From IMG/VR virus record IMGVR_UViG_3300010885_021802, positions 1 to 42,643 of that record: DNA of 42,643 bases. The stretch is one strand, 5' to 3'. Source of the stretch: a virus. A program made the position numbers and the translations under genes. The notes below the pieces were generated by a model. That model ran no database searches and was not told the DNA's origin. It saw only the letters and a program-made list of their open reading frames with translations. Below are positions 1-42,643 of the stretch, one piece after another (position 1 is the first letter of the stretch; each line of letters begins with the position of its first letter).

Positions 1-123
1 CCTGCATATGTTTATGAAAAAGAATCTGGACGGGATTTACTTGGAGATTAAATCCGTATCAGAGCAGCATGGAACGGCGTGCTATCCGTGGCACTTTGTC
101 GAGCCATTGCTGGCAGAAGCGCC
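1..123. repeat. Terminal direct repeat, left copy
   Basis: These 123 bases are identical to 42521-42643. The glycosyltransferase reading frame that runs off the right end continues through this copy to its stop at 137-139, so the repeat marks closure of a circular map. Circular maps of this kind are expected for headful-packaging, terminally redundant P22-like genomes. Confidence 0.95.
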
Positions 124-139
124 ACCCATCGACCAATAA
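1..139 (+). CDS. GT-A glycosyltransferase, 3' end (continues from 41568)
   Basis: This is the C-terminal part of the family 2-like glycosyltransferase whose 5' part starts at 41568. The frame beginning at base 2 reads LHMFMKKNLDGIYLEI and ends PPIDQ-stop at 137-139. On the circular map the gene encodes 363 residues. The catalytic part lies in the other piece; this end is helical and carries no motif I recognise. The next gene follows 17 nt later on the same strand, so the sugar operon continues across the junction. Confidence 0.85.
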   Translation, partial: LHMFMKKNLDGIYLEIKSVSEQHGTACYPWHFVEPLLAEAPPIDQ

Positions 140-156
140 TTGCTTTAGGAGGAATC

Positions 157-447
157 ATGTCGCTAAATATCCGTCAGCTTACCGCTTGTACCAATTTATC
201 CACATGGAATCAGGTGACATTTCGCACTCGTCCATACTCAAATAAAACAGCAGTAGAAGTCATTATGGAACTACTTGCAAATGGCGAGGAAATGACCGTA
301 GATGAATTAGCTGAAAAAGGTAAATCTATGTGGATAGGCAGTAAAGCCCACGTTGGAACTTCTGTTTCCCAACTTTTCAGGCTAGGGAAATTGGAGCGTA
401 CTCGTACAAAAAAACCTTACAAGTACGCTATTTCCGTAAAGCCGTAA
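157..447 (+). CDS. Small winged-helix-like DNA-binding protein candidate
   Basis: The start at 157 is chosen because a perfect AGGAGG lies 6 bases upstream; the frame itself is open further upstream but overlaps the glycosyltransferase there. The product is 96 residues. Its C-terminal two thirds (AVEVIMELLANGEEMTVDEL, later VSQLFRLGKLERT, ending in a basic strand) has the helix-helix-helix-wing pattern of small winged-helix proteins. That reading is by pattern only. It is the last gene of block D and overlaps the Rz gene tail-to-tail by 20 bp. It could be a regulator or an accessory of the sugar cassette. Confidence 0.6.
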   Translation: MSLNIRQLTACTNLSTWNQVTFRTRPYSNKTAVEVIMELLANGEEMTVDELAEKGKSMWIGSKAHVGTSVSQLFRLGKLERTRTKKPYKYAISVKP

Positions 448-1036
448 GCAGGTCGATCAGCGCGTTGTAGCGGCGCCTGTCGGCTGAACAGAGGATGGCG
501 TTTTCTCCACCGATACGGATGGCTTCCGTAATGCTATAGGTTCCGATGGCCTCGTCAGTAAGTCCTGCGAGATTACCGAAAACGGGTTCTCCGGTTTGGT
601 TTGACCAACTACCGTCGATGATCCGCACCCCGTCAGCATTAATCCTAATATCAGCGCCACCACCAGGATTAGCGGGATTGCCCACGATGCTCGCGCTACC
701 GCTTGCGGTGTTCGGACAAACTGCGGTTGCCAATACCTTACCTTCGGCAACGCTTGCTCGCCAGCGAGTTTCAGCACTTTGCGCTTTATTTTCTGCACTT
801 TGGAGGCGCTTGCTTGCGTCTGCGGCTTCTTTTTCTCTGGCGATTCGGCGCTCTTTTTCGGCGGCTTCCGCACGTTGGTTCGCAGCAAATTGCTTCGCTT
901 CTGTTTCGGCTTTTCCACGGTTGTAGCCATTGCTATCGACCCTCCAATAGAGTCCTCCAAGTGCCAGTGTGACCGCTAGGATTGCTGCTGCGTACAGGTA
1001 TATCTCTGCGATTACGCCGCGCTGGTTATGCCGCAC
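428..1036 (-). CDS. Rz: Rz-like inner-membrane spanin
   Basis: The 202-residue protein has one N-terminal membrane segment (about residues 11-31, EIYLYAAAILAVTLALGG) followed by a charged coiled coil (about 38-95, rich in E, A, K and R). This is the i-spanin layout: anchored in the inner membrane, reaching across the periplasm to a small outer-membrane lipoprotein and disrupting the outer membrane at the end of lysis. It lies at the end of the late block after the endolysin and an HNH gene. A lipoprotein reading frame is embedded in it (Rz1 entry), the classic arrangement. The roughly 100-residue C-terminal extension beyond the coiled coil is longer than in lambda Rz and is of unknown role. 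Confidence 0.8.
   Translation of the reverse strand: MRHNQRGVIAEIYLYAAAILAVTLALGGLYWRVDSNGYNRGKAETEAKQFAANQRAEAAEKERRIAREKEAADASKRLQSAENKAQSAETRWRASVAEGKVLATAVCPNTASGSASIVGNPANPGGGADIRINADGVRIIDGSWSNQTGEPVFGNLAGLTDEAIGTYSITEAIRIGGENAILCSADRRRYNALIDLLTALRK
457..750 (-). CDS. Rz1: Rz1-like outer-membrane spanin lipoprotein, embedded in Rz
   Basis: In a different frame inside Rz there is a hydrophobic stretch AIPLILVVALILGLM followed by the lipobox LTGC. The cysteine is residue 112 of the open frame that runs from 960. The predicted mature lipoprotein is 56 residues and proline-rich (PENPF, RPSEP, TPSSVQP), as in Rz1 o-spanins. No ATG lies at a suitable distance. A TTG at 748-750 gives a 41-residue signal with K and R in its n-region, and a GTG at 775-777 is an alternative. 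An upstream ATG would give an unusually long basic N-terminus. The identity is well supported by lipobox, context and nesting; the start is not. Confidence 0.68.
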   Translation of the reverse strand: MPKVRYWQPQFVRTPQAVARASWAIPLILVVALILGLMLTGCGSSTVVGQTKPENPFSVISQDLLTRPSEPIALRKPSVSVEKTPSSVQPTGAATTR

Positions 1037-1475
1037 CGAACAACTCCGCTTCGGCTTTCTTTTTATTCTGGCCTAGCCTTACTCTTTCCACAAAGTCAGG
1101 CAAGCGACTGCCATGTCGTCCTTTAGACATCATATCCTGCACATTGTCTTTTTGACTTCCAAGGAATAGATGTGCGGGATTACAGCACGAAGGAACATCG
1201 CAATGATGTAAAACATTCATTTTTTTAGGGATAAGCCCATTTGTAACAGTCCATGCAACCCGATGGGCACATTCAACCGTACCTCTATTGTTCATAAATC
1301 CATAGCCAAATCTGTGTTTTGATTTCCCTGTCCATATCCAACAGGCATCTTTACCGCCTGAACGATCAACACGAAACCAAAGACGACAAGATATAGAGCA
1401 AAAATTTTGTGTATTGTTATCTGGCCGTTCGCGTTGAAAACCATTTCCGCACAGTTTGCAATTATGCAAGCGCAT
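1026..1475 (-). CDS. HNH homing-type endonuclease with zinc ribbon
   Basis: The start is placed at the ATG at 1475 (MRLHNCKLC), because the longer frame runs deep into the endolysin gene. The product is 149 residues. An N-terminal zinc-ribbon-like pair (CKLC, then CSISC) is followed by the HNH core LHHCDVPSCCNPAHLFLGSQ and a NVQDM tail, as in phage HNH_3 endonucleases. These enzymes cut DNA and spread their own gene. It sits between endolysin and Rz, overlapping the endolysin end by 14 bp and Rz by 11 bp. The DNA is visibly richer in A and T than its neighbours, as expected for a mobile insertion into the lysis cassette. Confidence 0.82.
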   Translation of the reverse strand: MRLHNCKLCGNGFQRERPDNNTQNFCSISCRLWFRVDRSGGKDACWIWTGKSKHRFGYGFMNNRGTVECAHRVAWTVTNGLIPKKMNVLHHCDVPSCCNPAHLFLGSQKDNVQDMMSKGRHGSRLPDFVERVRLGQNKKKAEAELFGAA

Positions 1476-1983
1476 TTTTAGCCCGTTCCCAATAAGCCTG
1501 CCGTTCTGCCCATCCGTTAGTGCCGCCGTTAATGCGCTTGGTAATCCGCAAGAAATCCCCCGCATCAGCCAATTCGTTCAGTCCGTGGCTTTTCCAGAAC
1601 CAAGCGGCGCTTCGGCAAGCATTAACAGGTGTTTCGAGCAATTCAGGATTTTCCACGAAATCGACTCCGAGAGCGTCAGAGCAGCGTTGATAGTTCGCCC
1701 TGCCTGTAATCTGTATGAGGCCGCGCCCCTTGAATCTGACCCCATCCCCTGCTTCGGTGTTTCCAAGGTCGCTACGGCCTTCGTAGGAGCTACCAGACGC
1801 AAGTTCCTCAACATAGTGAAATCCCCCTGATTCGTGGGCAAGTTGGGCTAGGAATGCAGCTTCCCGCGCTGGATTGTCAATGTCAAATTCCCGCATTGCA
1901 GCATCCAAGGGAGCCACAAACAATTCCATGCGCTTGACACTAGATACCGGACAAATTGCTTTCAGATCGTCTATGGTAATCAT
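1462..1983 (-). CDS. Endolysin, glycoside hydrolase family 19 (chitinase-like lysozyme)
   Basis: The 173-residue protein is a single GH19 domain that cleaves the glycan strands of peptidoglycan. The catalytic-acid region AHESGGF is at about 50-55 with E51, the second acid is E59 or E60, and the family signature FKGRGLIQITGRANY is at 84-98, followed by NGG at 152-154. There is no signal peptide, so the enzyme should depend on a holin; the membrane protein just upstream is the obvious candidate. The length is typical of phage GH19 endolysins. A small inverted repeat (CTTTTG/CAAAAG, 2002-2022) lies in the 100-bp leader. Confidence 0.92.
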   Translation of the reverse strand: MITIDDLKAICPVSSVKRMELFVAPLDAAMREFDIDNPAREAAFLAQLAHESGGFHYVEELASGSSYEGRSDLGNTEAGDGVRFKGRGLIQITGRANYQRCSDALGVDFVENPELLETPVNACRSAAWFWKSHGLNELADAGDFLRITKRINGGTNGWAERQAYWERAKNALA

Positions 1984-2083
1984 GGCAAGATTCTACTAGT
2001 CCTTTTGGCCTAGTGACAAAAGCCTGTTTCCGCGTTCCAATCCAGTTTGGGAGATATTCACTCCGGTTTTCCATTTGGACGAA

Positions 2084-2497
2084 TCATCTATCCCCCAATA
2101 CCATACGCTTGCAAAACTCGCGCCCATCCCTACGGTCTTTAACGGCAGGGTCAAGCAGGCAGGCAGTTTCTTTCATTGCGTTGGTCGATTTGCGCTGTTC
2201 TGCTGTAAGTTCTTTTATCGCTCCAAGCGTGTTCTGGTTGGATTCTTTTAGCGCCTCAACGAGTGCTTTGTTGTTTTCCTTCATGGCATTTACCACGTTA
2301 GCGTTGGCATCAATGGTGGCCTTCAAATCAGACTGTGAATGCGCCTCATGCTGATACAACACAAGTGCGCTGTAGGCCGAAAACAGCAATAGTGGAAGCC
2401 ATGCCAAATCAACAAGACGATAGCCGCGTGTGCGAATCTTCTGACCTGCGACTTCTAGGTCGAGTTCGCTACCTTCTGTTTTTGTTTCTTCGGTCAT
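2084..2497 (-). CDS. Single-pass membrane protein, holin candidate
   Basis: The 137-residue protein has a charged N-terminus, one hydrophobic segment at about 29-48 (LVDLAWLPLLLFSAYSALVL), a long coiled-coil-like stretch (about 55-110, with repeated KE and N residues), and two cysteines near the end. It lies directly upstream of the endolysin, where holins usually sit. One membrane span with a long soluble tail could fit a pinholin-like or class III holin, but also an antiholin or an extra spanin-like protein. The assignment is by position and topology only. Confidence 0.5.
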   Translation of the reverse strand: MTEETKTEGSELDLEVAGQKIRTRGYRLVDLAWLPLLLFSAYSALVLYQHEAHSQSDLKATIDANANVVNAMKENNKALVEALKESNQNTLGAIKELTAEQRKSTNAMKETACLLDPAVKDRRDGREFCKRMVLGDR

Positions 2498-2506
2498 TAT
2501 TTTTCC

Positions 2507-4858
2507 TTATTTTATTGCGGTACTTTGTTTCATATTCGGTGGGTCACGCGGGATGCCATTAAGCATCGTCGGGTCAGGATTCTTGTACATTTCTGACAGC
2601 CTGTTTTTAACGCCGACTGCGCCCCTTGCTCCCAATGAACTTGCTTCGGCAGTCATTGCCTGCAAGAACAATCGTTTCGCCCATCCCAATTTTACTTGGT
2701 CGCTTGCACCGCTATTTTCTATGGCACGCAATTGCTGCGATATAGCAAGCGATTCCTCTGCCGACATTAATCCTGCCCTTACCACTCTGCGACTTACCTT
2801 TTCAAAGTCAGCAGATAGATTAGCGACAGACCGTTCCGCATCATTTGCCAGCATTTGACGCACAGCCTGTGATACAGAATCCCTTGCTTTTGGCGACATA
2901 TTGATGACTACTGCTGCCCTTGCAACTTCATCAAAATCACCAGATTTAAATAATTTTGGTATAACTTCTGCATCGTATTTATTCCCAACCATTTCGTCAG
3001 CTAGTTTCTGCACTTCCGTTGTCTGCGTCTTGGCTATGCGCTCTGCATTACGCTGAACTTCTTTGGCAGACGCTTCGGCTATTTTGATTGCTTCGTTTTC
3101 AGCAGCCGTAAGCAACTTAACCTTGGCTTCATTTGCGATTACACCTTTAGCCGCAGTTTCCAATGTATCAGCGTACTTGCTCACAGCCATACGTACTTCC
3201 GGCGCTGCTTTTAGCCAATCCTCATTATTAGTCATCCATCGCCGCACTGTTGCTTGGTTAGCATCGCGCAATTCATTCGTGGCGAAGTCCAGGCCAGCCT
3301 TAGTCGCCAAATCCTTGCTGCCTGTCAATTCCACCAAATCGTTGAATCCTTGCTGCGACTTGAAAAACTGCTTTGGCAGCATGGAAGCGTCATTGGCAAA
3401 CTTAGTCGGATCGTTTCGGTCAAGGGCGGTAAGTTTTGCGCCTGCTTTAGATGCGAATTGCTCAAGGCCAGCGGTGTCATTGGCGTACTTGCTCAATAGT
3501 TGCGACTGTATTCCGTCTTTACCGCCAGCAAATTGCTTCTGAATGTCGGATATTTGGCTGTAATACTTACGCATCATATCGCCCTTGATTGCCTCGTATC
3601 CTTCGGGGGGACGATTGGAGAATATCTCACCAAGCAAGCGGCGAACATCGTCCATTTGCTGAAACGTAACTTTACCTTGACCTTGCTTCCAATCTAGGTT
3701 TTGCCCATTAAGAGCAAGGGCTTTCTCGCCTTCGATAGAGGGTTTAAGCAGAGCAAGTATCTTCGCATACGCATCCTTTACTGGCTGCGAACGTCCGACA
3801 GCATCGTCTGCTAACGACTTTTTAAGCGCCTCAAACTCAGGCATTTTGTCTATCGTTACGCCGCTATTCTCAAGGTTAGAAACCATAGAGTTACGGTCTG
3901 CGACAACCTTATCCCATGCCGCCTTACGAGCCGCCAAAGCGTCAGCATTGCGAGTAGTAACAACATCGCGCAACTCACCACCAATGTCGCTAACCTCACG
4001 ATCTGCGCCAATAGCCAACCGCTGATTTTTAGCCGCAGCAGTCGTTGCTTCGTTCAACTTGGCAAGGTTTTCCTTTGCTGCTTGGAATCCAGCAACCGGC
4101 CCTTTTTGCGCGTCAGATACGATGTTATTTGCAGTCCGGTCAGCCTCACTCAGTATCGTCTTAACCTTCTGCTCATTGAGCGCAATACTGTTATCTGTAG
4201 CCGCTTGCAATTCCTCAAATATCGTCTTGAATGGTGCGTCTGATTTCTCTCCACCACGAAGCGATGCAATGCCATCGGCTATGCGTTTTGTTTCGGCTGC
4301 GCTCAAATCCTCTTTTACGCCAGCAAGGGCTTTCAGGCCACGATAGGCAACGGCTATTTTTCCGCCTGCAATACGAGCCAATCCTGCTGCTTCTGGCGCA
4401 ACAGCGCCAACGCCAAATCTCGCTGCTTCTGCGACGGGCTGTGGCGCATCCATTCCTTCTGCTACCTGACCAGCCGTTTCACTAGCCAAACCGCTGATAC
4501 CACCAGAAATAGCACCAGATATACGCTGACCACGCATAGCGTTACCCATGCCTGACAATGCCGTACCAACGCCAGGAAAGCCTACAGCAGTCGCACCAGC
4601 ACCTATTCCGCCAAGTATTTCAGGAGCCGTAGCACCAGCGACAGCGCCAATTCCGCCAGCACCAGCAATCGCTTCCAATGAGTCAGGGTTAGTTACCCTT
4701 GCGCCGACAGACCTAGCACCTTGGCCAGAAATATTTGGATTACCCATAGCAGCACCGCCTGGGGTATCCATAGTGAATCCAGGCGGCGGTGGCGGAATAT
4801 CGCTTGACGGGTCAAGCGTAAATCCTGGCGGGGGCTGCGGGATTACGGCGTCTGCCAT
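2507..4858 (-). CDS. Large internal virion / DNA-ejection protein candidate
   Basis: The 783-residue protein opens with a twice-repeated proline motif (PPPGFTLD, PPPPPGFTMD), then a glycine- and alanine-rich region with hydrophobic stretches (about 60-175), then a long Ala/Glu/Lys/Gln helical part to the end. P22-like phages carry three ejection proteins (gp7, gp20, gp16) after the tail-hub genes. This gene is the last and largest of three consecutive large genes in that place, so by position it resembles gp16, which is expelled first and helps DNA cross the envelope. I see no enzymatic motif. It overlaps the next upstream gene by 16 bp. Confidence 0.6.
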   Translation of the reverse strand: MADAVIPQPPPGFTLDPSSDIPPPPPGFTMDTPGGAAMGNPNISGQGARSVGARVTNPDSLEAIAGAGGIGAVAGATAPEILGGIGAGATAVGFPGVGTALSGMGNAMRGQRISGAISGGISGLASETAGQVAEGMDAPQPVAEAARFGVGAVAPEAAGLARIAGGKIAVAYRGLKALAGVKEDLSAAETKRIADGIASLRGGEKSDAPFKTIFEELQAATDNSIALNEQKVKTILSEADRTANNIVSDAQKGPVAGFQAAKENLAKLNEATTAAAKNQRLAIGADREVSDIGGELRDVVTTRNADALAARKAAWDKVVADRNSMVSNLENSGVTIDKMPEFEALKKSLADDAVGRSQPVKDAYAKILALLKPSIEGEKALALNGQNLDWKQGQGKVTFQQMDDVRRLLGEIFSNRPPEGYEAIKGDMMRKYYSQISDIQKQFAGGKDGIQSQLLSKYANDTAGLEQFASKAGAKLTALDRNDPTKFANDASMLPKQFFKSQQGFNDLVELTGSKDLATKAGLDFATNELRDANQATVRRWMTNNEDWLKAAPEVRMAVSKYADTLETAAKGVIANEAKVKLLTAAENEAIKIAEASAKEVQRNAERIAKTQTTEVQKLADEMVGNKYDAEVIPKLFKSGDFDEVARAAVVINMSPKARDSVSQAVRQMLANDAERSVANLSADFEKVSRRVVRAGLMSAEESLAISQQLRAIENSGASDQVKLGWAKRLFLQAMTAEASSLGARGAVGVKNRLSEMYKNPDPTMLNGIPRDPPNMKQSTAIK

Positions 4859-6597
4859 TGTCCGTCCTTGAATATCACTTTGCGTCCATTAGGGGCTGTA
4901 GCTGTTGGGTATTTTGGAGCAGAATCCCCGCCAACGATATTTTCACGCATCCTTGCTTTTACATCTTTTGCAGAAGCAGACTCAGTATCAACCTCTCGTT
5001 GCAACTGCCGCGCACCAGCGGCGTAGTCGCCTTTGCTAAATCCAGTTGAAAGAATTTCACGCGCATGGTTTTTGTCCGTATCTGTGGACATACCTTGCGA
5101 GTTAATTGCACGCGCATAGACGTTGATAAGCGCATTATTAGCCGCAGCAAACTCACGCAGTTCAGGGCTTGCTGTACGGCTATCAATGGCAATTTGAATG
5201 TCGTTTAGCGTCTTGTATTCGCCACGATCAAATTTCTCTGATGCGTTAATCGCAATAGGAACAAATTTAGACGTTATATCTGACGCCAAAGCCAACTGTG
5301 CTTGGCGTGTTCCCAAATTCCGTTCACCAGACTTTATACCTTCCCACTCAGCCATTTTTGCGTTTTGCAACGCAGGGCTTCCACCTTCTGTTTTTACGAT
5401 AGCTGCATATTTATCTGTAATTTGCCTTTTTGCTTCCAGATTCCGAGCAAATCCTGTCGCTGCTTGAAAATTACCACCAGCCATTTGACCTGCTATAAGG
5501 TCAACGGCATCATCAGATAGTTTTTTTCCTTCGCCGCTAATTTCTGCTGCAACTAACTTAGTTACTTCCCTTCCAGGCAATCCCGCCGCCACAGCACGCT
5601 CACGTACTCCAGGAACGCCCTGCCCCGCCTTTGGAACGATAGTGGTAGGCGAAGCAACAGGTGCAACCGTTTGTACTGGCTGTGGCGCACCACGCGCCGC
5701 CATCATATCCCGCGCATCCAGATTATCCGAAGGCGCAGGAGTTACGATTGGAGGCATAGCCTGCGGTGCGACTTGCGGTGCGACCTGTGGCATGGGCTGC
5801 GGCATTCCTTGCGGTTGAACTTGCGGCATCGGACGCGGCATCCCGCTTGTAGGGGCAGTTATGTTCTGACCAGCAGCCATAGGAACAGGCGTAAATGCGC
5901 CGTTATCACCCTGCCGCATAGACATACCCAACCCTTGCTGACTCTGCGAATTTACCGCATCAAAGGCTGCTATTTCAGCAGGGTCAGTAATTGCCTGCCC
6001 GTCAGCGGTCATCAGCCTTCCTTGCGGCATTCCGTTTGGTACAGGGGCGCGTTGCGGTATATTAAGCGCAGGGACAGTCATTCCGGTGTTATACAAAAGA
6101 TTGGCAGCACCAACAGCAGCCGCCTGACCCTGTAACGCCTCAGTTACCTTGTTATGATCTTCAATAATCCTGTTGCGTTCTTCTGCTGTTTTGGCATTCC
6201 TCAGTTTTATATCTGTATCGTCTTTCTGCTTGTTTATCTGCGCCTGAATCCGCATTGCCGCCATTTCCTTATTTCCAGCAATCGTAGCGTTCTTATTCGC
6301 CTCAGTCTGGAACATAGAAGCAACGTCTTTTGCGCCGATAAGACCAGAAGCAACAGCAGCAGCAAGCACCTTCTCATGTGGCGCATTCGGGCCGAGAGCA
6401 GCAACGTCTTGACGAAACTTATCCTCTCGCACGCGAGCATTGGCAGCTGCAGCCTGATCCTGAAACCCGCTTTGCAGCCGCATAAACTGATTAGCATTCG
6501 CCAGTTCAGCCGTACCCTGCTGCTGGTCGAATTGCTGCTTGGCGAGATAGCCGCCGAGTCCTGGGATGCTGCCTAGAACGTCCGAGAGTTGCGCCAT
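4843..6597 (-). CDS. Internal virion / DNA-ejection protein candidate, Pro-Gln-Met repeat
   Basis: The 584-residue protein has a helical, glutamine-rich N-terminal part (1-165) and a low-complexity segment at about 252-285 built from MPQV/APQ/QGMPQ units. The C-terminal helical domain ends KYPTATAPNGRKVIFKDGQW, a small terminal strand motif common in phage structural proteins. It is the middle of three large ejection-protein candidates. The high Gln and Ala content and the lack of enzymatic motifs fit a protein threaded out through the portal. The exact counterpart (gp20 or gp7) cannot be fixed without a profile search. Confidence 0.55.
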   Translation of the reverse strand: MAQLSDVLGSIPGLGGYLAKQQFDQQQGTAELANANQFMRLQSGFQDQAAAANARVREDKFRQDVAALGPNAPHEKVLAAAVASGLIGAKDVASMFQTEANKNATIAGNKEMAAMRIQAQINKQKDDTDIKLRNAKTAEERNRIIEDHNKVTEALQGQAAAVGAANLLYNTGMTVPALNIPQRAPVPNGMPQGRLMTADGQAITDPAEIAAFDAVNSQSQQGLGMSMRQGDNGAFTPVPMAAGQNITAPTSGMPRPMPQVQPQGMPQPMPQVAPQVAPQAMPPIVTPAPSDNLDARDMMAARGAPQPVQTVAPVASPTTIVPKAGQGVPGVRERAVAAGLPGREVTKLVAAEISGEGKKLSDDAVDLIAGQMAGGNFQAATGFARNLEAKRQITDKYAAIVKTEGGSPALQNAKMAEWEGIKSGERNLGTRQAQLALASDITSKFVPIAINASEKFDRGEYKTLNDIQIAIDSRTASPELREFAAANNALINVYARAINSQGMSTDTDKNHAREILSTGFSKGDYAAGARQLQREVDTESASAKDVKARMRENIVGGDSAPKYPTATAPNGRKVIFKDGQWQTP

Positions 6598-6606
6598 GTT
6601 ATATCC

Positions 6607-8160
6607 TTATTGGAATGCGCTCTGCAATCTTTGATAGTCAGCCATTGACTGTGCTAGGGTAGGCTTCGGGTTGAAAATGTCATTTATACCAGCACCGATA
6701 GCGTTATACATATTACCCTGCGACCCGACAGCCGCAGTAGCCGCAGCAGGAGCAGCTTGGTTAAACGAAGCAATCCCGCCAGTCGTGGCATTAGTTTTAC
6801 GATAATCTTGCAACGCCGGATACGCAAACTGGCTGAAAATGTCCTTGTTAATCTGCATTTGAGCGTTAGGTGAGCCAGTCGGATTGCCATTGGTAACTGA
6901 CTGACCGTATGCAGACGCCTTGCCAGTAAGGTTAAGCGCATCGGTAAAGCCAGGGTCATTCGCCATCGTAAATCCAGGCTGATAGGAGGACTCATACCTG
7001 CCGCGTGACGGTGCGCCATACTCAGCAAATTGCTGCGACAGGTTATTTAGCGAGTTGGTCTGCTGCCTGCTGCCGAGTACGCCGAGTCCAGCCGCTAACA
7101 GTCCAGCCCACGGATTGTTTCCGCCAGCGCCGCCCTTGCTTTGCGCCATGCTCATAAGCGATTTGAGGCCGCTCAACGACATTTTCGACGCTATCTCCCA
7201 CGGCACGCCAGCATCGACAAGTTTCTGGATGCCTTCTGCGGGGATGGGGGCGTTGTTGGTCGGGCCAAGCGGATCATCCCAATACTTAGGCGCATCAGGT
7301 GAAGTCAATCCTTGCTGCCCACCGTAGATATTGTTGCCAAATTCATCTACGTTGCCAAGATTGCTTTGTGGCGCACCGTAAGCATCCCGCAAGTCAGCAG
7401 CATCGCCGTATAAGTTATCGTACATACCACCTCCGTCACTTACCGACAGAGCATTTGAAGTCGGCGCATAAACATCGCTGAGAGTGCTGTAGCCGCCAGC
7501 GCCACCACCAACCGCCCCGCTCGCACCGGCCATGTCGTATGCGCCCATGCCAGCGTCAAGGGCGCTACCACCGGCAAACGCCCCTCCAGCAGCACCAGCA
7601 CCTACTACAGCAGCAACGCCTTTAGCAATAGTGCTAAAGTCATTCATGTCAAACACCGACCCATTTGAAGCTAATTGCGCCTGGAAAGCATCATCCCTCT
7701 GTTGCATTGCGAGGGTACGCGGGTCATTTACATACTGGTTTATCAAATTCCTGTTTGGATCAAGACCATTTGTTTCAAGAAACTTGGCAACCATTTGGTG
7801 TTGGTCAGCAGGGCTATAGCCACCAAACTGACTAAATTGCGCCTGATTCATTTTCTCCAACATTGGCACAATGTTAGTTGCATTCAAACCAAGACGCGGA
7901 GCCATCTCAACAAGTTGGTCAACCCAAGTCTGGTCGAATTGAGGTGCATAGCCTGTTTCATCTCTAACTATGGCCCCTTTAATAACGCTGGCAAGATCAC
8001 CATTGGAACCAGTCTGTGCTGCGCGTAACGGGTCAGCAGCAGATAAAGCGTTATAGTCTGTTGTAGCCGGATTAAGGTCAGTCCACTGACCTCCGAGAAG
8101 GGCTTGCCAGCCCAATGACCCGCCGCGCTGGTAGTCAATGCCGCCAAGATTTATCGCCAT
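6607..8160 (-). CDS. Glycine-rich virion protein, ejection-protein candidate
   Basis: The 517-residue protein has a central glycine- and alanine-rich hydrophobic region (about 180-230: AVVGAGAAGGAFAGGSALDAG) and a second small-residue stretch (LLAAGLGVLGSRQQ) around 350. The C-terminus is rich in Q, N and S. Such glycine-zipper-like segments are common in ejection proteins that enter membranes. It comes after the gp10-like gene and a small beta protein, and before two more large virion-type genes 9 and 15 bp apart. By order it resembles the P22 ejection set; the specific role is not known. Confidence 0.55.
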   Translation of the reverse strand: MAINLGGIDYQRGGSLGWQALLGGQWTDLNPATTDYNALSAADPLRAAQTGSNGDLASVIKGAIVRDETGYAPQFDQTWVDQLVEMAPRLGLNATNIVPMLEKMNQAQFSQFGGYSPADQHQMVAKFLETNGLDPNRNLINQYVNDPRTLAMQQRDDAFQAQLASNGSVFDMNDFSTIAKGVAAVVGAGAAGGAFAGGSALDAGMGAYDMAGASGAVGGGAGGYSTLSDVYAPTSNALSVSDGGGMYDNLYGDAADLRDAYGAPQSNLGNVDEFGNNIYGGQQGLTSPDAPKYWDDPLGPTNNAPIPAEGIQKLVDAGVPWEIASKMSLSGLKSLMSMAQSKGGAGGNNPWAGLLAAGLGVLGSRQQTNSLNNLSQQFAEYGAPSRGRYESSYQPGFTMANDPGFTDALNLTGKASAYGQSVTNGNPTGSPNAQMQINKDIFSQFAYPALQDYRKTNATTGGIASFNQAAPAAATAAVGSQGNMYNAIGAGINDIFNPKPTLAQSMADYQRLQSAFQ

Positions 8161-8165
8161 GATTT

Positions 8166-8561
8166 TTACCTTTCGTAACTACCGCAAAGCGTGAACGTAT
8201 TACCGCTTGCTGTTTGTGTCGGCAAATAGCACCGTGATGTACTTACGTCAATATGGCACACGCCAACCGCTATATTTGTCGTATCGTTCGTCATTGTAGC
8301 AATTCCAGCAATTCCCTTTGCAGTCCTCGGCAAAGTCAAGTAATCCGTTCCAGCAACAGAGGCTATCGAAGTGGCCGCGCTAAACGTCACCTGGAACTGC
8401 ACACTACGCCCTACATCACGATACCGCCCTGTATAACTTGTCGCACCAACAACCGTCAGAGCGCCAAATATCGGCGTGAACGGCTCCCACCTATCAATCC
8501 CGACCAAATCATTGTACGAGAATGAATTAGGGTCAATCTCAGCGTCCGGTGGCAGTTTCAA
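8166..8561 (-). CDS. Small beta-rich virion protein
   Basis: The 131-residue product starts at a TTG whose TTGA overlaps the stop of the gp10-like gene, which suggests translational coupling. The sequence is Thr-, Ser- and Ala-rich with short alternating hydrophobic stretches (GRSVQFQVTFSAATSIASVA, ending TFTLCGSYER), as expected of a beta-sandwich tip or decoration domain like those at tail-fibre C-termini. Its position between the tail-hub protein and the ejection proteins supports a structural role. I do not recognise the family. Confidence 0.55.
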   Translation of the reverse strand: MKLPPDAEIDPNSFSYNDLVGIDRWEPFTPIFGALTVVGATSYTGRYRDVGRSVQFQVTFSAATSIASVAGTDYLTLPRTAKGIAGIATMTNDTTNIAVGVCHIDVSTSRCYLPTQTASGNTFTLCGSYER

Positions 8562-10072
8562 TTGTTTCCCATTTCAACTTCAAGTTCCATTGCCTCAATC
8601 CGCATCGGAGTATTCGCACTATGCGTCCATATCCAGCCGCGCCTGCGACTTGACCCGCACCTATCGGCCATCGTCCTTGCAGCACTCGTATCAACCGTTC
8701 CCCACGTTGTCGTGGTCTGGTAATCGTCATCCGTCCACGACAGGCTAATGTTAGATGTAGTCGTTTGCTTGTCGCAGACCAATTCCACAGACGGATAAAA
8801 CTTGCGTTTCATTGTTCCAAAGTCGATCAGCGCAGTCTGGATAACGGCGGAATAAGCAACCGTATCGTCCGTAAATTGCAGGTTGGCGTTATCCATCAGG
8901 TACACTTTCCCGCCCGTTACCGTATTGGAAATCGCGTAATTGAGCATATTTGTTCCAGACGAAACGCTCGCAAACCTGTACCACCAATTAACGCTGGATA
9001 CCCACTGATGCCACGTTTTTTCCTCTACGCAGTAGACAAAGGTATTCGCGCTTGCCGTAACAACGACAAACGACTTTCCGTAGAATCGTATTGCGCTCAA
9101 CGTGATATTCGCCGCACCAGCCAACAGCAAGATAGCGTTAATCTCTGACGGGGAAACAATGCTGATTCCGTCCGAATACTGGTAGATTCCGATACCGCCC
9201 TGCGGTGTAGAACCGCACCAGAATACAACGTCTGATATGCTTGTAATAGCTTTGGCACTCACCGCACCAAGTTTCACGGTCATTGACGGGACATTCGACA
9301 GTGGGAACGGCGTAAGTCCTGCATTGTGGAAGAACTGAATCGACTGCGTACCAAATGCCATGATGTACGTCTTGTACCGAATTAGGCCAACGCCAGTGTC
9401 AGGATACGAGTTTGCCGAACCGAAACTGCTTGCTGTCCATGCAGTCACGCTATTCAGGTCAGACGCCCATATCTTGCCATCGGTAGTCATAATGCAAGCG
9501 AAACCGTCCATGTGGGCGAACGTACCTGCAAGCGTATAACCAGCATTGCCAGGGAAATCGCCATCGGTAATCTTGGTCATCGTGCCAATGCCGGTATCGT
9601 AATACCAAGCAGTATTGTCACTACTTGGTACAACCAACGTAGCTGTCGTTGTTATCAGCGTTTCGGTAATGTCCGTAGCCATTCCGGTAATCGTTCCAAT
9701 CGACACAGTTGCATCGTATATAGTCGAATTAGTACCGCCAAACGCCGATATGACTTTCTGCCCTGTACCCTGTCCAGACCAGACCAAGATAGCCGTTCCA
9801 ATGCTTCCGGCTTGCGGCGTTGAATTAACGGTAACGCCAGGACGCTTGATGGTGTAATACTTCACCGAACCGTTCAGCGGATCGGATATTTTCTCTGGAA
9901 AACAGTTCAGGAATCGCTGGTCTTTTGATGTTGCTGTCTGCGACTTGCCAATAATCATCACGCCAATCACGCCCACGCCAATTACGCCTGACGATGTATC
10001 AAGCGAATTTACTGCATTAACGCGAGTGTTATACGCGCCAGAGAGGGGTATTCGGACGGATTTAGTTGCCAT
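8558..10072 (-). CDS. P22 gp10-like packaged-DNA stabilisation (tail hub) protein
   Basis: The 504-residue protein has the layout of phage stabilisation proteins. A short N-terminal strand (VRIPLSGAYNTR) leads into QRFLNCFPE, the hallmark segment near residue 50. A long beta-propeller-like run of G/T/V-rich strands follows, and the end is IEAMELEVEMG. In P22, gp10 binds below gp4 at the portal vertex and closes the tail channel after packaging. The gp4-like gene three genes upstream supports this. Early hydrophobic strands (VIGVGVIGVMIIGKS, about 30-45) look like an insertion before the hallmark segment. Confidence 0.75.
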   Translation of the reverse strand: MATKSVRIPLSGAYNTRVNAVNSLDTSSGVIGVGVIGVMIIGKSQTATSKDQRFLNCFPEKISDPLNGSVKYYTIKRPGVTVNSTPQAGSIGTAILVWSGQGTGQKVISAFGGTNSTIYDATVSIGTITGMATDITETLITTTATLVVPSSDNTAWYYDTGIGTMTKITDGDFPGNAGYTLAGTFAHMDGFACIMTTDGKIWASDLNSVTAWTASSFGSANSYPDTGVGLIRYKTYIMAFGTQSIQFFHNAGLTPFPLSNVPSMTVKLGAVSAKAITSISDVVFWCGSTPQGGIGIYQYSDGISIVSPSEINAILLLAGAANITLSAIRFYGKSFVVVTASANTFVYCVEEKTWHQWVSSVNWWYRFASVSSGTNMLNYAISNTVTGGKVYLMDNANLQFTDDTVAYSAVIQTALIDFGTMKRKFYPSVELVCDKQTTTSNISLSWTDDDYQTTTTWGTVDTSAARTMADRCGSSRRRGWIWTHSANTPMRIEAMELEVEMGNN

Positions 10073-10073
10073 A

Positions 10074-10640
10074 TTAAGTTACGAATTTGGTTGGTCTGAT
10101 GCTTGCAGCGAAACGTGCGATAGGTTGGGTTACAAGGCGGGTTTCATCTTCCGCATAGGTTTTGAGTTCCCACCCGAGGTTGGTTTTTTCGCAGAAGTTG
10201 TTGAAGGGCCATGTCAGGCGCGTCACCTTGACGAAATTCCAGTAGTCGCCAATCTCGACGTAGCACTTGCCCTCTTTGCCGTGCGGGGCGTCAGACACTT
10301 CCGGGTCGCCGTGGGTGAACGCAATCTTGTCCGTGGGGCTAATGTGAGCAGCCAGCGCACCAGCGTCCAACCCTTGCGCGGGGTTACGCCGCAGCCAAGC
10401 ACCCATCGAATACAGGCTCTTGTAGTCAGGCGTCTTTTCACGCCAGCCAGCATCGCCCCACAGCGAGTTGTCCGTGGTCATAAAGTTCGACCACTTCTCA
10501 GGCAAGCGCGGTTCAATGCGCTGGTCATTGTTGTTGTCGCAAGGGCCAAGCCGCATCTCTGCGTAACACGGAAGGATATACGACAGCGGCACAGAGCCTA
10601 TGCCGTAGGCGATGGACTTGGCTAGGAGGCGGAGCCACAT
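10074..10640 (-). CDS. Conserved phage protein of unknown function
   Basis: The 188-residue protein starts with a hydrophobic amphipathic stretch (about 4-26) and contains the segment MTTDNSLWGDAGWREKTPDY at about 54-73 and a C-terminal LGWELKTY. This arrangement recurs in a phage and plasmid family that I recall as DUF7338 (from memory). Several conserved Trp, His and Asp residues suggest a folded domain, but I know no activity. It overlaps the tail-fibre stop by one base (TAATG) and sits 1 base before the gp10-like gene, so it is probably translated with the tail genes. Confidence 0.6.
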   Translation of the reverse strand: MWLRLLAKSIAYGIGSVPLSYILPCYAEMRLGPCDNNNDQRIEPRLPEKWSNFMTTDNSLWGDAGWREKTPDYKSLYSMGAWLRRNPAQGLDAGALAAHISPTDKIAFTHGDPEVSDAPHGKEGKCYVEIGDYWNFVKVTRLTWPFNNFCEKTNLGWELKTYAEDETRLVTQPIARFAASIRPTKFVT

Positions 10641-11719
10641 TATGCGTCCCTCCCTCTGGTGTCATACCAAGCAAAAGTTATGATATTTAAAAAATCAGCA
10701 GCGCCACCAGCCCTCATGCGGCTGCGAATTTGTGCGCTGGTGTTTGTTCGCACAATGGCTTGCGCCCCAGTTCTACCCGCCCCCCCGACTGCAATTGTTT
10801 CACCTGGGGCCGTACTTGAAGAGGATGCCAAATCTGCCACAGCCAAATCAGATAAATAGACCCCATCACCAGCCGTTGATGTGACGTTCGCGTTCATAAC
10901 CGCCCTGACATTCACACCTGTAGGAACAGTTAAAGTGCGCGTTACAGCAGAAGTGCCGGTTGTATTGACGTTCACATCAAGTATTGGCGTATCCCACTCG
11001 AAATAATCACCGTCCTGCTTGAACAAAGTCCACTGTGCCGAGCCGTTCGTCTTGCCCGAACCAATACGCCGGAACAGCGTGTAGTTGGTTGGCATGGTTG
11101 GAGCGGTTGGCGACAGGCTGATAAGCGCATCCACCACGCCCGTATCAACACGCTGGATAACAAAGAAGTGATACCACGTTGAGTTGGCTATTGCGCCAGT
11201 ATCAAGGCCACCTGTAGCTGATCCAACTGCCCATGCGCTTGTAGTCTTGGAAGTCGCTGCCAATGTCATCAGTGCCACGTTGGTCGAGTCAGCGCATTGA
11301 CCAGCCGCTATGCTCATAGTAGCGGAACTTCCTGCTGTAGAAAGGGTAAGTCCAGCAAGCATAGAGCGAATGATTGATGATGGTGGTACTGAACCAAGGA
11401 TATTAAATTGCGTACCATCGTAATAAACTTGAACTGGTACGTTTATTTTTAACTCTCCACCTGAACAAGATACTCCGTTGTAATACACATTCTTCGCACC
11501 CAACGACGAAATGTTAAGCGTAGTCGCACCGCTATTCGTCGCAGCAGGAATAAATTTCGCTATCTTCCCCGTAGCATACGCAGTCAGCGAATTCGGCCCC
11601 GTAGCCGTAATCGTATTCGTGCCTGCAACAGCAGTCAGCGCATAGATGCCTGAATCAACATCGTTGAACCAACTTGCGCTTGAGAGGGTAACAGCATCAA
11701 CAAAAAGAGTGGTTGCCAA
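10640..11719 (-). CDS. Tail fibre / receptor-binding protein
   Basis: The 359-residue protein begins with MATTLFVDAVTLSSASWFND, an opening common in phage fibres. It carries the fibre repeat module TGPNSLTAYATGKIAKFIPAATNSGATTLNI...VQVYYDGTQFNIL at about 35-110, the phage tail-spike/fibre pattern with a TGATTLNI-type core. The C-terminal half is beta-rich and Thr/Ser/Ala-rich, the likely receptor-binding part. No spike hydrolase motif is visible. If receptors are O-antigens, its target would be linked to the phage's own sugar cassette (inference). Confidence 0.75.
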   Translation of the reverse strand: MATTLFVDAVTLSSASWFNDVDSGIYALTAVAGTNTITATGPNSLTAYATGKIAKFIPAATNSGATTLNISSLGAKNVYYNGVSCSGGELKINVPVQVYYDGTQFNILGSVPPSSIIRSMLAGLTLSTAGSSATMSIAAGQCADSTNVALMTLAATSKTTSAWAVGSATGGLDTGAIANSTWYHFFVIQRVDTGVVDALISLSPTAPTMPTNYTLFRRIGSGKTNGSAQWTLFKQDGDYFEWDTPILDVNVNTTGTSAVTRTLTVPTGVNVRAVMNANVTSTAGDGVYLSDLAVADLASSSSTAPGETIAVGGAGRTGAQAIVRTNTSAQIRSRMRAGGAADFLNIITFAWYDTRGRDA

Positions 11720-11728
11720 ACTATTCTC

Positions 11729-12346
11729 CTATGGCATATCAGGCCAAAACCTGTTGCCTTTGCTAATGTTCGCCTTCGATTGAATTACACGAAGATTATT
11801 TTCAATATGCAAACCGCAAACAATAGCCGATTGCAACGGCACAATATGGTCAACGGAATGCCTTATCCCAAGACATTTTGTTCTTAACTGCGCTAGATGG
11901 TAAATCTCACGCATAAAAAATTTGTTAGCACATACTGGCGTTGCTTGTTTTACTGTGCAACGCTTTACGGACTCATATTCGGCAGAACGAGCGCGATAAT
12001 ACTCCTTGTTTTTAGCAATCCATTCATGCTTTATACTCAGCATTTTTTCAGGATTTTCTTGATAACGCGCTCTAGTTGCATCGCGTATTTTCACCCTGTT
12101 TTCTTTGCTGTATATCTTGTGACGTTCTTGATTTCTTTCTTTATTGTTTTCTCTGTACAATTTGTGCGTTATCGCTATTTTTTCTTTATTTTTTGCATAC
12201 CACTCACGATTCAAAGCGTTAAGTGATTCACGGTTAGCAGAACGCCAAATAGAATCCTTTTCTTTTCTGGCAATACGCGCAGCCTTCACCCTATCTGGAT
12301 GCCTAGCCCGATATGCGGCTGTTCTCTCGGCTGGCGTCTTTCTCAC
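11729..12346 (-). CDS. HNH endonuclease with YxxxN repeat DNA-binding region
   Basis: The 205-residue protein starts at a GTG overlapping the upstream stop (GTGA). Its N-terminal two thirds is a string of basic helical repeats with the spacing Y-x3-N-x-E (YAKNKEKI, YRENNKER, YSKENRVKI, YQENPEKM), probably for DNA contact. The C-terminus is the HNH core HSVDHIVPLQSAIVCGLHIENNLRVI with N and K following. It is a homing-type nuclease inserted between the gp4-like gene and the tail fibre. The DNA is strikingly A+T-rich beside its neighbours, with many T runs on the plus strand, a sign of recent arrival. Confidence 0.85.
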   Translation of the reverse strand: MRKTPAERTAAYRARHPDRVKAARIARKEKDSIWRSANRESLNALNREWYAKNKEKIAITHKLYRENNKERNQERHKIYSKENRVKIRDATRARYQENPEKMLSIKHEWIAKNKEYYRARSAEYESVKRCTVKQATPVCANKFFMREIYHLAQLRTKCLGIRHSVDHIVPLQSAIVCGLHIENNLRVIQSKANISKGNRFWPDMP

Positions 12347-13350
12347 CCGTTATCTCCTTGCCACATACCTTCGCGCCCAGGCTGAAAGTAAGAACTTGAA
12401 TTCTGCGGATTCAACTCCCGCGCAATCGCCATCGCAGCCTTGTAGTTTCCGTCCATCTCAGGCGTCCATGTTTTTCCATAAGGCACGCATACCTGCTTGG
12501 TCAATTCCCAAGTCAACGGCAAAAACCACTCCTGCGGGTACTCAATATCGTTCGCGCTTGAGTCGTAATTCATCGACGGATACAGCACGGTCAGGCGTAA
12601 CTGCTTGGTTACGTCTTGCGGCCAGTAGTCCAGCGTAATCCGCGTATTCGTCTGCAACGGTTCGCACAGCACGTTCAGCGGATCGCCAAGCGATGCCTTT
12701 TGCGGCAAACGCTCGTATTGCTGCACATCGGTATAAATTCCCATGTACAAATCAATGCTGTTGCTATCCCGAAGGTTGGCATATTCTAGGACAGGAAACC
12801 GCTGCGCCTTAGCCGTGTACCAATAGACATATGCACCAGCCGCAGCGCCAACGGTGAGCGCATCATTGACAATGACAGTCGGCCCTGCACCAGTCGATGA
12901 AATCGTTGTCCATTGCAGCGTTCCGTCAGTCTGGACAATGCCAATTTTGTCAGCCGCAGTCATCGTTACCGTAGTTCCCGGCTGCGTTGTCGTATCAGTA
13001 ACCGCAGTAATACTCAACGTAGTCTGTCCAGCCGCCTCTGCCGCGCTTATCGTTGTCCTGCCGTACTGCGTAGTCGCATTCGTATCGGTTGCGCCAAATC
13101 CAATCAAGTATGTCGGCTGGTTCTTGGCAAGGAACATCGTCACTCGTTGGCGCGACTGCATATGAAAGCCAGGGGCCATATCCGCATTGCCCTGATACTG
13201 CTTGGCAATCTGGTTCAACCGACTAAGCGCAAGCGTTGTATCGTTCGCGCTTGGCGTACCACCAGCTTCGATGATGTTCAGGTTTTCGTACATCGCAGTT
13301 ATTACTTGCAATGCAGTAACACTGTAATTGTATGTCCCGCTTGTACTCAC
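12343..13350 (-). CDS. P22 gp4-like tail accessory / head-to-tail adaptor protein
   Basis: The 335-residue protein starts at a GTG overlapping the upstream stop by 4 bases. The N-terminus is helical (ALQVITAMYENLNIIEAGG, SRLNQIAKQYQGN), and the C-terminus has EYPQEWFLPLTWELTKQVCVPYGK, the segment I associate with gp4-type proteins, then a helical end. In between is a beta insertion (about 95-175, Thr-rich). In P22, gp4 forms the ring beneath the portal to which gp10 and the tailspikes attach. A gp10-like gene nearby and a P22-type portal agree with this. Confidence 0.7.
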   Translation of the reverse strand: MSTSGTYNYSVTALQVITAMYENLNIIEAGGTPSANDTTLALSRLNQIAKQYQGNADMAPGFHMQSRQRVTMFLAKNQPTYLIGFGATDTNATTQYGRTTISAAEAAGQTTLSITAVTDTTTQPGTTVTMTAADKIGIVQTDGTLQWTTISSTGAGPTVIVNDALTVGAAAGAYVYWYTAKAQRFPVLEYANLRDSNSIDLYMGIYTDVQQYERLPQKASLGDPLNVLCEPLQTNTRITLDYWPQDVTKQLRLTVLYPSMNYDSSANDIEYPQEWFLPLTWELTKQVCVPYGKTWTPEMDGNYKAAMAIARELNPQNSSSYFQPGREGMWQGDNG

Positions 13351-14924
13351 GCGGCCTCCCGCTTATCTAACTCGCTGCGAATGGCATCCCATACAGCCAT
13401 TGGCGTTATTGATGCTTGGCATTTGGCTATCCCGCTTTCGCCATCCTGATTGCACTGTTCCCATCTGTAGATTAGCTTGTGACAAGGGTAACATTTCGTA
13501 TCAACGGGAACCATCGCCTGCGTATTAACCCAATCCCGCGTCAGATTTTCTTCGGTTGAGTGCGACAGGAATACCACCTTTTTCATCGGCTCCATTGCAA
13601 CCGCACTCATTACGCCCGTTTCCGGCCCAATAACCATATCGCAGTTATACGCCATCGCCATCGTTTCACGGATTGACCATACGCCAGAGCGCCGCAATAC
13701 CCGCGATTCATTGACCCACGGTGCTTCAATAATCTCTTTTGCAGACTCGTCGCCAACCATGATGACCTTGGCGTGAGGCCATTGCACCATGATTCGGGCA
13801 ATGATTGAGTCAAATCCGGTAGCCTTGTTATTTACGTCCTCGCCGCCTGACCATATCTTGTGCAGCGCAGAGCCTTTTAGCACCCACATAATCAGCGGAT
13901 TGGCATTGAATACGCGCTTCTCACGCACTACCCATTTCTTTTCTTCGTCGGTAATCGAAAACCGTGACAGCGGCTTTTTATAAGGCACGCCAGCCAGTTT
14001 ATGCGTGAACTCAAGGTAGTTGAGATTCATTACCATGTGCCGCGCTTCGGTAGTCCAATTTGCTTGAACACGCTCAGGCATGGCAAGCAATGAGCCTTCT
14101 ACGGACTCAGACAGGTTGATAAACTTGTCGTACCGTGGGCGCAAGTAATCCCAATAGTCGCCAAGCCACGCATTAGGTACTTGGTCGGTGTCTTGGATAA
14201 CAAATCGGTCAATCAACGGTTCGTGCTTGATCGCTTCCAGTGCGCGGGGAACGGTGAACAGGGTAATGTGGTATCCCTGCTCTTTCAGCCCAGGCAATAT
14301 GCTGGAAGTCTGGATTACATCGCCCCAAGCACCATAGCGGATAATCGCACAGGTCTTTTCAGGCTTTGGCTTGTCATGGGAAAATTTGTGAATCGAAGCA
14401 TTGGCGAATTTTTTGTAGACTTGGAAGAACGAGTATTCCTTACCCTCGTTGCGTTCCTGATTCTCTACCAAATCCCATCCCCCAATTTCCTCCATTGCAT
14501 CAATAATGTCCTGCGGCAGAAAATCGTGTACATGGTCAGGGTTGCATCCTTCCGTTCCAATGTTCGGGTAAAAGTCCTTGTGCGGGAGATATAAGCACAA
14601 ATAGCCGCCCAATTTCAGCACTCTCCACCACTCACGCAACGCCTTTTTATAGTCTTTTATATGCTCAAGCGTGTGGCTGGAAAAAACAAAATCCATCGAC
14701 TGACTGGCAAACATATCCAGCTTGTCGGCATCCGTCCGAATGTCCGGTACGAATTGAATGTTGAATAACTGCGTGTCCTTGTTGTTATCTACCCGCGTAA
14801 AGTGCGGGAAAGCCTGTGATGGGCCGCAACCAACGTCTAAACCGCGTCCTTTCGTATAGGGAACTAACTCCCAACGGATTTTGCCCGTTTCGTTTCCCTG
14901 ATCGTCGGTTGCAGCCCATGTCAT
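13347..14924 (-). CDS. Fusion of SAM methyltransferase and GT9-like glycosyltransferase
   Basis: The 525-residue protein has two enzyme domains. Residues about 15-175 are a class I SAM-dependent methyltransferase with GLDVGCG (28-34), an acidic residue after strand 2, and the methyltransferase 11 segment FSSHTLEHIKD (81-91). Residues about 190-520 resemble glycosyltransferase family 9 (heptosyltransferase-like): RYGAWGDVIQTSSILP at 196-211 and GPETGVMSAVAM in the C-terminal Rossmann half. Four cysteines cluster near the end (CYPC, C, C). It lies inside the head/tail structural block, coupled to the gp4-like gene. It may decorate virion proteins or host surface sugars; the acceptor is unknown. 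Confidence 0.8.
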   Translation of the reverse strand: MTWAATDDQGNETGKIRWELVPYTKGRGLDVGCGPSQAFPHFTRVDNNKDTQLFNIQFVPDIRTDADKLDMFASQSMDFVFSSHTLEHIKDYKKALREWWRVLKLGGYLCLYLPHKDFYPNIGTEGCNPDHVHDFLPQDIIDAMEEIGGWDLVENQERNEGKEYSFFQVYKKFANASIHKFSHDKPKPEKTCAIIRYGAWGDVIQTSSILPGLKEQGYHITLFTVPRALEAIKHEPLIDRFVIQDTDQVPNAWLGDYWDYLRPRYDKFINLSESVEGSLLAMPERVQANWTTEARHMVMNLNYLEFTHKLAGVPYKKPLSRFSITDEEKKWVVREKRVFNANPLIMWVLKGSALHKIWSGGEDVNNKATGFDSIIARIMVQWPHAKVIMVGDESAKEIIEAPWVNESRVLRRSGVWSIRETMAMAYNCDMVIGPETGVMSAVAMEPMKKVVFLSHSTEENLTRDWVNTQAMVPVDTKCYPCHKLIYRWEQCNQDGESGIAKCQASITPMAVWDAIRSELDKREAA

Positions 14925-14926
14925 GC

Positions 14927-15085
14927 TTAGATGCTCCCCGTCTTTTCACCGGATTTAACAGCGTCGATAGTACCTTGCTGGCTGTTGGAGTTTTCCTTGT
15001 TCAAACCCTGATTCGGGTTCAGGTCAGCCTTCATACGAATGTCCGTAATGGGCATCGAAGGGGGCATCGGGTTCATATCGCTCAT
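14927..15085 (-). CDS. Small unknown protein in the head region
   Basis: This is a 52-residue protein starting MSDMNPMPPSMP; the longer frame from 15124 overlaps the upstream gene and was not used. It is hydrophilic, rich in N, Q and K and likely disordered. It sits 2 bases downstream of the preceding gene and just before the methyltransferase-glycosyltransferase gene. I do not recognise it. Confidence 0.5.
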   Translation of the reverse strand: MSDMNPMPPSMPITDIRMKADLNPNQGLNKENSNSQQGTIDAVKSGEKTGSI

Positions 15086-15087
15086 GG

Positions 15088-15312
15088 TTAATCTCCTATC
15101 TCTGTTTCGCTGTAATCGTCGCAAGGAATGCCAGGATTGACGTTACGGCGTGCTGCGTTGGGATTGAATTTGTACAACTCCACTTCTGCCGGTGAAGCGC
15201 AAATATTTGCCATGCGCTTTGCACCATATTCGGAGCGGAACATTTCCGTGTCATCGGGCAGTACCGGAACTTCCATCTCCGGTTCGCCCATTCTCATTTC
15301 ACCACGTTTCAT
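15088..15312 (-). CDS. Small acidic protein in the head region, unknown
   Basis: A 74-residue hydrophilic protein with a methionine- and glutamate-rich start (MKRGEMRMGEPEMEVPVLPDD) and a tail ending YSETEIGD. A clear AAGGAG lies upstream of the ATG, right after the 15330-15345 stem-loop. It may be a head assembly or completion factor by position. No motif is recognised. Confidence 0.55.
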   Translation of the reverse strand: MKRGEMRMGEPEMEVPVLPDDTEMFRSEYGAKRMANICASPAEVELYKFNPNAARRNVNPGIPCDDYSETEIGD

Positions 15313-15329
15313 TACCGTTCTCCTTAAAC

Positions 15330-15345
15330 GGGGGATTGCTCCCCC
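15330..15345 (-). terminator. Stem-loop with GNRA tetraloop between head genes
   Basis: On the minus strand this reads GGGGGA-GCAA-TCCCCC, a perfect 6-bp stem capped by a GNRA-type tetraloop. It lies between the 135-residue and 74-residue head genes. No U tract follows (GTTTAAGG instead), so it is more likely an mRNA 3'-end stabiliser, processing site or partial attenuator than a complete intrinsic terminator. Confidence 0.5.
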
Positions 15346-15351
15346 ATTTGG

Positions 15352-15759
15352 TTAGGTAGTAATGTCAGCGCCAGGGGTCAGCACAAGTTCCACCGTCACA
15401 GCCCACACGCCGGTAGCGTCTGCGCCGTTCTGGATATAAACCTGATCCAGTTTGGTAATGGTCTGATTCGCCGCAGCAATCGCCACGTTAGTACCAACCG
15501 CTGCCGCTGCCGTACCCATAACGATAGTGCCGAGAGTCGTGATCGCCGTACCACCAGTTGCAATGCGGCAAAGCGACACAGTGCCGTTACCAGTACCCGT
15601 ACCAGCCGTAACGGTGTAGACCGTCAGCGACTTGGCAAGCATATTGGTAAAGGCTGCGAAGCGACCATGAACCGCGCTTGCACCGGCTGCGTTGAAGGAA
15701 GTGGTCGTCTCACGCACAAGGTACGCGGGATGGTCATACGCCATTGATTGAACTGCCAT
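15352..15759 (-). CDS. Small beta-rich head protein, decoration candidate
   Basis: The 135-residue protein is rich in Ala, Thr, Gly and Val with alternating strands (SLTVYTVTAGTGTGNGTVSLCRI, ending VELVLTPGADITT) and almost no charged clusters. It directly follows the coat gene in transcription order and is set off on both sides by stem-loops, suggesting expression at its own level. Small beta proteins next to the coat gene are often capsid decoration or head-completion proteins; that role is inferred from position and composition only. Confidence 0.55.
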   Translation of the reverse strand: MAVQSMAYDHPAYLVRETTTSFNAAGASAVHGRFAAFTNMLAKSLTVYTVTAGTGTGNGTVSLCRIATGGTAITTLGTIVMGTAAAAVGTNVAIAAANQTITKLDQVYIQNGADATGVWAVTVELVLTPGADITT

Positions 15760-15773
15760 GATCTTTTCTCCTA

Positions 15774-15796
15774 ATCGTACCGCCTCTCAGTACGAT
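15774..15796 (-). promoter_or_regulatory. Stem-loop between coat gene and next head gene
   Basis: A perfect 7-bp inverted repeat (ATCGTAC ... GTACGAT) with a 9-base loop lies in the 93-bp gap after the coat gene. On the minus strand the stem is followed at once by TAGGAGAAAAG, the ribosome-binding site of the downstream gene. It could limit read-through from the coat gene or stabilise the coat mRNA 3' end. Confidence 0.45.
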
Positions 15797-15852
15797 AATT
15801 GCTGGACAGAGCGAGAAGGCGCTATGAGTCCGTTATGAACTTGATTAAACCA

Positions 15853-16818
15853 TTAGGCCGCGCTATCCCACATAACTATACGGGCTTGCACAGCATTGCT
15901 ATGAACAATGCCATACCCTCCAATATAATAGTACGCAATGCCCTTGCTACGCCCGTAGTCAGTTGGAATCTTTGCTCGGATTTCTTCGGGAGTTGCCACA
16001 CCTTCAACAACGGTGTCCTCACCCATGAAGAATATCCAGTCCGATTTCGCGTTTGACCATGCAACACCGCCAGCGCCCGTCGAAGTAATACCCTTCGTCA
16101 CGTTCGTCTGTTCGGTATAACGCACGTTCTCATAGCGGCCAATTTCGCCGTTGAAAATCAGGTTAATACCGGCAGCGGTGTACTGGTGCAGCGTTTCAAG
16201 ATTGTTCTTGAAGGTACGCAGCGTGGTCGGCCATGCGATAGCCATGTAATCATCGCCCACATACGGAGGAATGTTGCGCTCCTTCATGGCATCGACAATC
16301 GCTTTGGCGTGCTGGTTGCTGTACGCGATGCTGTTGGTCAGGGTAGCCGTACCGTTCGTGGTGAAGGTAACAGCATCCGAAGCAGTACCACCAGCCGGAA
16401 CAACACGCAGCGGGGTCAGGTAAAACTGAGCATACGCAGCGCGGTCAAACGTCTTTTTGGCATCGTTCTTCAACGCCTGCATGACGGGCTTACGCACTTC
16501 AAATTTGCTCAGGGATTCCAGCTTGCCGCTATACGGAACGCTGTTGCCGTATTCCGTAATGGTCAGCGTGCCTTGCAGGATGGTAAAGTTGGTTTCCGGC
16601 ATGGTCGAAGTTTCAACCAGCGTACCGCCAGCAGCAGCAACGTCCTGAACAACGTCCCAGGTGTAGGTTTGACCCTTGCTCTTACCGATAGCGTCTTTTA
16701 GGTCGGTGAATTGGCGGAAACGCGACATAGGCTGGAGAGCCTCGCGCAGTTCGTCGGACAGGTTCAGCGAATAAAAGAATCCGCCAAGACTGTTTACAGC
16801 AAATAGTTGACCAGCCAT
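15853..16818 (-). CDS. Major capsid protein (HK97-fold, P22/N4gp56-type)
   Basis: The 321-residue protein has no leader. Its features fit HK97-fold coat proteins: an N-terminal helix (LSDELREALQPMSRFRQFTD), an extended E-loop-like strand region with TLTITEYGNSVPYSGKLESLSKFEV (about 107-131), a spine helix (PVMQALKNDAKKTFDRAAYAQFYL), and a beta-rich P-domain with GRYENVRYTEQTNV. The coat gene is expected directly after the scaffold gene, as here. The order terminase, portal, scaffold, coat is that of P22-like phages. The family label is from memory of sequence patterns. Confidence 0.8.
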   Translation of the reverse strand: MAGQLFAVNSLGGFFYSLNLSDELREALQPMSRFRQFTDLKDAIGKSKGQTYTWDVVQDVAAAGGTLVETSTMPETNFTILQGTLTITEYGNSVPYSGKLESLSKFEVRKPVMQALKNDAKKTFDRAAYAQFYLTPLRVVPAGGTASDAVTFTTNGTATLTNSIAYSNQHAKAIVDAMKERNIPPYVGDDYMAIAWPTTLRTFKNNLETLHQYTAAGINLIFNGEIGRYENVRYTEQTNVTKGITSTGAGGVAWSNAKSDWIFFMGEDTVVEGVATPEEIRAKIPTDYGRSKGIAYYYIGGYGIVHSNAVQARIVMWDSAA

Positions 16819-16829
16819 TGTAAATCTCC

Positions 16830-17930
16830 TTAATGAGTCGTAGGCATGGATTGACCACGGCTACGTTGCATTTTTGCGATAACATCTTCTCTTGTTGGCG
16901 CTTTGACTGGCGCAGCACCCTCTAGCCTTGCGCTTGCAAGACGCGGAGCAGCAGGGGCCGCTGATTTAGCGGCTACCTTTTCCTCGCGGGTCTGTGGCGC
17001 AGCAGCAGGGGCGGCTGACGTAGTTTTAGGCCGGTTGAAGTGCGTGCGTAGTTCCTCGCCAATCTGCCTGTACATATCCTTGTACCCGCGAGTGTCACCA
17101 GCCTGACGCATCTGATTTTCTTTCATAAAAAACAGAGGTTTCAAGTATGGGTCTGCCAGCAGGTCGGCATATTCGCCTTGAACAAACTGCACGCCTTCTT
17201 GGAAAGCGATTTGATCGCGCACAACTTGCGGCAGCTTTTCAGCCATCGCACGTTGCACGCCTTCGTTAGCGGTTGCGCTGTTCGCGTTGCCCTTGAGCAA
17301 AGTGATAGCTTGAGCCGCTTGCTCTTTCGTTCCGAACTGAATCATCTCTGCGAGTTGTTCGTCGGAGAGTTGTTGTACAGCAGCAGGAGCGGGAGCAGGG
17401 GGAGGGGCAGAACGTGCCTGCGCCTCTTGGAGTAGTCGGGAAGCCAGTTCCAACTTGTAGTCGGCGGCGGTTTCCTTCTGAATGTGCATTTTGCCGCGTT
17501 CAATGATTTGAGCGCCTTTGACCTTAATAACCTTGCCATCCACGGTCAGGTCATATTCAGCATCAGGGTCAAATGTGGGCTTTGCGGCCTCAATAGGGGC
17601 TGCTGGCGGCGTTTCTGGCGCATCTGCCTCTACGGGGGCGAGAGGCTCGTCCTCGGCCTCTGTAGGCGTTTCTGGCGCATTTTGGGCGGCTACGGGCGCT
17701 ATATCCCCGTTTTCGTCGGTTGCTTGGATGGTTTCAGCCGCATCTACGTCAGCCTGGGCATTGGAACGGGCGGCAATATCGGCCATTATCTGTGCGCGGG
17801 GGTTCAGTTGCGGCGTTGGAGCAAGCGCAATCAGGTCATTTTTTACCTCTGGCGCGGATTCCGCAGCAATGGGTAAAGCGGCTTGCACAGCAGCAGCAAC
17901 AGGTTTTTGCGGTACAGACAACGTAGCCAT
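16830..17930 (-). CDS. Scaffolding-like protein
   Basis: The 366-residue protein is directly upstream of the coat gene. The first 115 residues are low-complexity and rich in A, P and E (repeats such as APVEADAPETPP). A short folded part follows (EYDLTVDGKVIKVKGAQIIERGKMHIQ, about 124-150), then long helices rich in Q, A and E, and a basic C-terminus (APTREDVIAKMQRSRGQ). A helical middle with a basic coat-binding tail is what scaffolding proteins need to guide procapsid assembly. No protease motif is seen. It overlaps the upstream gene by 1 base. Confidence 0.7.
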   Translation of the reverse strand: MATLSVPQKPVAAAVQAALPIAAESAPEVKNDLIALAPTPQLNPRAQIMADIAARSNAQADVDAAETIQATDENGDIAPVAAQNAPETPTEAEDEPLAPVEADAPETPPAAPIEAAKPTFDPDAEYDLTVDGKVIKVKGAQIIERGKMHIQKETAADYKLELASRLLQEAQARSAPPPAPAPAAVQQLSDEQLAEMIQFGTKEQAAQAITLLKGNANSATANEGVQRAMAEKLPQVVRDQIAFQEGVQFVQGEYADLLADPYLKPLFFMKENQMRQAGDTRGYKDMYRQIGEELRTHFNRPKTTSAAPAAAPQTREEKVAAKSAAPAAPRLASARLEGAAPVKAPTREDVIAKMQRSRGQSMPTTH

Positions 17931-18277
17931 TATTGTTCCTCTCTTTCCTCAAGACTAAGTTCGGAGGCTTTGCCACGGATAATCAAATCCCGTAGCCAAA
18001 CCATAAAGTTTTCAGCACGCCACATCTGATTCTGCAACTCAATAATGCGGTTCTTGCGATACCACGCAGTCTTTTTCAACTTCGAAGCGGCTTCTGCATA
18101 CTCAATTTGGGCGCATCCAACCAAGTACCGGCCAATGTCAGAATGAAAAAACTCTTTTGCTTCCCGCCCGATACTCGCTTCGACAAAAAGCGTCCTAGAT
18201 TCAGGGTCAAGCGCAGAAATCATATCCTGCAACTCTTGTCGCTCGTTTATCTCGCGTGGCAGGTCATTTGCGCTCAT
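17930..18277 (-). CDS. Small helical protein upstream of scaffold
   Basis: The 115-residue protein is charged and almost entirely helical (NERQELQDMISAL, YAEAASKLKKTAWYRKNRIIELQNQMWRA). Similar small helical proteins occur just before scaffold genes in P22-like phages, but I know no activity. A 14-bp near-palindrome (18287-18300) lies upstream of its start, in the only small gap of this part of the late block. Confidence 0.55.
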   Translation of the reverse strand: MSANDLPREINERQELQDMISALDPESRTLFVEASIGREAKEFFHSDIGRYLVGCAQIEYAEAASKLKKTAWYRKNRIIELQNQMWRAENFMVWLRDLIIRGKASELSLEEREEQ

Positions 18278-18286
18278 AAAGCCCTA

Positions 18287-18300
18287 TAAGTGGTCACTTA
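18287..18300. promoter_or_regulatory. Palindrome TAAGTG-GT-CACTTA, possible operator relative
   Basis: A 6-2-6 inverted repeat lies in the 26-bp gap between two late genes. Read as AAGT-N4-ACTT it keeps the core AGT-N4-ACT of the palindromes in the 25.7-26.0 kb control region. Whether it is a true member of that set is uncertain. Confidence 0.3.
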
Positions 18301-18303
18301 CTC

Positions 18304-19122
18304 CTAATTTAGCAAAAGCATAGTCTTTTTCTTCTGTTTTGCAACTTTTATGGCTATTTGGGCTTCCTCAAAAGCTATTTCCTGCGCCTTTTCGTAACCC
18401 TGAATCAACGCCATCTTTGCCGCCAACTGCTCATTCAACAACTCGGCATACGCGGTCATTATCCGAATTGTGCTTGCCGCAGCACGTTCCAGCACCAATT
18501 CGTCTATCTTCCGCGCTACAGCCTGTTCCTCTAGCTGTATTTCCTCAATCTCGTCCGAGAGAATGACGCTTTCCGGTATCGCCTCTGGATCGACTTCCCA
18601 CCAGTATTTCGGACGCTTGCCGCTGTACCTTAATCCGCCACCACCGCCGCCTGTTACTACCGCAGTCGGCGTACCACTAACATAGACCAAAGTAGCATCT
18701 TGACCGCTTATTGCATATGCACCAGCAACACAAGTTAAAACGTAATTAACCTTACCCGAAACATACGTTAGCGTTGCATCTTGCCCAACGTAGGCATACG
18801 CCCCTGCCGCTAAACTCAACTTCCGCGCTACTGTCAGACTTGCCGCTTGCCCCGTATAAACGTAAGCGCCTGTTGCTAGTGCTAACCGCCTTGCTACCGT
18901 CAGTGTCGCCGCTTGGCCTGTGTAGACATACGCGCCAGTGGCTAAATCCAGTTTCCTTGCAAGGGTGAGCGTTGCCGCTTGCCCTGTGTACACATACGCG
19001 CCAACATCGCAGACCAGCGTGTAATTGACCGCACCACCAGAATCAGGCGCGTCAATCCGCAGCCTTACGCCATTGGTTCCATCTCCTGCGTCTGGTCGTA
19101 AATAAACGTCATTTGTCGCCAC
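18304..19122 (-). CDS. Virion protein with GAYxYTGQxATL tandem repeats
   Basis: The 272-residue protein has five repeats starting at residues 41, 63, 85, 107 and 134. The first three are 22 residues each (GAYVYTGQAATLTLARKLDL and close copies), and the last two are more diverged with a GQDATL core. A glycine run (about 158-163) and a basic/aromatic linker (RYSGKRPKYWWEVDP) lead to a C-terminal coiled-coil-like helix (about 190-265, E, A, K and Q rich). Such repeats form beta structure in phage surface proteins. It is one of four beta-type proteins between portal and scaffold, perhaps head fibres. Confidence 0.6.
   Translation of the reverse strand: MATNDVYLRPDAGDGTNGVRLRIDAPDSGGAVNYTLVCDVGAYVYTGQAATLTLARKLDLATGAYVYTGQAATLTVARRLALATGAYVYTGQAASLTVARKLSLAAGAYAYVGQDATLTYVSGKVNYVLTCVAGAYAISGQDATLVYVSGTPTAVVTGGGGGGLRYSGKRPKYWWEVDPEAIPESVILSDEIEEIQLEEQAVARKIDELVLERAAASTIRIMTAYAELLNEQLAAKMALIQGYEKAQEIAFEEAQIAIKVAKQKKKTMLLLN
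18673..19002 (-). repeat. Tandem coding repeats, 66-bp units
   Basis: This DNA encodes the five GAYxYTGQxATL repeats. The first three units (downward from 19002) are each 66 bp and nearly identical in protein; the last two are diverged. Near-identical units can change number by recombination, which could vary the length of the surface protein. Confidence 0.7.
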
Positions 19123-19701
19123 CTACGCCCCCGGCGTGAAGGTCGTGTTTGTGTTCGTGTTCGGGCTGGTGCCAAATACGTCAGGGCTTCCGGCCTTGTA
19201 TTCGACAAAGTAGTACGGGCCTTGCTGGTTGGGGTATGCCGTCCAGTTTCCAGAACCGTCCGAGGTCGTTGACGCTACCAGTACATCATTGTCAGTTCTG
19301 AATACCTTGACCACGCACGTTCCCAGAGCAACGCCGGTTGCATCACGGCTTACCCCGACAATGCGTCCGTTTTGTGAGCCTAGAACCCTGTCGTTGCTGT
19401 TAATGTTGTCAAAGACTGAAAAAGCGTTACGCGCAGGATTGACCGTCGAATTACTGATTGATGCGTCATAAGCACTATTCAACCGGCAAAGATTTACAGC
19501 CCGATATTCATAGGTGCTTTTACCGGGTGCAAGCGACCAGTTTTGTTGCCCGCTGCATGGGCAGATTTGTGCAAATTTTACGTTTGTTCTCGCCATTGAC
19601 GGCGCAGGGACAACATCAAATGCCTTTGTCTGGTTCTTCCACCATTGCCCCTCAACAACAGATCGAACGGGGCCGGTAGCGCAAGGGAAAGCGATGGGCA
19701 T
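19123..19701 (-). CDS. Virion protein with C-terminal carboxypeptidase-regulatory-like (Ig-type) domain
   Basis: The 192-residue protein has an N-terminal part of unknown fold with CPCSGQQNW and a conserved-looking RAVNLCRLNSAYDAS. Its C-terminal domain (about 112-180) reads GRIVGVSRDATGVALGTCVVKVFRTDNDVLVASTTSDGSGNW...YYFVEYKAG. This is the beta-sandwich pattern of carboxypeptidase-regulatory/Ig-like domains often displayed on phage heads and tails. It sits between portal and scaffold. A capsid surface or fibre role is inferred. Confidence 0.6.
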   Translation of the reverse strand: MPIAFPCATGPVRSVVEGQWWKNQTKAFDVVPAPSMARTNVKFAQICPCSGQQNWSLAPGKSTYEYRAVNLCRLNSAYDASISNSTVNPARNAFSVFDNINSNDRVLGSQNGRIVGVSRDATGVALGTCVVKVFRTDNDVLVASTTSDGSGNWTAYPNQQGPYYFVEYKAGSPDVFGTSPNTNTNTTFTPGA

Positions 19702-19708
19702 AATTACA

Positions 19709-20263
19709 CTAATTTAGGACGTCGATCTGGTAATTGTGAACCGTCATGCTGCCAGTTGCCACGGTCTGCGTGAAGAACACATCAAGCGCAGATGCCGCCG
19801 TGTTGTCCATACCAGCACCGACTGCTGGTGTTCCGACAGGCACAATTAGCGACCCATTGCTGCCAACCGCAGGCAGGGGCGATCCAATTATCGCCTCTGA
19901 CTGGATAAAAGACATATGAGGAAAGAATGTGGTAGATGTGCCTGTACCAACAGCACGGCATACCAACGTAGTTTGGAGAAACCAAGGAACAGTAGTCTTT
20001 GCTACGATGTTCAGGTTGAGCGCCAATGTGTCAAACACGACAGTCGTTCCCGCCGAGCCCATGCAAATGTCGAATCGTGCCGTGCCTGGAGTAGTCACCG
20101 CGCACGATATGCGCCCGCTCATGGTAACCTTGATTGCCCGCCCGATGTAGAAGAAGTTGTTTGGCAGCACGATACGGTTTGCAGTTGGGATGCAGGAGGC
20201 ACGCGCTGCTGCGGTAAGGGTTGGGCCGTCTGTGGCCCCCATCACTATGGTTTCTTGGGACAT
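19709..20263 (-). CDS. Beta-rich virion protein, unknown
   Basis: The 184-residue protein is rich in T, A, V and G with regular strands (RAIKVTMSGRISCAV, ARFDICMGSAGTTVVFDTLAL) and ends MTVHNYQIDVLN. This suggests a jelly-roll or beta-sandwich. It lies in the cluster of small beta proteins downstream of the portal. No family is recognised; a head-fibre or decoration role is likely from context. Confidence 0.55.
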   Translation of the reverse strand: MSQETIVMGATDGPTLTAAARASCIPTANRIVLPNNFFYIGRAIKVTMSGRISCAVTTPGTARFDICMGSAGTTVVFDTLALNLNIVAKTTVPWFLQTTLVCRAVGTGTSTTFFPHMSFIQSEAIIGSPLPAVGSNGSLIVPVGTPAVGAGMDNTAASALDVFFTQTVATGSMTVHNYQIDVLN

Positions 20264-20272
20264 ATCTTTTCC

Positions 20273-20698
20273 TTATGTAACTGTGAACGTACCGCCCGAA
20301 GCATCGAGCGTCGGGGTGAAAGTGTCGCCGTTAGTGCCGTTGAGAGCCAAAGCAGAGCCGTAATCCCAATAGCCGATACATTGCGTGCGCGTCAGGTTGT
20401 ACAGAATCACATACTGGAAAGTGAACCCACCGCCAGAAGCCGTCCAAGTTGGTGAGGCAGGCGCAAGCAGAATCAGCTTATAAACGCCAGCCGTTTGTGT
20501 CGATGATGTTATGGTGCAGTTCACCCCGCCAGCCGTATAACCGCCAGCCGTACCCAACTCGGTAGCACTCGCAGCCGTGGTATTGGTTGCCACGTTCGGC
20601 GCGGTGTTGGAGAGGATAAGCTGCCAGGTGTCGGTAGCGGCGTTGCTTGCCTCAAGCAATACCTCTGTGCCAATCTGGTATTTAACGTAAGCAGCCAT
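20273..20698 (-). CDS. Small beta-sandwich virion protein, unknown
   Basis: The 141-residue protein starts MAAYVKYQIGTEVLLEASNAATDTW and continues with Thr/Ala/Gly-rich strands, ending TPTLDASGGTFTVT. Its start overlaps the portal stop by one base (TAATG), so it is translationally coupled to the portal. Proteins of this size and composition next to portals are frequent in environmental podoviruses, but I know no activity. Confidence 0.55.
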   Translation of the reverse strand: MAAYVKYQIGTEVLLEASNAATDTWQLILSNTAPNVATNTTAASATELGTAGGYTAGGVNCTITSSTQTAGVYKLILLAPASPTWTASGGGFTFQYVILYNLTRTQCIGYWDYGSALALNGTNGDTFTPTLDASGGTFTVT

Positions 20699-23001
20699 TA
20701 ATTCACCACCTCGCTAGTCGATGAATTCCCGTCCTTGCTCACCGTAGTCTTGCGCTTTGCCATCGCAGCCTTTGCCATGCGGTCAGCAGCAGCGGCCATT
20801 TCTTTCAGACGCAGTTCTTGCTTGGCTAACATCTCTTTCAACGCAGCATCCTGCTCTGCCTTGTGGCGTTTAATCAACGCTTCCTGCCGCGCCTTATCCT
20901 GCTCGTTTGCCATAGCTTGACGGTGCTTTTCAGCCTCAAACGCCTGTTGCTGCTGGAATCGAGCCATCTCAATCTGCATTTCCTGCATCGCCTGACGCAT
21001 GGATGCAGCCGCAGCACCGGATTCAACCTGCTGCTTCAATTCCTGCATTTTGACATTCGCTTCGCGCTTGTCCAGGCCAATCTGTTTCTGAATTAGCCCT
21101 TCTTTTTGCTGCTGCACAAACTGTTCGGCCTTGCCTTGTGCTTCCTGTGCAGCGCCCATCGCTTTTTCGACTTGCGGATCGACTTTCTTAAAGAGTTTCG
21201 CAGCGTCCTTGATACCAGCCAGCCCGTAAATCTGTTTCCTAAACGCTGGCAGGTCAAAATCTGGCGACCCTTCGGTTGCAATTTTGGAATACATCTCCGT
21301 TGCCTGCATCAACCGCTGCAAACGCGAGTCAGGGTCGGTTGCGCCCATGCCTACGTTCACTGTCAGCGTCAATTCCTGCGAAAGCAGCGCATCGGTCACT
21401 TGATTCATGCCGAATTGCTGGAACAACTTGGCTTTTTGCGCGGCAATCGCTAAAACTACCTCGTCCGTTTCGTAAGCCTGCTCCATTTTCACCAACTGGC
21501 GCAAAACAGGCTCCATCCACGAATGGACGAACACGGCAATCGTGTATTCGGTGAGCGCGTTCGCACCTTGCGCCATCATTTTCATGCCGCCGACTGTTTC
21601 GTTCAACTTGCGGTTGGTCATCACGCTGCCTTGAGCGAAATTACCAGCCAATTCGTCCATATCGACGTTCACGCGGTCTTGTTCTTGGTACGATGAACTT
21701 GTTACGTCCTGCCAATTCACCGGAAACGCATCGCGCTCAACGTCATTGACCATCGTAACGCCGCCTGGGACGTTCCGCAGTAGCGATTCAACGTCCACAT
21801 TCGCCCCACGGCGTATCAACCACCGCTTGTTCAGCACAAACTTGACGTTATCAAGGCGCTGGTTGGCTATTTCGTTGGTTTCTTTTTGCAGTTCAGACGT
21901 AAGCCCAATGATGCTTGATGGTACGGGTTTGTGCGTTTCAATGATGCAAAAGCCAATTTGCACTGGCGGTCTGCCATCCTTGCAATGCAAGAACATTTCC
22001 TCTACCGGCATGGGCTTGGAGAGCAGGTGCTTGTCTTGCAGCGTGTAATAGGCGTAGGTTGTTTCGCCCGATTTAATGAAATTCAGATGCACCATCACCA
22101 CATCGAATTCATTGACGCTGGAAGTGACCGTGTTCGGGTCTTCCTTGTTGTCGTTTCTTGCTGAACGCAGCGGGTCTAAGCCTTCAACGCGGCATTGCAG
22201 CAACGTATTCTGGTCATATTTCGTCCACGACTCGCCTTCTTTATCCTCCGACTCCATGTTGTCCAGCACATCGTTGATGTACATTGGAATCTGGATAATC
22301 ACATACGGCGAAGTCGATACAACGTCATACCAGTGCGCGGCAGGGTCAAAGCGGATATTCTCAATCGGTAGCAGGTCGATACACGGCCTGTCCTCAATCA
22401 CTTTGGTCTGCGGTACGGTTGCTGTGTATTCCCCAAAGCCTGGAATCTCGCCCTTAACTTCGACGTTTTCCGTCTTGGAGCGATACCGCCATACCTGCAA
22501 CGATGCAACCAAACCTACGGTCATCGCATCCTGAAATGCGCCGATCGAAGTCAGGAACCACGGAATCGTCTTGGTTAGCCGGTACTGTAGTAACTCCTGC
22601 ATGATTGCAGCCGAAGCCAACTGATTCGGGTCATCCTCGTTCTGCGGGTCAATCGTGCATACGTCTGGATTGCTGAAAAACGCCAGTGCCGCAGTAGCTT
22701 CGTTCTTACGCAACACACTGCGCGACTTCGGGCGGAAAATCCTAGACCGATACTTGTAGGTATCCGAGTTGTACTTGGAGTCCATCGGATGCTTGCTCTG
22801 GAACATACGCAGGTTATCTTCCCAACCCTTGCGATAGTTCGTGTCGATGTAATTGGTCGAGCGCGAGTAGGCGTCCTTCGCCATTTTCATCCACGAATCA
22901 CCGCCTGTGCTTGTCTGCGTTCCGCCGTCACCAGGGCCGCTCACCGCAGGGCCACCCGAAAAGGATGCCGTTGTGGTTGCGTCTGATGCGATACGCGCCA
23001 T
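20698..23001 (-). CDS. Portal protein, P22-like
   Basis: The 767-residue protein forms the dodecameric DNA channel at one capsid vertex. Its size, its place after the terminase, and the order of parts fit P22-type portals: an N-terminal helical region (YIDTNYRKGWEDNLRMFQSKHP, KYRSRIFRPKSRSVLRKNEATAALAFF), a central part with PCIDLLPIENIRFDPAAHW (about 205-223), and DELAGNFAQGSVMTNRK further on. The last roughly 150 residues are a long Q/E/K/A coiled coil ending in a basic segment, comparable to the P22 portal barrel. Start and stop both overlap neighbouring genes by one base. Confidence 0.88.
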   Translation of the reverse strand: MARIASDATTTASFSGGPAVSGPGDGGTQTSTGGDSWMKMAKDAYSRSTNYIDTNYRKGWEDNLRMFQSKHPMDSKYNSDTYKYRSRIFRPKSRSVLRKNEATAALAFFSNPDVCTIDPQNEDDPNQLASAAIMQELLQYRLTKTIPWFLTSIGAFQDAMTVGLVASLQVWRYRSKTENVEVKGEIPGFGEYTATVPQTKVIEDRPCIDLLPIENIRFDPAAHWYDVVSTSPYVIIQIPMYINDVLDNMESEDKEGESWTKYDQNTLLQCRVEGLDPLRSARNDNKEDPNTVTSSVNEFDVVMVHLNFIKSGETTYAYYTLQDKHLLSKPMPVEEMFLHCKDGRPPVQIGFCIIETHKPVPSSIIGLTSELQKETNEIANQRLDNVKFVLNKRWLIRRGANVDVESLLRNVPGGVTMVNDVERDAFPVNWQDVTSSSYQEQDRVNVDMDELAGNFAQGSVMTNRKLNETVGGMKMMAQGANALTEYTIAVFVHSWMEPVLRQLVKMEQAYETDEVVLAIAAQKAKLFQQFGMNQVTDALLSQELTLTVNVGMGATDPDSRLQRLMQATEMYSKIATEGSPDFDLPAFRKQIYGLAGIKDAAKLFKKVDPQVEKAMGAAQEAQGKAEQFVQQQKEGLIQKQIGLDKREANVKMQELKQQVESGAAAASMRQAMQEMQIEMARFQQQQAFEAEKHRQAMANEQDKARQEALIKRHKAEQDAALKEMLAKQELRLKEMAAAADRMAKAAMAKRKTTVSKDGNSSTSEVVN

Positions 23002-23354
23002 TAATTTACTACGCCTGGGTGAGATACGGGCTGGAATTTACCGGCTATCATCCCTTCCAATTCGGTTGCTACGCTGCCATCGGACTTGCCACGGTGCAGC
23101 CTAGCGCACTCAAGGAACTCGCCAGCCGCCATGATTACATCGCGCTTGCGTTGCCCCGCATCTTGGGCGATAGCAGAGAAAGGCCGACACATCGCCGCCG
23201 TAGCTGAGATTGCCATGTTCTTGATAATCAGCATCCCGCCATCAATACGGACAAACCATGAGTAGCCAGGGTACGCCACCGACAAGTCCTCTGCGATTTC
23301 CTTGCACATGGGCAGGTTGCGCGGGTCTTTGGATTCAGTCATGCAGTAAGCCAT
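23001..23354 (-). CDS. Conserved small protein between terminase and portal, unknown
   Basis: The 117-residue protein (MAYCMTESKDPRNLPMCKEI, then PGYSWFVRIDGGMLIIKNMAIS) has a small alpha/beta domain with an amphipathic helical second half and is followed directly by the portal (TAATG overlap). A ribosome-binding AAAGGA precedes its ATG. Its fixed place suggests a packaging or portal-related role; the family is not recognised. Confidence 0.55.
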   Translation of the reverse strand: MAYCMTESKDPRNLPMCKEIAEDLSVAYPGYSWFVRIDGGMLIIKNMAISATAAMCRPFSAIAQDAGQRKRDVIMAAGEFLECARLHRGKSDGSVATELEGMIAGKFQPVSHPGVVN

Positions 23355-23417
23355 TATAAAATCCTTTCGCCTCTCTTTTTTAATGCTTCGGTCAAGCCGC
23401 TCATGTGCCGAAACGCA

Positions 23418-23609
23418 TCACGGCCCGTTCCCACTCGTACCAGTGTATGGGCCTCCATACGGCCCTGAGTCGCGGAACTCCCGCCCGTTAGAAAACCTGT
23501 AGGCAATCTCTGGCTCATGCCACCTGTCGCCCCACAGTTTTCGCACCATTGCGCCGTAGTCGAGCGTTCGGCGGATCGGCCCCGTAGTAGGTACGCTACC
23601 TCTTGGCAT
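23418..23609 (-). CDS. Small protein after the large terminase, unknown
   Basis: The 63-residue protein starts MPRGSVPTTGPIRRTLDYGAMVRKL and is rich in G, P, R and aromatic residues. I prefer it to the longer frame at 23354-23680 because AAGGAT lies 7 bases before its ATG and it starts 9 bases after the terminase stop, as an operon gene should. Its stop leaves a 63-bp gap before the next start. The alternative frame encodes a plausible helical end in that gap (MSGLTEALKKRGERIL), so a frameshifted longer product is possible. Confidence 0.5.
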   Translation of the reverse strand: MPRGSVPTTGPIRRTLDYGAMVRKLWGDRWHEPEIAYRFSNGREFRDSGPYGGPYTGTSGNGP

Positions 23610-23618
23610 GACATATCC

Positions 23619-25049
23619 TTATGAGTCTGCAAATACTTCCGGCTCGTAACTAGCGCGAGTCCTCGTTTCCATCGTATCACTGAACGTCAGGCAAAACGCA
23701 TCGGCAACGTCTGGTGACTGCGGATAGCGTTTTTTCAATTCATCCTTGGATTCTACCTTCAACTTGCCATTGCTCGTAAATGAGTATTTCGGCAGCGATA
23801 ATTCGGCTACCAGAACTTCGTCCTCAACCAAGTGGCAATTCTTCGCCTCTAACCACTTACGCGCCTTAAACCACAACTCGTCGCGCTGCCGCATATACAG
23901 GTCATCGACGCTCGCATTCTCGGCTACGTTCACCCCGCTCACCGGCAGACCCAACTCCTGCAACCTATCGACCACACCCGCTCCGATCCCAATTACGTCC
24001 ACGAATATCGTGACTGGCCTGTCGCTAGGCTTGGTATCCAGCCACTCGGCGTATATCCGCCCACTCGTTTGCATGGTGTCCGTACCAGACCATGACTTGT
24101 GCTTTTCCAGCGTAGCGTTTTGGCAGCGTTTAATCAGCACCGTCCTGTCGCGTCCGAACCGTGCAACGTCCACGCCCCACCGGATAACACCGTGATTTTC
24201 CACTTCCCGCGTCTGTGCGGCAAGACACAGTTCCAGCGGAATAACGCCATCGTCCTCAGATAACGGAAATTCTCCCGTCACCCGCACCTTGTAATAATTA
24301 CTCTCTTTCCCATACTGGAAAATAATCTCATCCCGAAACTGCTGGCTCTGCGTGGGGCAGTCCTCGCCATTGACCTGCATGGCGTGCCAGAGCGAACGCA
24401 ATTTATGATGGGTGTCGTAGAACATTCCCTCAAGCCGCGTAGGGTTAGAGGCAAATATCACATAAGCATTGTCAGCCGCCAACGATCCCCGCCCCGCCTC
24501 ATAGACCGCCTGATGCACGCCGCTCGCCTCGTCCACCAAAATCAAAACGTGCTTGGAGTGCAACCCCTGTAACGCTTCGGGCTTTTCCGCCCTTGCAGTC
24601 CGTGCCACCGCAAACGACTCAGCCGGAGCCTCAACCAAATCGAACTTATCGGACTTCCACTCAAACAACTCGCCAATCGCAGGCATTTTCACGCACAGCC
24701 TGCGATGCCACATACTCAACTCCGCCCACAGTACGTCCGACATCTGCGTACTCGTCGGGGCAGTACACCCAACCTTCGTCGGGAAGTGGCAGGTCATAAA
24801 CCACAGGATCGACCAGGAGAGGAACGCACTTTTACCAACGCGGTGACCGCTTCGTATGCTCAGGCGTTTCCTTGCTACCAACTCCCTACTCGCCTCCCAC
24901 TGCCACGGCAGCACGCCCTCTTTCCGCGCCTCGTTCCACTCCTTCGGCAACCCCAACGCATCCACCGCAAACAGCGCAGGCCCACCCGCACGCCAACGCT
25001 TTATCCGCGTTCGCGCTTCTTCGGATTCATTTTTCTGTGGATTCGCCAC
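23619..25049 (-). CDS. terL: Terminase large subunit
   Basis: The 476-residue protein pumps DNA into the head with ATP and cuts it. The ATPase domain has Walker A SGHRVGKS (67-74) and Walker B VLILVDE (168-174), with FASNPTR as the coupling segment (199-205). The nuclease domain shows the three acidic clusters of RNase H-like terminases: GVDVARFGRDRTV (D294), TIFVDVIGIGAG (D350) and SPDVADAF (D446/D449). It starts at a GTG and overlaps the small terminase gene by 23 bp. The P22-like head genes and circular map suggest headful packaging. Confidence 0.95.
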   Translation of the reverse strand: MANPQKNESEEARTRIKRWRAGGPALFAVDALGLPKEWNEARKEGVLPWQWEASRELVARKRLSIRSGHRVGKSAFLSWSILWFMTCHFPTKVGCTAPTSTQMSDVLWAELSMWHRRLCVKMPAIGELFEWKSDKFDLVEAPAESFAVARTARAEKPEALQGLHSKHVLILVDEASGVHQAVYEAGRGSLAADNAYVIFASNPTRLEGMFYDTHHKLRSLWHAMQVNGEDCPTQSQQFRDEIIFQYGKESNYYKVRVTGEFPLSEDDGVIPLELCLAAQTREVENHGVIRWGVDVARFGRDRTVLIKRCQNATLEKHKSWSGTDTMQTSGRIYAEWLDTKPSDRPVTIFVDVIGIGAGVVDRLQELGLPVSGVNVAENASVDDLYMRQRDELWFKARKWLEAKNCHLVEDEVLVAELSLPKYSFTSNGKLKVESKDELKKRYPQSPDVADAFCLTFSDTMETRTRASYEPEVFADS

Positions 25050-25668
25050 TCGACTCCTTGCCTGACTCGTCTTTCGTTGGCGTTACATCTATCGGCTCAG
25101 GCGGTTCCTCGCTATCCAGACCCGCCAGCATCGCAATCAGCCCCACACTCCCGCTAACCTCCACCTTCCGATTCTCCCCAAACCGACCACCCGCATACTT
25201 CGCCGCCACCTTAAACCGCGTGTCAATCCGCAACTTGTCCGTCTGTATCGTTTCGTTGTCAGCACTATCCGCTATCCCCACAACCTCCCCCACATACTCG
25301 TCAGCCATCCCCTCCTGCGCCCGATAATACCGATCGAGCCATTCCTTATTTTCACTCAAGAGCGCCCACACCAATCCCCTGTCCACCCCGTAATGCTCGC
25401 ACCACACCTTCAAACTAACCCCGCTCGCAACCTGGGCGCATAGCATGAATACCAAGTTTTCCTCTCCGCCACACTCCGCAATACGGTCATCCAAACTCTC
25501 GTAGTCGAGCATCAGCACGCTTGCCTTACGCGCCAATTTACTCGTCGGAGCCAGTCGACTCGCAACCGCCACCATCTCCCGCATCTGCTGGCGCACAGAC
25601 TTGATCGTACCGCGTACAGCAGCACGACTCTCGTCCATGTTTAAACCGCTCGGCATTACTTCATTCAT
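25027..25668 (-). CDS. terS: Terminase small subunit
   Basis: The 213-residue protein is the first gene of the late block. Residues 84-120 read VSLKVWCEHYGVDRGLVWALL...WLDRYYRAQEG, the HTH-plus-helix pattern of Sf6-type small terminases that bind the pac site. A helical oligomerisation part follows, then an acidic Pro/Glu/Ser tail. The first ATG has only a weak upstream GCGAG, so starts at 25656 or 25638 are possible. The control-region palindrome at 25676-25691 lies immediately upstream, so terminase and probably the whole late block may be under that regulator. Confidence 0.85.
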   Translation of the reverse strand: MNEVMPSGLNMDESRAAVRGTIKSVRQQMREMVAVASRLAPTSKLARKASVLMLDYESLDDRIAECGGEENLVFMLCAQVASGVSLKVWCEHYGVDRGLVWALLSENKEWLDRYYRAQEGMADEYVGEVVGIADSADNETIQTDKLRIDTRFKVAAKYAGGRFGENRKVEVSGSVGLIAMLAGLDSEEPPEPIDVTPTKDESGKESSGESTEK

Positions 25669-25675
25669 TGCTCGC

Positions 25676-25691
25676 GATAGTAGGCGCTAAC
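25676..25691. promoter_or_regulatory. Operator-like palindrome 1 (GATAGT-AGGC-GCTAAC)
   Basis: This matches the consensus GTTAGT-N4-ACTAAC with changes in both half-sites and shares the AGGC centre with site 2. Read on the minus strand, a possible promoter TTGCAA-17 bp-TACTAT for the late block ends here, the palindrome covering its -10. The promoter match is only 4 of 6 in each box. Confidence 0.5.
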
Positions 25692-25752
25692 TTATTATTT
25701 TGCAAATGTCTATATTTACGGAAATTTTTTTCGGGAAATTTTTGGCACTCAT

Positions 25753-25768
25753 GTTAGTAGGCACTAAC
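25753..25768. promoter_or_regulatory. Operator-like palindrome 2 (GTTAGT-AGGC-ACTAAC)
   Basis: This is a perfect 6-4-6 inverted repeat and the best copy of the set, 85 bp upstream of the small terminase start. The other sites differ from it mainly in the centre and at one or two arm positions. Confidence 0.7.
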
Positions 25769-25839
25769 TTGGGAATCTGGAAAATGTGGGCGGGGAGATA
25801 AAGAGGGTGGTACTGCAATCAGACCGGGGGTGGACTTGG

Positions 25840-25855
25840 GTTAGTGTGCGCTCAC
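25840..25855. promoter_or_regulatory. Operator-like palindrome 3 (GTTAGT-GTGC-GCTCAC), array member
   Basis: The left arm is perfect, and the right arm matches 4 of 6. It starts exactly 23 bp before palindrome 4, forming the first member of a three-site array. Confidence 0.5.
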
Positions 25856-25862
25856 TGACGGG

Positions 25863-25878
25863 GTGGGTACTCACTCAC
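25863..25878. promoter_or_regulatory. Operator-like palindrome 4 (GTGGGT-ACTC-ACTCAC), array member
   Basis: This middle member of the array fits GTnnGT-N4-ACTnAC and is also part of a wider near-perfect inverted repeat (GGTGGGT/ACTCACC). It lies 23 bp from both neighbours. Confidence 0.5.
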
Positions 25879-25885
25879 CTACCCA

Positions 25886-25901
25886 GTTAGCGCTCACTAA
25901 C
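25886..25901. promoter_or_regulatory. Operator-like palindrome 5 (GTTAGC-GCTC-ACTAAC), array member
   Basis: The right arm is perfect and the left arm matches 5 of 6. It is the third member of the 23-bp-spaced array, placing all three sites on nearly the same face of the helix (about 2.2 turns apart). Confidence 0.6.
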
Positions 25902-25963
25902 ATGGTCAATGGTGCAGCGCATCGTGTGGCGTAGGGGGCATATATGTTGCAAGGCACAAGTAT

Positions 25964-25992
25964 TTGACATAATGGCTATTCTAACATAAGCG
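25964..25992 (+). promoter_or_regulatory. Weak sigma70-like promoter candidate
   Basis: A perfect TTGACA at 25964-25969 is followed by TAACAT and ATAAGC at sub-optimal spacing; no good -10 lies at 16-18 bp. It could serve block B if helped by an activator, but the match may be chance. Confidence 0.25.
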
Positions 25993-26024
25993 TTGATTAT
26001 AAAGGGAATTCTGCCCTCTGATAC

Positions 26025-26040
26025 GTCAGCGACCACTAAC
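26025..26040. promoter_or_regulatory. Operator-like palindrome 6 (GTCAGC-GACC-ACTAAC)
   Basis: The right arm is perfect, and the left arm matches 4 of 6 with the same GTCAGC variant seen at 26951. It lies downstream of the weak TTGACA element. Confidence 0.5.
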
Positions 26041-26318
26041 GTGCGGGAATGCAACACTGGCGCGTCGATCCGCAGCTACCGGCCCGACTACGCCAAACCT
26101 GGAACATTGCCAGCCGATCCGCTTTCCGCTCGACATGCCGGAATGCTCGCCAAACCGCGTCAAAGGCGCCCAGCAAGGCAAACAGACTCCCGCGCATACC
26201 TGTATCCCGATTGCCCGACTAATCCCTTGCAAGCGCCGTTAAACCTGTTTGAGAATGACTCGCATCGCCATGTTGCGGCGCAATAGCCAAAGACTATGCA
26301 AACTATGTGGCTTTCCGC

Positions 26319-26397
26319 TCTAGTGTCAGGGGGGGGGGAAGTAGAGGGAAAACGGTAGTAAATATAGGCTTAATCAAAAAGTACTTGTGACACTAGA
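26319..26397. repeat. 10-bp inverted repeat enclosing a 10-base G tract
   Basis: TCTAGTGTCA (26319-26328) and TGACACTAGA (26388-26397) are perfect inverted copies 59 bp apart. The left copy is followed at once by ten G residues (26329-26338). The right copy is followed by GAAGAA/TTCTTC (26396-26418). The arrangement could be a protein-binding structure, an origin element or a recombination site; homopolymer length here may be wrong in the assembly. Confidence 0.6.
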
Positions 26398-26512
26398 AGA
26401 ACGGGTGACAGATTCTTCAGAGTCCGATGCGCGTTTTATTAGTCAATTTTCACATAGTCCGCAAATTGAATTGCTAATTGATGTGGTGTTAGAGCGAAAA
26501 AAACCGTATTGA
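26387..26512 (+). CDS. Possible 41-residue ORF in the control region
   Basis: A GTG-started frame reads VTLEERVTDSSESDARFISQ and ends VVLERKKPY-stop, with a composition like a real soluble helical protein. There is no ribosome-binding site before the GTG, and its first bases lie within the inverted repeat. It may be a gene remnant or chance. Confidence 0.2.
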   Translation: MTLEERVTDSSESDARFISQFSHSPQIELLIDVVLERKKPY

Positions 26513-26629
26513 ATGTGTCATGGTTTCATGTTGCGGGTGTTTCAGGGTAGTGATAACCTTGTGGTGTTTGTGTGGTGTATCTGTCGTGGTTTAACGGTGG
26601 TTTTTTTGACTATCTTAAGGAGTCTAAAA

Positions 26630-26950
26630 ATGAGCGAAAAGAATCGCAATCGTATTATCAGTGTTCGGGTTAGTCCTGGCGAAGTTGAGGCGATCAGGGT
26701 AAAGGCTGGCGAGTTTGCTTTAACTCCGGCTGTCTGGCTCAGGATGATTGCATTGCAGGCCGCGATTGTTCCCGTTGCGCCAGTAGCGGAAAAGCCTAAG
26801 ACTGAAGCGCAACTAAAAAAGGAAGCGGATCAACTTGTGGCTGAGGCGGACTATGCAGATCGCAAGGCTAAATCTGACGCGTGGCTAGCTAGCAGAGAGA
26901 AAGAGAAAGCTGACAAGGAAGCTGCAAGGCTAGAGGGTATGCGTAGATAG
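26630..26950 (+). CDS. Ribbon-helix-helix (MobC-like) DNA-binding protein
   Basis: The start at 26630 is chosen for its AAGGAG; the longer frame from 26513 has a hydrophobic, unlikely N-terminus. In the 106-residue product, residues 5-40 (NRIISVRVSPGEVEAIRVKAGEFALTPAVWLRMIAL) follow the strand-helix-helix pattern of MobC/Arc-type DNA-binding proteins. A charged coiled-coil tail rich in K, E and A follows. It is the first gene of block B, downstream of the palindrome array, and palindrome 7 begins right after its stop, so it is a fair candidate for the protein that binds the array and controls its own expression (inference). Confidence 0.65.
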   Translation: MSEKNRNRIISVRVSPGEVEAIRVKAGEFALTPAVWLRMIALQAAIVPVAPVAEKPKTEAQLKKEADQLVAEADYADRKAKSDAWLASREKEKADKEAARLEGMRR

Positions 26951-26966
26951 GTCAGCAAGCACTAAC
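26951..26966. promoter_or_regulatory. Operator-like palindrome 7 (GTCAGC-AAGC-ACTAAC)
   Basis: This member of the GTTAGT-N4-ACTAAC family has a perfect right arm. It begins at the base after the stop of the ribbon-helix-helix gene and leads into a second, different inverted repeat. Confidence 0.55.
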
Positions 26967-26976
26967 TTCAACTAGC

Positions 26977-27021
26977 AATGTGACGCAATTTGCGGCACTA
27001 AGTGACGTACAGCGTCACATT
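26977..27021. promoter_or_regulatory. Nested inverted repeat of TGTGACGC
   Basis: AATGTGACGC (26977-26986) and GCGTCACATT (27012-27021) are perfect inverted copies. Inside them GTGACG (27002) pairs again with CGTCAC (27013). Three copies of GTGACG in 45 bp suggest binding by a second regulator in the 186-bp gap before the next gene. Confidence 0.5.
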
Positions 27022-27136
27022 AGGGAATAATGGCTTTTGATTGGTAATTGATTTAATTAGGTATTTTATTTAATGCTACTTGGCATGCTATTGGCTTATA
27101 TGTAGGCAGCGGTTTAACTATTTGAAGGGAATAAAA

Positions 27137-27352
27137 ATGAGCAAGTCGCAATTTTGGCAAGACGGCTATCAGGATGCAAAAGCCGGTTTTGAATGTTCCC
27201 CGCCTGATTCGCGCACGCGGGATGATGGCGAAACAACGGACGTTTATGTGCAGGAATATTGCGAGGGATACCACGCCGGTTTCGATTACGAGGCGAATCT
27301 TCCCGCACCGGCTGGCACTAATGACGCGAATTTCGATCAGTTTTATTGCTAA
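27137..27352 (+). CDS. Small acidic early-type protein, unknown
   Basis: A 71-residue protein (MSKSQFWQDGYQDAKAGFEC) with aromatic and acidic residues; the spacing YQDA...YVQEYCEGYHAG looks like a small helical domain. The start is the ATG after GAAGGGAATAAAA. It is followed 19 bp later by the next block B gene, whose leader carries the same AACGAGGGGA motif as later genes. No family is recognised. Confidence 0.5.
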   Translation: MSKSQFWQDGYQDAKAGFECSPPDSRTRDDGETTDVYVQEYCEGYHAGFDYEANLPAPAGTNDANFDQFYC

Positions 27353-27371
27353 CCAACGAGGGGAGAGACAA

Positions 27372-27515
27372 ATGAATAAGCCAGTCCGAATTTATGTTCG
27401 CTTTGCGAGCGGGAAAACAAGAATGTGGGAAACCGGGTATGCGGCGATTGCGAAATACCGCGCCCTCGGGCAGCTCATCGGCGCATGGTCAACGAGCACG
27501 GGAAAAGCGTTTTAA
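27372..27515 (+). CDS. Very small basic protein, unknown
   Basis: A 47-residue basic protein (MNKPVRIYVRFASGKTRMWE) with a beta-hairpin-like start and a helical end (AAIAKYRALGQLIGAW). The ATG follows the leader motif AACGAGGGGA seen before other block B genes. No family is recognised. Confidence 0.45.
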   Translation: MNKPVRIYVRFASGKTRMWETGYAAIAKYRALGQLIGAWSTSTGKAF

Positions 27516-27543
27516 ACACCAATTACTAACGAGGGGATCGACA

Positions 27544-27747
27544 ATGACCGGCAATAAAAATTACTGTGTACGTCACGAGTTTTCGGAGTCTGCGATTTAC
27601 CGCGATGCTTTGGGTATGTCCGCGCCTTTGCTGGCATTCGCTGATACCGGATATTGCATTGATGCGCCGGACACGATGCCGAACGGATGCCATGCTGCGC
27701 GTAGCTGCGATTCTGTGGCGTTTCGCGGGGATGATGGTAATTACTAG
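27544..27747 (+). CDS. Small cysteine-containing protein, unknown
   Basis: A 67-residue protein (MTGNKNYCVRHEFSESAIYR) with four cysteines spread along the chain and an acidic end. The leader repeats AACGAGGGGA. The cysteines may bind a metal, but their spacing is not a known finger. No family is recognised. Confidence 0.45.
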   Translation: MTGNKNYCVRHEFSESAIYRDALGMSAPLLAFADTGYCIDAPDTMPNGCHAARSCDSVAFRGDDGNY

Positions 27748-27758
27748 CGCCTAGCCCT

Positions 27759-27799
27759 AATGCCCCTTAGCAATAGGGGGCATTGTGGCAATAGTGCCA
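27759..27799 (+). promoter_or_regulatory. Two adjacent stem-loops between small genes
   Basis: AATGCCCC(T) at 27759-27767 pairs with AGGGGGCATT at 27775-27784 (8 bp plus one bulge). TGGCA-ATAG-TGCCA follows at 27786-27799. There is no U tract after either, so this is more likely an RNA-processing or stability element than a complete terminator. Confidence 0.4.
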
Positions 27800-27820
27800 A
27801 ATCAGACAGGGGAATAGATA

Positions 27821-28084
27821 ATGGACACAGTAGCAAAGCATCAAATGGCGGTAGCGCGTAAAACGCTGGCAATGAGTGTTGCCGGGACGTCGATCATGGG
27901 CGGCATGACATATGCCGAAGCTTACAAGCACGTTTTTAAGACTGATCTTGCCGAACGCTTGACCGGCCTTGTTGCGGAATATGGCGATGCCGCTGGCAAG
28001 CGTTTCGAGGATGGCGGCATATCCTGGGAGCTTGGGCGTTATGGTCATGTCCCCGCGCAATTGCTGGCTGAAATAACCGCTTGA
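27821..28084 (+). CDS. Small helical protein, unknown
   Basis: An 87-residue protein (MDTVAKHQMAVARKTLAMSV) of mostly helical appearance, with TYAEAYKHVFKTDL and a final WELGRYGHVPAQLLAEI. It is preceded by CAGGGGAATAGATA and followed directly by the strong promoter whose -35 box overlaps its stop codon. Function is unknown. Confidence 0.5.
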   Translation: MDTVAKHQMAVARKTLAMSVAGTSIMGGMTYAEAYKHVFKTDLAERLTGLVAEYGDAAGKRFEDGGISWELGRYGHVPAQLLAEITA

Positions 28085-28108
28085 CTTGCCAATTGGCAGG
28101 AATATAAT
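28081..28108 (+). promoter_or_regulatory. Strong sigma70 promoter with palindromic operator in the spacer
   Basis: TTGACT (28081-28086) and a perfect TATAAT (28103-28108) are 16 bp apart. The spacer begins with the perfect 12-bp palindrome TGCCAATTGGCA (28087-28098). The -35 overlaps the stop of the upstream gene, and the first downstream start is at 28167. This is the best promoter match I found in the window, and the palindrome would block polymerase if bound by a repressor. Confidence 0.75.
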
Positions 28109-28166
28109 AGCTACAGATACACGGGCAACGGCGACCGATACCGCCGGTTATACAGGGGATTTAAAA

Positions 28167-28412
28167 ATGAAACTGACTAACTTGGGTAGCAACAAAACGC
28201 AGATCGAATTCTCGGACGGTCTGATTGTGTTTTTCTCGTATAACACGCCGGTAGCTGCGAATCTGGCGCAAGGCGGTTTTGTCAAGACTGATAAAAAATG
28301 GTCTATGACAACGAGCAAGCACATTAACCAATGGCTTGATGGCGCTAAGGCTGCGACTGTGCCGCAAGCTGATCTTTACTTGATGGCTAACGGCTGCGAG
28401 GTGACAGCATGA
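28167..28412 (+). CDS. Small protein downstream of the 28.1 kb promoter, unknown
   Basis: An 81-residue protein (MKLTNLGSNKTQIEFSDGLI) whose first half alternates strands (IEFSDGLIVFFSYNTPVAA) and whose second half is helical (SKHINQWLDGAKA). The ATG follows ACAGGGGATTTAAAA. Its stop overlaps the next start (ATGA). It resembles small phage proteins with a beta N-terminus, but I cannot name the family. Confidence 0.55.
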   Translation: MKLTNLGSNKTQIEFSDGLIVFFSYNTPVAANLAQGGFVKTDKKWSMTTSKHINQWLDGAKAATVPQADLYLMANGCEVTA

Positions 28413-28723
28413 GCGATAACACATATAACGGCTGGACAAACCGCGCCACATGGCTTGTCAATGTCTGGTTTAACCCTGAAAGCCGCGAGGACTTGGCAAT
28501 GGCGCGGGAAACGCTTGAAAGCGCCATAGAAGAATTACCAGACTTTCTCAAAGACTTCGTTGATACCGATATTAACTGGAGCGAGTTAGAAGCGCATTTT
28601 GACGAGGACGAGAGCGACGAGGACGAGGACACGGAAGAAGCGATTGAAGAAGCCGGAATTCTCGCCGCCGAAGTTGAGTCAGCGATAAATGCCGCTGATG
28701 CCGCTGATGGTGAGCAAGCATGA
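28409..28723 (+). CDS. NGWTNRATW-type small protein with acidic tail
   Basis: The 104-residue protein begins MSDNTYNGWTNRATWLVNVW, a motif conserved in a phage and plasmid family that I recall as DUF7249 (from memory, activity unknown). The second half is extremely acidic (DEDESDEDEDTEEAIEEAG). The acidic tail could mimic DNA, as some anti-restriction proteins do, but that is speculation. It overlaps both neighbours by 4 bases (ATGA), so the three genes are translated together. Confidence 0.6.
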   Translation: MSDNTYNGWTNRATWLVNVWFNPESREDLAMARETLESAIEELPDFLKDFVDTDINWSELEAHFDEDESDEDEDTEEAIEEAGILAAEVESAINAADAADGEQA

Positions 28724-28950
28724 GCGCCGCCAAGCATACGCCGGGGCCGCTTGTCCGCTGGAAGGGTTTTGATGCGAATGGTTATGTGGTCAACGAAAGC
28801 ACAGGAAGCGCGGCAAGCGTTCGCAGTAGCGCCCCTGATCTGCTCGCCGCGCTTGAGGCGATAACCAATGCGTGCGAGGACAACGACCAATGGCCGACAT
28901 TCACAGAGCAAGCCCGCGCCGCAATCGCACGCGCTAGGGGGCAATCGTGA
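28720..28950 (+). CDS. Common phage small protein (HTPGPL / APDLLAALE type)
   Basis: The 76-residue protein starts MSAAKHTPGPLVRWKGFDAN and contains SSAPDLLAALEAI followed by a helical end (TEQARAAIARARG). This arrangement is widespread in phages and prophages of Proteobacteria, usually among early small genes. No biochemical role is known to me. Its stop overlaps the GTG start of the next gene. Confidence 0.65.
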   Translation: MSAAKHTPGPLVRWKGFDANGYVVNESTGSAASVRSSAPDLLAALEAITNACEDNDQWPTFTEQARAAIARARGQS

Positions 28951-29117
28951 TAACGCATAGTTGGTTTATCTGCAACAAGCGCACAAAGGCGGTTATTTTT
29001 GAAACATGGAACGCCGAAATTGTGAGCCAACTTAACACGGATAAATATGTCGCCGTTCCATCGCATGAATATCTGGCGGGAATAAGCGCAAAAGAAAAGG
29101 CTAAATCATGCGCCTAA
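28947..29117 (+). CDS. Very small protein, unknown (GTG start)
   Basis: A 56-residue reading frame (VITHSWFICNKRTKAVIFET) starts at a GTG that overlaps the preceding stop, behind AGGGGGC. It ends in TAA at 29115-29117, overlapping the next start. The frame has natural composition and fills the gap exactly, so it is probably real. Function is unknown. Confidence 0.5.
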   Translation: MITHSWFICNKRTKAVIFETWNAEIVSQLNTDKYVAVPSHEYLAGISAKEKAKSCA

Positions 29118-29272
29118 TATCGAATGCCTATTTCCTGGCGCAGATCAAGGGAATGTCAGCCGGAATGCGCTACCTGTTCCGCGTATCAAATGCCGATCTG
29201 ATAGTCATGCGCGTTTTCGGCGCTATCGGTATAGGGTGCATTGTCGCGGATTTAATTCGGATTTTTAACTGA
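29108..29272 (+). CDS. Very small membrane protein candidate, unknown
   Basis: A 54-residue frame (MRLISNAYFLAQIKGMSAGM) with a C-terminal hydrophobic segment, IVMRVFGAIGIGCIVADLIRIF, long enough to span a membrane. It overlaps the preceding gene by 10 bp and is followed by the AACTGAGGGGATGAT leader of the next gene. Confidence 0.45.
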   Translation: MRLISNAYFLAQIKGMSAGMRYLFRVSNADLIVMRVFGAIGIGCIVADLIRIFN

Positions 29273-29281
29273 GGGGATGAT

Positions 29282-29473
29282 ATGCGAGTAGACCATAAAG
29301 AATACTGCCCGACACTTGCGCCGCAAGGCTGGCAATATACCGGCTTTGATAGCGGCTTTTACCTGTTCCAAACCGGCGATTATGAAAAAGGCTTTAAAGA
29401 AATGCGCGTTATTGACTGCGACCTAACAGCCAAAAATATCGCGCTAATGGCAAAAATGGGGGTTACAAGATGA
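29282..29473 (+). CDS. Small acidic protein, unknown
   Basis: A 63-residue protein (MRVDHKEYCPTLAPQGWQYT) rich in Tyr, Phe and Gly in its middle (GFDSGFYLFQTGDYEKGF) with a helical end. The ATG follows GAGGGGATGAT. Its end overlaps the start of the HTH gene. No family is recognised. Confidence 0.5.
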   Translation: MRVDHKEYCPTLAPQGWQYTGFDSGFYLFQTGDYEKGFKEMRVIDCDLTAKNIALMAKMGVTR

Positions 29474-29661
29474 ATCAGATAAGCGTAACCCAATGCGCCG
29501 CCCTGCTAGGCCGAAGTCGCCAGCATATATTGGCAATGTGCAACGCTGGAAGGCTACAGGCGGTCAAGATCGGCGCGACTTGGGCTATCAGTGCGCCGCC
29601 CGTTATCAAGGCGGCAGAGCGCGGCAGGGGAAGGCCACGGAAGCAAGCGGTATCAAAGTAA
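29470..29661 (+). CDS. Small HTH (excisionase/MerR-like) protein with AT-hook-like tail
   Basis: The 63-residue protein has an N-terminal HTH of the excisionase/helix_turn_helix_17 type: ISVTQCAALLGRSRQHILAMCNAGRLQAVKIGATWAI, ending with the W typical of these winged domains. The C-terminal GRGRPRKQ is an AT-hook-like motif for the minor groove. It would bind DNA as a regulator or architectural factor. No integrase is present, so a regulatory role is more likely than excision. Confidence 0.7.
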   Translation: MNQISVTQCAALLGRSRQHILAMCNAGRLQAVKIGATWAISAPPVIKAAERGRGRPRKQAVSK

Positions 29662-29687
29662 CTTAACTTTTTACAGGGGAATTGAAA

Positions 29688-29909
29688 ATGAGCACCAACA
29701 AGGTTATTGATGGTCTGCTGATTGAGTGCAAGCGCAAAAGCGCAACGATTGACGAATTACGCGCCGCGCTTTCCGATGTTATGCAGTTTTGCGTTACTCC
29801 GAACGGAATGCCCGACAAAGACAAGGGGCGCACTCCAGCACAACAGGCGGCATACGACAACGCAAGAACATTGCTCAAAAAACTGGATTATTTGGTGCTC
29901 CCCAAATAA
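29688..29909 (+). CDS. Small helical protein, unknown; last gene of block B
   Basis: A 73-residue helical protein (MSTNKVIDGLLIECKRKSAT) with VIDGLLIECKRKSATIDELRAALSDVM as its first half and QQAAYDNARTLLKKLDYL as its second. It follows an ACAGGGGAATTGAAA leader. Its stop is one base from the convergent stop of the DUF3987 gene, so the two blocks meet without room for a terminator. Confidence 0.5.
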   Translation: MSTNKVIDGLLIECKRKSATIDELRAALSDVMQFCVTPNGMPDKDKGRTPAQQAAYDNARTLLKKLDYLVLPK

Positions 29910-29910
29910 C

Positions 29911-31668
29911 CTATTCCTTCGCCTTAATAGCCGCCCTGCGTTCCATTTCAGCCGCCCGAAAAGCCGCACGCCGATCCCTCTCGGCTGCGGCTTGCTTTAC
30001 GAATTTAGTATGCACAGCCGGATTAACGTGCCAGTGCAGCCAAACCTTATCAATGCCCTGTTTCGCGGTATTGTCGCGCACGATCCATCCGGCATTCTCT
30101 AGGGTGGCATACGCGCTTTGCTGCTCTGCGGGTTTAAGGGCTTTCCACGCCTTAAAATAAGGCTCTGTAACGTGCTTTGTATGGGATAGCTGCGTCACGC
30201 CATGCGCCAGAATGTGACCGGCTATCTTTTGCGCGAATGTGTCGCCGCCAGCATTCCCCATAGTTTCGAGCCAAAATTCTTCAACGTGCGAGTATTGCCA
30301 CGTTAGGAAATTTGCGACTTTCTCGGCGGTGGCTAGGTCTATCTTTTCGTGCAAGTTTGGGTGCTGACCATTGACAGCCAGCCCGACAAGGTGAAACAAC
30401 AGGCACAGGCGGGGAAATGCCGCTTCCCATTTCCTGATGTGCGCCGCCATAGCGTCCGGCAAACCGTCAGCTTTGGCCAGTGCGTTAGCCGTTCTCATAA
30501 ACTCTAGGCGGCATTCTACGGCGTTAGGGGCGAATGGGATGCTATGCCCCGCGCTCCCCGCTGTTTGGGCGCGTAGGGTGCGTAAAACGCCTTCATACGC
30601 CTTTTTAGCGGCATAGTCGGCGGGGCGGTCTATATCGTCGCCGGATGGTCGCACCATGCAGATTAGGAAACGCTGTAAAAGCCCGTCCTCCTGCAATTCG
30701 GACATGGCGCTGCGTAGGGATGATGGCGTTAGACAGCCGCCTAGCGCGGCACTCCAATTGCGGATTGTGACAAAATGCCCGACACGGCCTATTTTTTTAG
30801 TGCCGCCGTTATGCAATTCCAGCATATTGTATCTATCGCCGCCGCCTTTTGCGCTGTAGCGGTCTAGGTCTTTTATCGTACCGGCGAATTCATCACGGTA
30901 TATCCCTATGCCGCGTATCGAATCTTTTAAGGCGGGGCGCAGCGATTCCATTGTGAAATCGTTTAACAGGATATGTTCCTGTATCGGCTTTTCCTTGCTG
31001 CGCTCTGGTCTGCTGCCGCCCGATTTAACAGCCTTTTCGCGCTCCACTTGATACTGATCCTCTACAAACTGGTATTTCTCCGAATCAATAATATATTGCG
31101 CTGTCAATTCCGCATCAATTTCCTGTGCTGCGCGGAGTGCTGATTCAAATAGCCAAGTTTTCTTGGTCGCACTCGGCCCGACAGCTAACGCCCATATCCG
31201 CGCCCGTTCTTTCCAGTTCAAATCTTGGATTTTCGGCGTAGTGTAAAAGCCGTCATCAGCACACGCTGAACACGCTAGGATTTGCCCCATGACTACCGCG
31301 CCAGGGTCGCCGCCCATGCGCTCGGCTGTATCGGCGGCGAAGTCGCCAAGCGCGGGAGGGAGCCATTCAACCTGAAACGGCAAGCCCTGATAAATCTTGC
31401 TCGTAAGGTCTAGCGGGTCTGCCCATAGGTGCTGCGCTAGTTGCTTTACGAATGGGATTTTTCCCGGTATCGGCTCGTCAAACGGTTCAGGGATATATTG
31501 TGACTCTGCGGAATGGTCAAAGTCAGGAAAAGGCGGCTCCGGCAAGTCGGGGGGAATGCACGACGACAGAGGGGAGCCATCGCGTGCGTCCGAAGTGCCG
31601 GAGCCATTGTCGAGTGTATCAGGCTTGTCGGGCCAGTTGTCGGGGAAGTCGGTTAGAACGGCGCTCAT
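29911..31668 (-). CDS. DUF3987-type P-loop ATPase, replication helicase/primase candidate
   Basis: The 585-residue protein has a proline- and aspartate-rich start (1-70), a DUF3987-like N-terminal part (LPPALGDFAADTAERMGGDPGAV), a Walker A-like GPSATKKT at 164-171 and a Walker B-like IGIYRDE at 254-260. The family signature continues GTIKDLDRY...DRYNMLELHNGG. The C-terminal wing-like part (TLENAGWIVRDNTAKQG) ends in a basic helix. DUF3987 proteins are RecA-like ATPases found where phages keep helicase or primase genes. No polymerase gene is present, so replication probably depends on the host enzymes with this protein as recruiter or helicase. Confidence 0.7.
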   Translation of the reverse strand: MSAVLTDFPDNWPDKPDTLDNGSGTSDARDGSPLSSCIPPDLPEPPFPDFDHSAESQYIPEPFDEPIPGKIPFVKQLAQHLWADPLDLTSKIYQGLPFQVEWLPPALGDFAADTAERMGGDPGAVVMGQILACSACADDGFYTTPKIQDLNWKERARIWALAVGPSATKKTWLFESALRAAQEIDAELTAQYIIDSEKYQFVEDQYQVEREKAVKSGGSRPERSKEKPIQEHILLNDFTMESLRPALKDSIRGIGIYRDEFAGTIKDLDRYSAKGGGDRYNMLELHNGGTKKIGRVGHFVTIRNWSAALGGCLTPSSLRSAMSELQEDGLLQRFLICMVRPSGDDIDRPADYAAKKAYEGVLRTLRAQTAGSAGHSIPFAPNAVECRLEFMRTANALAKADGLPDAMAAHIRKWEAAFPRLCLLFHLVGLAVNGQHPNLHEKIDLATAEKVANFLTWQYSHVEEFWLETMGNAGGDTFAQKIAGHILAHGVTQLSHTKHVTEPYFKAWKALKPAEQQSAYATLENAGWIVRDNTAKQGIDKVWLHWHVNPAVHTKFVKQAAAERDRRAAFRAAEMERRAAIKAKE

Positions 31669-31943
31669 GTATTAACCGTCGCGTTAATGCTACGTCTAGC
31701 CCTGTCAAGGTCGATAAAAAAGTTAGTCATCATGGTCAGCGTGCGCGTGAGATTGCGCTGCGTTTCTGTGCCGATATTAGCCCACGGAATAGCCGCGTTA
31801 TTTAGCGACTGCTTGGCGAATATGCACCAGATTTCGCGGCTGGTTTCGTCGGATAAGCCCCATATACGTTCAGGGCCAGATTGCAATAACTCTGTCCATG
31901 TGCGACTGAGTATGTCGCTCTCACGCTGTAACGCGATGGTCAA
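31665..31943 (-). CDS. Small protein coupled to the DUF3987 gene, unknown
   Basis: A 92-residue protein with a TTG start behind an AGGGGA ribosome-binding motif. It is helical with conserved-looking aromatic residues (SGPERIWGLSDETSREIWC) and ends RARRSINATVNT. The 4-base overlap with the ATPase gene suggests the two are made together, perhaps as replication partners. Confidence 0.5.
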   Translation of the reverse strand: MTIALQRESDILSRTWTELLQSGPERIWGLSDETSREIWCIFAKQSLNNAAIPWANIGTETQRNLTRTLTMMTNFFIDLDRARRSINATVNT

Positions 31944-31962
31944 TTTTTTCCCCTGGTTACGG

Positions 31963-32175
31963 CTATTTATCAGCGTCTATCAGAGCAATCGCTTCGTCGG
32001 CGGTTATGTTGCGCGTCTTGGCAAGGCGCTGAAATTCATGGGCGAGCGCGTCATAGTGCAGGGATAGCGTTCCGGCACAAATCATCGCATCAGCGTATTT
32101 TTTCTCTCGCGTATAGGACAGCATGAGTTTGTGGCGCTCTGGAATCATCGCGGTTATTTCTGCATAATCAATCAT
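31963..32175 (-). CDS. Small helical protein, unknown
   Basis: A 70-residue helical protein (MIDYAEITAMIPERHKLMLS) with two cysteine-free helical halves (LHYDALAHEFQRLAKTRN and an acidic end). Its start overlaps the stop of the PP-loop gene by 4 bases (ATGA). No family is recognised. Confidence 0.5.
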   Translation of the reverse strand: MIDYAEITAMIPERHKLMLSYTREKKYADAMICAGTLSLHYDALAHEFQRLAKTRNITADEAIALIDADK

Positions 32176-32945
32176 ACTTGCGCCTCATCGTAGCATCCAC
32201 AGTCAATCTCTATCCGCGACTCATACGGAAACATATCAATCTGTGCTTCGTTCCATGCCAGCAAATCGCGCCATGCGAAATCACGGCCAAGCCCTTTTAC
32301 CGTATGCAGTTCGGCGTTGTTCTCCATCGCAACAGCACGCGCAGCAAGGTCTGGATAGTCGCGCTTGAGAGCCAGTATTTCCCCACGCTTGCTAGAGGGG
32401 CAGTAGAAACACGCACTTTTGCCAGCCGGTCTTAATCCGGCACGCTTAATTGCATCTACGCATTCCTCGCGCCCCCAATTCCATTCTATTAACGGGTAGC
32501 GGTACAGGTATTTATCATCCTCCGGTATCTTTGCTCGATGCGGCTCGTCCATGTCGTAACCTATTAGCTTTGTGACTTTCTGGCCTGACTTCCAAAAGTC
32601 TTTAGCCGGTTGCCAGTTGTTGCAATACTTATCCTGCGGATCACGCTTGTATTTCAGAGAGCAAGCCTTAAACCCGTAGGCAATGCTTGGCAACATCTTC
32701 CCGTCTAAGCAGTCCTGCTCAAGTGTTCGGACTTCACCCGCTCTGTTCGTGCGTTTAACCGTGATTATTTCAGGCATACCGTGTTTAACCAAGTAGCGGG
32801 AAAAGTCAGACACAAAAGAGTAAGTATCAGGACGTTCGCCGCCCGTATCGGCAAACAGAATCAAGTCGCACGTTTCCCCGCGCTCAACCATGCCGATCAG
32901 CATCGCTGTGGAGTTTGTGCCGCCGCCGTAGGAAACTACTATCAT
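32172..32945 (-). CDS. PP-loop ATPase, PAPS-reductase-like (copy 1)
   Basis: The 257-residue protein has an N-terminal PP-loop SYGGGTNST (5-13), the nucleotide-binding site that adenylates substrates in the PAPS reductase/DndC/ThiI superfamily. LILFADTGGERPDTY (28-42) follows, then CSLKYKR (C95), GY-DMDEPHR (129-136), and a CxxC at C179/C182 with RGE after it. One cysteine plus a CxxC may hold a metal or Fe-S cluster. It is unlikely to make sulfite for the host. Modification or thiolation of nucleic acid is the more usual guess for phage members; the substrate is unknown. Confidence 0.8.
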   Translation of the reverse strand: MIVVSYGGGTNSTAMLIGMVERGETCDLILFADTGGERPDTYSFVSDFSRYLVKHGMPEIITVKRTNRAGEVRTLEQDCLDGKMLPSIAYGFKACSLKYKRDPQDKYCNNWQPAKDFWKSGQKVTKLIGYDMDEPHRAKIPEDDKYLYRYPLIEWNWGREECVDAIKRAGLRPAGKSACFYCPSSKRGEILALKRDYPDLAARAVAMENNAELHTVKGLGRDFAWRDLLAWNEAQIDMFPYESRIEIDCGCYDEAQV

Positions 32946-33130
32946 TTCCGCACCCGATAAGGCCGCGCCTCAAACGCAGGCGTTTCGTCGCGCTTGCCAA
33001 ACTGGATAGCGTTTTCCTGCACGAATGTAACCTTGACACTCTCGCCAAACTCGCCGCGCATGGCTTGGACGAATGCGCCGGTTATCGGGGCGAGAGAGTG
33101 ATTGTGCGCGGTCTGGTGTCTATTCACCAT
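32942..33130 (-). CDS. Small basic protein between PP-loop genes, unknown
   Basis: A 62-residue basic protein (MVNRHQTAHNHSLAPITGAF); the start at 33130 is chosen because it overlaps the upstream stop in the usual way, whereas the longer frame adds an Arg-rich stretch over the upstream gene. It has HSLAPITGAFVQAM and an extended basic end (EARPYRVRK). It overlaps the PP-loop gene by 4 bases. No family is recognised. Confidence 0.45.
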   Translation of the reverse strand: MVNRHQTAHNHSLAPITGAFVQAMRGEFGESVKVTFVQENAIQFGKRDETPAFEARPYRVRK

Positions 33131-33341
33131 TGCTGCATCCCTGTATCTGCGGCGCGAGTGACGGAACCTTGCGGAATTCCTCGCAGCGTTTAAGTTGGTC
33201 ATTCATGGCTTGCGGCGGAACGTATGTCTTCCACGATTGCATGACTCCGCTGAAATCCTTTTTCCGCAGCAATTGTTCCTCAATAGCCTTCGCATACTCA
33301 TGGAAATGCGTTACGCCTGTCTTGCCGGATTTGGTTTTCAT
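33120..33341 (-). CDS. Small basic protein between PP-loop genes, unknown
   Basis: A 73-residue protein (MKTKSGKTGVTHFHEYAKAI) with basic helices and a Pro/Gln-rich end. It overlaps both neighbours, so it is in one translational unit with the PP-loop genes. No family is recognised. Confidence 0.45.
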   Translation of the reverse strand: MKTKSGKTGVTHFHEYAKAIEEQLLRKKDFSGVMQSWKTYVPPQAMNDQLKRCEEFRKVPSLAPQIQGCSNGE

Positions 33342-34096
33342 GCTTCCCCCTTCTCGGTTAAAAATTCTGACTCTGCCAATTCACAAAATATGCCGCACTG
33401 AATTTCAGGCTCATCTTGATACCGGCCTATTCCTACAGGCAATTCGTCTAGGAAAATACGCTTGCCAGAATCGCGCACCATACGCACGCCTAACGCCCTT
33501 GATGTTTCTGCCATGCGCGTAAATTGCACAGGGAAATCAATACGCATTTTATTGAAATATCCTGCACCTGTAGCCTTAACGCACATGATGCAATTGTTAT
33601 GCTGATAGCCCAACTTATACATTACGGGCAACTCTATCCCTGCGTTCTGTATCATCGCCAAGCAATCCTTATGCTGCAAGCTAGATTCAATCAGTGGCGC
33701 AATGGCATCAATGTTATTGGCATCCAAAAATCTATCCCATCTATCTTGTTCCTCTGAACAGTAGCCAAAAATGTGCCTATCGTTAGGCAACTGAAATTCC
33801 TCGCGTACACGCTTCTTTAATTCCATCGTGCAAGGCGCACCGGCAATGCCGCTGATGTATTTGCGCTGGCGTATAACCTCGTACACGCTCCCGTCATACT
33901 TTTCAGCAATCAGGTTGGTAATGGGCTTGCCAAACCATTTCTCGCAGTCAGTCGCAAAACGGTCATTATCAGGGTGTTCCTCGCGCACAATACAGCGAGC
34001 GATAACCATATCTGGATATTGCTTTAGCGCAATCTTAGTTGCAACTGCACTTGCAGCGCCGCAACTAAACCATGATACGACTCGCATTAGCCGCAC
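33338..34096 (-). CDS. PP-loop ATPase, PAPS-reductase-like (copy 2)
   Basis: The 252-residue protein has the PP-loop variant SWFSCGAASAVATKIAL (8-24), followed by VIARCIVREEHPDNDRF. It shares the spaced pattern of copy 1: a cysteine before a helix (C89, GAPCTMELKK), GY-CSEEQDR (111-119) and a CxxC about 80 residues later (C169/C172). A second ATG at 34087 is an equally good start. The two copies look like diverged paralogues on one transcript. The VRR-NUC gene directly upstream overlaps it by 10 bp. Confidence 0.78.
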   Translation of the reverse strand: MRLMRVVSWFSCGAASAVATKIALKQYPDMVIARCIVREEHPDNDRFATDCEKWFGKPITNLIAEKYDGSVYEVIRQRKYISGIAGAPCTMELKKRVREEFQLPNDRHIFGYCSEEQDRWDRFLDANNIDAIAPLIESSLQHKDCLAMIQNAGIELPVMYKLGYQHNNCIMCVKATGAGYFNKMRIDFPVQFTRMAETSRALGVRMVRDSGKRIFLDELPVGIGRYQDEPEIQCGIFCELAESEFLTEKGEA

Positions 34097-34599
34097 TCCA
34101 TAATAAGTTGGACTTCATCAATGCTGGTAACGAATCCACCTAAATTACCTACTGCCTTGTGAAACTCAATGTACGCCTTCTGTTCCTGCTCTCTCGTATC
34201 ATGCGGCTTCAAGTGCCAACCTGGACGTTTAATTTCCAGCACCATGCGCTTGCCCGATTTAAGCGTTACGTCAAGATCGACAATCCGCAGCCCATGCTTA
34301 TAAACCTTGTGAAAGAATATCGGATAGGCTTTCCCGTTGTTGTCGCGTGCATCCATTGCGCCTGCGTTGTGGCGAACGACTAGAGCCACGCGGGGATGAA
34401 CGAGCAGGAATTTGATAATACTCGCCTGCACTTCCTTTTCCAATGGCACGTTTGACTCTGTACGCGGCTTAGATACTCGCTTGACTGGTGCGGCTGGTAA
34501 TGACGCTGGCAATGGAGGTCTAGGCTTACCATGAAGGTCTGCCATTTGACACAGTGCAGCATAATTCTCAAGCATGGTTTCGCGGAGAGTTTTACGCAT
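34087..34599 (-). CDS. VRR-NUC domain nuclease
   Basis: The 170-residue protein has a Pro-rich, Lys-rich N-terminus and a C-terminal VRR-NUC domain of the PD-(D/E)XK superfamily. The conserved parts are KEVQASIIKFL (E56), VRHNAGAMDA, the acidic residue in RIVDLDV (D108/D110), EIKRPG with E122-x-K124, and GG plus IDEV at the end. Stand-alone VRR-NUC proteins are common in phage replication modules as structure-specific nucleases. It heads block C after the HTH gene and overlaps the PP-loop gene, suggesting a role on DNA linked to those enzymes. Confidence 0.88.
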   Translation of the reverse strand: MRKTLRETMLENYAALCQMADLHGKPRPPLPASLPAAPVKRVSKPRTESNVPLEKEVQASIIKFLLVHPRVALVVRHNAGAMDARDNNGKAYPIFFHKVYKHGLRIVDLDVTLKSGKRMVLEIKRPGWHLKPHDTREQEQKAYIEFHKAVGNLGGFVTSIDEVQLIMECG

Positions 34600-34601
34600 A
34601 G

Positions 34602-34617
34602 GTTAGTGGTTACTTAC
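34602..34617. promoter_or_regulatory. Possible outlying operator-like palindrome (GTTAGT-GGTT-ACTTAC)
   Basis: It matches the control-region consensus in the left arm and 5 of 6 in the right. It spans the stop of the HTH gene, just before the VRR-NUC gene. A chance match is possible, since the motif is short. Confidence 0.3.
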
Positions 34618-34771
34618 GCGCATTCTCAATCTGGCTAAGACGCTGGCGAGATATGCCTAGCTTTTTAGCTATGTCCTTGCGTTCCATGCCAGAAGCAAGC
34701 ATCGCGTGCGCCCGTTCCCGTTTCTTACGCCAGATTGCTAACTGTTTTGTGTAGTCCATGCCCTGCACCAT
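34610..34771 (-). CDS. Small HTH regulator
   Basis: The start at 34771 is chosen because AAGGGG lies 3 bases upstream of its ATG. In the 53-residue product, residues 20-50 (RAHAMLASGMERKDIAKKLGISRQRLSQIENARK) are a clear HTH of the Xre or sigma-like type with recognition helix SRQRLSQIE. It is the first gene of block C and faces block D across a 106-bp gap. The reading frame is so small that it contains little else. It is a candidate for control of the divergent promoters. Confidence 0.68.
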   Translation of the reverse strand: MVQGMDYTKQLAIWRKKRERAHAMLASGMERKDIAKKLGISRQRLSQIENARK

Positions 34772-34877
34772 AAACCCCTTAACGGCTCCCGTCAAATAAA
34801 TATTTCATTAACCCCTTGACAGCCGATATTCACTAGGCGCACCATGCGTCATCAACAACCAAACAGGGGAATCAAAG

Positions 34878-35036
34878 ATGGACTATCAAGCATGGGCAGA
34901 ACAGTATCGCCGCACCGTCAAACTGTGGGGCTGGATTCCGTCGATTGCACAGCACTGGATAGAGGACTTGCTGCGCGATCATCCGATGGCTAATGTCGAT
35001 GCCGCGTGGATAGCATTGCGCGGCGTGCGGGGATAG
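34878..35036 (+). CDS. Very small Trp-rich protein, unknown; first gene of block D
   Basis: A 52-residue frame (MDYQAWAEQYRRTVKLWGWI) with five tryptophans and helical character. It starts behind ACAGGGGAATCAAAG, the leader motif of the small genes, and its stop is 1 base before the next ATG. No family is recognised. Confidence 0.5.
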   Translation: MDYQAWAEQYRRTVKLWGWIPSIAQHWIEDLLRDHPMANVDAAWIALRGVRG

Positions 35037-35037
35037 C

Positions 35038-35244
35038 ATGGCAAGCAAGCACGACACAGTATGCAAGTGTGACGCATACAAATTCCCGCACCGTGAAGGC
35101 GGCGGGGATTGCGAAATGCAGGACGGGGAATACTGCGGCAAAGGTAGCGCATACCGTTTCCCGTTTATTGACGATGCCTACCTTGACGATCCGCGCCGTG
35201 GTCAGGCCAAATCTATTAACGCTGAAAACAAGAGGGGAAGATAA
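35038..35244 (+). CDS. Small cysteine-containing protein, unknown
   Basis: A 68-residue protein (MASKHDTVCKCDAYKFPHRE) with CKC, then C and C further on, and repeated YKFPH/YRFPF segments, suggesting a small metal-binding fold in two similar halves. It overlaps the next gene by one base. No family is recognised. Confidence 0.5.
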   Translation: MASKHDTVCKCDAYKFPHREGGGDCEMQDGEYCGKGSAYRFPFIDDAYLDDPRRGQAKSINAENKRGR

Positions 35245-35453
35245 TGTTTGAAATTGTCGAGGATGCGGAAGTGAAGCTGTGCAAGGATTGCAAGCATTTC
35301 AACGCCGATATGCCGCAATGCCGAGCAGAGGGCAATCGCAAGACGCCCAACTATGTTCACGGCGGATTCAACTACAGGTGGGAATCGGCGCAACCCGTTC
35401 GCCTGACCGAATCGGACTGCGGCCCTTCCGCCTCCTGGTTCGAGCCGAAATGA
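35244..35453 (+). CDS. Small CxxC protein of a common phage type
   Basis: The 69-residue protein has CKDCKHF at 13-19, a third Cys in PQCRAE and a fourth in ESDCGPSASWFEPK, the pattern of small zinc-ribbon proteins frequent among phage early genes. The ATG follows GAGGGGAAGATA. No activity is known to me. Its stop overlaps the next ATG (ATGA). Confidence 0.6.
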   Translation: MFEIVEDAEVKLCKDCKHFNADMPQCRAEGNRKTPNYVHGGFNYRWESAQPVRLTESDCGPSASWFEPK

Positions 35454-35767
35454 CCAGCCCGAAGGTGGATGCGGTGGAATACACCGTGACGCGCGAGTAT
35501 TTTGACAACGCCCTCGCCAAAGCAAGGGAGGAAGGTGCGCGGCTGGAACGTGAGAAGGTCGCCGCATGGATGGTTGGCGGTGACTACGCTACAGGTCACG
35601 GCGACACGATGACAGGTTTGCTTGCTGAGTTGGAATGGCAATGCAAGGAACGGGGTGCGCGGCTGGCGATTGCGGCGGTGGATTCCCTGAAGGACGGGCA
35701 TGGCTTTGTTGATATTTTGCGAGTGCGCGCCCTCTCCATAACCGAAATCCTGAAGGAGAAGTCATGA
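35450..35767 (+). CDS. Helical small protein, unknown
   Basis: A 105-residue protein (MTSPKVDAVEYTVTREYFDN). The start at 35450 is chosen by the ATGA overlap with the preceding stop; the longer frame would run through that gene. It has two helical segments (DNALAKAREEGARLEREKVAAW and AELEWQCKERGARLAIAAV). It overlaps the next gene by 4 bases. Confidence 0.55.
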   Translation: MTSPKVDAVEYTVTREYFDNALAKAREEGARLEREKVAAWMVGGDYATGHGDTMTGLLAELEWQCKERGARLAIAAVDSLKDGHGFVDILRVRALSITEILKEKS

Positions 35768-36288
35768 GCAAGTTCACGGCGGCAGAGGTATTGCAAGAGG
35801 CTAAAACTTGTCGGCAGATGACAGGCGACAGAATTGCCGAAATGCTCCGCGCCTTTGCCACCCTGCTTGCAGAGAGGGAGCAGGTTCACACCGACCACCC
35901 ATCGAGGCACTATGACCGGACTTGTCCGGCTTGTAATGCGGCCCCAAGCAGGTCTCAATCCCTTTGTTTTCAGGGCTTCATGCAAGCTCAACAAAAAGCT
36001 ATAGAGCAATCCAAATGGGAAGCCGTGGCGCAGGCGTTGCTGGTTGCGGCTGCTGTGTGCAGGAAACGCAGCGACAAACCGTATGACCAAGCCGACTACC
36101 TTGCCGAAGCCATCCTCGCCCTAATCCCCGAAGCCTTAATCGCAAAGGCTGAGGGGATGGTGAGGGATGCGGAACGGTATCGGCTGATTGACGAGGCAGG
36201 GCTGACTACCATCCTTGTCGCATTGGAGAAAAATCCCATGTCACTTGATGCAACTTGTGATGCCTTACTAGCAGGGAGGGCGGGATGA
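35764..36288 (+). CDS. Helical protein with a CPAC motif, unknown
   Basis: The 174-residue protein is helical at both ends, with a central segment RTCPACNAAPSRSQSLCF that could bind zinc. The middle part (QALLVAAAVCRKRSDKPYDQADYLAEAILALIPE) resembles sequences common in small phage proteins. It is translationally coupled to its neighbours by 4-base overlaps. No family is recognised. Confidence 0.5.
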   Translation: MSKFTAAEVLQEAKTCRQMTGDRIAEMLRAFATLLAEREQVHTDHPSRHYDRTCPACNAAPSRSQSLCFQGFMQAQQKAIEQSKWEAVAQALLVAAAVCRKRSDKPYDQADYLAEAILALIPEALIAKAEGMVRDAERYRLIDEAGLTTILVALEKNPMSLDATCDALLAGRAG

Positions 36289-36470
36289 CCAAGACGGCGA
36301 AGGAACGGGTAATCAAGTCGGCTATGCGCCTATATCGGCATTGGGTCAGTCTAAGGCCGCACTCAATGGTTATTGAGCCGCGCACGCTGCACTGGTATCC
36401 GCTGTGCAGCGAGAAAGAGGCTAAGGCGCTTTGTCGGGCGTGTAAGGCGTTGGAAAAGGAGGGGAAGTGA
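36285..36470 (+). CDS. Small basic protein, unknown
   Basis: A 61-residue basic protein (MTKTAKERVIKSAMRLYRHW) with two Cys in SEKEAKALCRACKALEKEG. Overlaps by 4 bases upstream and by 1 base with the next gene. No family is recognised. Confidence 0.5.
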   Translation: MTKTAKERVIKSAMRLYRHWVSLRPHSMVIEPRTLHWYPLCSEKEAKALCRACKALEKEGK

Positions 36471-36697
36471 TGGATATGAAGGAAATCAAGGCGGCGGCGG
36501 AGCTAGCGTTACTCAACGCGCACTGTTTTGATGAGGAAGCGCAGGCAGTGTTCAGATTCGCCCTTGCCGCCATTCCGGTGATTGCGGCTGCGGAGGAAGC
36601 AGTTGGGCGCATTCGCTATGGTGTGTCCCGCGAAATGGGAAGCGATGTGGTGAAGATACTTGATGCCGCCCTCGCCAAGCTAAAGGAGTCAGCATGA
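36470..36697 (+). CDS. Small helical protein, unknown
   Basis: A 75-residue, almost entirely helical, Ala- and Glu-rich protein (MDMKEIKAAAELALLNAHCF). ATG 36470 is preferred to the GTG three bases upstream. No family is recognised. Confidence 0.5.
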   Translation: MDMKEIKAAAELALLNAHCFDEEAQAVFRFALAAIPVIAAAEEAVGRIRYGVSREMGSDVVKILDAALAKLKESA

Positions 36698-36834
36698 ACT
36701 CTGCCGAATTGGAACGCTGCATCAATAGTCATCGCCAAGATGCCGCATTCAACGGATTCTTAAAAGGCTTGGCAACCGGCATAGTCTTAGCAGGCGCAGT
36801 AGAGTTACTTTTGCGGTACTTTAAAATAACTTAG
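36694..36834 (+). CDS. Very small single-pass membrane protein candidate
   Basis: A 46-residue frame (MNSAELERCINSHRQDAAFN) followed by a hydrophobic segment FLKGLATGIVLAGAVELLLRYF that would span the membrane once. It overlaps the preceding stop by 4 bases and ends in TAG just before the GGAGGG of the next gene. Possibly a host-interaction or exclusion peptide; function unknown. Confidence 0.45.
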   Translation: MNSAELERCINSHRQDAAFNGFLKGLATGIVLAGAVELLLRYFKIT

Positions 36835-36842
36835 GAGGGCGC

Positions 36843-37028
36843 ATGACAAACACCGAAAAGTTAGCCGAAGCCTGGAACTACCTGAACAAGCGCAAGATAA
36901 GCATATTGCGCCACGGCTTTAATCCGACTAACGCCGCATCAACAGACGTTCGCACCACGGTCAATCGCTACCGGACTTCTGCCATGCCCGAAGTGCCTGC
37001 GTTTCCGGTGCTTAGGAGGGCGAAGTGA
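36843..37028 (+). CDS. Small basic protein before the exonuclease, unknown
   Basis: A 61-residue basic protein (MTNTEKLAEAWNYLNKRKIS) behind TAGGAGGGCGC. Its end overlaps the GTG start of the exonuclease gene by 4 bases, suggesting co-translation. No family is recognised. Confidence 0.5.
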   Translation: MTNTEKLAEAWNYLNKRKISILRHGFNPTNAASTDVRTTVNRYRTSAMPEVPAFPVLRRAK

Positions 37029-37717
37029 GCGTAACTATCCATGCAGAGTTAGTTCAGGGAAGCGCGGAATGGTTGGATGCCCGTTGCGGATTGCTGACTG
37101 CCAGCGAAATGAAACTGATAGTCACGCCTACTTTAAAGGCAGCTTCCAACGATAAGGAACGAAGCCACCTGTTTGAGTTACTCGCCCAACGGGTTACGCG
37201 CTATGTCGAGCCGCGCTATGTATCAGACGATATGCTAAGAGGGCGTGATGACGAGATTGATGCCATTGTCGCGTATGAGAAAAACTACGCGCCCGTTGAG
37301 CGTGTCGGGTTTATAACGAATGACAAATGGGGATTTACGCTTGGCTATTCGCCCGATGGTCTAGTTGGCGATGATGGTCTGGTTGAGTGCAAGTCGCGCA
37401 ATCAGAAGTATCAGATTCGTACACTAGTTGAGTATGTGTCGGCTGATGCCATTGACCCTGACTTTATGATTCAGGTGCAGACGGGATTGATGGTGTCCGA
37501 GCGCAGTTGGTGCGACTTGGTTAGCTACTGTGGCGGCTTGGTTATGGCTACTGTGCGAGTTTGGCCGGATGACAAGGTGCAGGCGGCGATACTTGAGGCT
37601 GCTACGGCATTTGAATCTCGTCTGCATACGGCAATGGTTAAATTCGAATCTGTTATGACTTCCAAAGCACGCCTGATTCCTACCGAACGTAAGATTTATG
37701 AGGAAATTTTCCAATGA
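37025..37717 (+). CDS. YqaJ/lambda-exonuclease-type recombination nuclease
   Basis: The 230-residue protein (GTG start) has the family opening QGSAEWLDARCGLLTASEM (11-29), the catalytic part GYSPDGLVGDDGLVECKSR with D111, E121 and K123, and a downstream FMIQVQTGLMVSERSWCDLV where the last conserved Gln lies. These enzymes degrade one strand of duplex DNA to leave a 3' tail for strand annealing in recombination and replication. The next gene is coupled by 4 bases and probably encodes its partner. Confidence 0.9.
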   Translation: MSVTIHAELVQGSAEWLDARCGLLTASEMKLIVTPTLKAASNDKERSHLFELLAQRVTRYVEPRYVSDDMLRGRDDEIDAIVAYEKNYAPVERVGFITNDKWGFTLGYSPDGLVGDDGLVECKSRNQKYQIRTLVEYVSADAIDPDFMIQVQTGLMVSERSWCDLVSYCGGLVMATVRVWPDDKVQAAILEAATAFESRLHTAMVKFESVMTSKARLIPTERKIYEEIFQ

Positions 37718-38298
37718 ACGATATGGGCGCAGCAATCATCCCGAAGTCAGACCAGCTTAACGCTGACGATCTGATTACCGGCCCGATAACCATCAAAGTT
37801 ACCGGAGTGACGGTCAAGGGCGGTCAGGAACAGCCTGTCGCTATCAGTTACGAAGGCGACAATGGCAAGCCGTACAAAGCCTGCAAGTCAATGTGCCGCG
37901 TCCTTGTTTCGGCATGGGGCGCAGACAGCAAGCAGTATGTCGGGCGGTCAATGACGCTGTATTGCGACCCGAAAGTACGTTGGGGCGGCATGGAGGTAGG
38001 CGGCATCCGAATCAGCCATATGAGCGACATACCCGAATCCCTGACAATGGCGCTGACGATAACTAGGGCGAATAAAAAGCCATTTACGGTCAAGCCGCTG
38101 GAATCCGCACCAGACTACGCCGCCACGCTCTCAGGAGCCGCCACGCTGCCCGAACTGGCTGCTGCATGGGGGAAGATACCAAAGTCCGAGCAATCAGCCC
38201 ACCTAGAGGCTAAGGACAAGCGCAAGGCCGAATTGAGCAAGCCTGTGGATAAACCTGTGGATAGTTTCGTGGCTCAATACGAGTCGGCGCAGAAATGA
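37714..38298 (+). CDS. Conserved exonuclease partner, candidate single-strand annealing/binding protein
   Basis: The 194-residue protein (MNDMGAAIIPKSDQLNADDL) contains NADDLITGPITIKVTGV, VAISYEGDNGKPYKACKSMCRVL, GRSMTLYCDPKVRWGGMEVGGIRISHM and ALTITRANKKPFTV, an OB-fold-like set of strands. Its C-terminus is helical and charged. I recall the family as frequent beside YqaJ-type exonucleases in proteobacterial phages without a defined function. Exonuclease partners are usually annealing or ssDNA-binding proteins, so that is the best guess. Confidence 0.6.
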   Translation: MNDMGAAIIPKSDQLNADDLITGPITIKVTGVTVKGGQEQPVAISYEGDNGKPYKACKSMCRVLVSAWGADSKQYVGRSMTLYCDPKVRWGGMEVGGIRISHMSDIPESLTMALTITRANKKPFTVKPLESAPDYAATLSGAATLPELAAAWGKIPKSEQSAHLEAKDKRKAELSKPVDKPVDSFVAQYESAQK

Positions 38299-38456
38299 AG
38301 CCCACCGACCCTCCCCGCTGCCCGATATGTCAAGTGCCGAAGCCTTTTACAGCCGTATGGTGCTGCTATGCCGGAAAGGGATGCACTGAAACTGACCAGC
38401 GGCATCCTAACGAGGAAACTCGCAACATAATCGAAGGAAAGGCACTAAACGAATGA
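38295..38456 (+). CDS. Very small zinc-finger-like protein
   Basis: A 53-residue frame (MKPTDPPRCPICQVPKPFTA) with CPIC, then CC and a further C (VWCCYAGKGC), which could bind zinc. Both ends overlap neighbouring genes in the ATGA manner, so it is co-translated with the exonuclease partner and the aminotransferase-fold gene. Confidence 0.55.
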   Translation: MKPTDPPRCPICQVPKPFTAVWCCYAGKGCTETDQRHPNEETRNIIEGKALNE

Positions 38457-39673
38457 GAGTACCCGCATCAGGCGCAGTCATTGGCCTAGCAGAGAAAAAA
38501 GCGATGCACGATGCCGTTGATGCTGGATGGCTGACTGCGGGGCCGATTAACGCGGCATTTGAGGCGAAATTATCCGCATTCACCGGAATACGCCATGTCA
38601 GGACTTGTAACAGCGGATCGTCGGCAAACTTACTCGCCGTAGCCGCAATGGTCGCATCAGGCAGATGGAAGGCTGGCGACGAGATTATTACGTCAGCGGT
38701 AGGCTTTCCGACTACGGTTAATCCGTTGCTTCTCTATGGGCTTGTGCCGGTGTTTGTTGATGTGGAGTTGGGGACGTATAACCCGACGATGTTTAAGATT
38801 GAGGCGGCTATTACTGCTAAAACAACCGGATTGATGATGGCGCATACACTTGGGAATTCGTTTGCTCCTGCAATTAACTGCAAGTTAGAAACTAAAGGTA
38901 TCTACGTTGTAGAGGATTGCTGCGATGCGCTAGGTTCTATGCACCACCTTAAAAGTGACTTCGGGAAAAATAATCATCATTGTCACGTTGGCGTTGGCGC
39001 TGCAATAGCCACCTTCTCATTTTTCCCCGCGCACCACATAACGACAGGCGAGGGCGGCGCAGTAATGACGCAGGATGCCGACCTGTTACGCCATATCGAA
39101 GCCCTGCGCGATTGGGGCAGAGATTGCTGGTGTGCGCCAGGACAAAATAACACTTGCGGTAAGCGTTTTGACCAACAATTTGGGGAGTTACCTTATGGGT
39201 TCGATCACAAATACTGCTTTAGCCATGCAGGGTTCAATCTCAAGATTACCGAAATACAAGCAGCTTGTGGCATTGCACAATTTGACCGTCTTAGCGGTTT
39301 CATTGAAAAGCGTTGCTCCAATTTTGATTATCTCTACAAAAGATTGTCAGAAGGAAAAGCGGAAGATAGTTTTATTTTGCCGCGCTTTTCGAAAGGTGTT
39401 TCCCCGTTCGGCTTCCCTATCACCATCAAAAAAGAAGGCGAAAGGCTCGCGCTTACGTCCTACCTCGCAGAAAAAGGCATCGACACGCGCCTAATCTTCG
39501 GCGGCAACCTGACCAAGCAGCCGTACATGAAAGGTCGTAACTTTCGCATAGCCGAACCGCTAATCAACGCCGACAAGGTTATGAACGATACGTTCTGGAT
39601 TGGCGTATGGCCTGGATTGTCGGAGGATGACTTGGCGTATGCGTGCGATACGATAGAGGAATTTTTCGCATGA
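38453..39673 (+). CDS. rfbH-like: RfbH/DdhC-like CDP-4-keto-6-deoxyglucose 3-dehydrase (Fe-S, PMP-dependent)
   Basis: The 406-residue protein has the DegT/DnrJ/EryC1 aminotransferase fold. In SFFPAHHITTGEGGAV the PLP-binding lysine is replaced by His (H194), the hallmark of the E1 3-dehydrase that removes the C3 hydroxyl of CDP-4-keto-6-deoxyglucose. The four [2Fe-2S] cysteines expected for E1 are present: C157 (EDCCDAL), C225 and C227 (RDCWC), and C235 (NTCGKR). A His-rich insertion (about 164-178) is unusual. The reductase partner and the enzymes making the substrate are not in this genome, so the host must supply them. Confidence 0.88.
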   Translation: MRVPASGAVIGLAEKKAMHDAVDAGWLTAGPINAAFEAKLSAFTGIRHVRTCNSGSSANLLAVAAMVASGRWKAGDEIITSAVGFPTTVNPLLLYGLVPVFVDVELGTYNPTMFKIEAAITAKTTGLMMAHTLGNSFAPAINCKLETKGIYVVEDCCDALGSMHHLKSDFGKNNHHCHVGVGAAIATFSFFPAHHITTGEGGAVMTQDADLLRHIEALRDWGRDCWCAPGQNNTCGKRFDQQFGELPYGFDHKYCFSHAGFNLKITEIQAACGIAQFDRLSGFIEKRCSNFDYLYKRLSEGKAEDSFILPRFSKGVSPFGFPITIKKEGERLALTSYLAEKGIDTRLIFGGNLTKQPYMKGRNFRIAEPLINADKVMNDTFWIGVWPGLSEDDLAYACDTIEEFFA

Positions 39674-40248
39674 CAGCCGAAGAACTAATCGCTTTCGAGC
39701 AAGACATATTCCGCGAGTTTGAAGCGGGGCATATTCGTGGGCCGATACATTTGTCAGGAGGCAACGAGCAGCAACTAATCGACATTTTTAAGCGCATCAA
39801 GCGCACCGATTGGGTATTTTCAACATGGCGCAATCACTATCACGCCCTACTGCATGGCGTTCCAAAAGGTAAATTGCGCGATGAAATACTTGCTGGCAGG
39901 AACATGAATTTTTCCAGCAAGGAACACAACTTTTTTACGTCTGCAATCGTTGGTGGCACGCTGTCGATTGCCTGCGGAGTCGCCTATGCGCTGCGAGATA
40001 CGGGGCATCATGTATGGTGCTTCGTGGGCGACATGGCGGCAAGTACCGGCGCATTTTGGGAGGCTGATTCGTTCAGTTTTCTCAATGACCTGCCGATTAC
40101 GTTTGTGGTTGAGGATAACCGATTCTCTGCGGATAGCCCTACCGACGAGTGTTGGGGAGATAACCCATCCGAGCGAAAGGTGATTACCTACGCCTATGAG
40201 CGCACCCTGCCGCACGCTGGCATTGGCAAATGGGTGTCATTCAAATGA
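39670..40248 (+). CDS. Thiamine-diphosphate enzyme, miniature E1-alpha-like subunit
   Basis: The 192-residue protein (overlap of 4 bases upstream) resembles the thiamine-diphosphate-binding domain of dehydrogenase E1-alpha and transketolase. WVFSTWRNHYHALLHGVP matches the RdHG region. GGTLSIACGVAYAL is followed by the cofactor motif starting GDM at 120-122 and ending DN at 149-150, a degenerate GDG...NN with the usual spacing. Full E1-alpha proteins are about 350 residues, so this is a minimal PP-type domain. Together with the next gene it could form an enzyme adding a two-carbon unit to a keto sugar, as in branched sugar pathways (inference). Confidence 0.75.
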   Translation: MTAEELIAFEQDIFREFEAGHIRGPIHLSGGNEQQLIDIFKRIKRTDWVFSTWRNHYHALLHGVPKGKLRDEILAGRNMNFSSKEHNFFTSAIVGGTLSIACGVAYALRDTGHHVWCFVGDMAASTGAFWEADSFSFLNDLPITFVVEDNRFSADSPTDECWGDNPSERKVITYAYERTLPHAGIGKWVSFK

Positions 40249-40763
40249 CCTACCTAACCGCAATCCAGCGCGAAATGAAGCGGCTATCCGAGGATAAGCG
40301 CACCCTCTTTGTAGGTCAGGCTGTCGAGTATCCAGGCCAAGCGATGCACGCAACGCTCAAAGACGTACCGATGGAAAAGCGTCTAGAAATGCCGGTTATC
40401 GAAAACTTCCAAATGGGATTTTGTACCGGACTGGCTTTGCAGGGATACATCCCTATCTGCATATTCCCGCGTTTTGATTTTCTGATATGCGCTACTGACC
40501 AGCTAGTCAACCACTTAGACAAGATACCGGCAATGACCGATTGGCGTCCAAAGGTGATTATCCGCACATCAGTCGGCGCAGTATCGCCGCTGAATCCAGG
40601 GCCGCAGCATTGCCAGAATCACTTTTTTGCCATGCACGAAATGTTGCAAAATATCAGAATTTATCAAGCCAAAAGCGAATCTGATATACCTATTATTTAT
40701 GAGAAGGCGATGGAATTTGATGGCTCCACTTTAATTATTGAGCATGGGGAGAAATATCTGTGA
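40245..40763 (+). CDS. Thiamine-diphosphate enzyme, miniature E1-beta-like subunit
   Basis: The 172-residue protein corresponds to the pyrimidine-binding domain of E1-beta or transketolase. LEMPVIENFQMGFCTGLALQG contains the catalytic glutamate E53, followed by PRFDFLICATDQLVNHLDKI as in E1-beta proteins. The transketolase C-terminal domain is missing, so only the cofactor-binding domain is kept. The 4-base overlaps with both neighbours suggest equal production with the alpha-like subunit. Split enzymes of similar size (such as the sulfopyruvate decarboxylase type) are an alternative comparison. Confidence 0.75.
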   Translation: MTYLTAIQREMKRLSEDKRTLFVGQAVEYPGQAMHATLKDVPMEKRLEMPVIENFQMGFCTGLALQGYIPICIFPRFDFLICATDQLVNHLDKIPAMTDWRPKVIIRTSVGAVSPLNPGPQHCQNHFFAMHEMLQNIRIYQAKSESDIPIIYEKAMEFDGSTLIIEHGEKYL

Positions 40764-41596
40764 AGTCGTATTTCATAACAGGCGGTACAGGCTTTATCGG
40801 CAGGGAATTGGTACGCCAGTTAGTCAAGCGCGACGATACCGGCCTGATAACGTGCCTGACGCGGGGGCATCGCAAGTATTCGGAACTGCTGCAAGCCGAG
40901 AAGGTGCTGTACCGGATTGGCGATGTTACCGAGTGCGAATTCCCTGATTACGCCTACACAGACGTAATTCACGGCGCAAATGAAGTAAATGACCTCCTAC
41001 AGCCTGACCTGCCCAAGTATTATTACACGATTGTCGAGGGTAGCAACAGGGTATTGGATTGGGCGTCTAGGAAGGGCTATAACACGCTTCTGCTGTCATC
41101 TGGCGCTGCTGACAGGGATACTGTCTATGGACGGGCAAAACGGCAGAGCGAGTTTCTAGCGCGTCATTACGGCGGCGTCAAGATAGCCCGTATCTTTTCC
41201 GTTTTGGGCAACGAAATGCCGCTGAATGGGCAGTATGCGGCGGGGAAGTTTATCCACATGGCGATGCAGGGAAAGGTGTCTGTCTATGGCGGGGATTCGA
41301 TGCGCTCGTATTTGCACGTTGAGGACTGTGCGCGGGGGTTGCTGCGGATATTGGAAGCGGGTCAGCCGCTAAAGCCCTATGACGTAGCTGGAAACCAGCC
41401 AATCTCTATTCGTAACCTTGCAGAGCGCATTGCCATTGAATTTGAAGTTCCATGCGAGTACACGACTGCCCATAGCCGTAAAGATACATACGTTCCAGAC
41501 CTACGCGCAATCGAATCATTAGGCTTCAAGCAAACATTTTCTCTAAACCGTACCTTGGAGGTAGTCTGTGATTTCATTCGTCATTCCAACAAATAA
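40760..41596 (+). CDS. NAD-dependent epimerase/dehydratase or 4-reductase of sugar nucleotides
   Basis: The 278-residue protein (GTG start) is an extended short-chain dehydrogenase with GGTGFIG (8-14) and catalytic residues in SSGAAD (113-118) and YGRAK (Y123, K127). LHVEDCARGLLRIL at about 185-198 is typical of NDP-sugar epimerases. In pathways using RfbH, such an enzyme reduces the C4 keto group (abequose, paratose or tyvelose branch) or processes a branched product. The exact reaction cannot be read from sequence alone. It overlaps the glycosyltransferase gene by 29 bp. Confidence 0.85.
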   Translation: MKSYFITGGTGFIGRELVRQLVKRDDTGLITCLTRGHRKYSELLQAEKVLYRIGDVTECEFPDYAYTDVIHGANEVNDLLQPDLPKYYYTIVEGSNRVLDWASRKGYNTLLLSSGAADRDTVYGRAKRQSEFLARHYGGVKIARIFSVLGNEMPLNGQYAAGKFIHMAMQGKVSVYGGDSMRSYLHVEDCARGLLRILEAGQPLKPYDVAGNQPISIRNLAERIAIEFEVPCEYTTAHSRKDTYVPDLRAIESLGFKQTFSLNRTLEVVCDFIRHSNK

Positions 41597-42643
41597 CCGC
41601 GCCAAAGAGTTAGAAGTCTGCATCCGGTCAATAGCCGACCAGATTATGCAGTTTCCAACAGAGGCAAATATCATTGTCATTGACGATGGCTGCACAGACA
41701 ATACGCCTGAATTGGTCGAGCAACTTGGCGAGCAATACGGCTGCATAACCTATTGCCGCTATGACAAGCACAAGGACTATTCTGACGTATTTCGGACGAT
41801 GTTTTGTATTGCTGCCAAGTCAGATTGGGTATGGACGTTTGGCGACGATGACCGGCTGCAAAAGGGCGCTCTCAAGTTTATCCTGGCGCAACTCAAAGCC
41901 GAGTCAGAGCATGAGAATCCAGCCGTATTCTTCCACATTGCAGAGGCGGCAAGGGCATCAGGACGATCAGGCGCATTCCGTGGGGCGATGCTAGACATAG
42001 CGCAGAACTTTGGCCTGATTGAAATGACTGGATTCATTACTGGAAATATCTGCCGTGGTTATATGCTTGCAGAGGCAGCAGACACGCCAAGGTGGAACGA
42101 ATACGCCAAGTCAGCGTTTGTCCAATCCTTTGCCCTGTTTGAACGCCTACAGCATGAGCAAATGGTATTCCTAGACATACCGCTAATCGCCACGCAATAC
42201 GCCGACCAGAACGAAGAAACGCAGCAACGATGGGCGCGTGACAATATCTCGTACCGCTACCTCTATACCGTCACCGCCATACAGCGTATGTACGACGATG
42301 GCATTCTGACTCAAAAGTTTAATCCCAAGTTCTTCCGCTATCTCTCGTACCACCTGTGGGATAGGTTCATACACTATTACACAGGCGACTATCTCGCCTA
42401 TGAGCGTATGTGGCCGCAGGAAGCATGGTCGATGATTGGCAAGTTTGCCGATTTTCTCAATGACGAGGAAGCCGCCAATAAGTTACGCCAAACTGTCGAA
42501 GCCGTAAGCGGGATGATTACCCTGCATATGTTTATGAAAAAGAATCTGGACGGGATTTACTTGGAGATTAAATCCGTATCAGAGCAGCATGGAACGGCGT
42601 GCTATCCGTGGCACTTTGTCGAGCCATTGCTGGCAGAAGCGCC
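41568..42643 (+). CDS. GT-A glycosyltransferase, 5' part (continues at 1-139)
   Basis: The gene starts at a GTG behind GGAGGT and runs off the window end, to finish at 139 on the circular map (363 residues). The N-terminus MISFVIPTNNRAKELEVCIRSI and NIIVIDDGCTDNT (35-46), then WTFGDDDRL with the DxD-type D93-D95, are the GT-A, family 2 features. The C-terminal half is helical and aromatic-rich. It resembles transferases that add dideoxyhexoses such as abequose, which would fit the upstream RfbH-like gene. The acceptor is unknown. Confidence 0.85.
   Translation, partial: MISFVIPTNNRAKELEVCIRSIADQIMQFPTEANIIVIDDGCTDNTPELVEQLGEQYGCITYCRYDKHKDYSDVFRTMFCIAAKSDWVWTFGDDDRLQKGALKFILAQLKAESEHENPAVFFHIAEAARASGRSGAFRGAMLDIAQNFGLIEMTGFITGNICRGYMLAEAADTPRWNEYAKSAFVQSFALFERLQHEQMVFLDIPLIATQYADQNEETQQRWARDNISYRYLYTVTAIQRMYDDGILTQKFNPKFFRYLSYHLWDRFIHYYTGDYLAYERMWPQEAWSMIGKFADFLNDEEAANKLRQTVEAVSGMITLHMFMKKNLDGIYLEIKSVSEQHGTACYPWHFVEPLLAEA
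42521..42643. repeat. Terminal direct repeat, right copy
   Basis: Identical to 1-123; see the left copy. The genome length without the repeat is 42,520 bp. Confidence 0.95.

Follow-up and report, generated by a model that had tools for sequence, protein, structure and literature searches.

The window (i.e. the whole 42,643-nucleotide stretch of IMG/VR record IMGVR_UViG_3300010885_021802) is an environmental contig in which a leftward late gene block starts with terS, encoding an Sf6-like terminase small subunit on the minus strand (25027..25668; PHROG 1482, E=6e-15; PF20901, E=6e-16). A plus-strand gene for a NikA-like ribbon-helix-helix (RHH) protein (26630..26950; PF21983, E=8e-7) diverges from terS, and the intergenic region between them (25669-26629) holds most members of an array of palindromic sites located immediately 5' of terS, confirming an earlier sequence-only reading that had placed the cluster at the boundary of the late and early genes. 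A small HTH protein of HTH_3/KorA-like type is encoded further along on the minus strand (34610..34795; PF01381, E=2e-6; PF16509, E=4e-6). Elsewhere in the window, positions 32172-32945 match phage PAPS-reductase-like families (PHROG 424, E=2.5e-33), the neighbouring gene at 33338-34096 has no significant Pfam match, and positions 38453-41596 read from sequence as a sugar-metabolism-like run (i.e. a DegT-type aminotransferase, transketolase-like halves and an NAD-dependent epimerase). Searches of GenBank phages for DNA relatives of the window, and of viral contigs for close relatives of its TerS or RHH protein, returned none.

Sites were scored by mismatches to GTTAGT-N4-ACTAAC, and none was assigned a strand. 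The SlmA-binding-site-like (SBS-like) site closest to terS, GATAGTAGGCGCTAAC (25676..25691; 2 mismatches), starts 8 bp upstream of the start codon and can alternatively be read at 25680 as GTAGGCGCTAAC with a spacer of 0. A perfect 16-mer, GTTAGTAGGCACTAAC (25753..25768; 0 mismatches), is followed by the best SBS-like site, the 20-mer GTTAGTGTGCGCTCACTGAC (25840..25859; 2 mismatches), which contains spacers of 4 and 8. Further sites are GTGGGTACTCACTCAC (25863..25878), a weak 16-mer with 3 mismatches, GTTAGCGCTCACTAAC (25886..25901; 1 mismatch; spacers 0 and 4), GTCAGCGACCACTAAC (26025..26040; 2 mismatches) and GTCAGCAAGCACTAAC (26951..26966; 2 mismatches), the last directly after the stop codon of the RHH gene. 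An isolated site, GTTAGTGGTTACTTAC (34602..34617; 1 mismatch), overlaps the stop codon of the HTH gene. The coordinates of all six sites listed in the sequence-only reading were correct and five of these sites were confirmed, the exception being the weak site at 25863; the seventh site that it reported at 26951 was also found, and the site at 34602 was absent from its list. The starts at 25840, 25863 and 25886 are indeed spaced by 23 bp, as had been stated, but the middle member is poor as a 16-mer and is better read as GTGGGTACTCAC. Common arms were also correctly described, but the supposedly shared 4-bp centre varies in sequence and follows the pattern R-N-N-Y.

Two or fewer mismatches were found at exactly seven places in the whole record (i.e. 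25676, 25753, 25840, 25886, 26025, 26951 and 34602). A scan of the whole window with degenerate arms (GTNAGYRNNYRCTNAC) detected six sites (25753, 25840, 25886, 26025, 26951 and 34602) as compared to 0.039 expected, and none of 1000 dinucleotide-shuffled sequences gave more than 2. The sites are thus far more numerous than chance would give, in support of the earlier reading of them as protein-binding palindromes.

Similar arrays were present in many other phages. A motif-pair scan of IMG/VR recovered at least 120 stretches with site pairs as compared to 2 for the mirror-image pattern, and the degenerate pattern was present in 30 whole records, mostly as one compact array, with the reversed control being absent from all 30. 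At least eight unrelated phage lineages had arrays with a spacing of 23-34 bp immediately 5' of their terminase genes, the median distance upstream of terS being 138 bp (43 loci measured). The terminase at about 40 array loci was approximately 30% identical to that of the window; the others belonged to PHROG families 1482, 51, 979/2 and 36964/15 or to several TerS types without a family. Arrays contained up to 11 sites and did not in every case occupy the largest intergenic gap. Phages with a TerL 71-81% identical to that of array phages were without an array, and none was found in the stretches read of the terminase relatives DSL-LC05 and MW202483; this absence from close terminase relatives indicates that the array is not essential to those lineages. 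BLAST against GenBank phages, which is weak for short repeats and whose low-complexity filter may hide matches, did not reveal such an array in any isolated reference phage; the matches obtained were rejected as chance-level stretches, one of them inside a Vibrio phage gene.

Comparison of the array-carrying phages revealed no protein common to all and no DNA-binding protein shared among the lineages, and a shared HTH or RHH binder was consequently rejected, no such protein being conserved. The RHH and HTH proteins of the window had no detectable relative in other array-carrying phages. TetR_N or other TetR-type domains were found in 0 of 31 array records by a search that did find the domain in a bacterial genome added as a positive control, and no SlmA homologue was present in the 8 searched. 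The lack of a common phage protein together with the lack of TetR-type domains makes a host protein the simplest binder.

The architecture of the sites was compared with that of sites for the host protein SlmA. The published E. coli SlmA consensus, GTAAGTGAGCGCTCACTTAC, consists of GTNA/TNAC half-sites on a 4-bp lattice, an architecture shared by the published sites SBScons (AAGTAAGTGAGCGCTCACTTACGT) and SBS17 (TCAACGTTAGTGACCATTTACTTACTTTTG) (PMC4423959), and a 12-bp SlmA core motif, GTGAGTACTCAC, has also been described (PMC3116907). Arms of the form GTNAGY-N(k)-RCTNAC were counted in 80 arrays for spacers of 0 to 11 and occurred 162 times at k=0, 487 times at k=4 and 132 times at k=8 but never at any other spacer; these three counts are not independent because one 20-mer gives all three, and SBScons itself contains all three forms. 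A lattice, with spacer-0 and/or spacer-8 forms beside spacer 4, was detected in eight lineages, and the GTNAGT/ACTNAC half-site lattice of SlmA-binding sites was found both in the arrays and at window position 25840. Among TetR-like operator pairs in bacterial genomes, 246 had k=4 as compared to 5 and 9 for k=0 and k=8, respectively; as these pairs are almost all of spacer 4, the 0/4/8 lattice separates SlmA sites from those of TetR-type proteins in general.

Against the 20-bp consensus, a best identity of at least 15/20 was reached by 66 of the 80 arrays and by 9 of 2672 same-length control segments. The window site at 25840 matched at 17/20 whilst 400 simulated windows did not exceed 16. The other window sites matched at 13-15/20, within the range of the simulated windows, making the window a weaker case than most arrays, and the site at 25863 contains GTGGGTACTCAC, which is one base off the 12-bp motif. 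The perfect consensus GTNAGTGAGCGCTCACTNAC occurred in 26 viral stretches, many of these occurrences being in arrays. The phage arrays are dominated by the 16-mer form, in contrast to the 20-mer consensus of E. coli. As a sequence identification, the assignment of the array as SlmA-binding-site-like is strong.

The same motif was examined in bacteria. SlmA orthologues were detected in 100 of 398 Pseudomonadota genomes, and the recognition helix was near-invariant among 15 sequences compared. Counts of the 16-mer as compared to its reversed control were 60 versus 25 in slmA+ genomes and 7 versus 12 in slmA- genomes (Fisher p=0.008), and the 20-mer was also enriched in the former (21/14 versus 0/11; p=4e-4). 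The 39 sites in four slmA+ genomes all lay further than 10% of genome length from the terminus, whereas 7.8 would have been expected within that distance; the terminus was inferred from dnaA and the 10% threshold was picked post hoc (KS test p=0.019). The motif is thus enriched in slmA+ genomes and avoids the terminus, the effect being moderate. No enrichment of the 16-mer was observed in four small genomes (1.7-2.1 Mb) with a more divergent SlmA.

Sites for other host proteins were sought within approximately 300 bp of the arrays at 60 dereplicated loci. Exact DnaA boxes (11 versus 0.35 expected), NtrC-type GCACC-N5-GGTGC palindromes (11 versus 0.05) and Fur-type cores (8 versus 0) were over-represented, and parS was enriched, at two loci. 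As these are also sites of host proteins, their presence supports binding of the array by a host protein. None of the four was found near the array of the window, no matS, CRP or FNR sites were found near arrays, and an apparent enrichment of LexA sites was lost in the strict dereplicated test. Individual contigs displayed these elements in several arrangements. In the phage contigs L313, L323 and L326, an SlmA-like array directly adjoins a perfect ParB site, parS TGTTTCACGTGAAACA; a copy with one mismatch is present in L319, and the permuted palindrome GTGAAACATGTTTCAC in L311 and L329. NtrC-type palindromes (TGCACC-N5-GGTGCA) lie beside SlmA-like sites in L085, L123, L307, L309 and L314, alternating with them in L085 and L123 at a period of about 40 bp in four or five copies, and Fur-box-like sequences lie beside SlmA-like arrays in L321, L123 and L066.

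The sequence-only reading had interpreted the cluster as the phage's own switch, with operators through which the RHH or HTH protein would switch early/late transcription. Both proteins are of DNA-binding types, sites adjoin both genes (26951 and 34602) and lie in the divergent intergenic region, and the KorA operator, GTTTAGCTAAAC, has arms loosely similar to those of the window sites. RHH proteins usually target short direct or inverted repeats, layouts other than a 0/4/8 lattice, and the same motif and lattice occur in array phages without detectable relatives of either protein; on this reading the match to the SlmA consensus would be a coincidence. With no TetR-type protein encoded in any of the 31 array records and a lattice that instead matches the host SlmA site, the claim of a phage-owned switch was not sustained and we regard a phage-encoded repressor as quite improbable. 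The KorA (TrfB) operator was rejected separately, as GTTTAGCTAAAC had no match with one or fewer mismatches in the window and the HTH protein was only a marginal KorA match. It is also unlikely, if slightly less so, that the sites are operators for another TetR-family regulator of the host that tunes phage transcription to host physiology. GTTAGY-N4-RCTAAC pairs are common at bacterial promoters, for example between TTGACA and TATAAT, and NtrC-, Fur-, DnaA- and ParB-like sites near some arrays would suit such a role, but spacer-0 and spacer-8 forms are almost missing from the bacterial pairs, whose main arm is GTTAGC...GCTAAC, and phage arrays with as many as 11 sites exceed the usual operator. 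The bacterial GTTAGC-N4-GCTAAC promoter pairs were accordingly set aside as ordinary TetR-like operators rather than SBS; this operator lies between TTGACA and TATAAT in many Clostridia (L131, L168, L239, L179 and others), where it probably serves an uncharacterised TetR regulator. Low-GC 'group B' contigs with GTTAGTYNNRACTAAC pairs were likewise excluded as a different system, having no spacer-0 form and dispersed sites. Such dispersed pairs, a second motif family, were observed in L036, L039, L062, L082, L023 and similar low-GC contigs of up to about 180 kb, with several directly following TATAAT-like boxes; many group B contigs have rumen-type sample identifiers.

A packaging signal (cos/pac) or a replication origin, read by TerS or an initiator in the manner of the lambda cosB R sites or ori iterons, appears very unlikely. 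The array adjoins terS in unrelated phages, its dyad sites are repeated, GC skew changes sign at the window array and exact DnaA boxes are enriched near the arrays of other phages. The TerS proteins beside the arrays, however, belong to different families with different putative reading helices whilst the motif is constant, and phages with closely related TerL lack the array. The array of the window has no DnaA box nearby, and the skew change also follows from divergent transcription. Conservation of a cognate initiator or TerS with the sites, as for lambda-type ori iterons or cosB, was not observed.

The cluster is probably a phage-borne array of binding sites for host SlmA, which it would use to block division and/or gate the adjacent late operon. 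Binding of SlmA to the array, taken by itself, is likely. SlmA exerts its effect from DNA, as a functional 4:1 SlmA:SBS complex, and an E. coli cell contains 300-400 copies (PMC4423959). When two SBS are present on a multicopy plasmid and SlmA is raised about fourfold, division is blocked in a lethal, SlmA-dependent manner (PMC3573117, PMC4117426). Dimers of this TetR-family nucleoid-occlusion protein of the host pair on a 4-bp lattice of GTNA/TNAC half-sites and, once bound to DNA, antagonise FtsZ polymers. In the proposed mechanism, the replicating phage genome would become the equivalent of a multicopy SlmA-site plasmid on which host SlmA would collect, and the resulting complexes would hold off septation during infection. 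With approximately seven sites and four SlmA each, about 11-14 phage genomes would by our arithmetic absorb the SlmA pool. Given its position next to the late operon, the array may also let SlmA cover the late promoter region early in infection, with rising genome copies diluting SlmA off it and so providing a copy-number gate for the late genes. These two outcomes would be non-exclusive. A division block may be the main benefit of the array, on odds that we put at somewhat below even, whilst a late-gene gate is a more tentative proposal; the invariable placement of the array 5' of the terminase points to some effect in cis. More doubtful still is a broader model in which many unrelated environmental phages, with no protein of their own, would offer host DNA-binding proteins a 'landing strip' beside the terminase, with SlmA arrays in most and DnaA boxes, NtrC, Fur or parS sites in some, such that SlmA stops division and its titration by genome copies times the late genes.

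The occurrence of the same type of array at the same place in many unrelated phages suggests that phages recruit the division brake of the host by DNA alone. If true, phages would block or sense host division solely by displaying sites for a nucleoid-occlusion factor, which would explain a recurrent noncoding element of many uncultured phages, tie phage infection to cell-cycle control and provide a host hint (i.e. slmA+ Proteobacteria) for phages without a known host. A literature search found no published report of SlmA arrays in phages, and the closest known systems are similar in part. Chromosomal SBS of E. coli and Vibrio have the same GTNA/TNAC half-sites, 4-bp lattice and consensus (GTAAGTGAGCGCTCACTTAC). 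They are bound by an SlmA dimer of dimers and are scattered (24-52 sites in E. coli; PMC4423959), for the most part within coding DNA (PMC3116907), whereas the phage sites are tandem, intergenic, next to terminase genes and dominated by the 16-mer form. The tandem-SBS plasmids pHC534 and p2SBSK, like the phage array, place several SBS on a multicopy replicon, and in their presence SlmA is delocalised and Z rings fail to form (PMC3573117, PMC4117426); they are artificial laboratory constructs used with mild SlmA overproduction, whereas the phage arrays are natural. Lambda Kil (PMC3961180) and T7 Gp0.4 inhibit FtsZ and resemble the array in the proposed halt of host division during infection, but both are proteins whereas the array consists of DNA alone and would rely on an inhibitor that the host itself supplies. 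At V. cholerae chb, where SlmA is an activator, an SBS upstream of a promoter affects transcription (PMC5519180), as would the array in gating late genes, but chb has a single chromosomal site at 167 bp from the start site, unlike the phage array.

Follow-up and report, generated by a model that had tools for sequence, protein, structure and literature searches.

The window, i.e., the whole 42,643-nucleotide stretch of record IMGVR_UViG_3300010885_021802 analysed here, is a phage genome with five tightly coupled genes that probably make and transfer a C4-branched 3,6-dideoxyhexose of the yersiniose type, performing the second half of such a pathway. The genes encode an RfbH-type dehydrase, a two-subunit thiamine diphosphate (ThDP) enzyme of the E1 type, a short-chain reductase (SDR) and a glycosyltransferase (GT).

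Organization of the cassette

The five genes run on the plus strand from 38453 to 42643 and finish at position 139, past a 123-bp direct terminal repeat in which positions 1–123 equal 42521–42643. All five ORFs are real, each having a family match in profile searches. The first (38453–39673) encodes an RfbH-type sugar 3-dehydrase of the DegT fold with 406 aa. It is followed by the genes for a mini-E1α subunit with the ThDP-diphosphate (PP) domain (39670–40248, ~192 aa) and a mini-E1β subunit with the pyrimidine (PYR) domain (40245–40763, ~172 aa). E1α starts at ATG 39670 (protein MTAEEL...) in an ATGA overlap with the RfbH stop codon, and E1β starts at ATG 40245, again in an ATGA overlap. The fourth gene (40760–41596) encodes an extended SDR of 278 aa, a sugar-nucleotide reductase/epimerase (PF01370), which overlaps E1β by GTGA and has both the GxxGxxG and YxxxK motifs. 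Its nearest relative, 45% identical, adjoins RfbH and a YerE-like enzyme in the phage IMGVR_UViG_3300042983_000001 (L001), and a search of viral contigs returned no close relatives. The last product is a GT2 glycosyltransferase of 363 aa in all (41568–42643; PF00535), whose gene crosses the junction because of the terminal repeat and has its remaining C-terminal codons at 1–139. This protein is soluble, with zero transmembrane segments in the hydropathy analysis and a DDD motif at residue 93, and is 37% identical to its homologue in the L001 cassette. The sequence-only reading had described four enzymes plus a glycosyltransferase; the gene set, the overlaps and the junction crossing agree with our results, and the enzyme count becomes three activities, with E1α and E1β taken as subunits of a single enzyme.

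The cassette lies on the strand opposite to the late genes, after the recombination genes. A promoter/terminator scan gave sites no more numerous than in shuffled sequences. The signs of a host are mixed: phages of Vibrio and E. coli have portal relatives at ~35% identity, and the recombination region is similar to that of an Acetobacter phage.

The RfbH gene product

The product of the first gene is predicted from its sequence to be an RfbH-type NDP-4-keto-6-deoxyhexose 3-dehydrase. It scored 504 bits over its full length against the NCBIfam RfbH equivalog (NF011936; curated cut-off, 423), and PDB 3bcx was matched with E=3e-126. From the 3bcx/3bb8 alignment and the motif positions, H194 replaces the PLP lysine of the fold, and all four [2Fe-2S] ligands (C157, C225, C227 and C235, aligned to 3bcx) are kept. 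The cysteine pattern C-X57-C-X1-C-X7-C is present; its first spacer carries an insertion in the window protein. Since the protein is equally close to some bacterial RfbH proteins (54–55% identity) and to that of L001 (55%), the window gene may have been acquired separately from bacteria. The rfbH gene on its own has already been reported from viruses (PMC11295528, PMC10653327).

The mini-E1 pair

The two thiamine genes (PF00676 and PF02779) correspond to the N-terminal and C-terminal halves, respectively, of phrog_34187, a phage family in which the two are fused. In alignments of 25 and 16 sequences, the pair keeps the ThDP/Mg and activating residues. G129-D130 and E157-D158-N159 of E1α (numbered in the 201-aa ORF opening at 39643) and the cofactor-activating Glu of E1β (E58 in the 177-aa ORF) are invariant in the family. 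AlphaFold models gave pLDDT values of 85 for E1α and 93 for E1β, and Foldseek placed the subunits with E1α and E1β, so that the structure-based search proposed in the sequence-only reading supports a retained E1 fold. The PP and PYR subunits, the GD...EDN residues and the activating Glu are those of the αKADH2/E1 type. Full-length E1 has a ~330-aa alpha subunit and a beta subunit with transketolase_C, whereas the window proteins consist of the PP and PYR domains only. The pair is thus predicted to be a stripped-down pyruvate-dehydrogenase E1 with its cofactor residues intact and without the E2-binding domain. A role in a ketoacid dehydrogenase complex is unlikely because E1β has no C-terminal transketolase_C domain, and a pyruvate-dehydrogenase role was rejected, as no E2 was found among the window genes scanned either.

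Exchange of the ThDP gene among RfbH loci

Viral RfbH loci with room for neighbouring genes (n = 42) were compared with control loci sharing the YqaJ gene of the window (n = 64). A ThDP enzyme was found close to RfbH in 34 of the 42 loci and in none of the 64 controls (p = 2e-20), and an SDR was also present in 31 of the 34 ThDP-bearing loci (0/64 controls). The partner was YerE-type in 30 cases and a split transketolase in four. The window enzyme is neither of these and represents a third partner type, E1. In a tree of viral RfbH sequences, those with YerE, transketolase and E1 partners fell within one clade (support, 100/98). These partner types are exactly the ThDP classes for which branching of keto sugars is established or has been suggested, namely YerE-like, αKADH2 and split transketolase (PMC12247030).

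L001 is related to the window by its capsid, portal and methyltransferase-glycosyltransferase genes. Its cassette has the order RfbH-YerE-SDR-GT, with 55%, 45% and 37% identity to the window for RfbH, SDR and GT, respectively. A closer comparison is given by the phages L002 and L021, whose DNA is 97% identical through RfbH and 87% identical from the SDR onward. Between these genes L002 has YerE and L021 a split transketolase, so that the exchange coincides precisely with the ThDP gene. None of the contigs sharing the window YqaJ gene carries the cassette, which is therefore not tied to the YqaJ recombination module.

In bacterial loci the order is DdhA-DdhB-RfbH, then YerE or TktN-TktC (split transketolase), then SDR; split transketolase genes beside RfbH were found in both phages and Pseudomonadota. 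The survey of other phages and O-antigen loci for the five-gene order, which the sequence-only reading had proposed, thus gave an RfbH-ThDP-SDR(-GT) slot pattern, and true RfbH together with a mini-E1 was found at no other locus searched, the window being the single case. That reading had also named, as evidence against itself, a cassette regularly lacking sugar genes in other phages; this is not what was seen for RfbH.

These comparisons raise the possibility, which we put forward tentatively, of a fixed RfbH-SDR frame with swappable YerE-like, split-transketolase or mini-E1 carboligases. Related phages might thereby vary the C4 branch (acyl groups from various 2-keto acids, glycolyl or acetyl) carried by the same deoxysugar, and a surface or virion glycan could diversify more quickly than through point mutation.

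Proposed pathway

RfbH, a ThDP carboligase and an SDR occur together in the window as in a yersiniose-type pathway, with an E1-type enzyme instead of the acetolactate-synthase-like YerE. From the gene identities, the catalytic residues, the operon structure and the interchangeable ThDP slot, we infer what each step does, which nucleotide is involved and where the sugar goes, as follows. RfbH, using PMP and its [2Fe-2S] cluster, would take the 3-OH off an NDP-4-keto-6-deoxyhexose supplied by the host (probably CDP-4-keto-6-deoxyglucose), with electrons from a host reductase. The E1 pair would then act as a carboligase and not as a dehydrogenase, decarboxylating pyruvate, or else a different short 2-keto acid, and adding the acyl group to the C4 ketone; this transfer from pyruvate is proposed because the slot exchanges with YerE. 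The SDR would reduce the branch ketone to a hydroxyalkyl group. Finally, the soluble GT2 would transfer the completed sugar, still in the cytoplasm, onto an acceptor; a host surface glycan that is being assembled is the likeliest one, ahead of a virion protein. In these respects the sequence-only proposal of RfbH, a thiamine branching enzyme, a reductase and a glycosyltransferase working on a host sugar nucleotide is supported by the identities of the genes, the conservation of their catalytic residues and the comparison of genomes, and its suggestion of lysogenic conversion is not. The virion decoration, receptor change and superinfection block that it also suggested are putative roles.

Domain searches of the window genome found no NTP_transferase and no GDP_Man_Dehyd (4,6-dehydratase) match above the cut-off, just as had been noted from the sequence, and no Fer2 (RfbI-type reductase) domain. 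DdhA, DdhB and DdhD are accordingly missing, and their functions would have to be supplied by the host. The RfbI-type donor was likewise missing nearby in 16 of the 20 bacterial RfbH regions examined. A host supply of the sugar nucleotide, as in the sequence-only reading, is therefore supported. CDP is the probable nucleotide rather than a certain one, since genes for GDP-mannose dehydratase and GDP-fucose synthase accompany RfbH in some related phages.

Acceptor and alternative roles

The sugar might instead decorate the phage's own virion proteins, which we consider doubtful. In favour of this, the GT2 is soluble and has no flippase or polyprenol partner, the L001 cassette lies directly upstream of the terminase gene in the same direction, and a methyltransferase and glycosyltransferase-like protein, >50% conserved in related phages, is encoded among the structural genes. 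The placement of the window cassette after the recombination genes, on the strand opposite to the late genes, argues against it, as does the occurrence of relatives of the GT and of the whole cassette in bacterial glycan loci. Lysogenic conversion of the GtrABC type is unsupported, since the GT has no membrane segments and a tyrosine integrase, which was searched for in the window, was not found.

It is unlikely that the mini-E1 pair serves a heptose-type or other sugar-phosphate pathway and was joined by chance to an RfbH-SDR-GT module making a plain 3,6-dideoxyhexose. In favour of this, abequose, paratose and tyvelose are classically made by way of RfbH and an SDR. The closest relatives of the window E1α (54–65% identity) mostly adjoin genes for GmhA, a PfkB-like/sugar kinase and a cytidylyltransferase, so the native substrate of the window enzyme could differ, and RmlC-type epimerases lie beside 57 of the 94 mini-E1 family members. 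Against it, the four-base overlaps set both E1 genes inside the RfbH-SDR operon, where they occupy the slot held by YerE or transketolase in relatives, and none of the window genes scanned belongs to a heptose pathway.

Attachment of the sugar to phage DNA against restriction is very improbable and was rejected: phages do glycosylate DNA with GTs and two PAPS-reductase-like genes are present, but the search of the window gave no gene of the thymidylate synthase/hydroxymethylase type to create an acceptor base. It is also very unlikely that the ThDP enzyme stands in for the missing RfbI by supplying the iron-sulfur cluster of RfbH with electrons.

Comparison with known systems

Thiamine enzymes are known to C-branch the sugars of a few O-antigens and antibiotics; those for lipopolysaccharide are YerE-like and those for antibiotics are of the E1 and transketolase types, and the keto-sugar split transketolases reviewed are all from Streptomyces (PMC12247030). 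In the phages described here, all three types are alternatives within a single gene order, and two phages that are almost identical show a natural, nearly seamless swap. Therefore, the roles of the uncharacterised E1-type and split-transketolase enzymes can be tested by matched comparison, and phages are suggested as sources of new carboligases and glycan diversity. No phage-borne yersiniose or ThDP sugar cassette was found in the literature searched. Phage-borne RfbH is not in itself new; what looks new is that the branching step can be exchanged and that RfbH is paired with a mini-E1.

In the yersiniose A pathway of Yersinia pseudotuberculosis (DdhA-DdhB-DdhC/RfbH-DdhD, YerE and a reductase), RfbH, a ThDP enzyme and a reductase follow one another in one operon as in the window, but the window has an E1α/β-type carboligase for YerE, lacks DdhA, DdhB and DdhD, and is phage-borne. 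The αKADH2 pairs AviB1/AviB2, Pau11/Pau12 and KbDH-α/β are likewise two-subunit E1-like ThDP enzymes encoded beside NDP-sugar genes. Ketoreduction comes next in several of these antibiotic pathways (PMC4753412, PMC12247030), and for KbDH-α/β the reaction was demonstrated in vitro, with pyruvate and analogues of keto sugars (PMC12247030). The window subunits differ in having the PP and PYR domains alone, in their RfbH partner, and in lying in a phage glycan-type cassette rather than an antibiotic cluster. The phrog_34187 proteins (e.g., of cyanophages S-SM2 and P-TIM68) are homologous minimal E1 enzymes whose two halves the window genes match, but they are single fused chains, and the neighbours of their genes are a Zn-alcohol dehydrogenase and heptose-type genes instead of RfbH. 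The L001 cassette has the same order as that of the window; its ThDP gene is a split YerE-like one, and it lies beside the terminase in the late-gene direction. Finally, the GtrABC seroconversion cassettes of temperate phages also carry a GT thought to act on host glycans. No GtrA flippase, membrane GT or tyrosine integrase was found in the window, and, unlike GtrABC, its cassette would synthesise the sugar itself.

The five-gene cassette of the phage

The window, 42.6 kb long, is a phage genome bounded by a 123-bp direct terminal repeat. The structural genes (endolysin, head closure, major head protein, portal and terminase) are on the minus strand, and five coupled genes are located at the right end on the plus strand, after a YqaJ-type recombinase gene. 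RfbH (38453-39673, +), E1alpha (real start 39670, +; Pfam E1_dh), E1beta (real start 40245, +; Pfam Transket_pyr) and an SDR (starting at 40760, +; NAD-dependent epimerase/dehydratase match) are joined in series by ATGA or GTGA overlaps, and GT2 (41568 through the junction to 139, +) starts inside the end of the SDR gene. Outside the cassette, an HNH endonuclease gene (PF13392) lies at 1026-1565 (-), a second small protein at 11729-12346 (-) resembles a homing-endonuclease type by eye, and two neighbouring PAPS-reductase-like genes (phrog_424) occupy 32172-32945 (-) and 33338-34096 (-).

RfbH scored 504 bits against its equivalog profile (cut-off 423) and aligned over its full length to a solved CDP-6-deoxy-4-hexulose 3-dehydrase (PDB 3bcx). 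H194, the position altered by mutation in 3bb8, stands in place of the PLP lysine, and the full set of four cysteines for the cluster is retained (C157, C225, C227 and C235). The subunits of the thiamine pair were modelled with pLDDT values of 85 (E1alpha) and 93 (E1beta), and the predicted folds were nearest to the corresponding alpha and beta E1 subunits of 2-oxoacid dehydrogenases. The aligned relatives show no variation at the cofactor-binding G129, D130, E157, D158 and N159 of E1alpha or at the activating Glu58 of E1beta, and the window E1beta has no transketolase_C domain. The two halves of a fused phage family, phrog_34187, match E1alpha and E1beta. The SDR contains GxxGxxG and YxxxK, and GT2 is a soluble protein with a DDD motif.

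ThDP enzymes at viral RfbH loci

RfbH relatives were collected from 62 viral contigs, 42 of which had enough flanking sequence. A ThDP enzyme was close to RfbH in 34 of these 42 loci, 31 of them also with an SDR, versus 0/64 for either enzyme in control phage loci (Fisher p=2e-20 for the ThDP enzyme). Thirty of the 34 are YerE-like and four are split transketolases; the YerE-like gene is whole (593 aa in contig L002), split after ~335 aa (L005 group) or split after ~170 aa (L001 and L037 group).

When 48 viral RfbH proteins were placed in a tree, the window fell in a clade (support 100/98) whose members differ in their ThDP partner: an E1 pair in the window, YerE in L001 and most of the related phages, and split transketolase in L004, L018 and L021. 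DNA identity between contigs L002 and L021 is 96.9% across 4.9 kb up to the RfbH end and 86.7% from the SDR onward; the interval in between holds YerE in L002 (9206-10987) and TktN-TktC in L021 (9206-10910), an exact natural swap between two nearly identical phages. A second exchange, between L018 and L012 (RfbH 92% identical), replaced the SDR along with the ThDP gene. The related phage L001 shares with the window the head protein (58%), portal (49%) and methyltransferase-GT protein (53%), and its cassette keeps the order (RfbH 55%, SDR 45%, GT 37% identical) with a split YerE in the middle. The position and orientation of the cassette relative to the late genes differ between the two, and therefore it was moved or gained separately.

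Relatives of E1alpha were found in at least 257 viral stretches and 18 bacterial or archaeal ones. An RmlC-type epimerase is nearby in 57 of 94 clustered loci of this short pair (mini-E1), and a smaller group, which includes the nearest relatives of the window E1alpha (54-65%), adjoins GmhA, sugar kinase and cytidylyltransferase genes. On the phage contigs L069-L143, mini-E1 is mostly accompanied by the epimerase, and many have several genes between E1alpha and E1beta. Among the loci compared here, true RfbH occurs with mini-E1 only in the window; this pairing, resting on one genome, is the main uncertainty, together with the ancestral substrate of the E1 pair.

Possible use of the sugar

Modification of nascent host glycan or decoration of the virion is possible. 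The sequence-only reading had inferred either virion decoration or a function like lysogenic conversion; a soluble GT without any flippase or polyprenol partner seen, and the absence of a tyrosine integrase from the genome, argue against classical seroconversion. Modification of DNA by the sugar is unlikely because no hydroxymethylase-type gene was found in the genome. A 525-aa protein (13347-14924, -) is encoded within the structural genes and is more than 50% identical in the related phages G001 and G002. Its N-terminal domain is a SAM methyltransferase, and its C-terminal part by reading resembles a heptosyltransferase-type (GT9) fold, which no profile confirms; the protein may take part in modifying the virion or the host glycan.

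Bacterial counterparts

RfbH was present in 36 of 398 sampled Pseudomonadota genomes, and 20 regions were read out. DdhA-like and DdhB-like genes adjoin RfbH in nearly all of them, many contain YerE-like genes (e.g., L292, L296, L298 and L303), two contain split transketolase (L304 and L308), and the SDR follows the ThDP gene. The phage cassette corresponds to the latter half of the pathway that is complete in these bacterial loci. No RfbI-type reductase was found in the phage genome, which is not unusual, since only 4 of the 20 regions have such a motif close to RfbH. In L304 (1693-4470, -) and L308 (8215-11000, +), DdhA-DdhB-RfbH is followed by the split transketolase and SDR; a review lists keto-sugar split transketolases from Streptomyces only (PMC12247030). 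Another bacterial region, L291, has a full-length E1alpha/E1beta pair (3608-5660, -) ~13 kb from RfbH at 18516 (-), with RmlC-like, GmhA-like and nucleotidyltransferase-like genes.

Proposed pathway and comparison with known systems

The pathway from RfbH through a thiamine enzyme and reductase to a glycosyltransferase, proposed from sequence only, is supported by gene identity, conserved residues and the comparisons of the ThDP slot; its CDP carrier is less secure, as the nucleotide may be CDP or, as in those related phages that have Gmd and Fcl genes as well, GDP. RfbH enzymes use PMP and a reductase to convert CDP-4-keto-6-deoxyglucose to CDP-3,6-dideoxy-4-ketohexose. By analogy with known systems, branching is most likely the task of the window E1 pair: the pair would add the branch at the C4 ketone of the RfbH product, the SDR would reduce the branched product, and GT2 would transfer the finished sugar.

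Viral rfbH genes have been described before (PMC11295528, PMC10653327). A literature search in an open-access library gave no earlier account of sugar-branching cassettes in phages, of an E1-type partner for RfbH or of a swap at the ThDP gene. In the synthesis of the yersiniose precursor, YerE puts acetaldehyde from pyruvate onto the C4 ketone of CDP-3,6-dideoxy-4-ketohexose (PMC12247030). Equivalent branching has been proposed for the antibiotic E1-type pairs AviB1/B2 and Pau11/12, and was shown in vitro for KbDH-alpha/beta with pyruvate and keto-sugar analogues (PMC4753412, PMC12247030), while split transketolases are the proposed branching enzymes for miharamycin and amipurimycin (PMC12247030). 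The three types that occupy the phage slot, YerE-like enzymes, E1-type enzymes and split transketolases, are thus the same three for which sugar branching is known or proposed.
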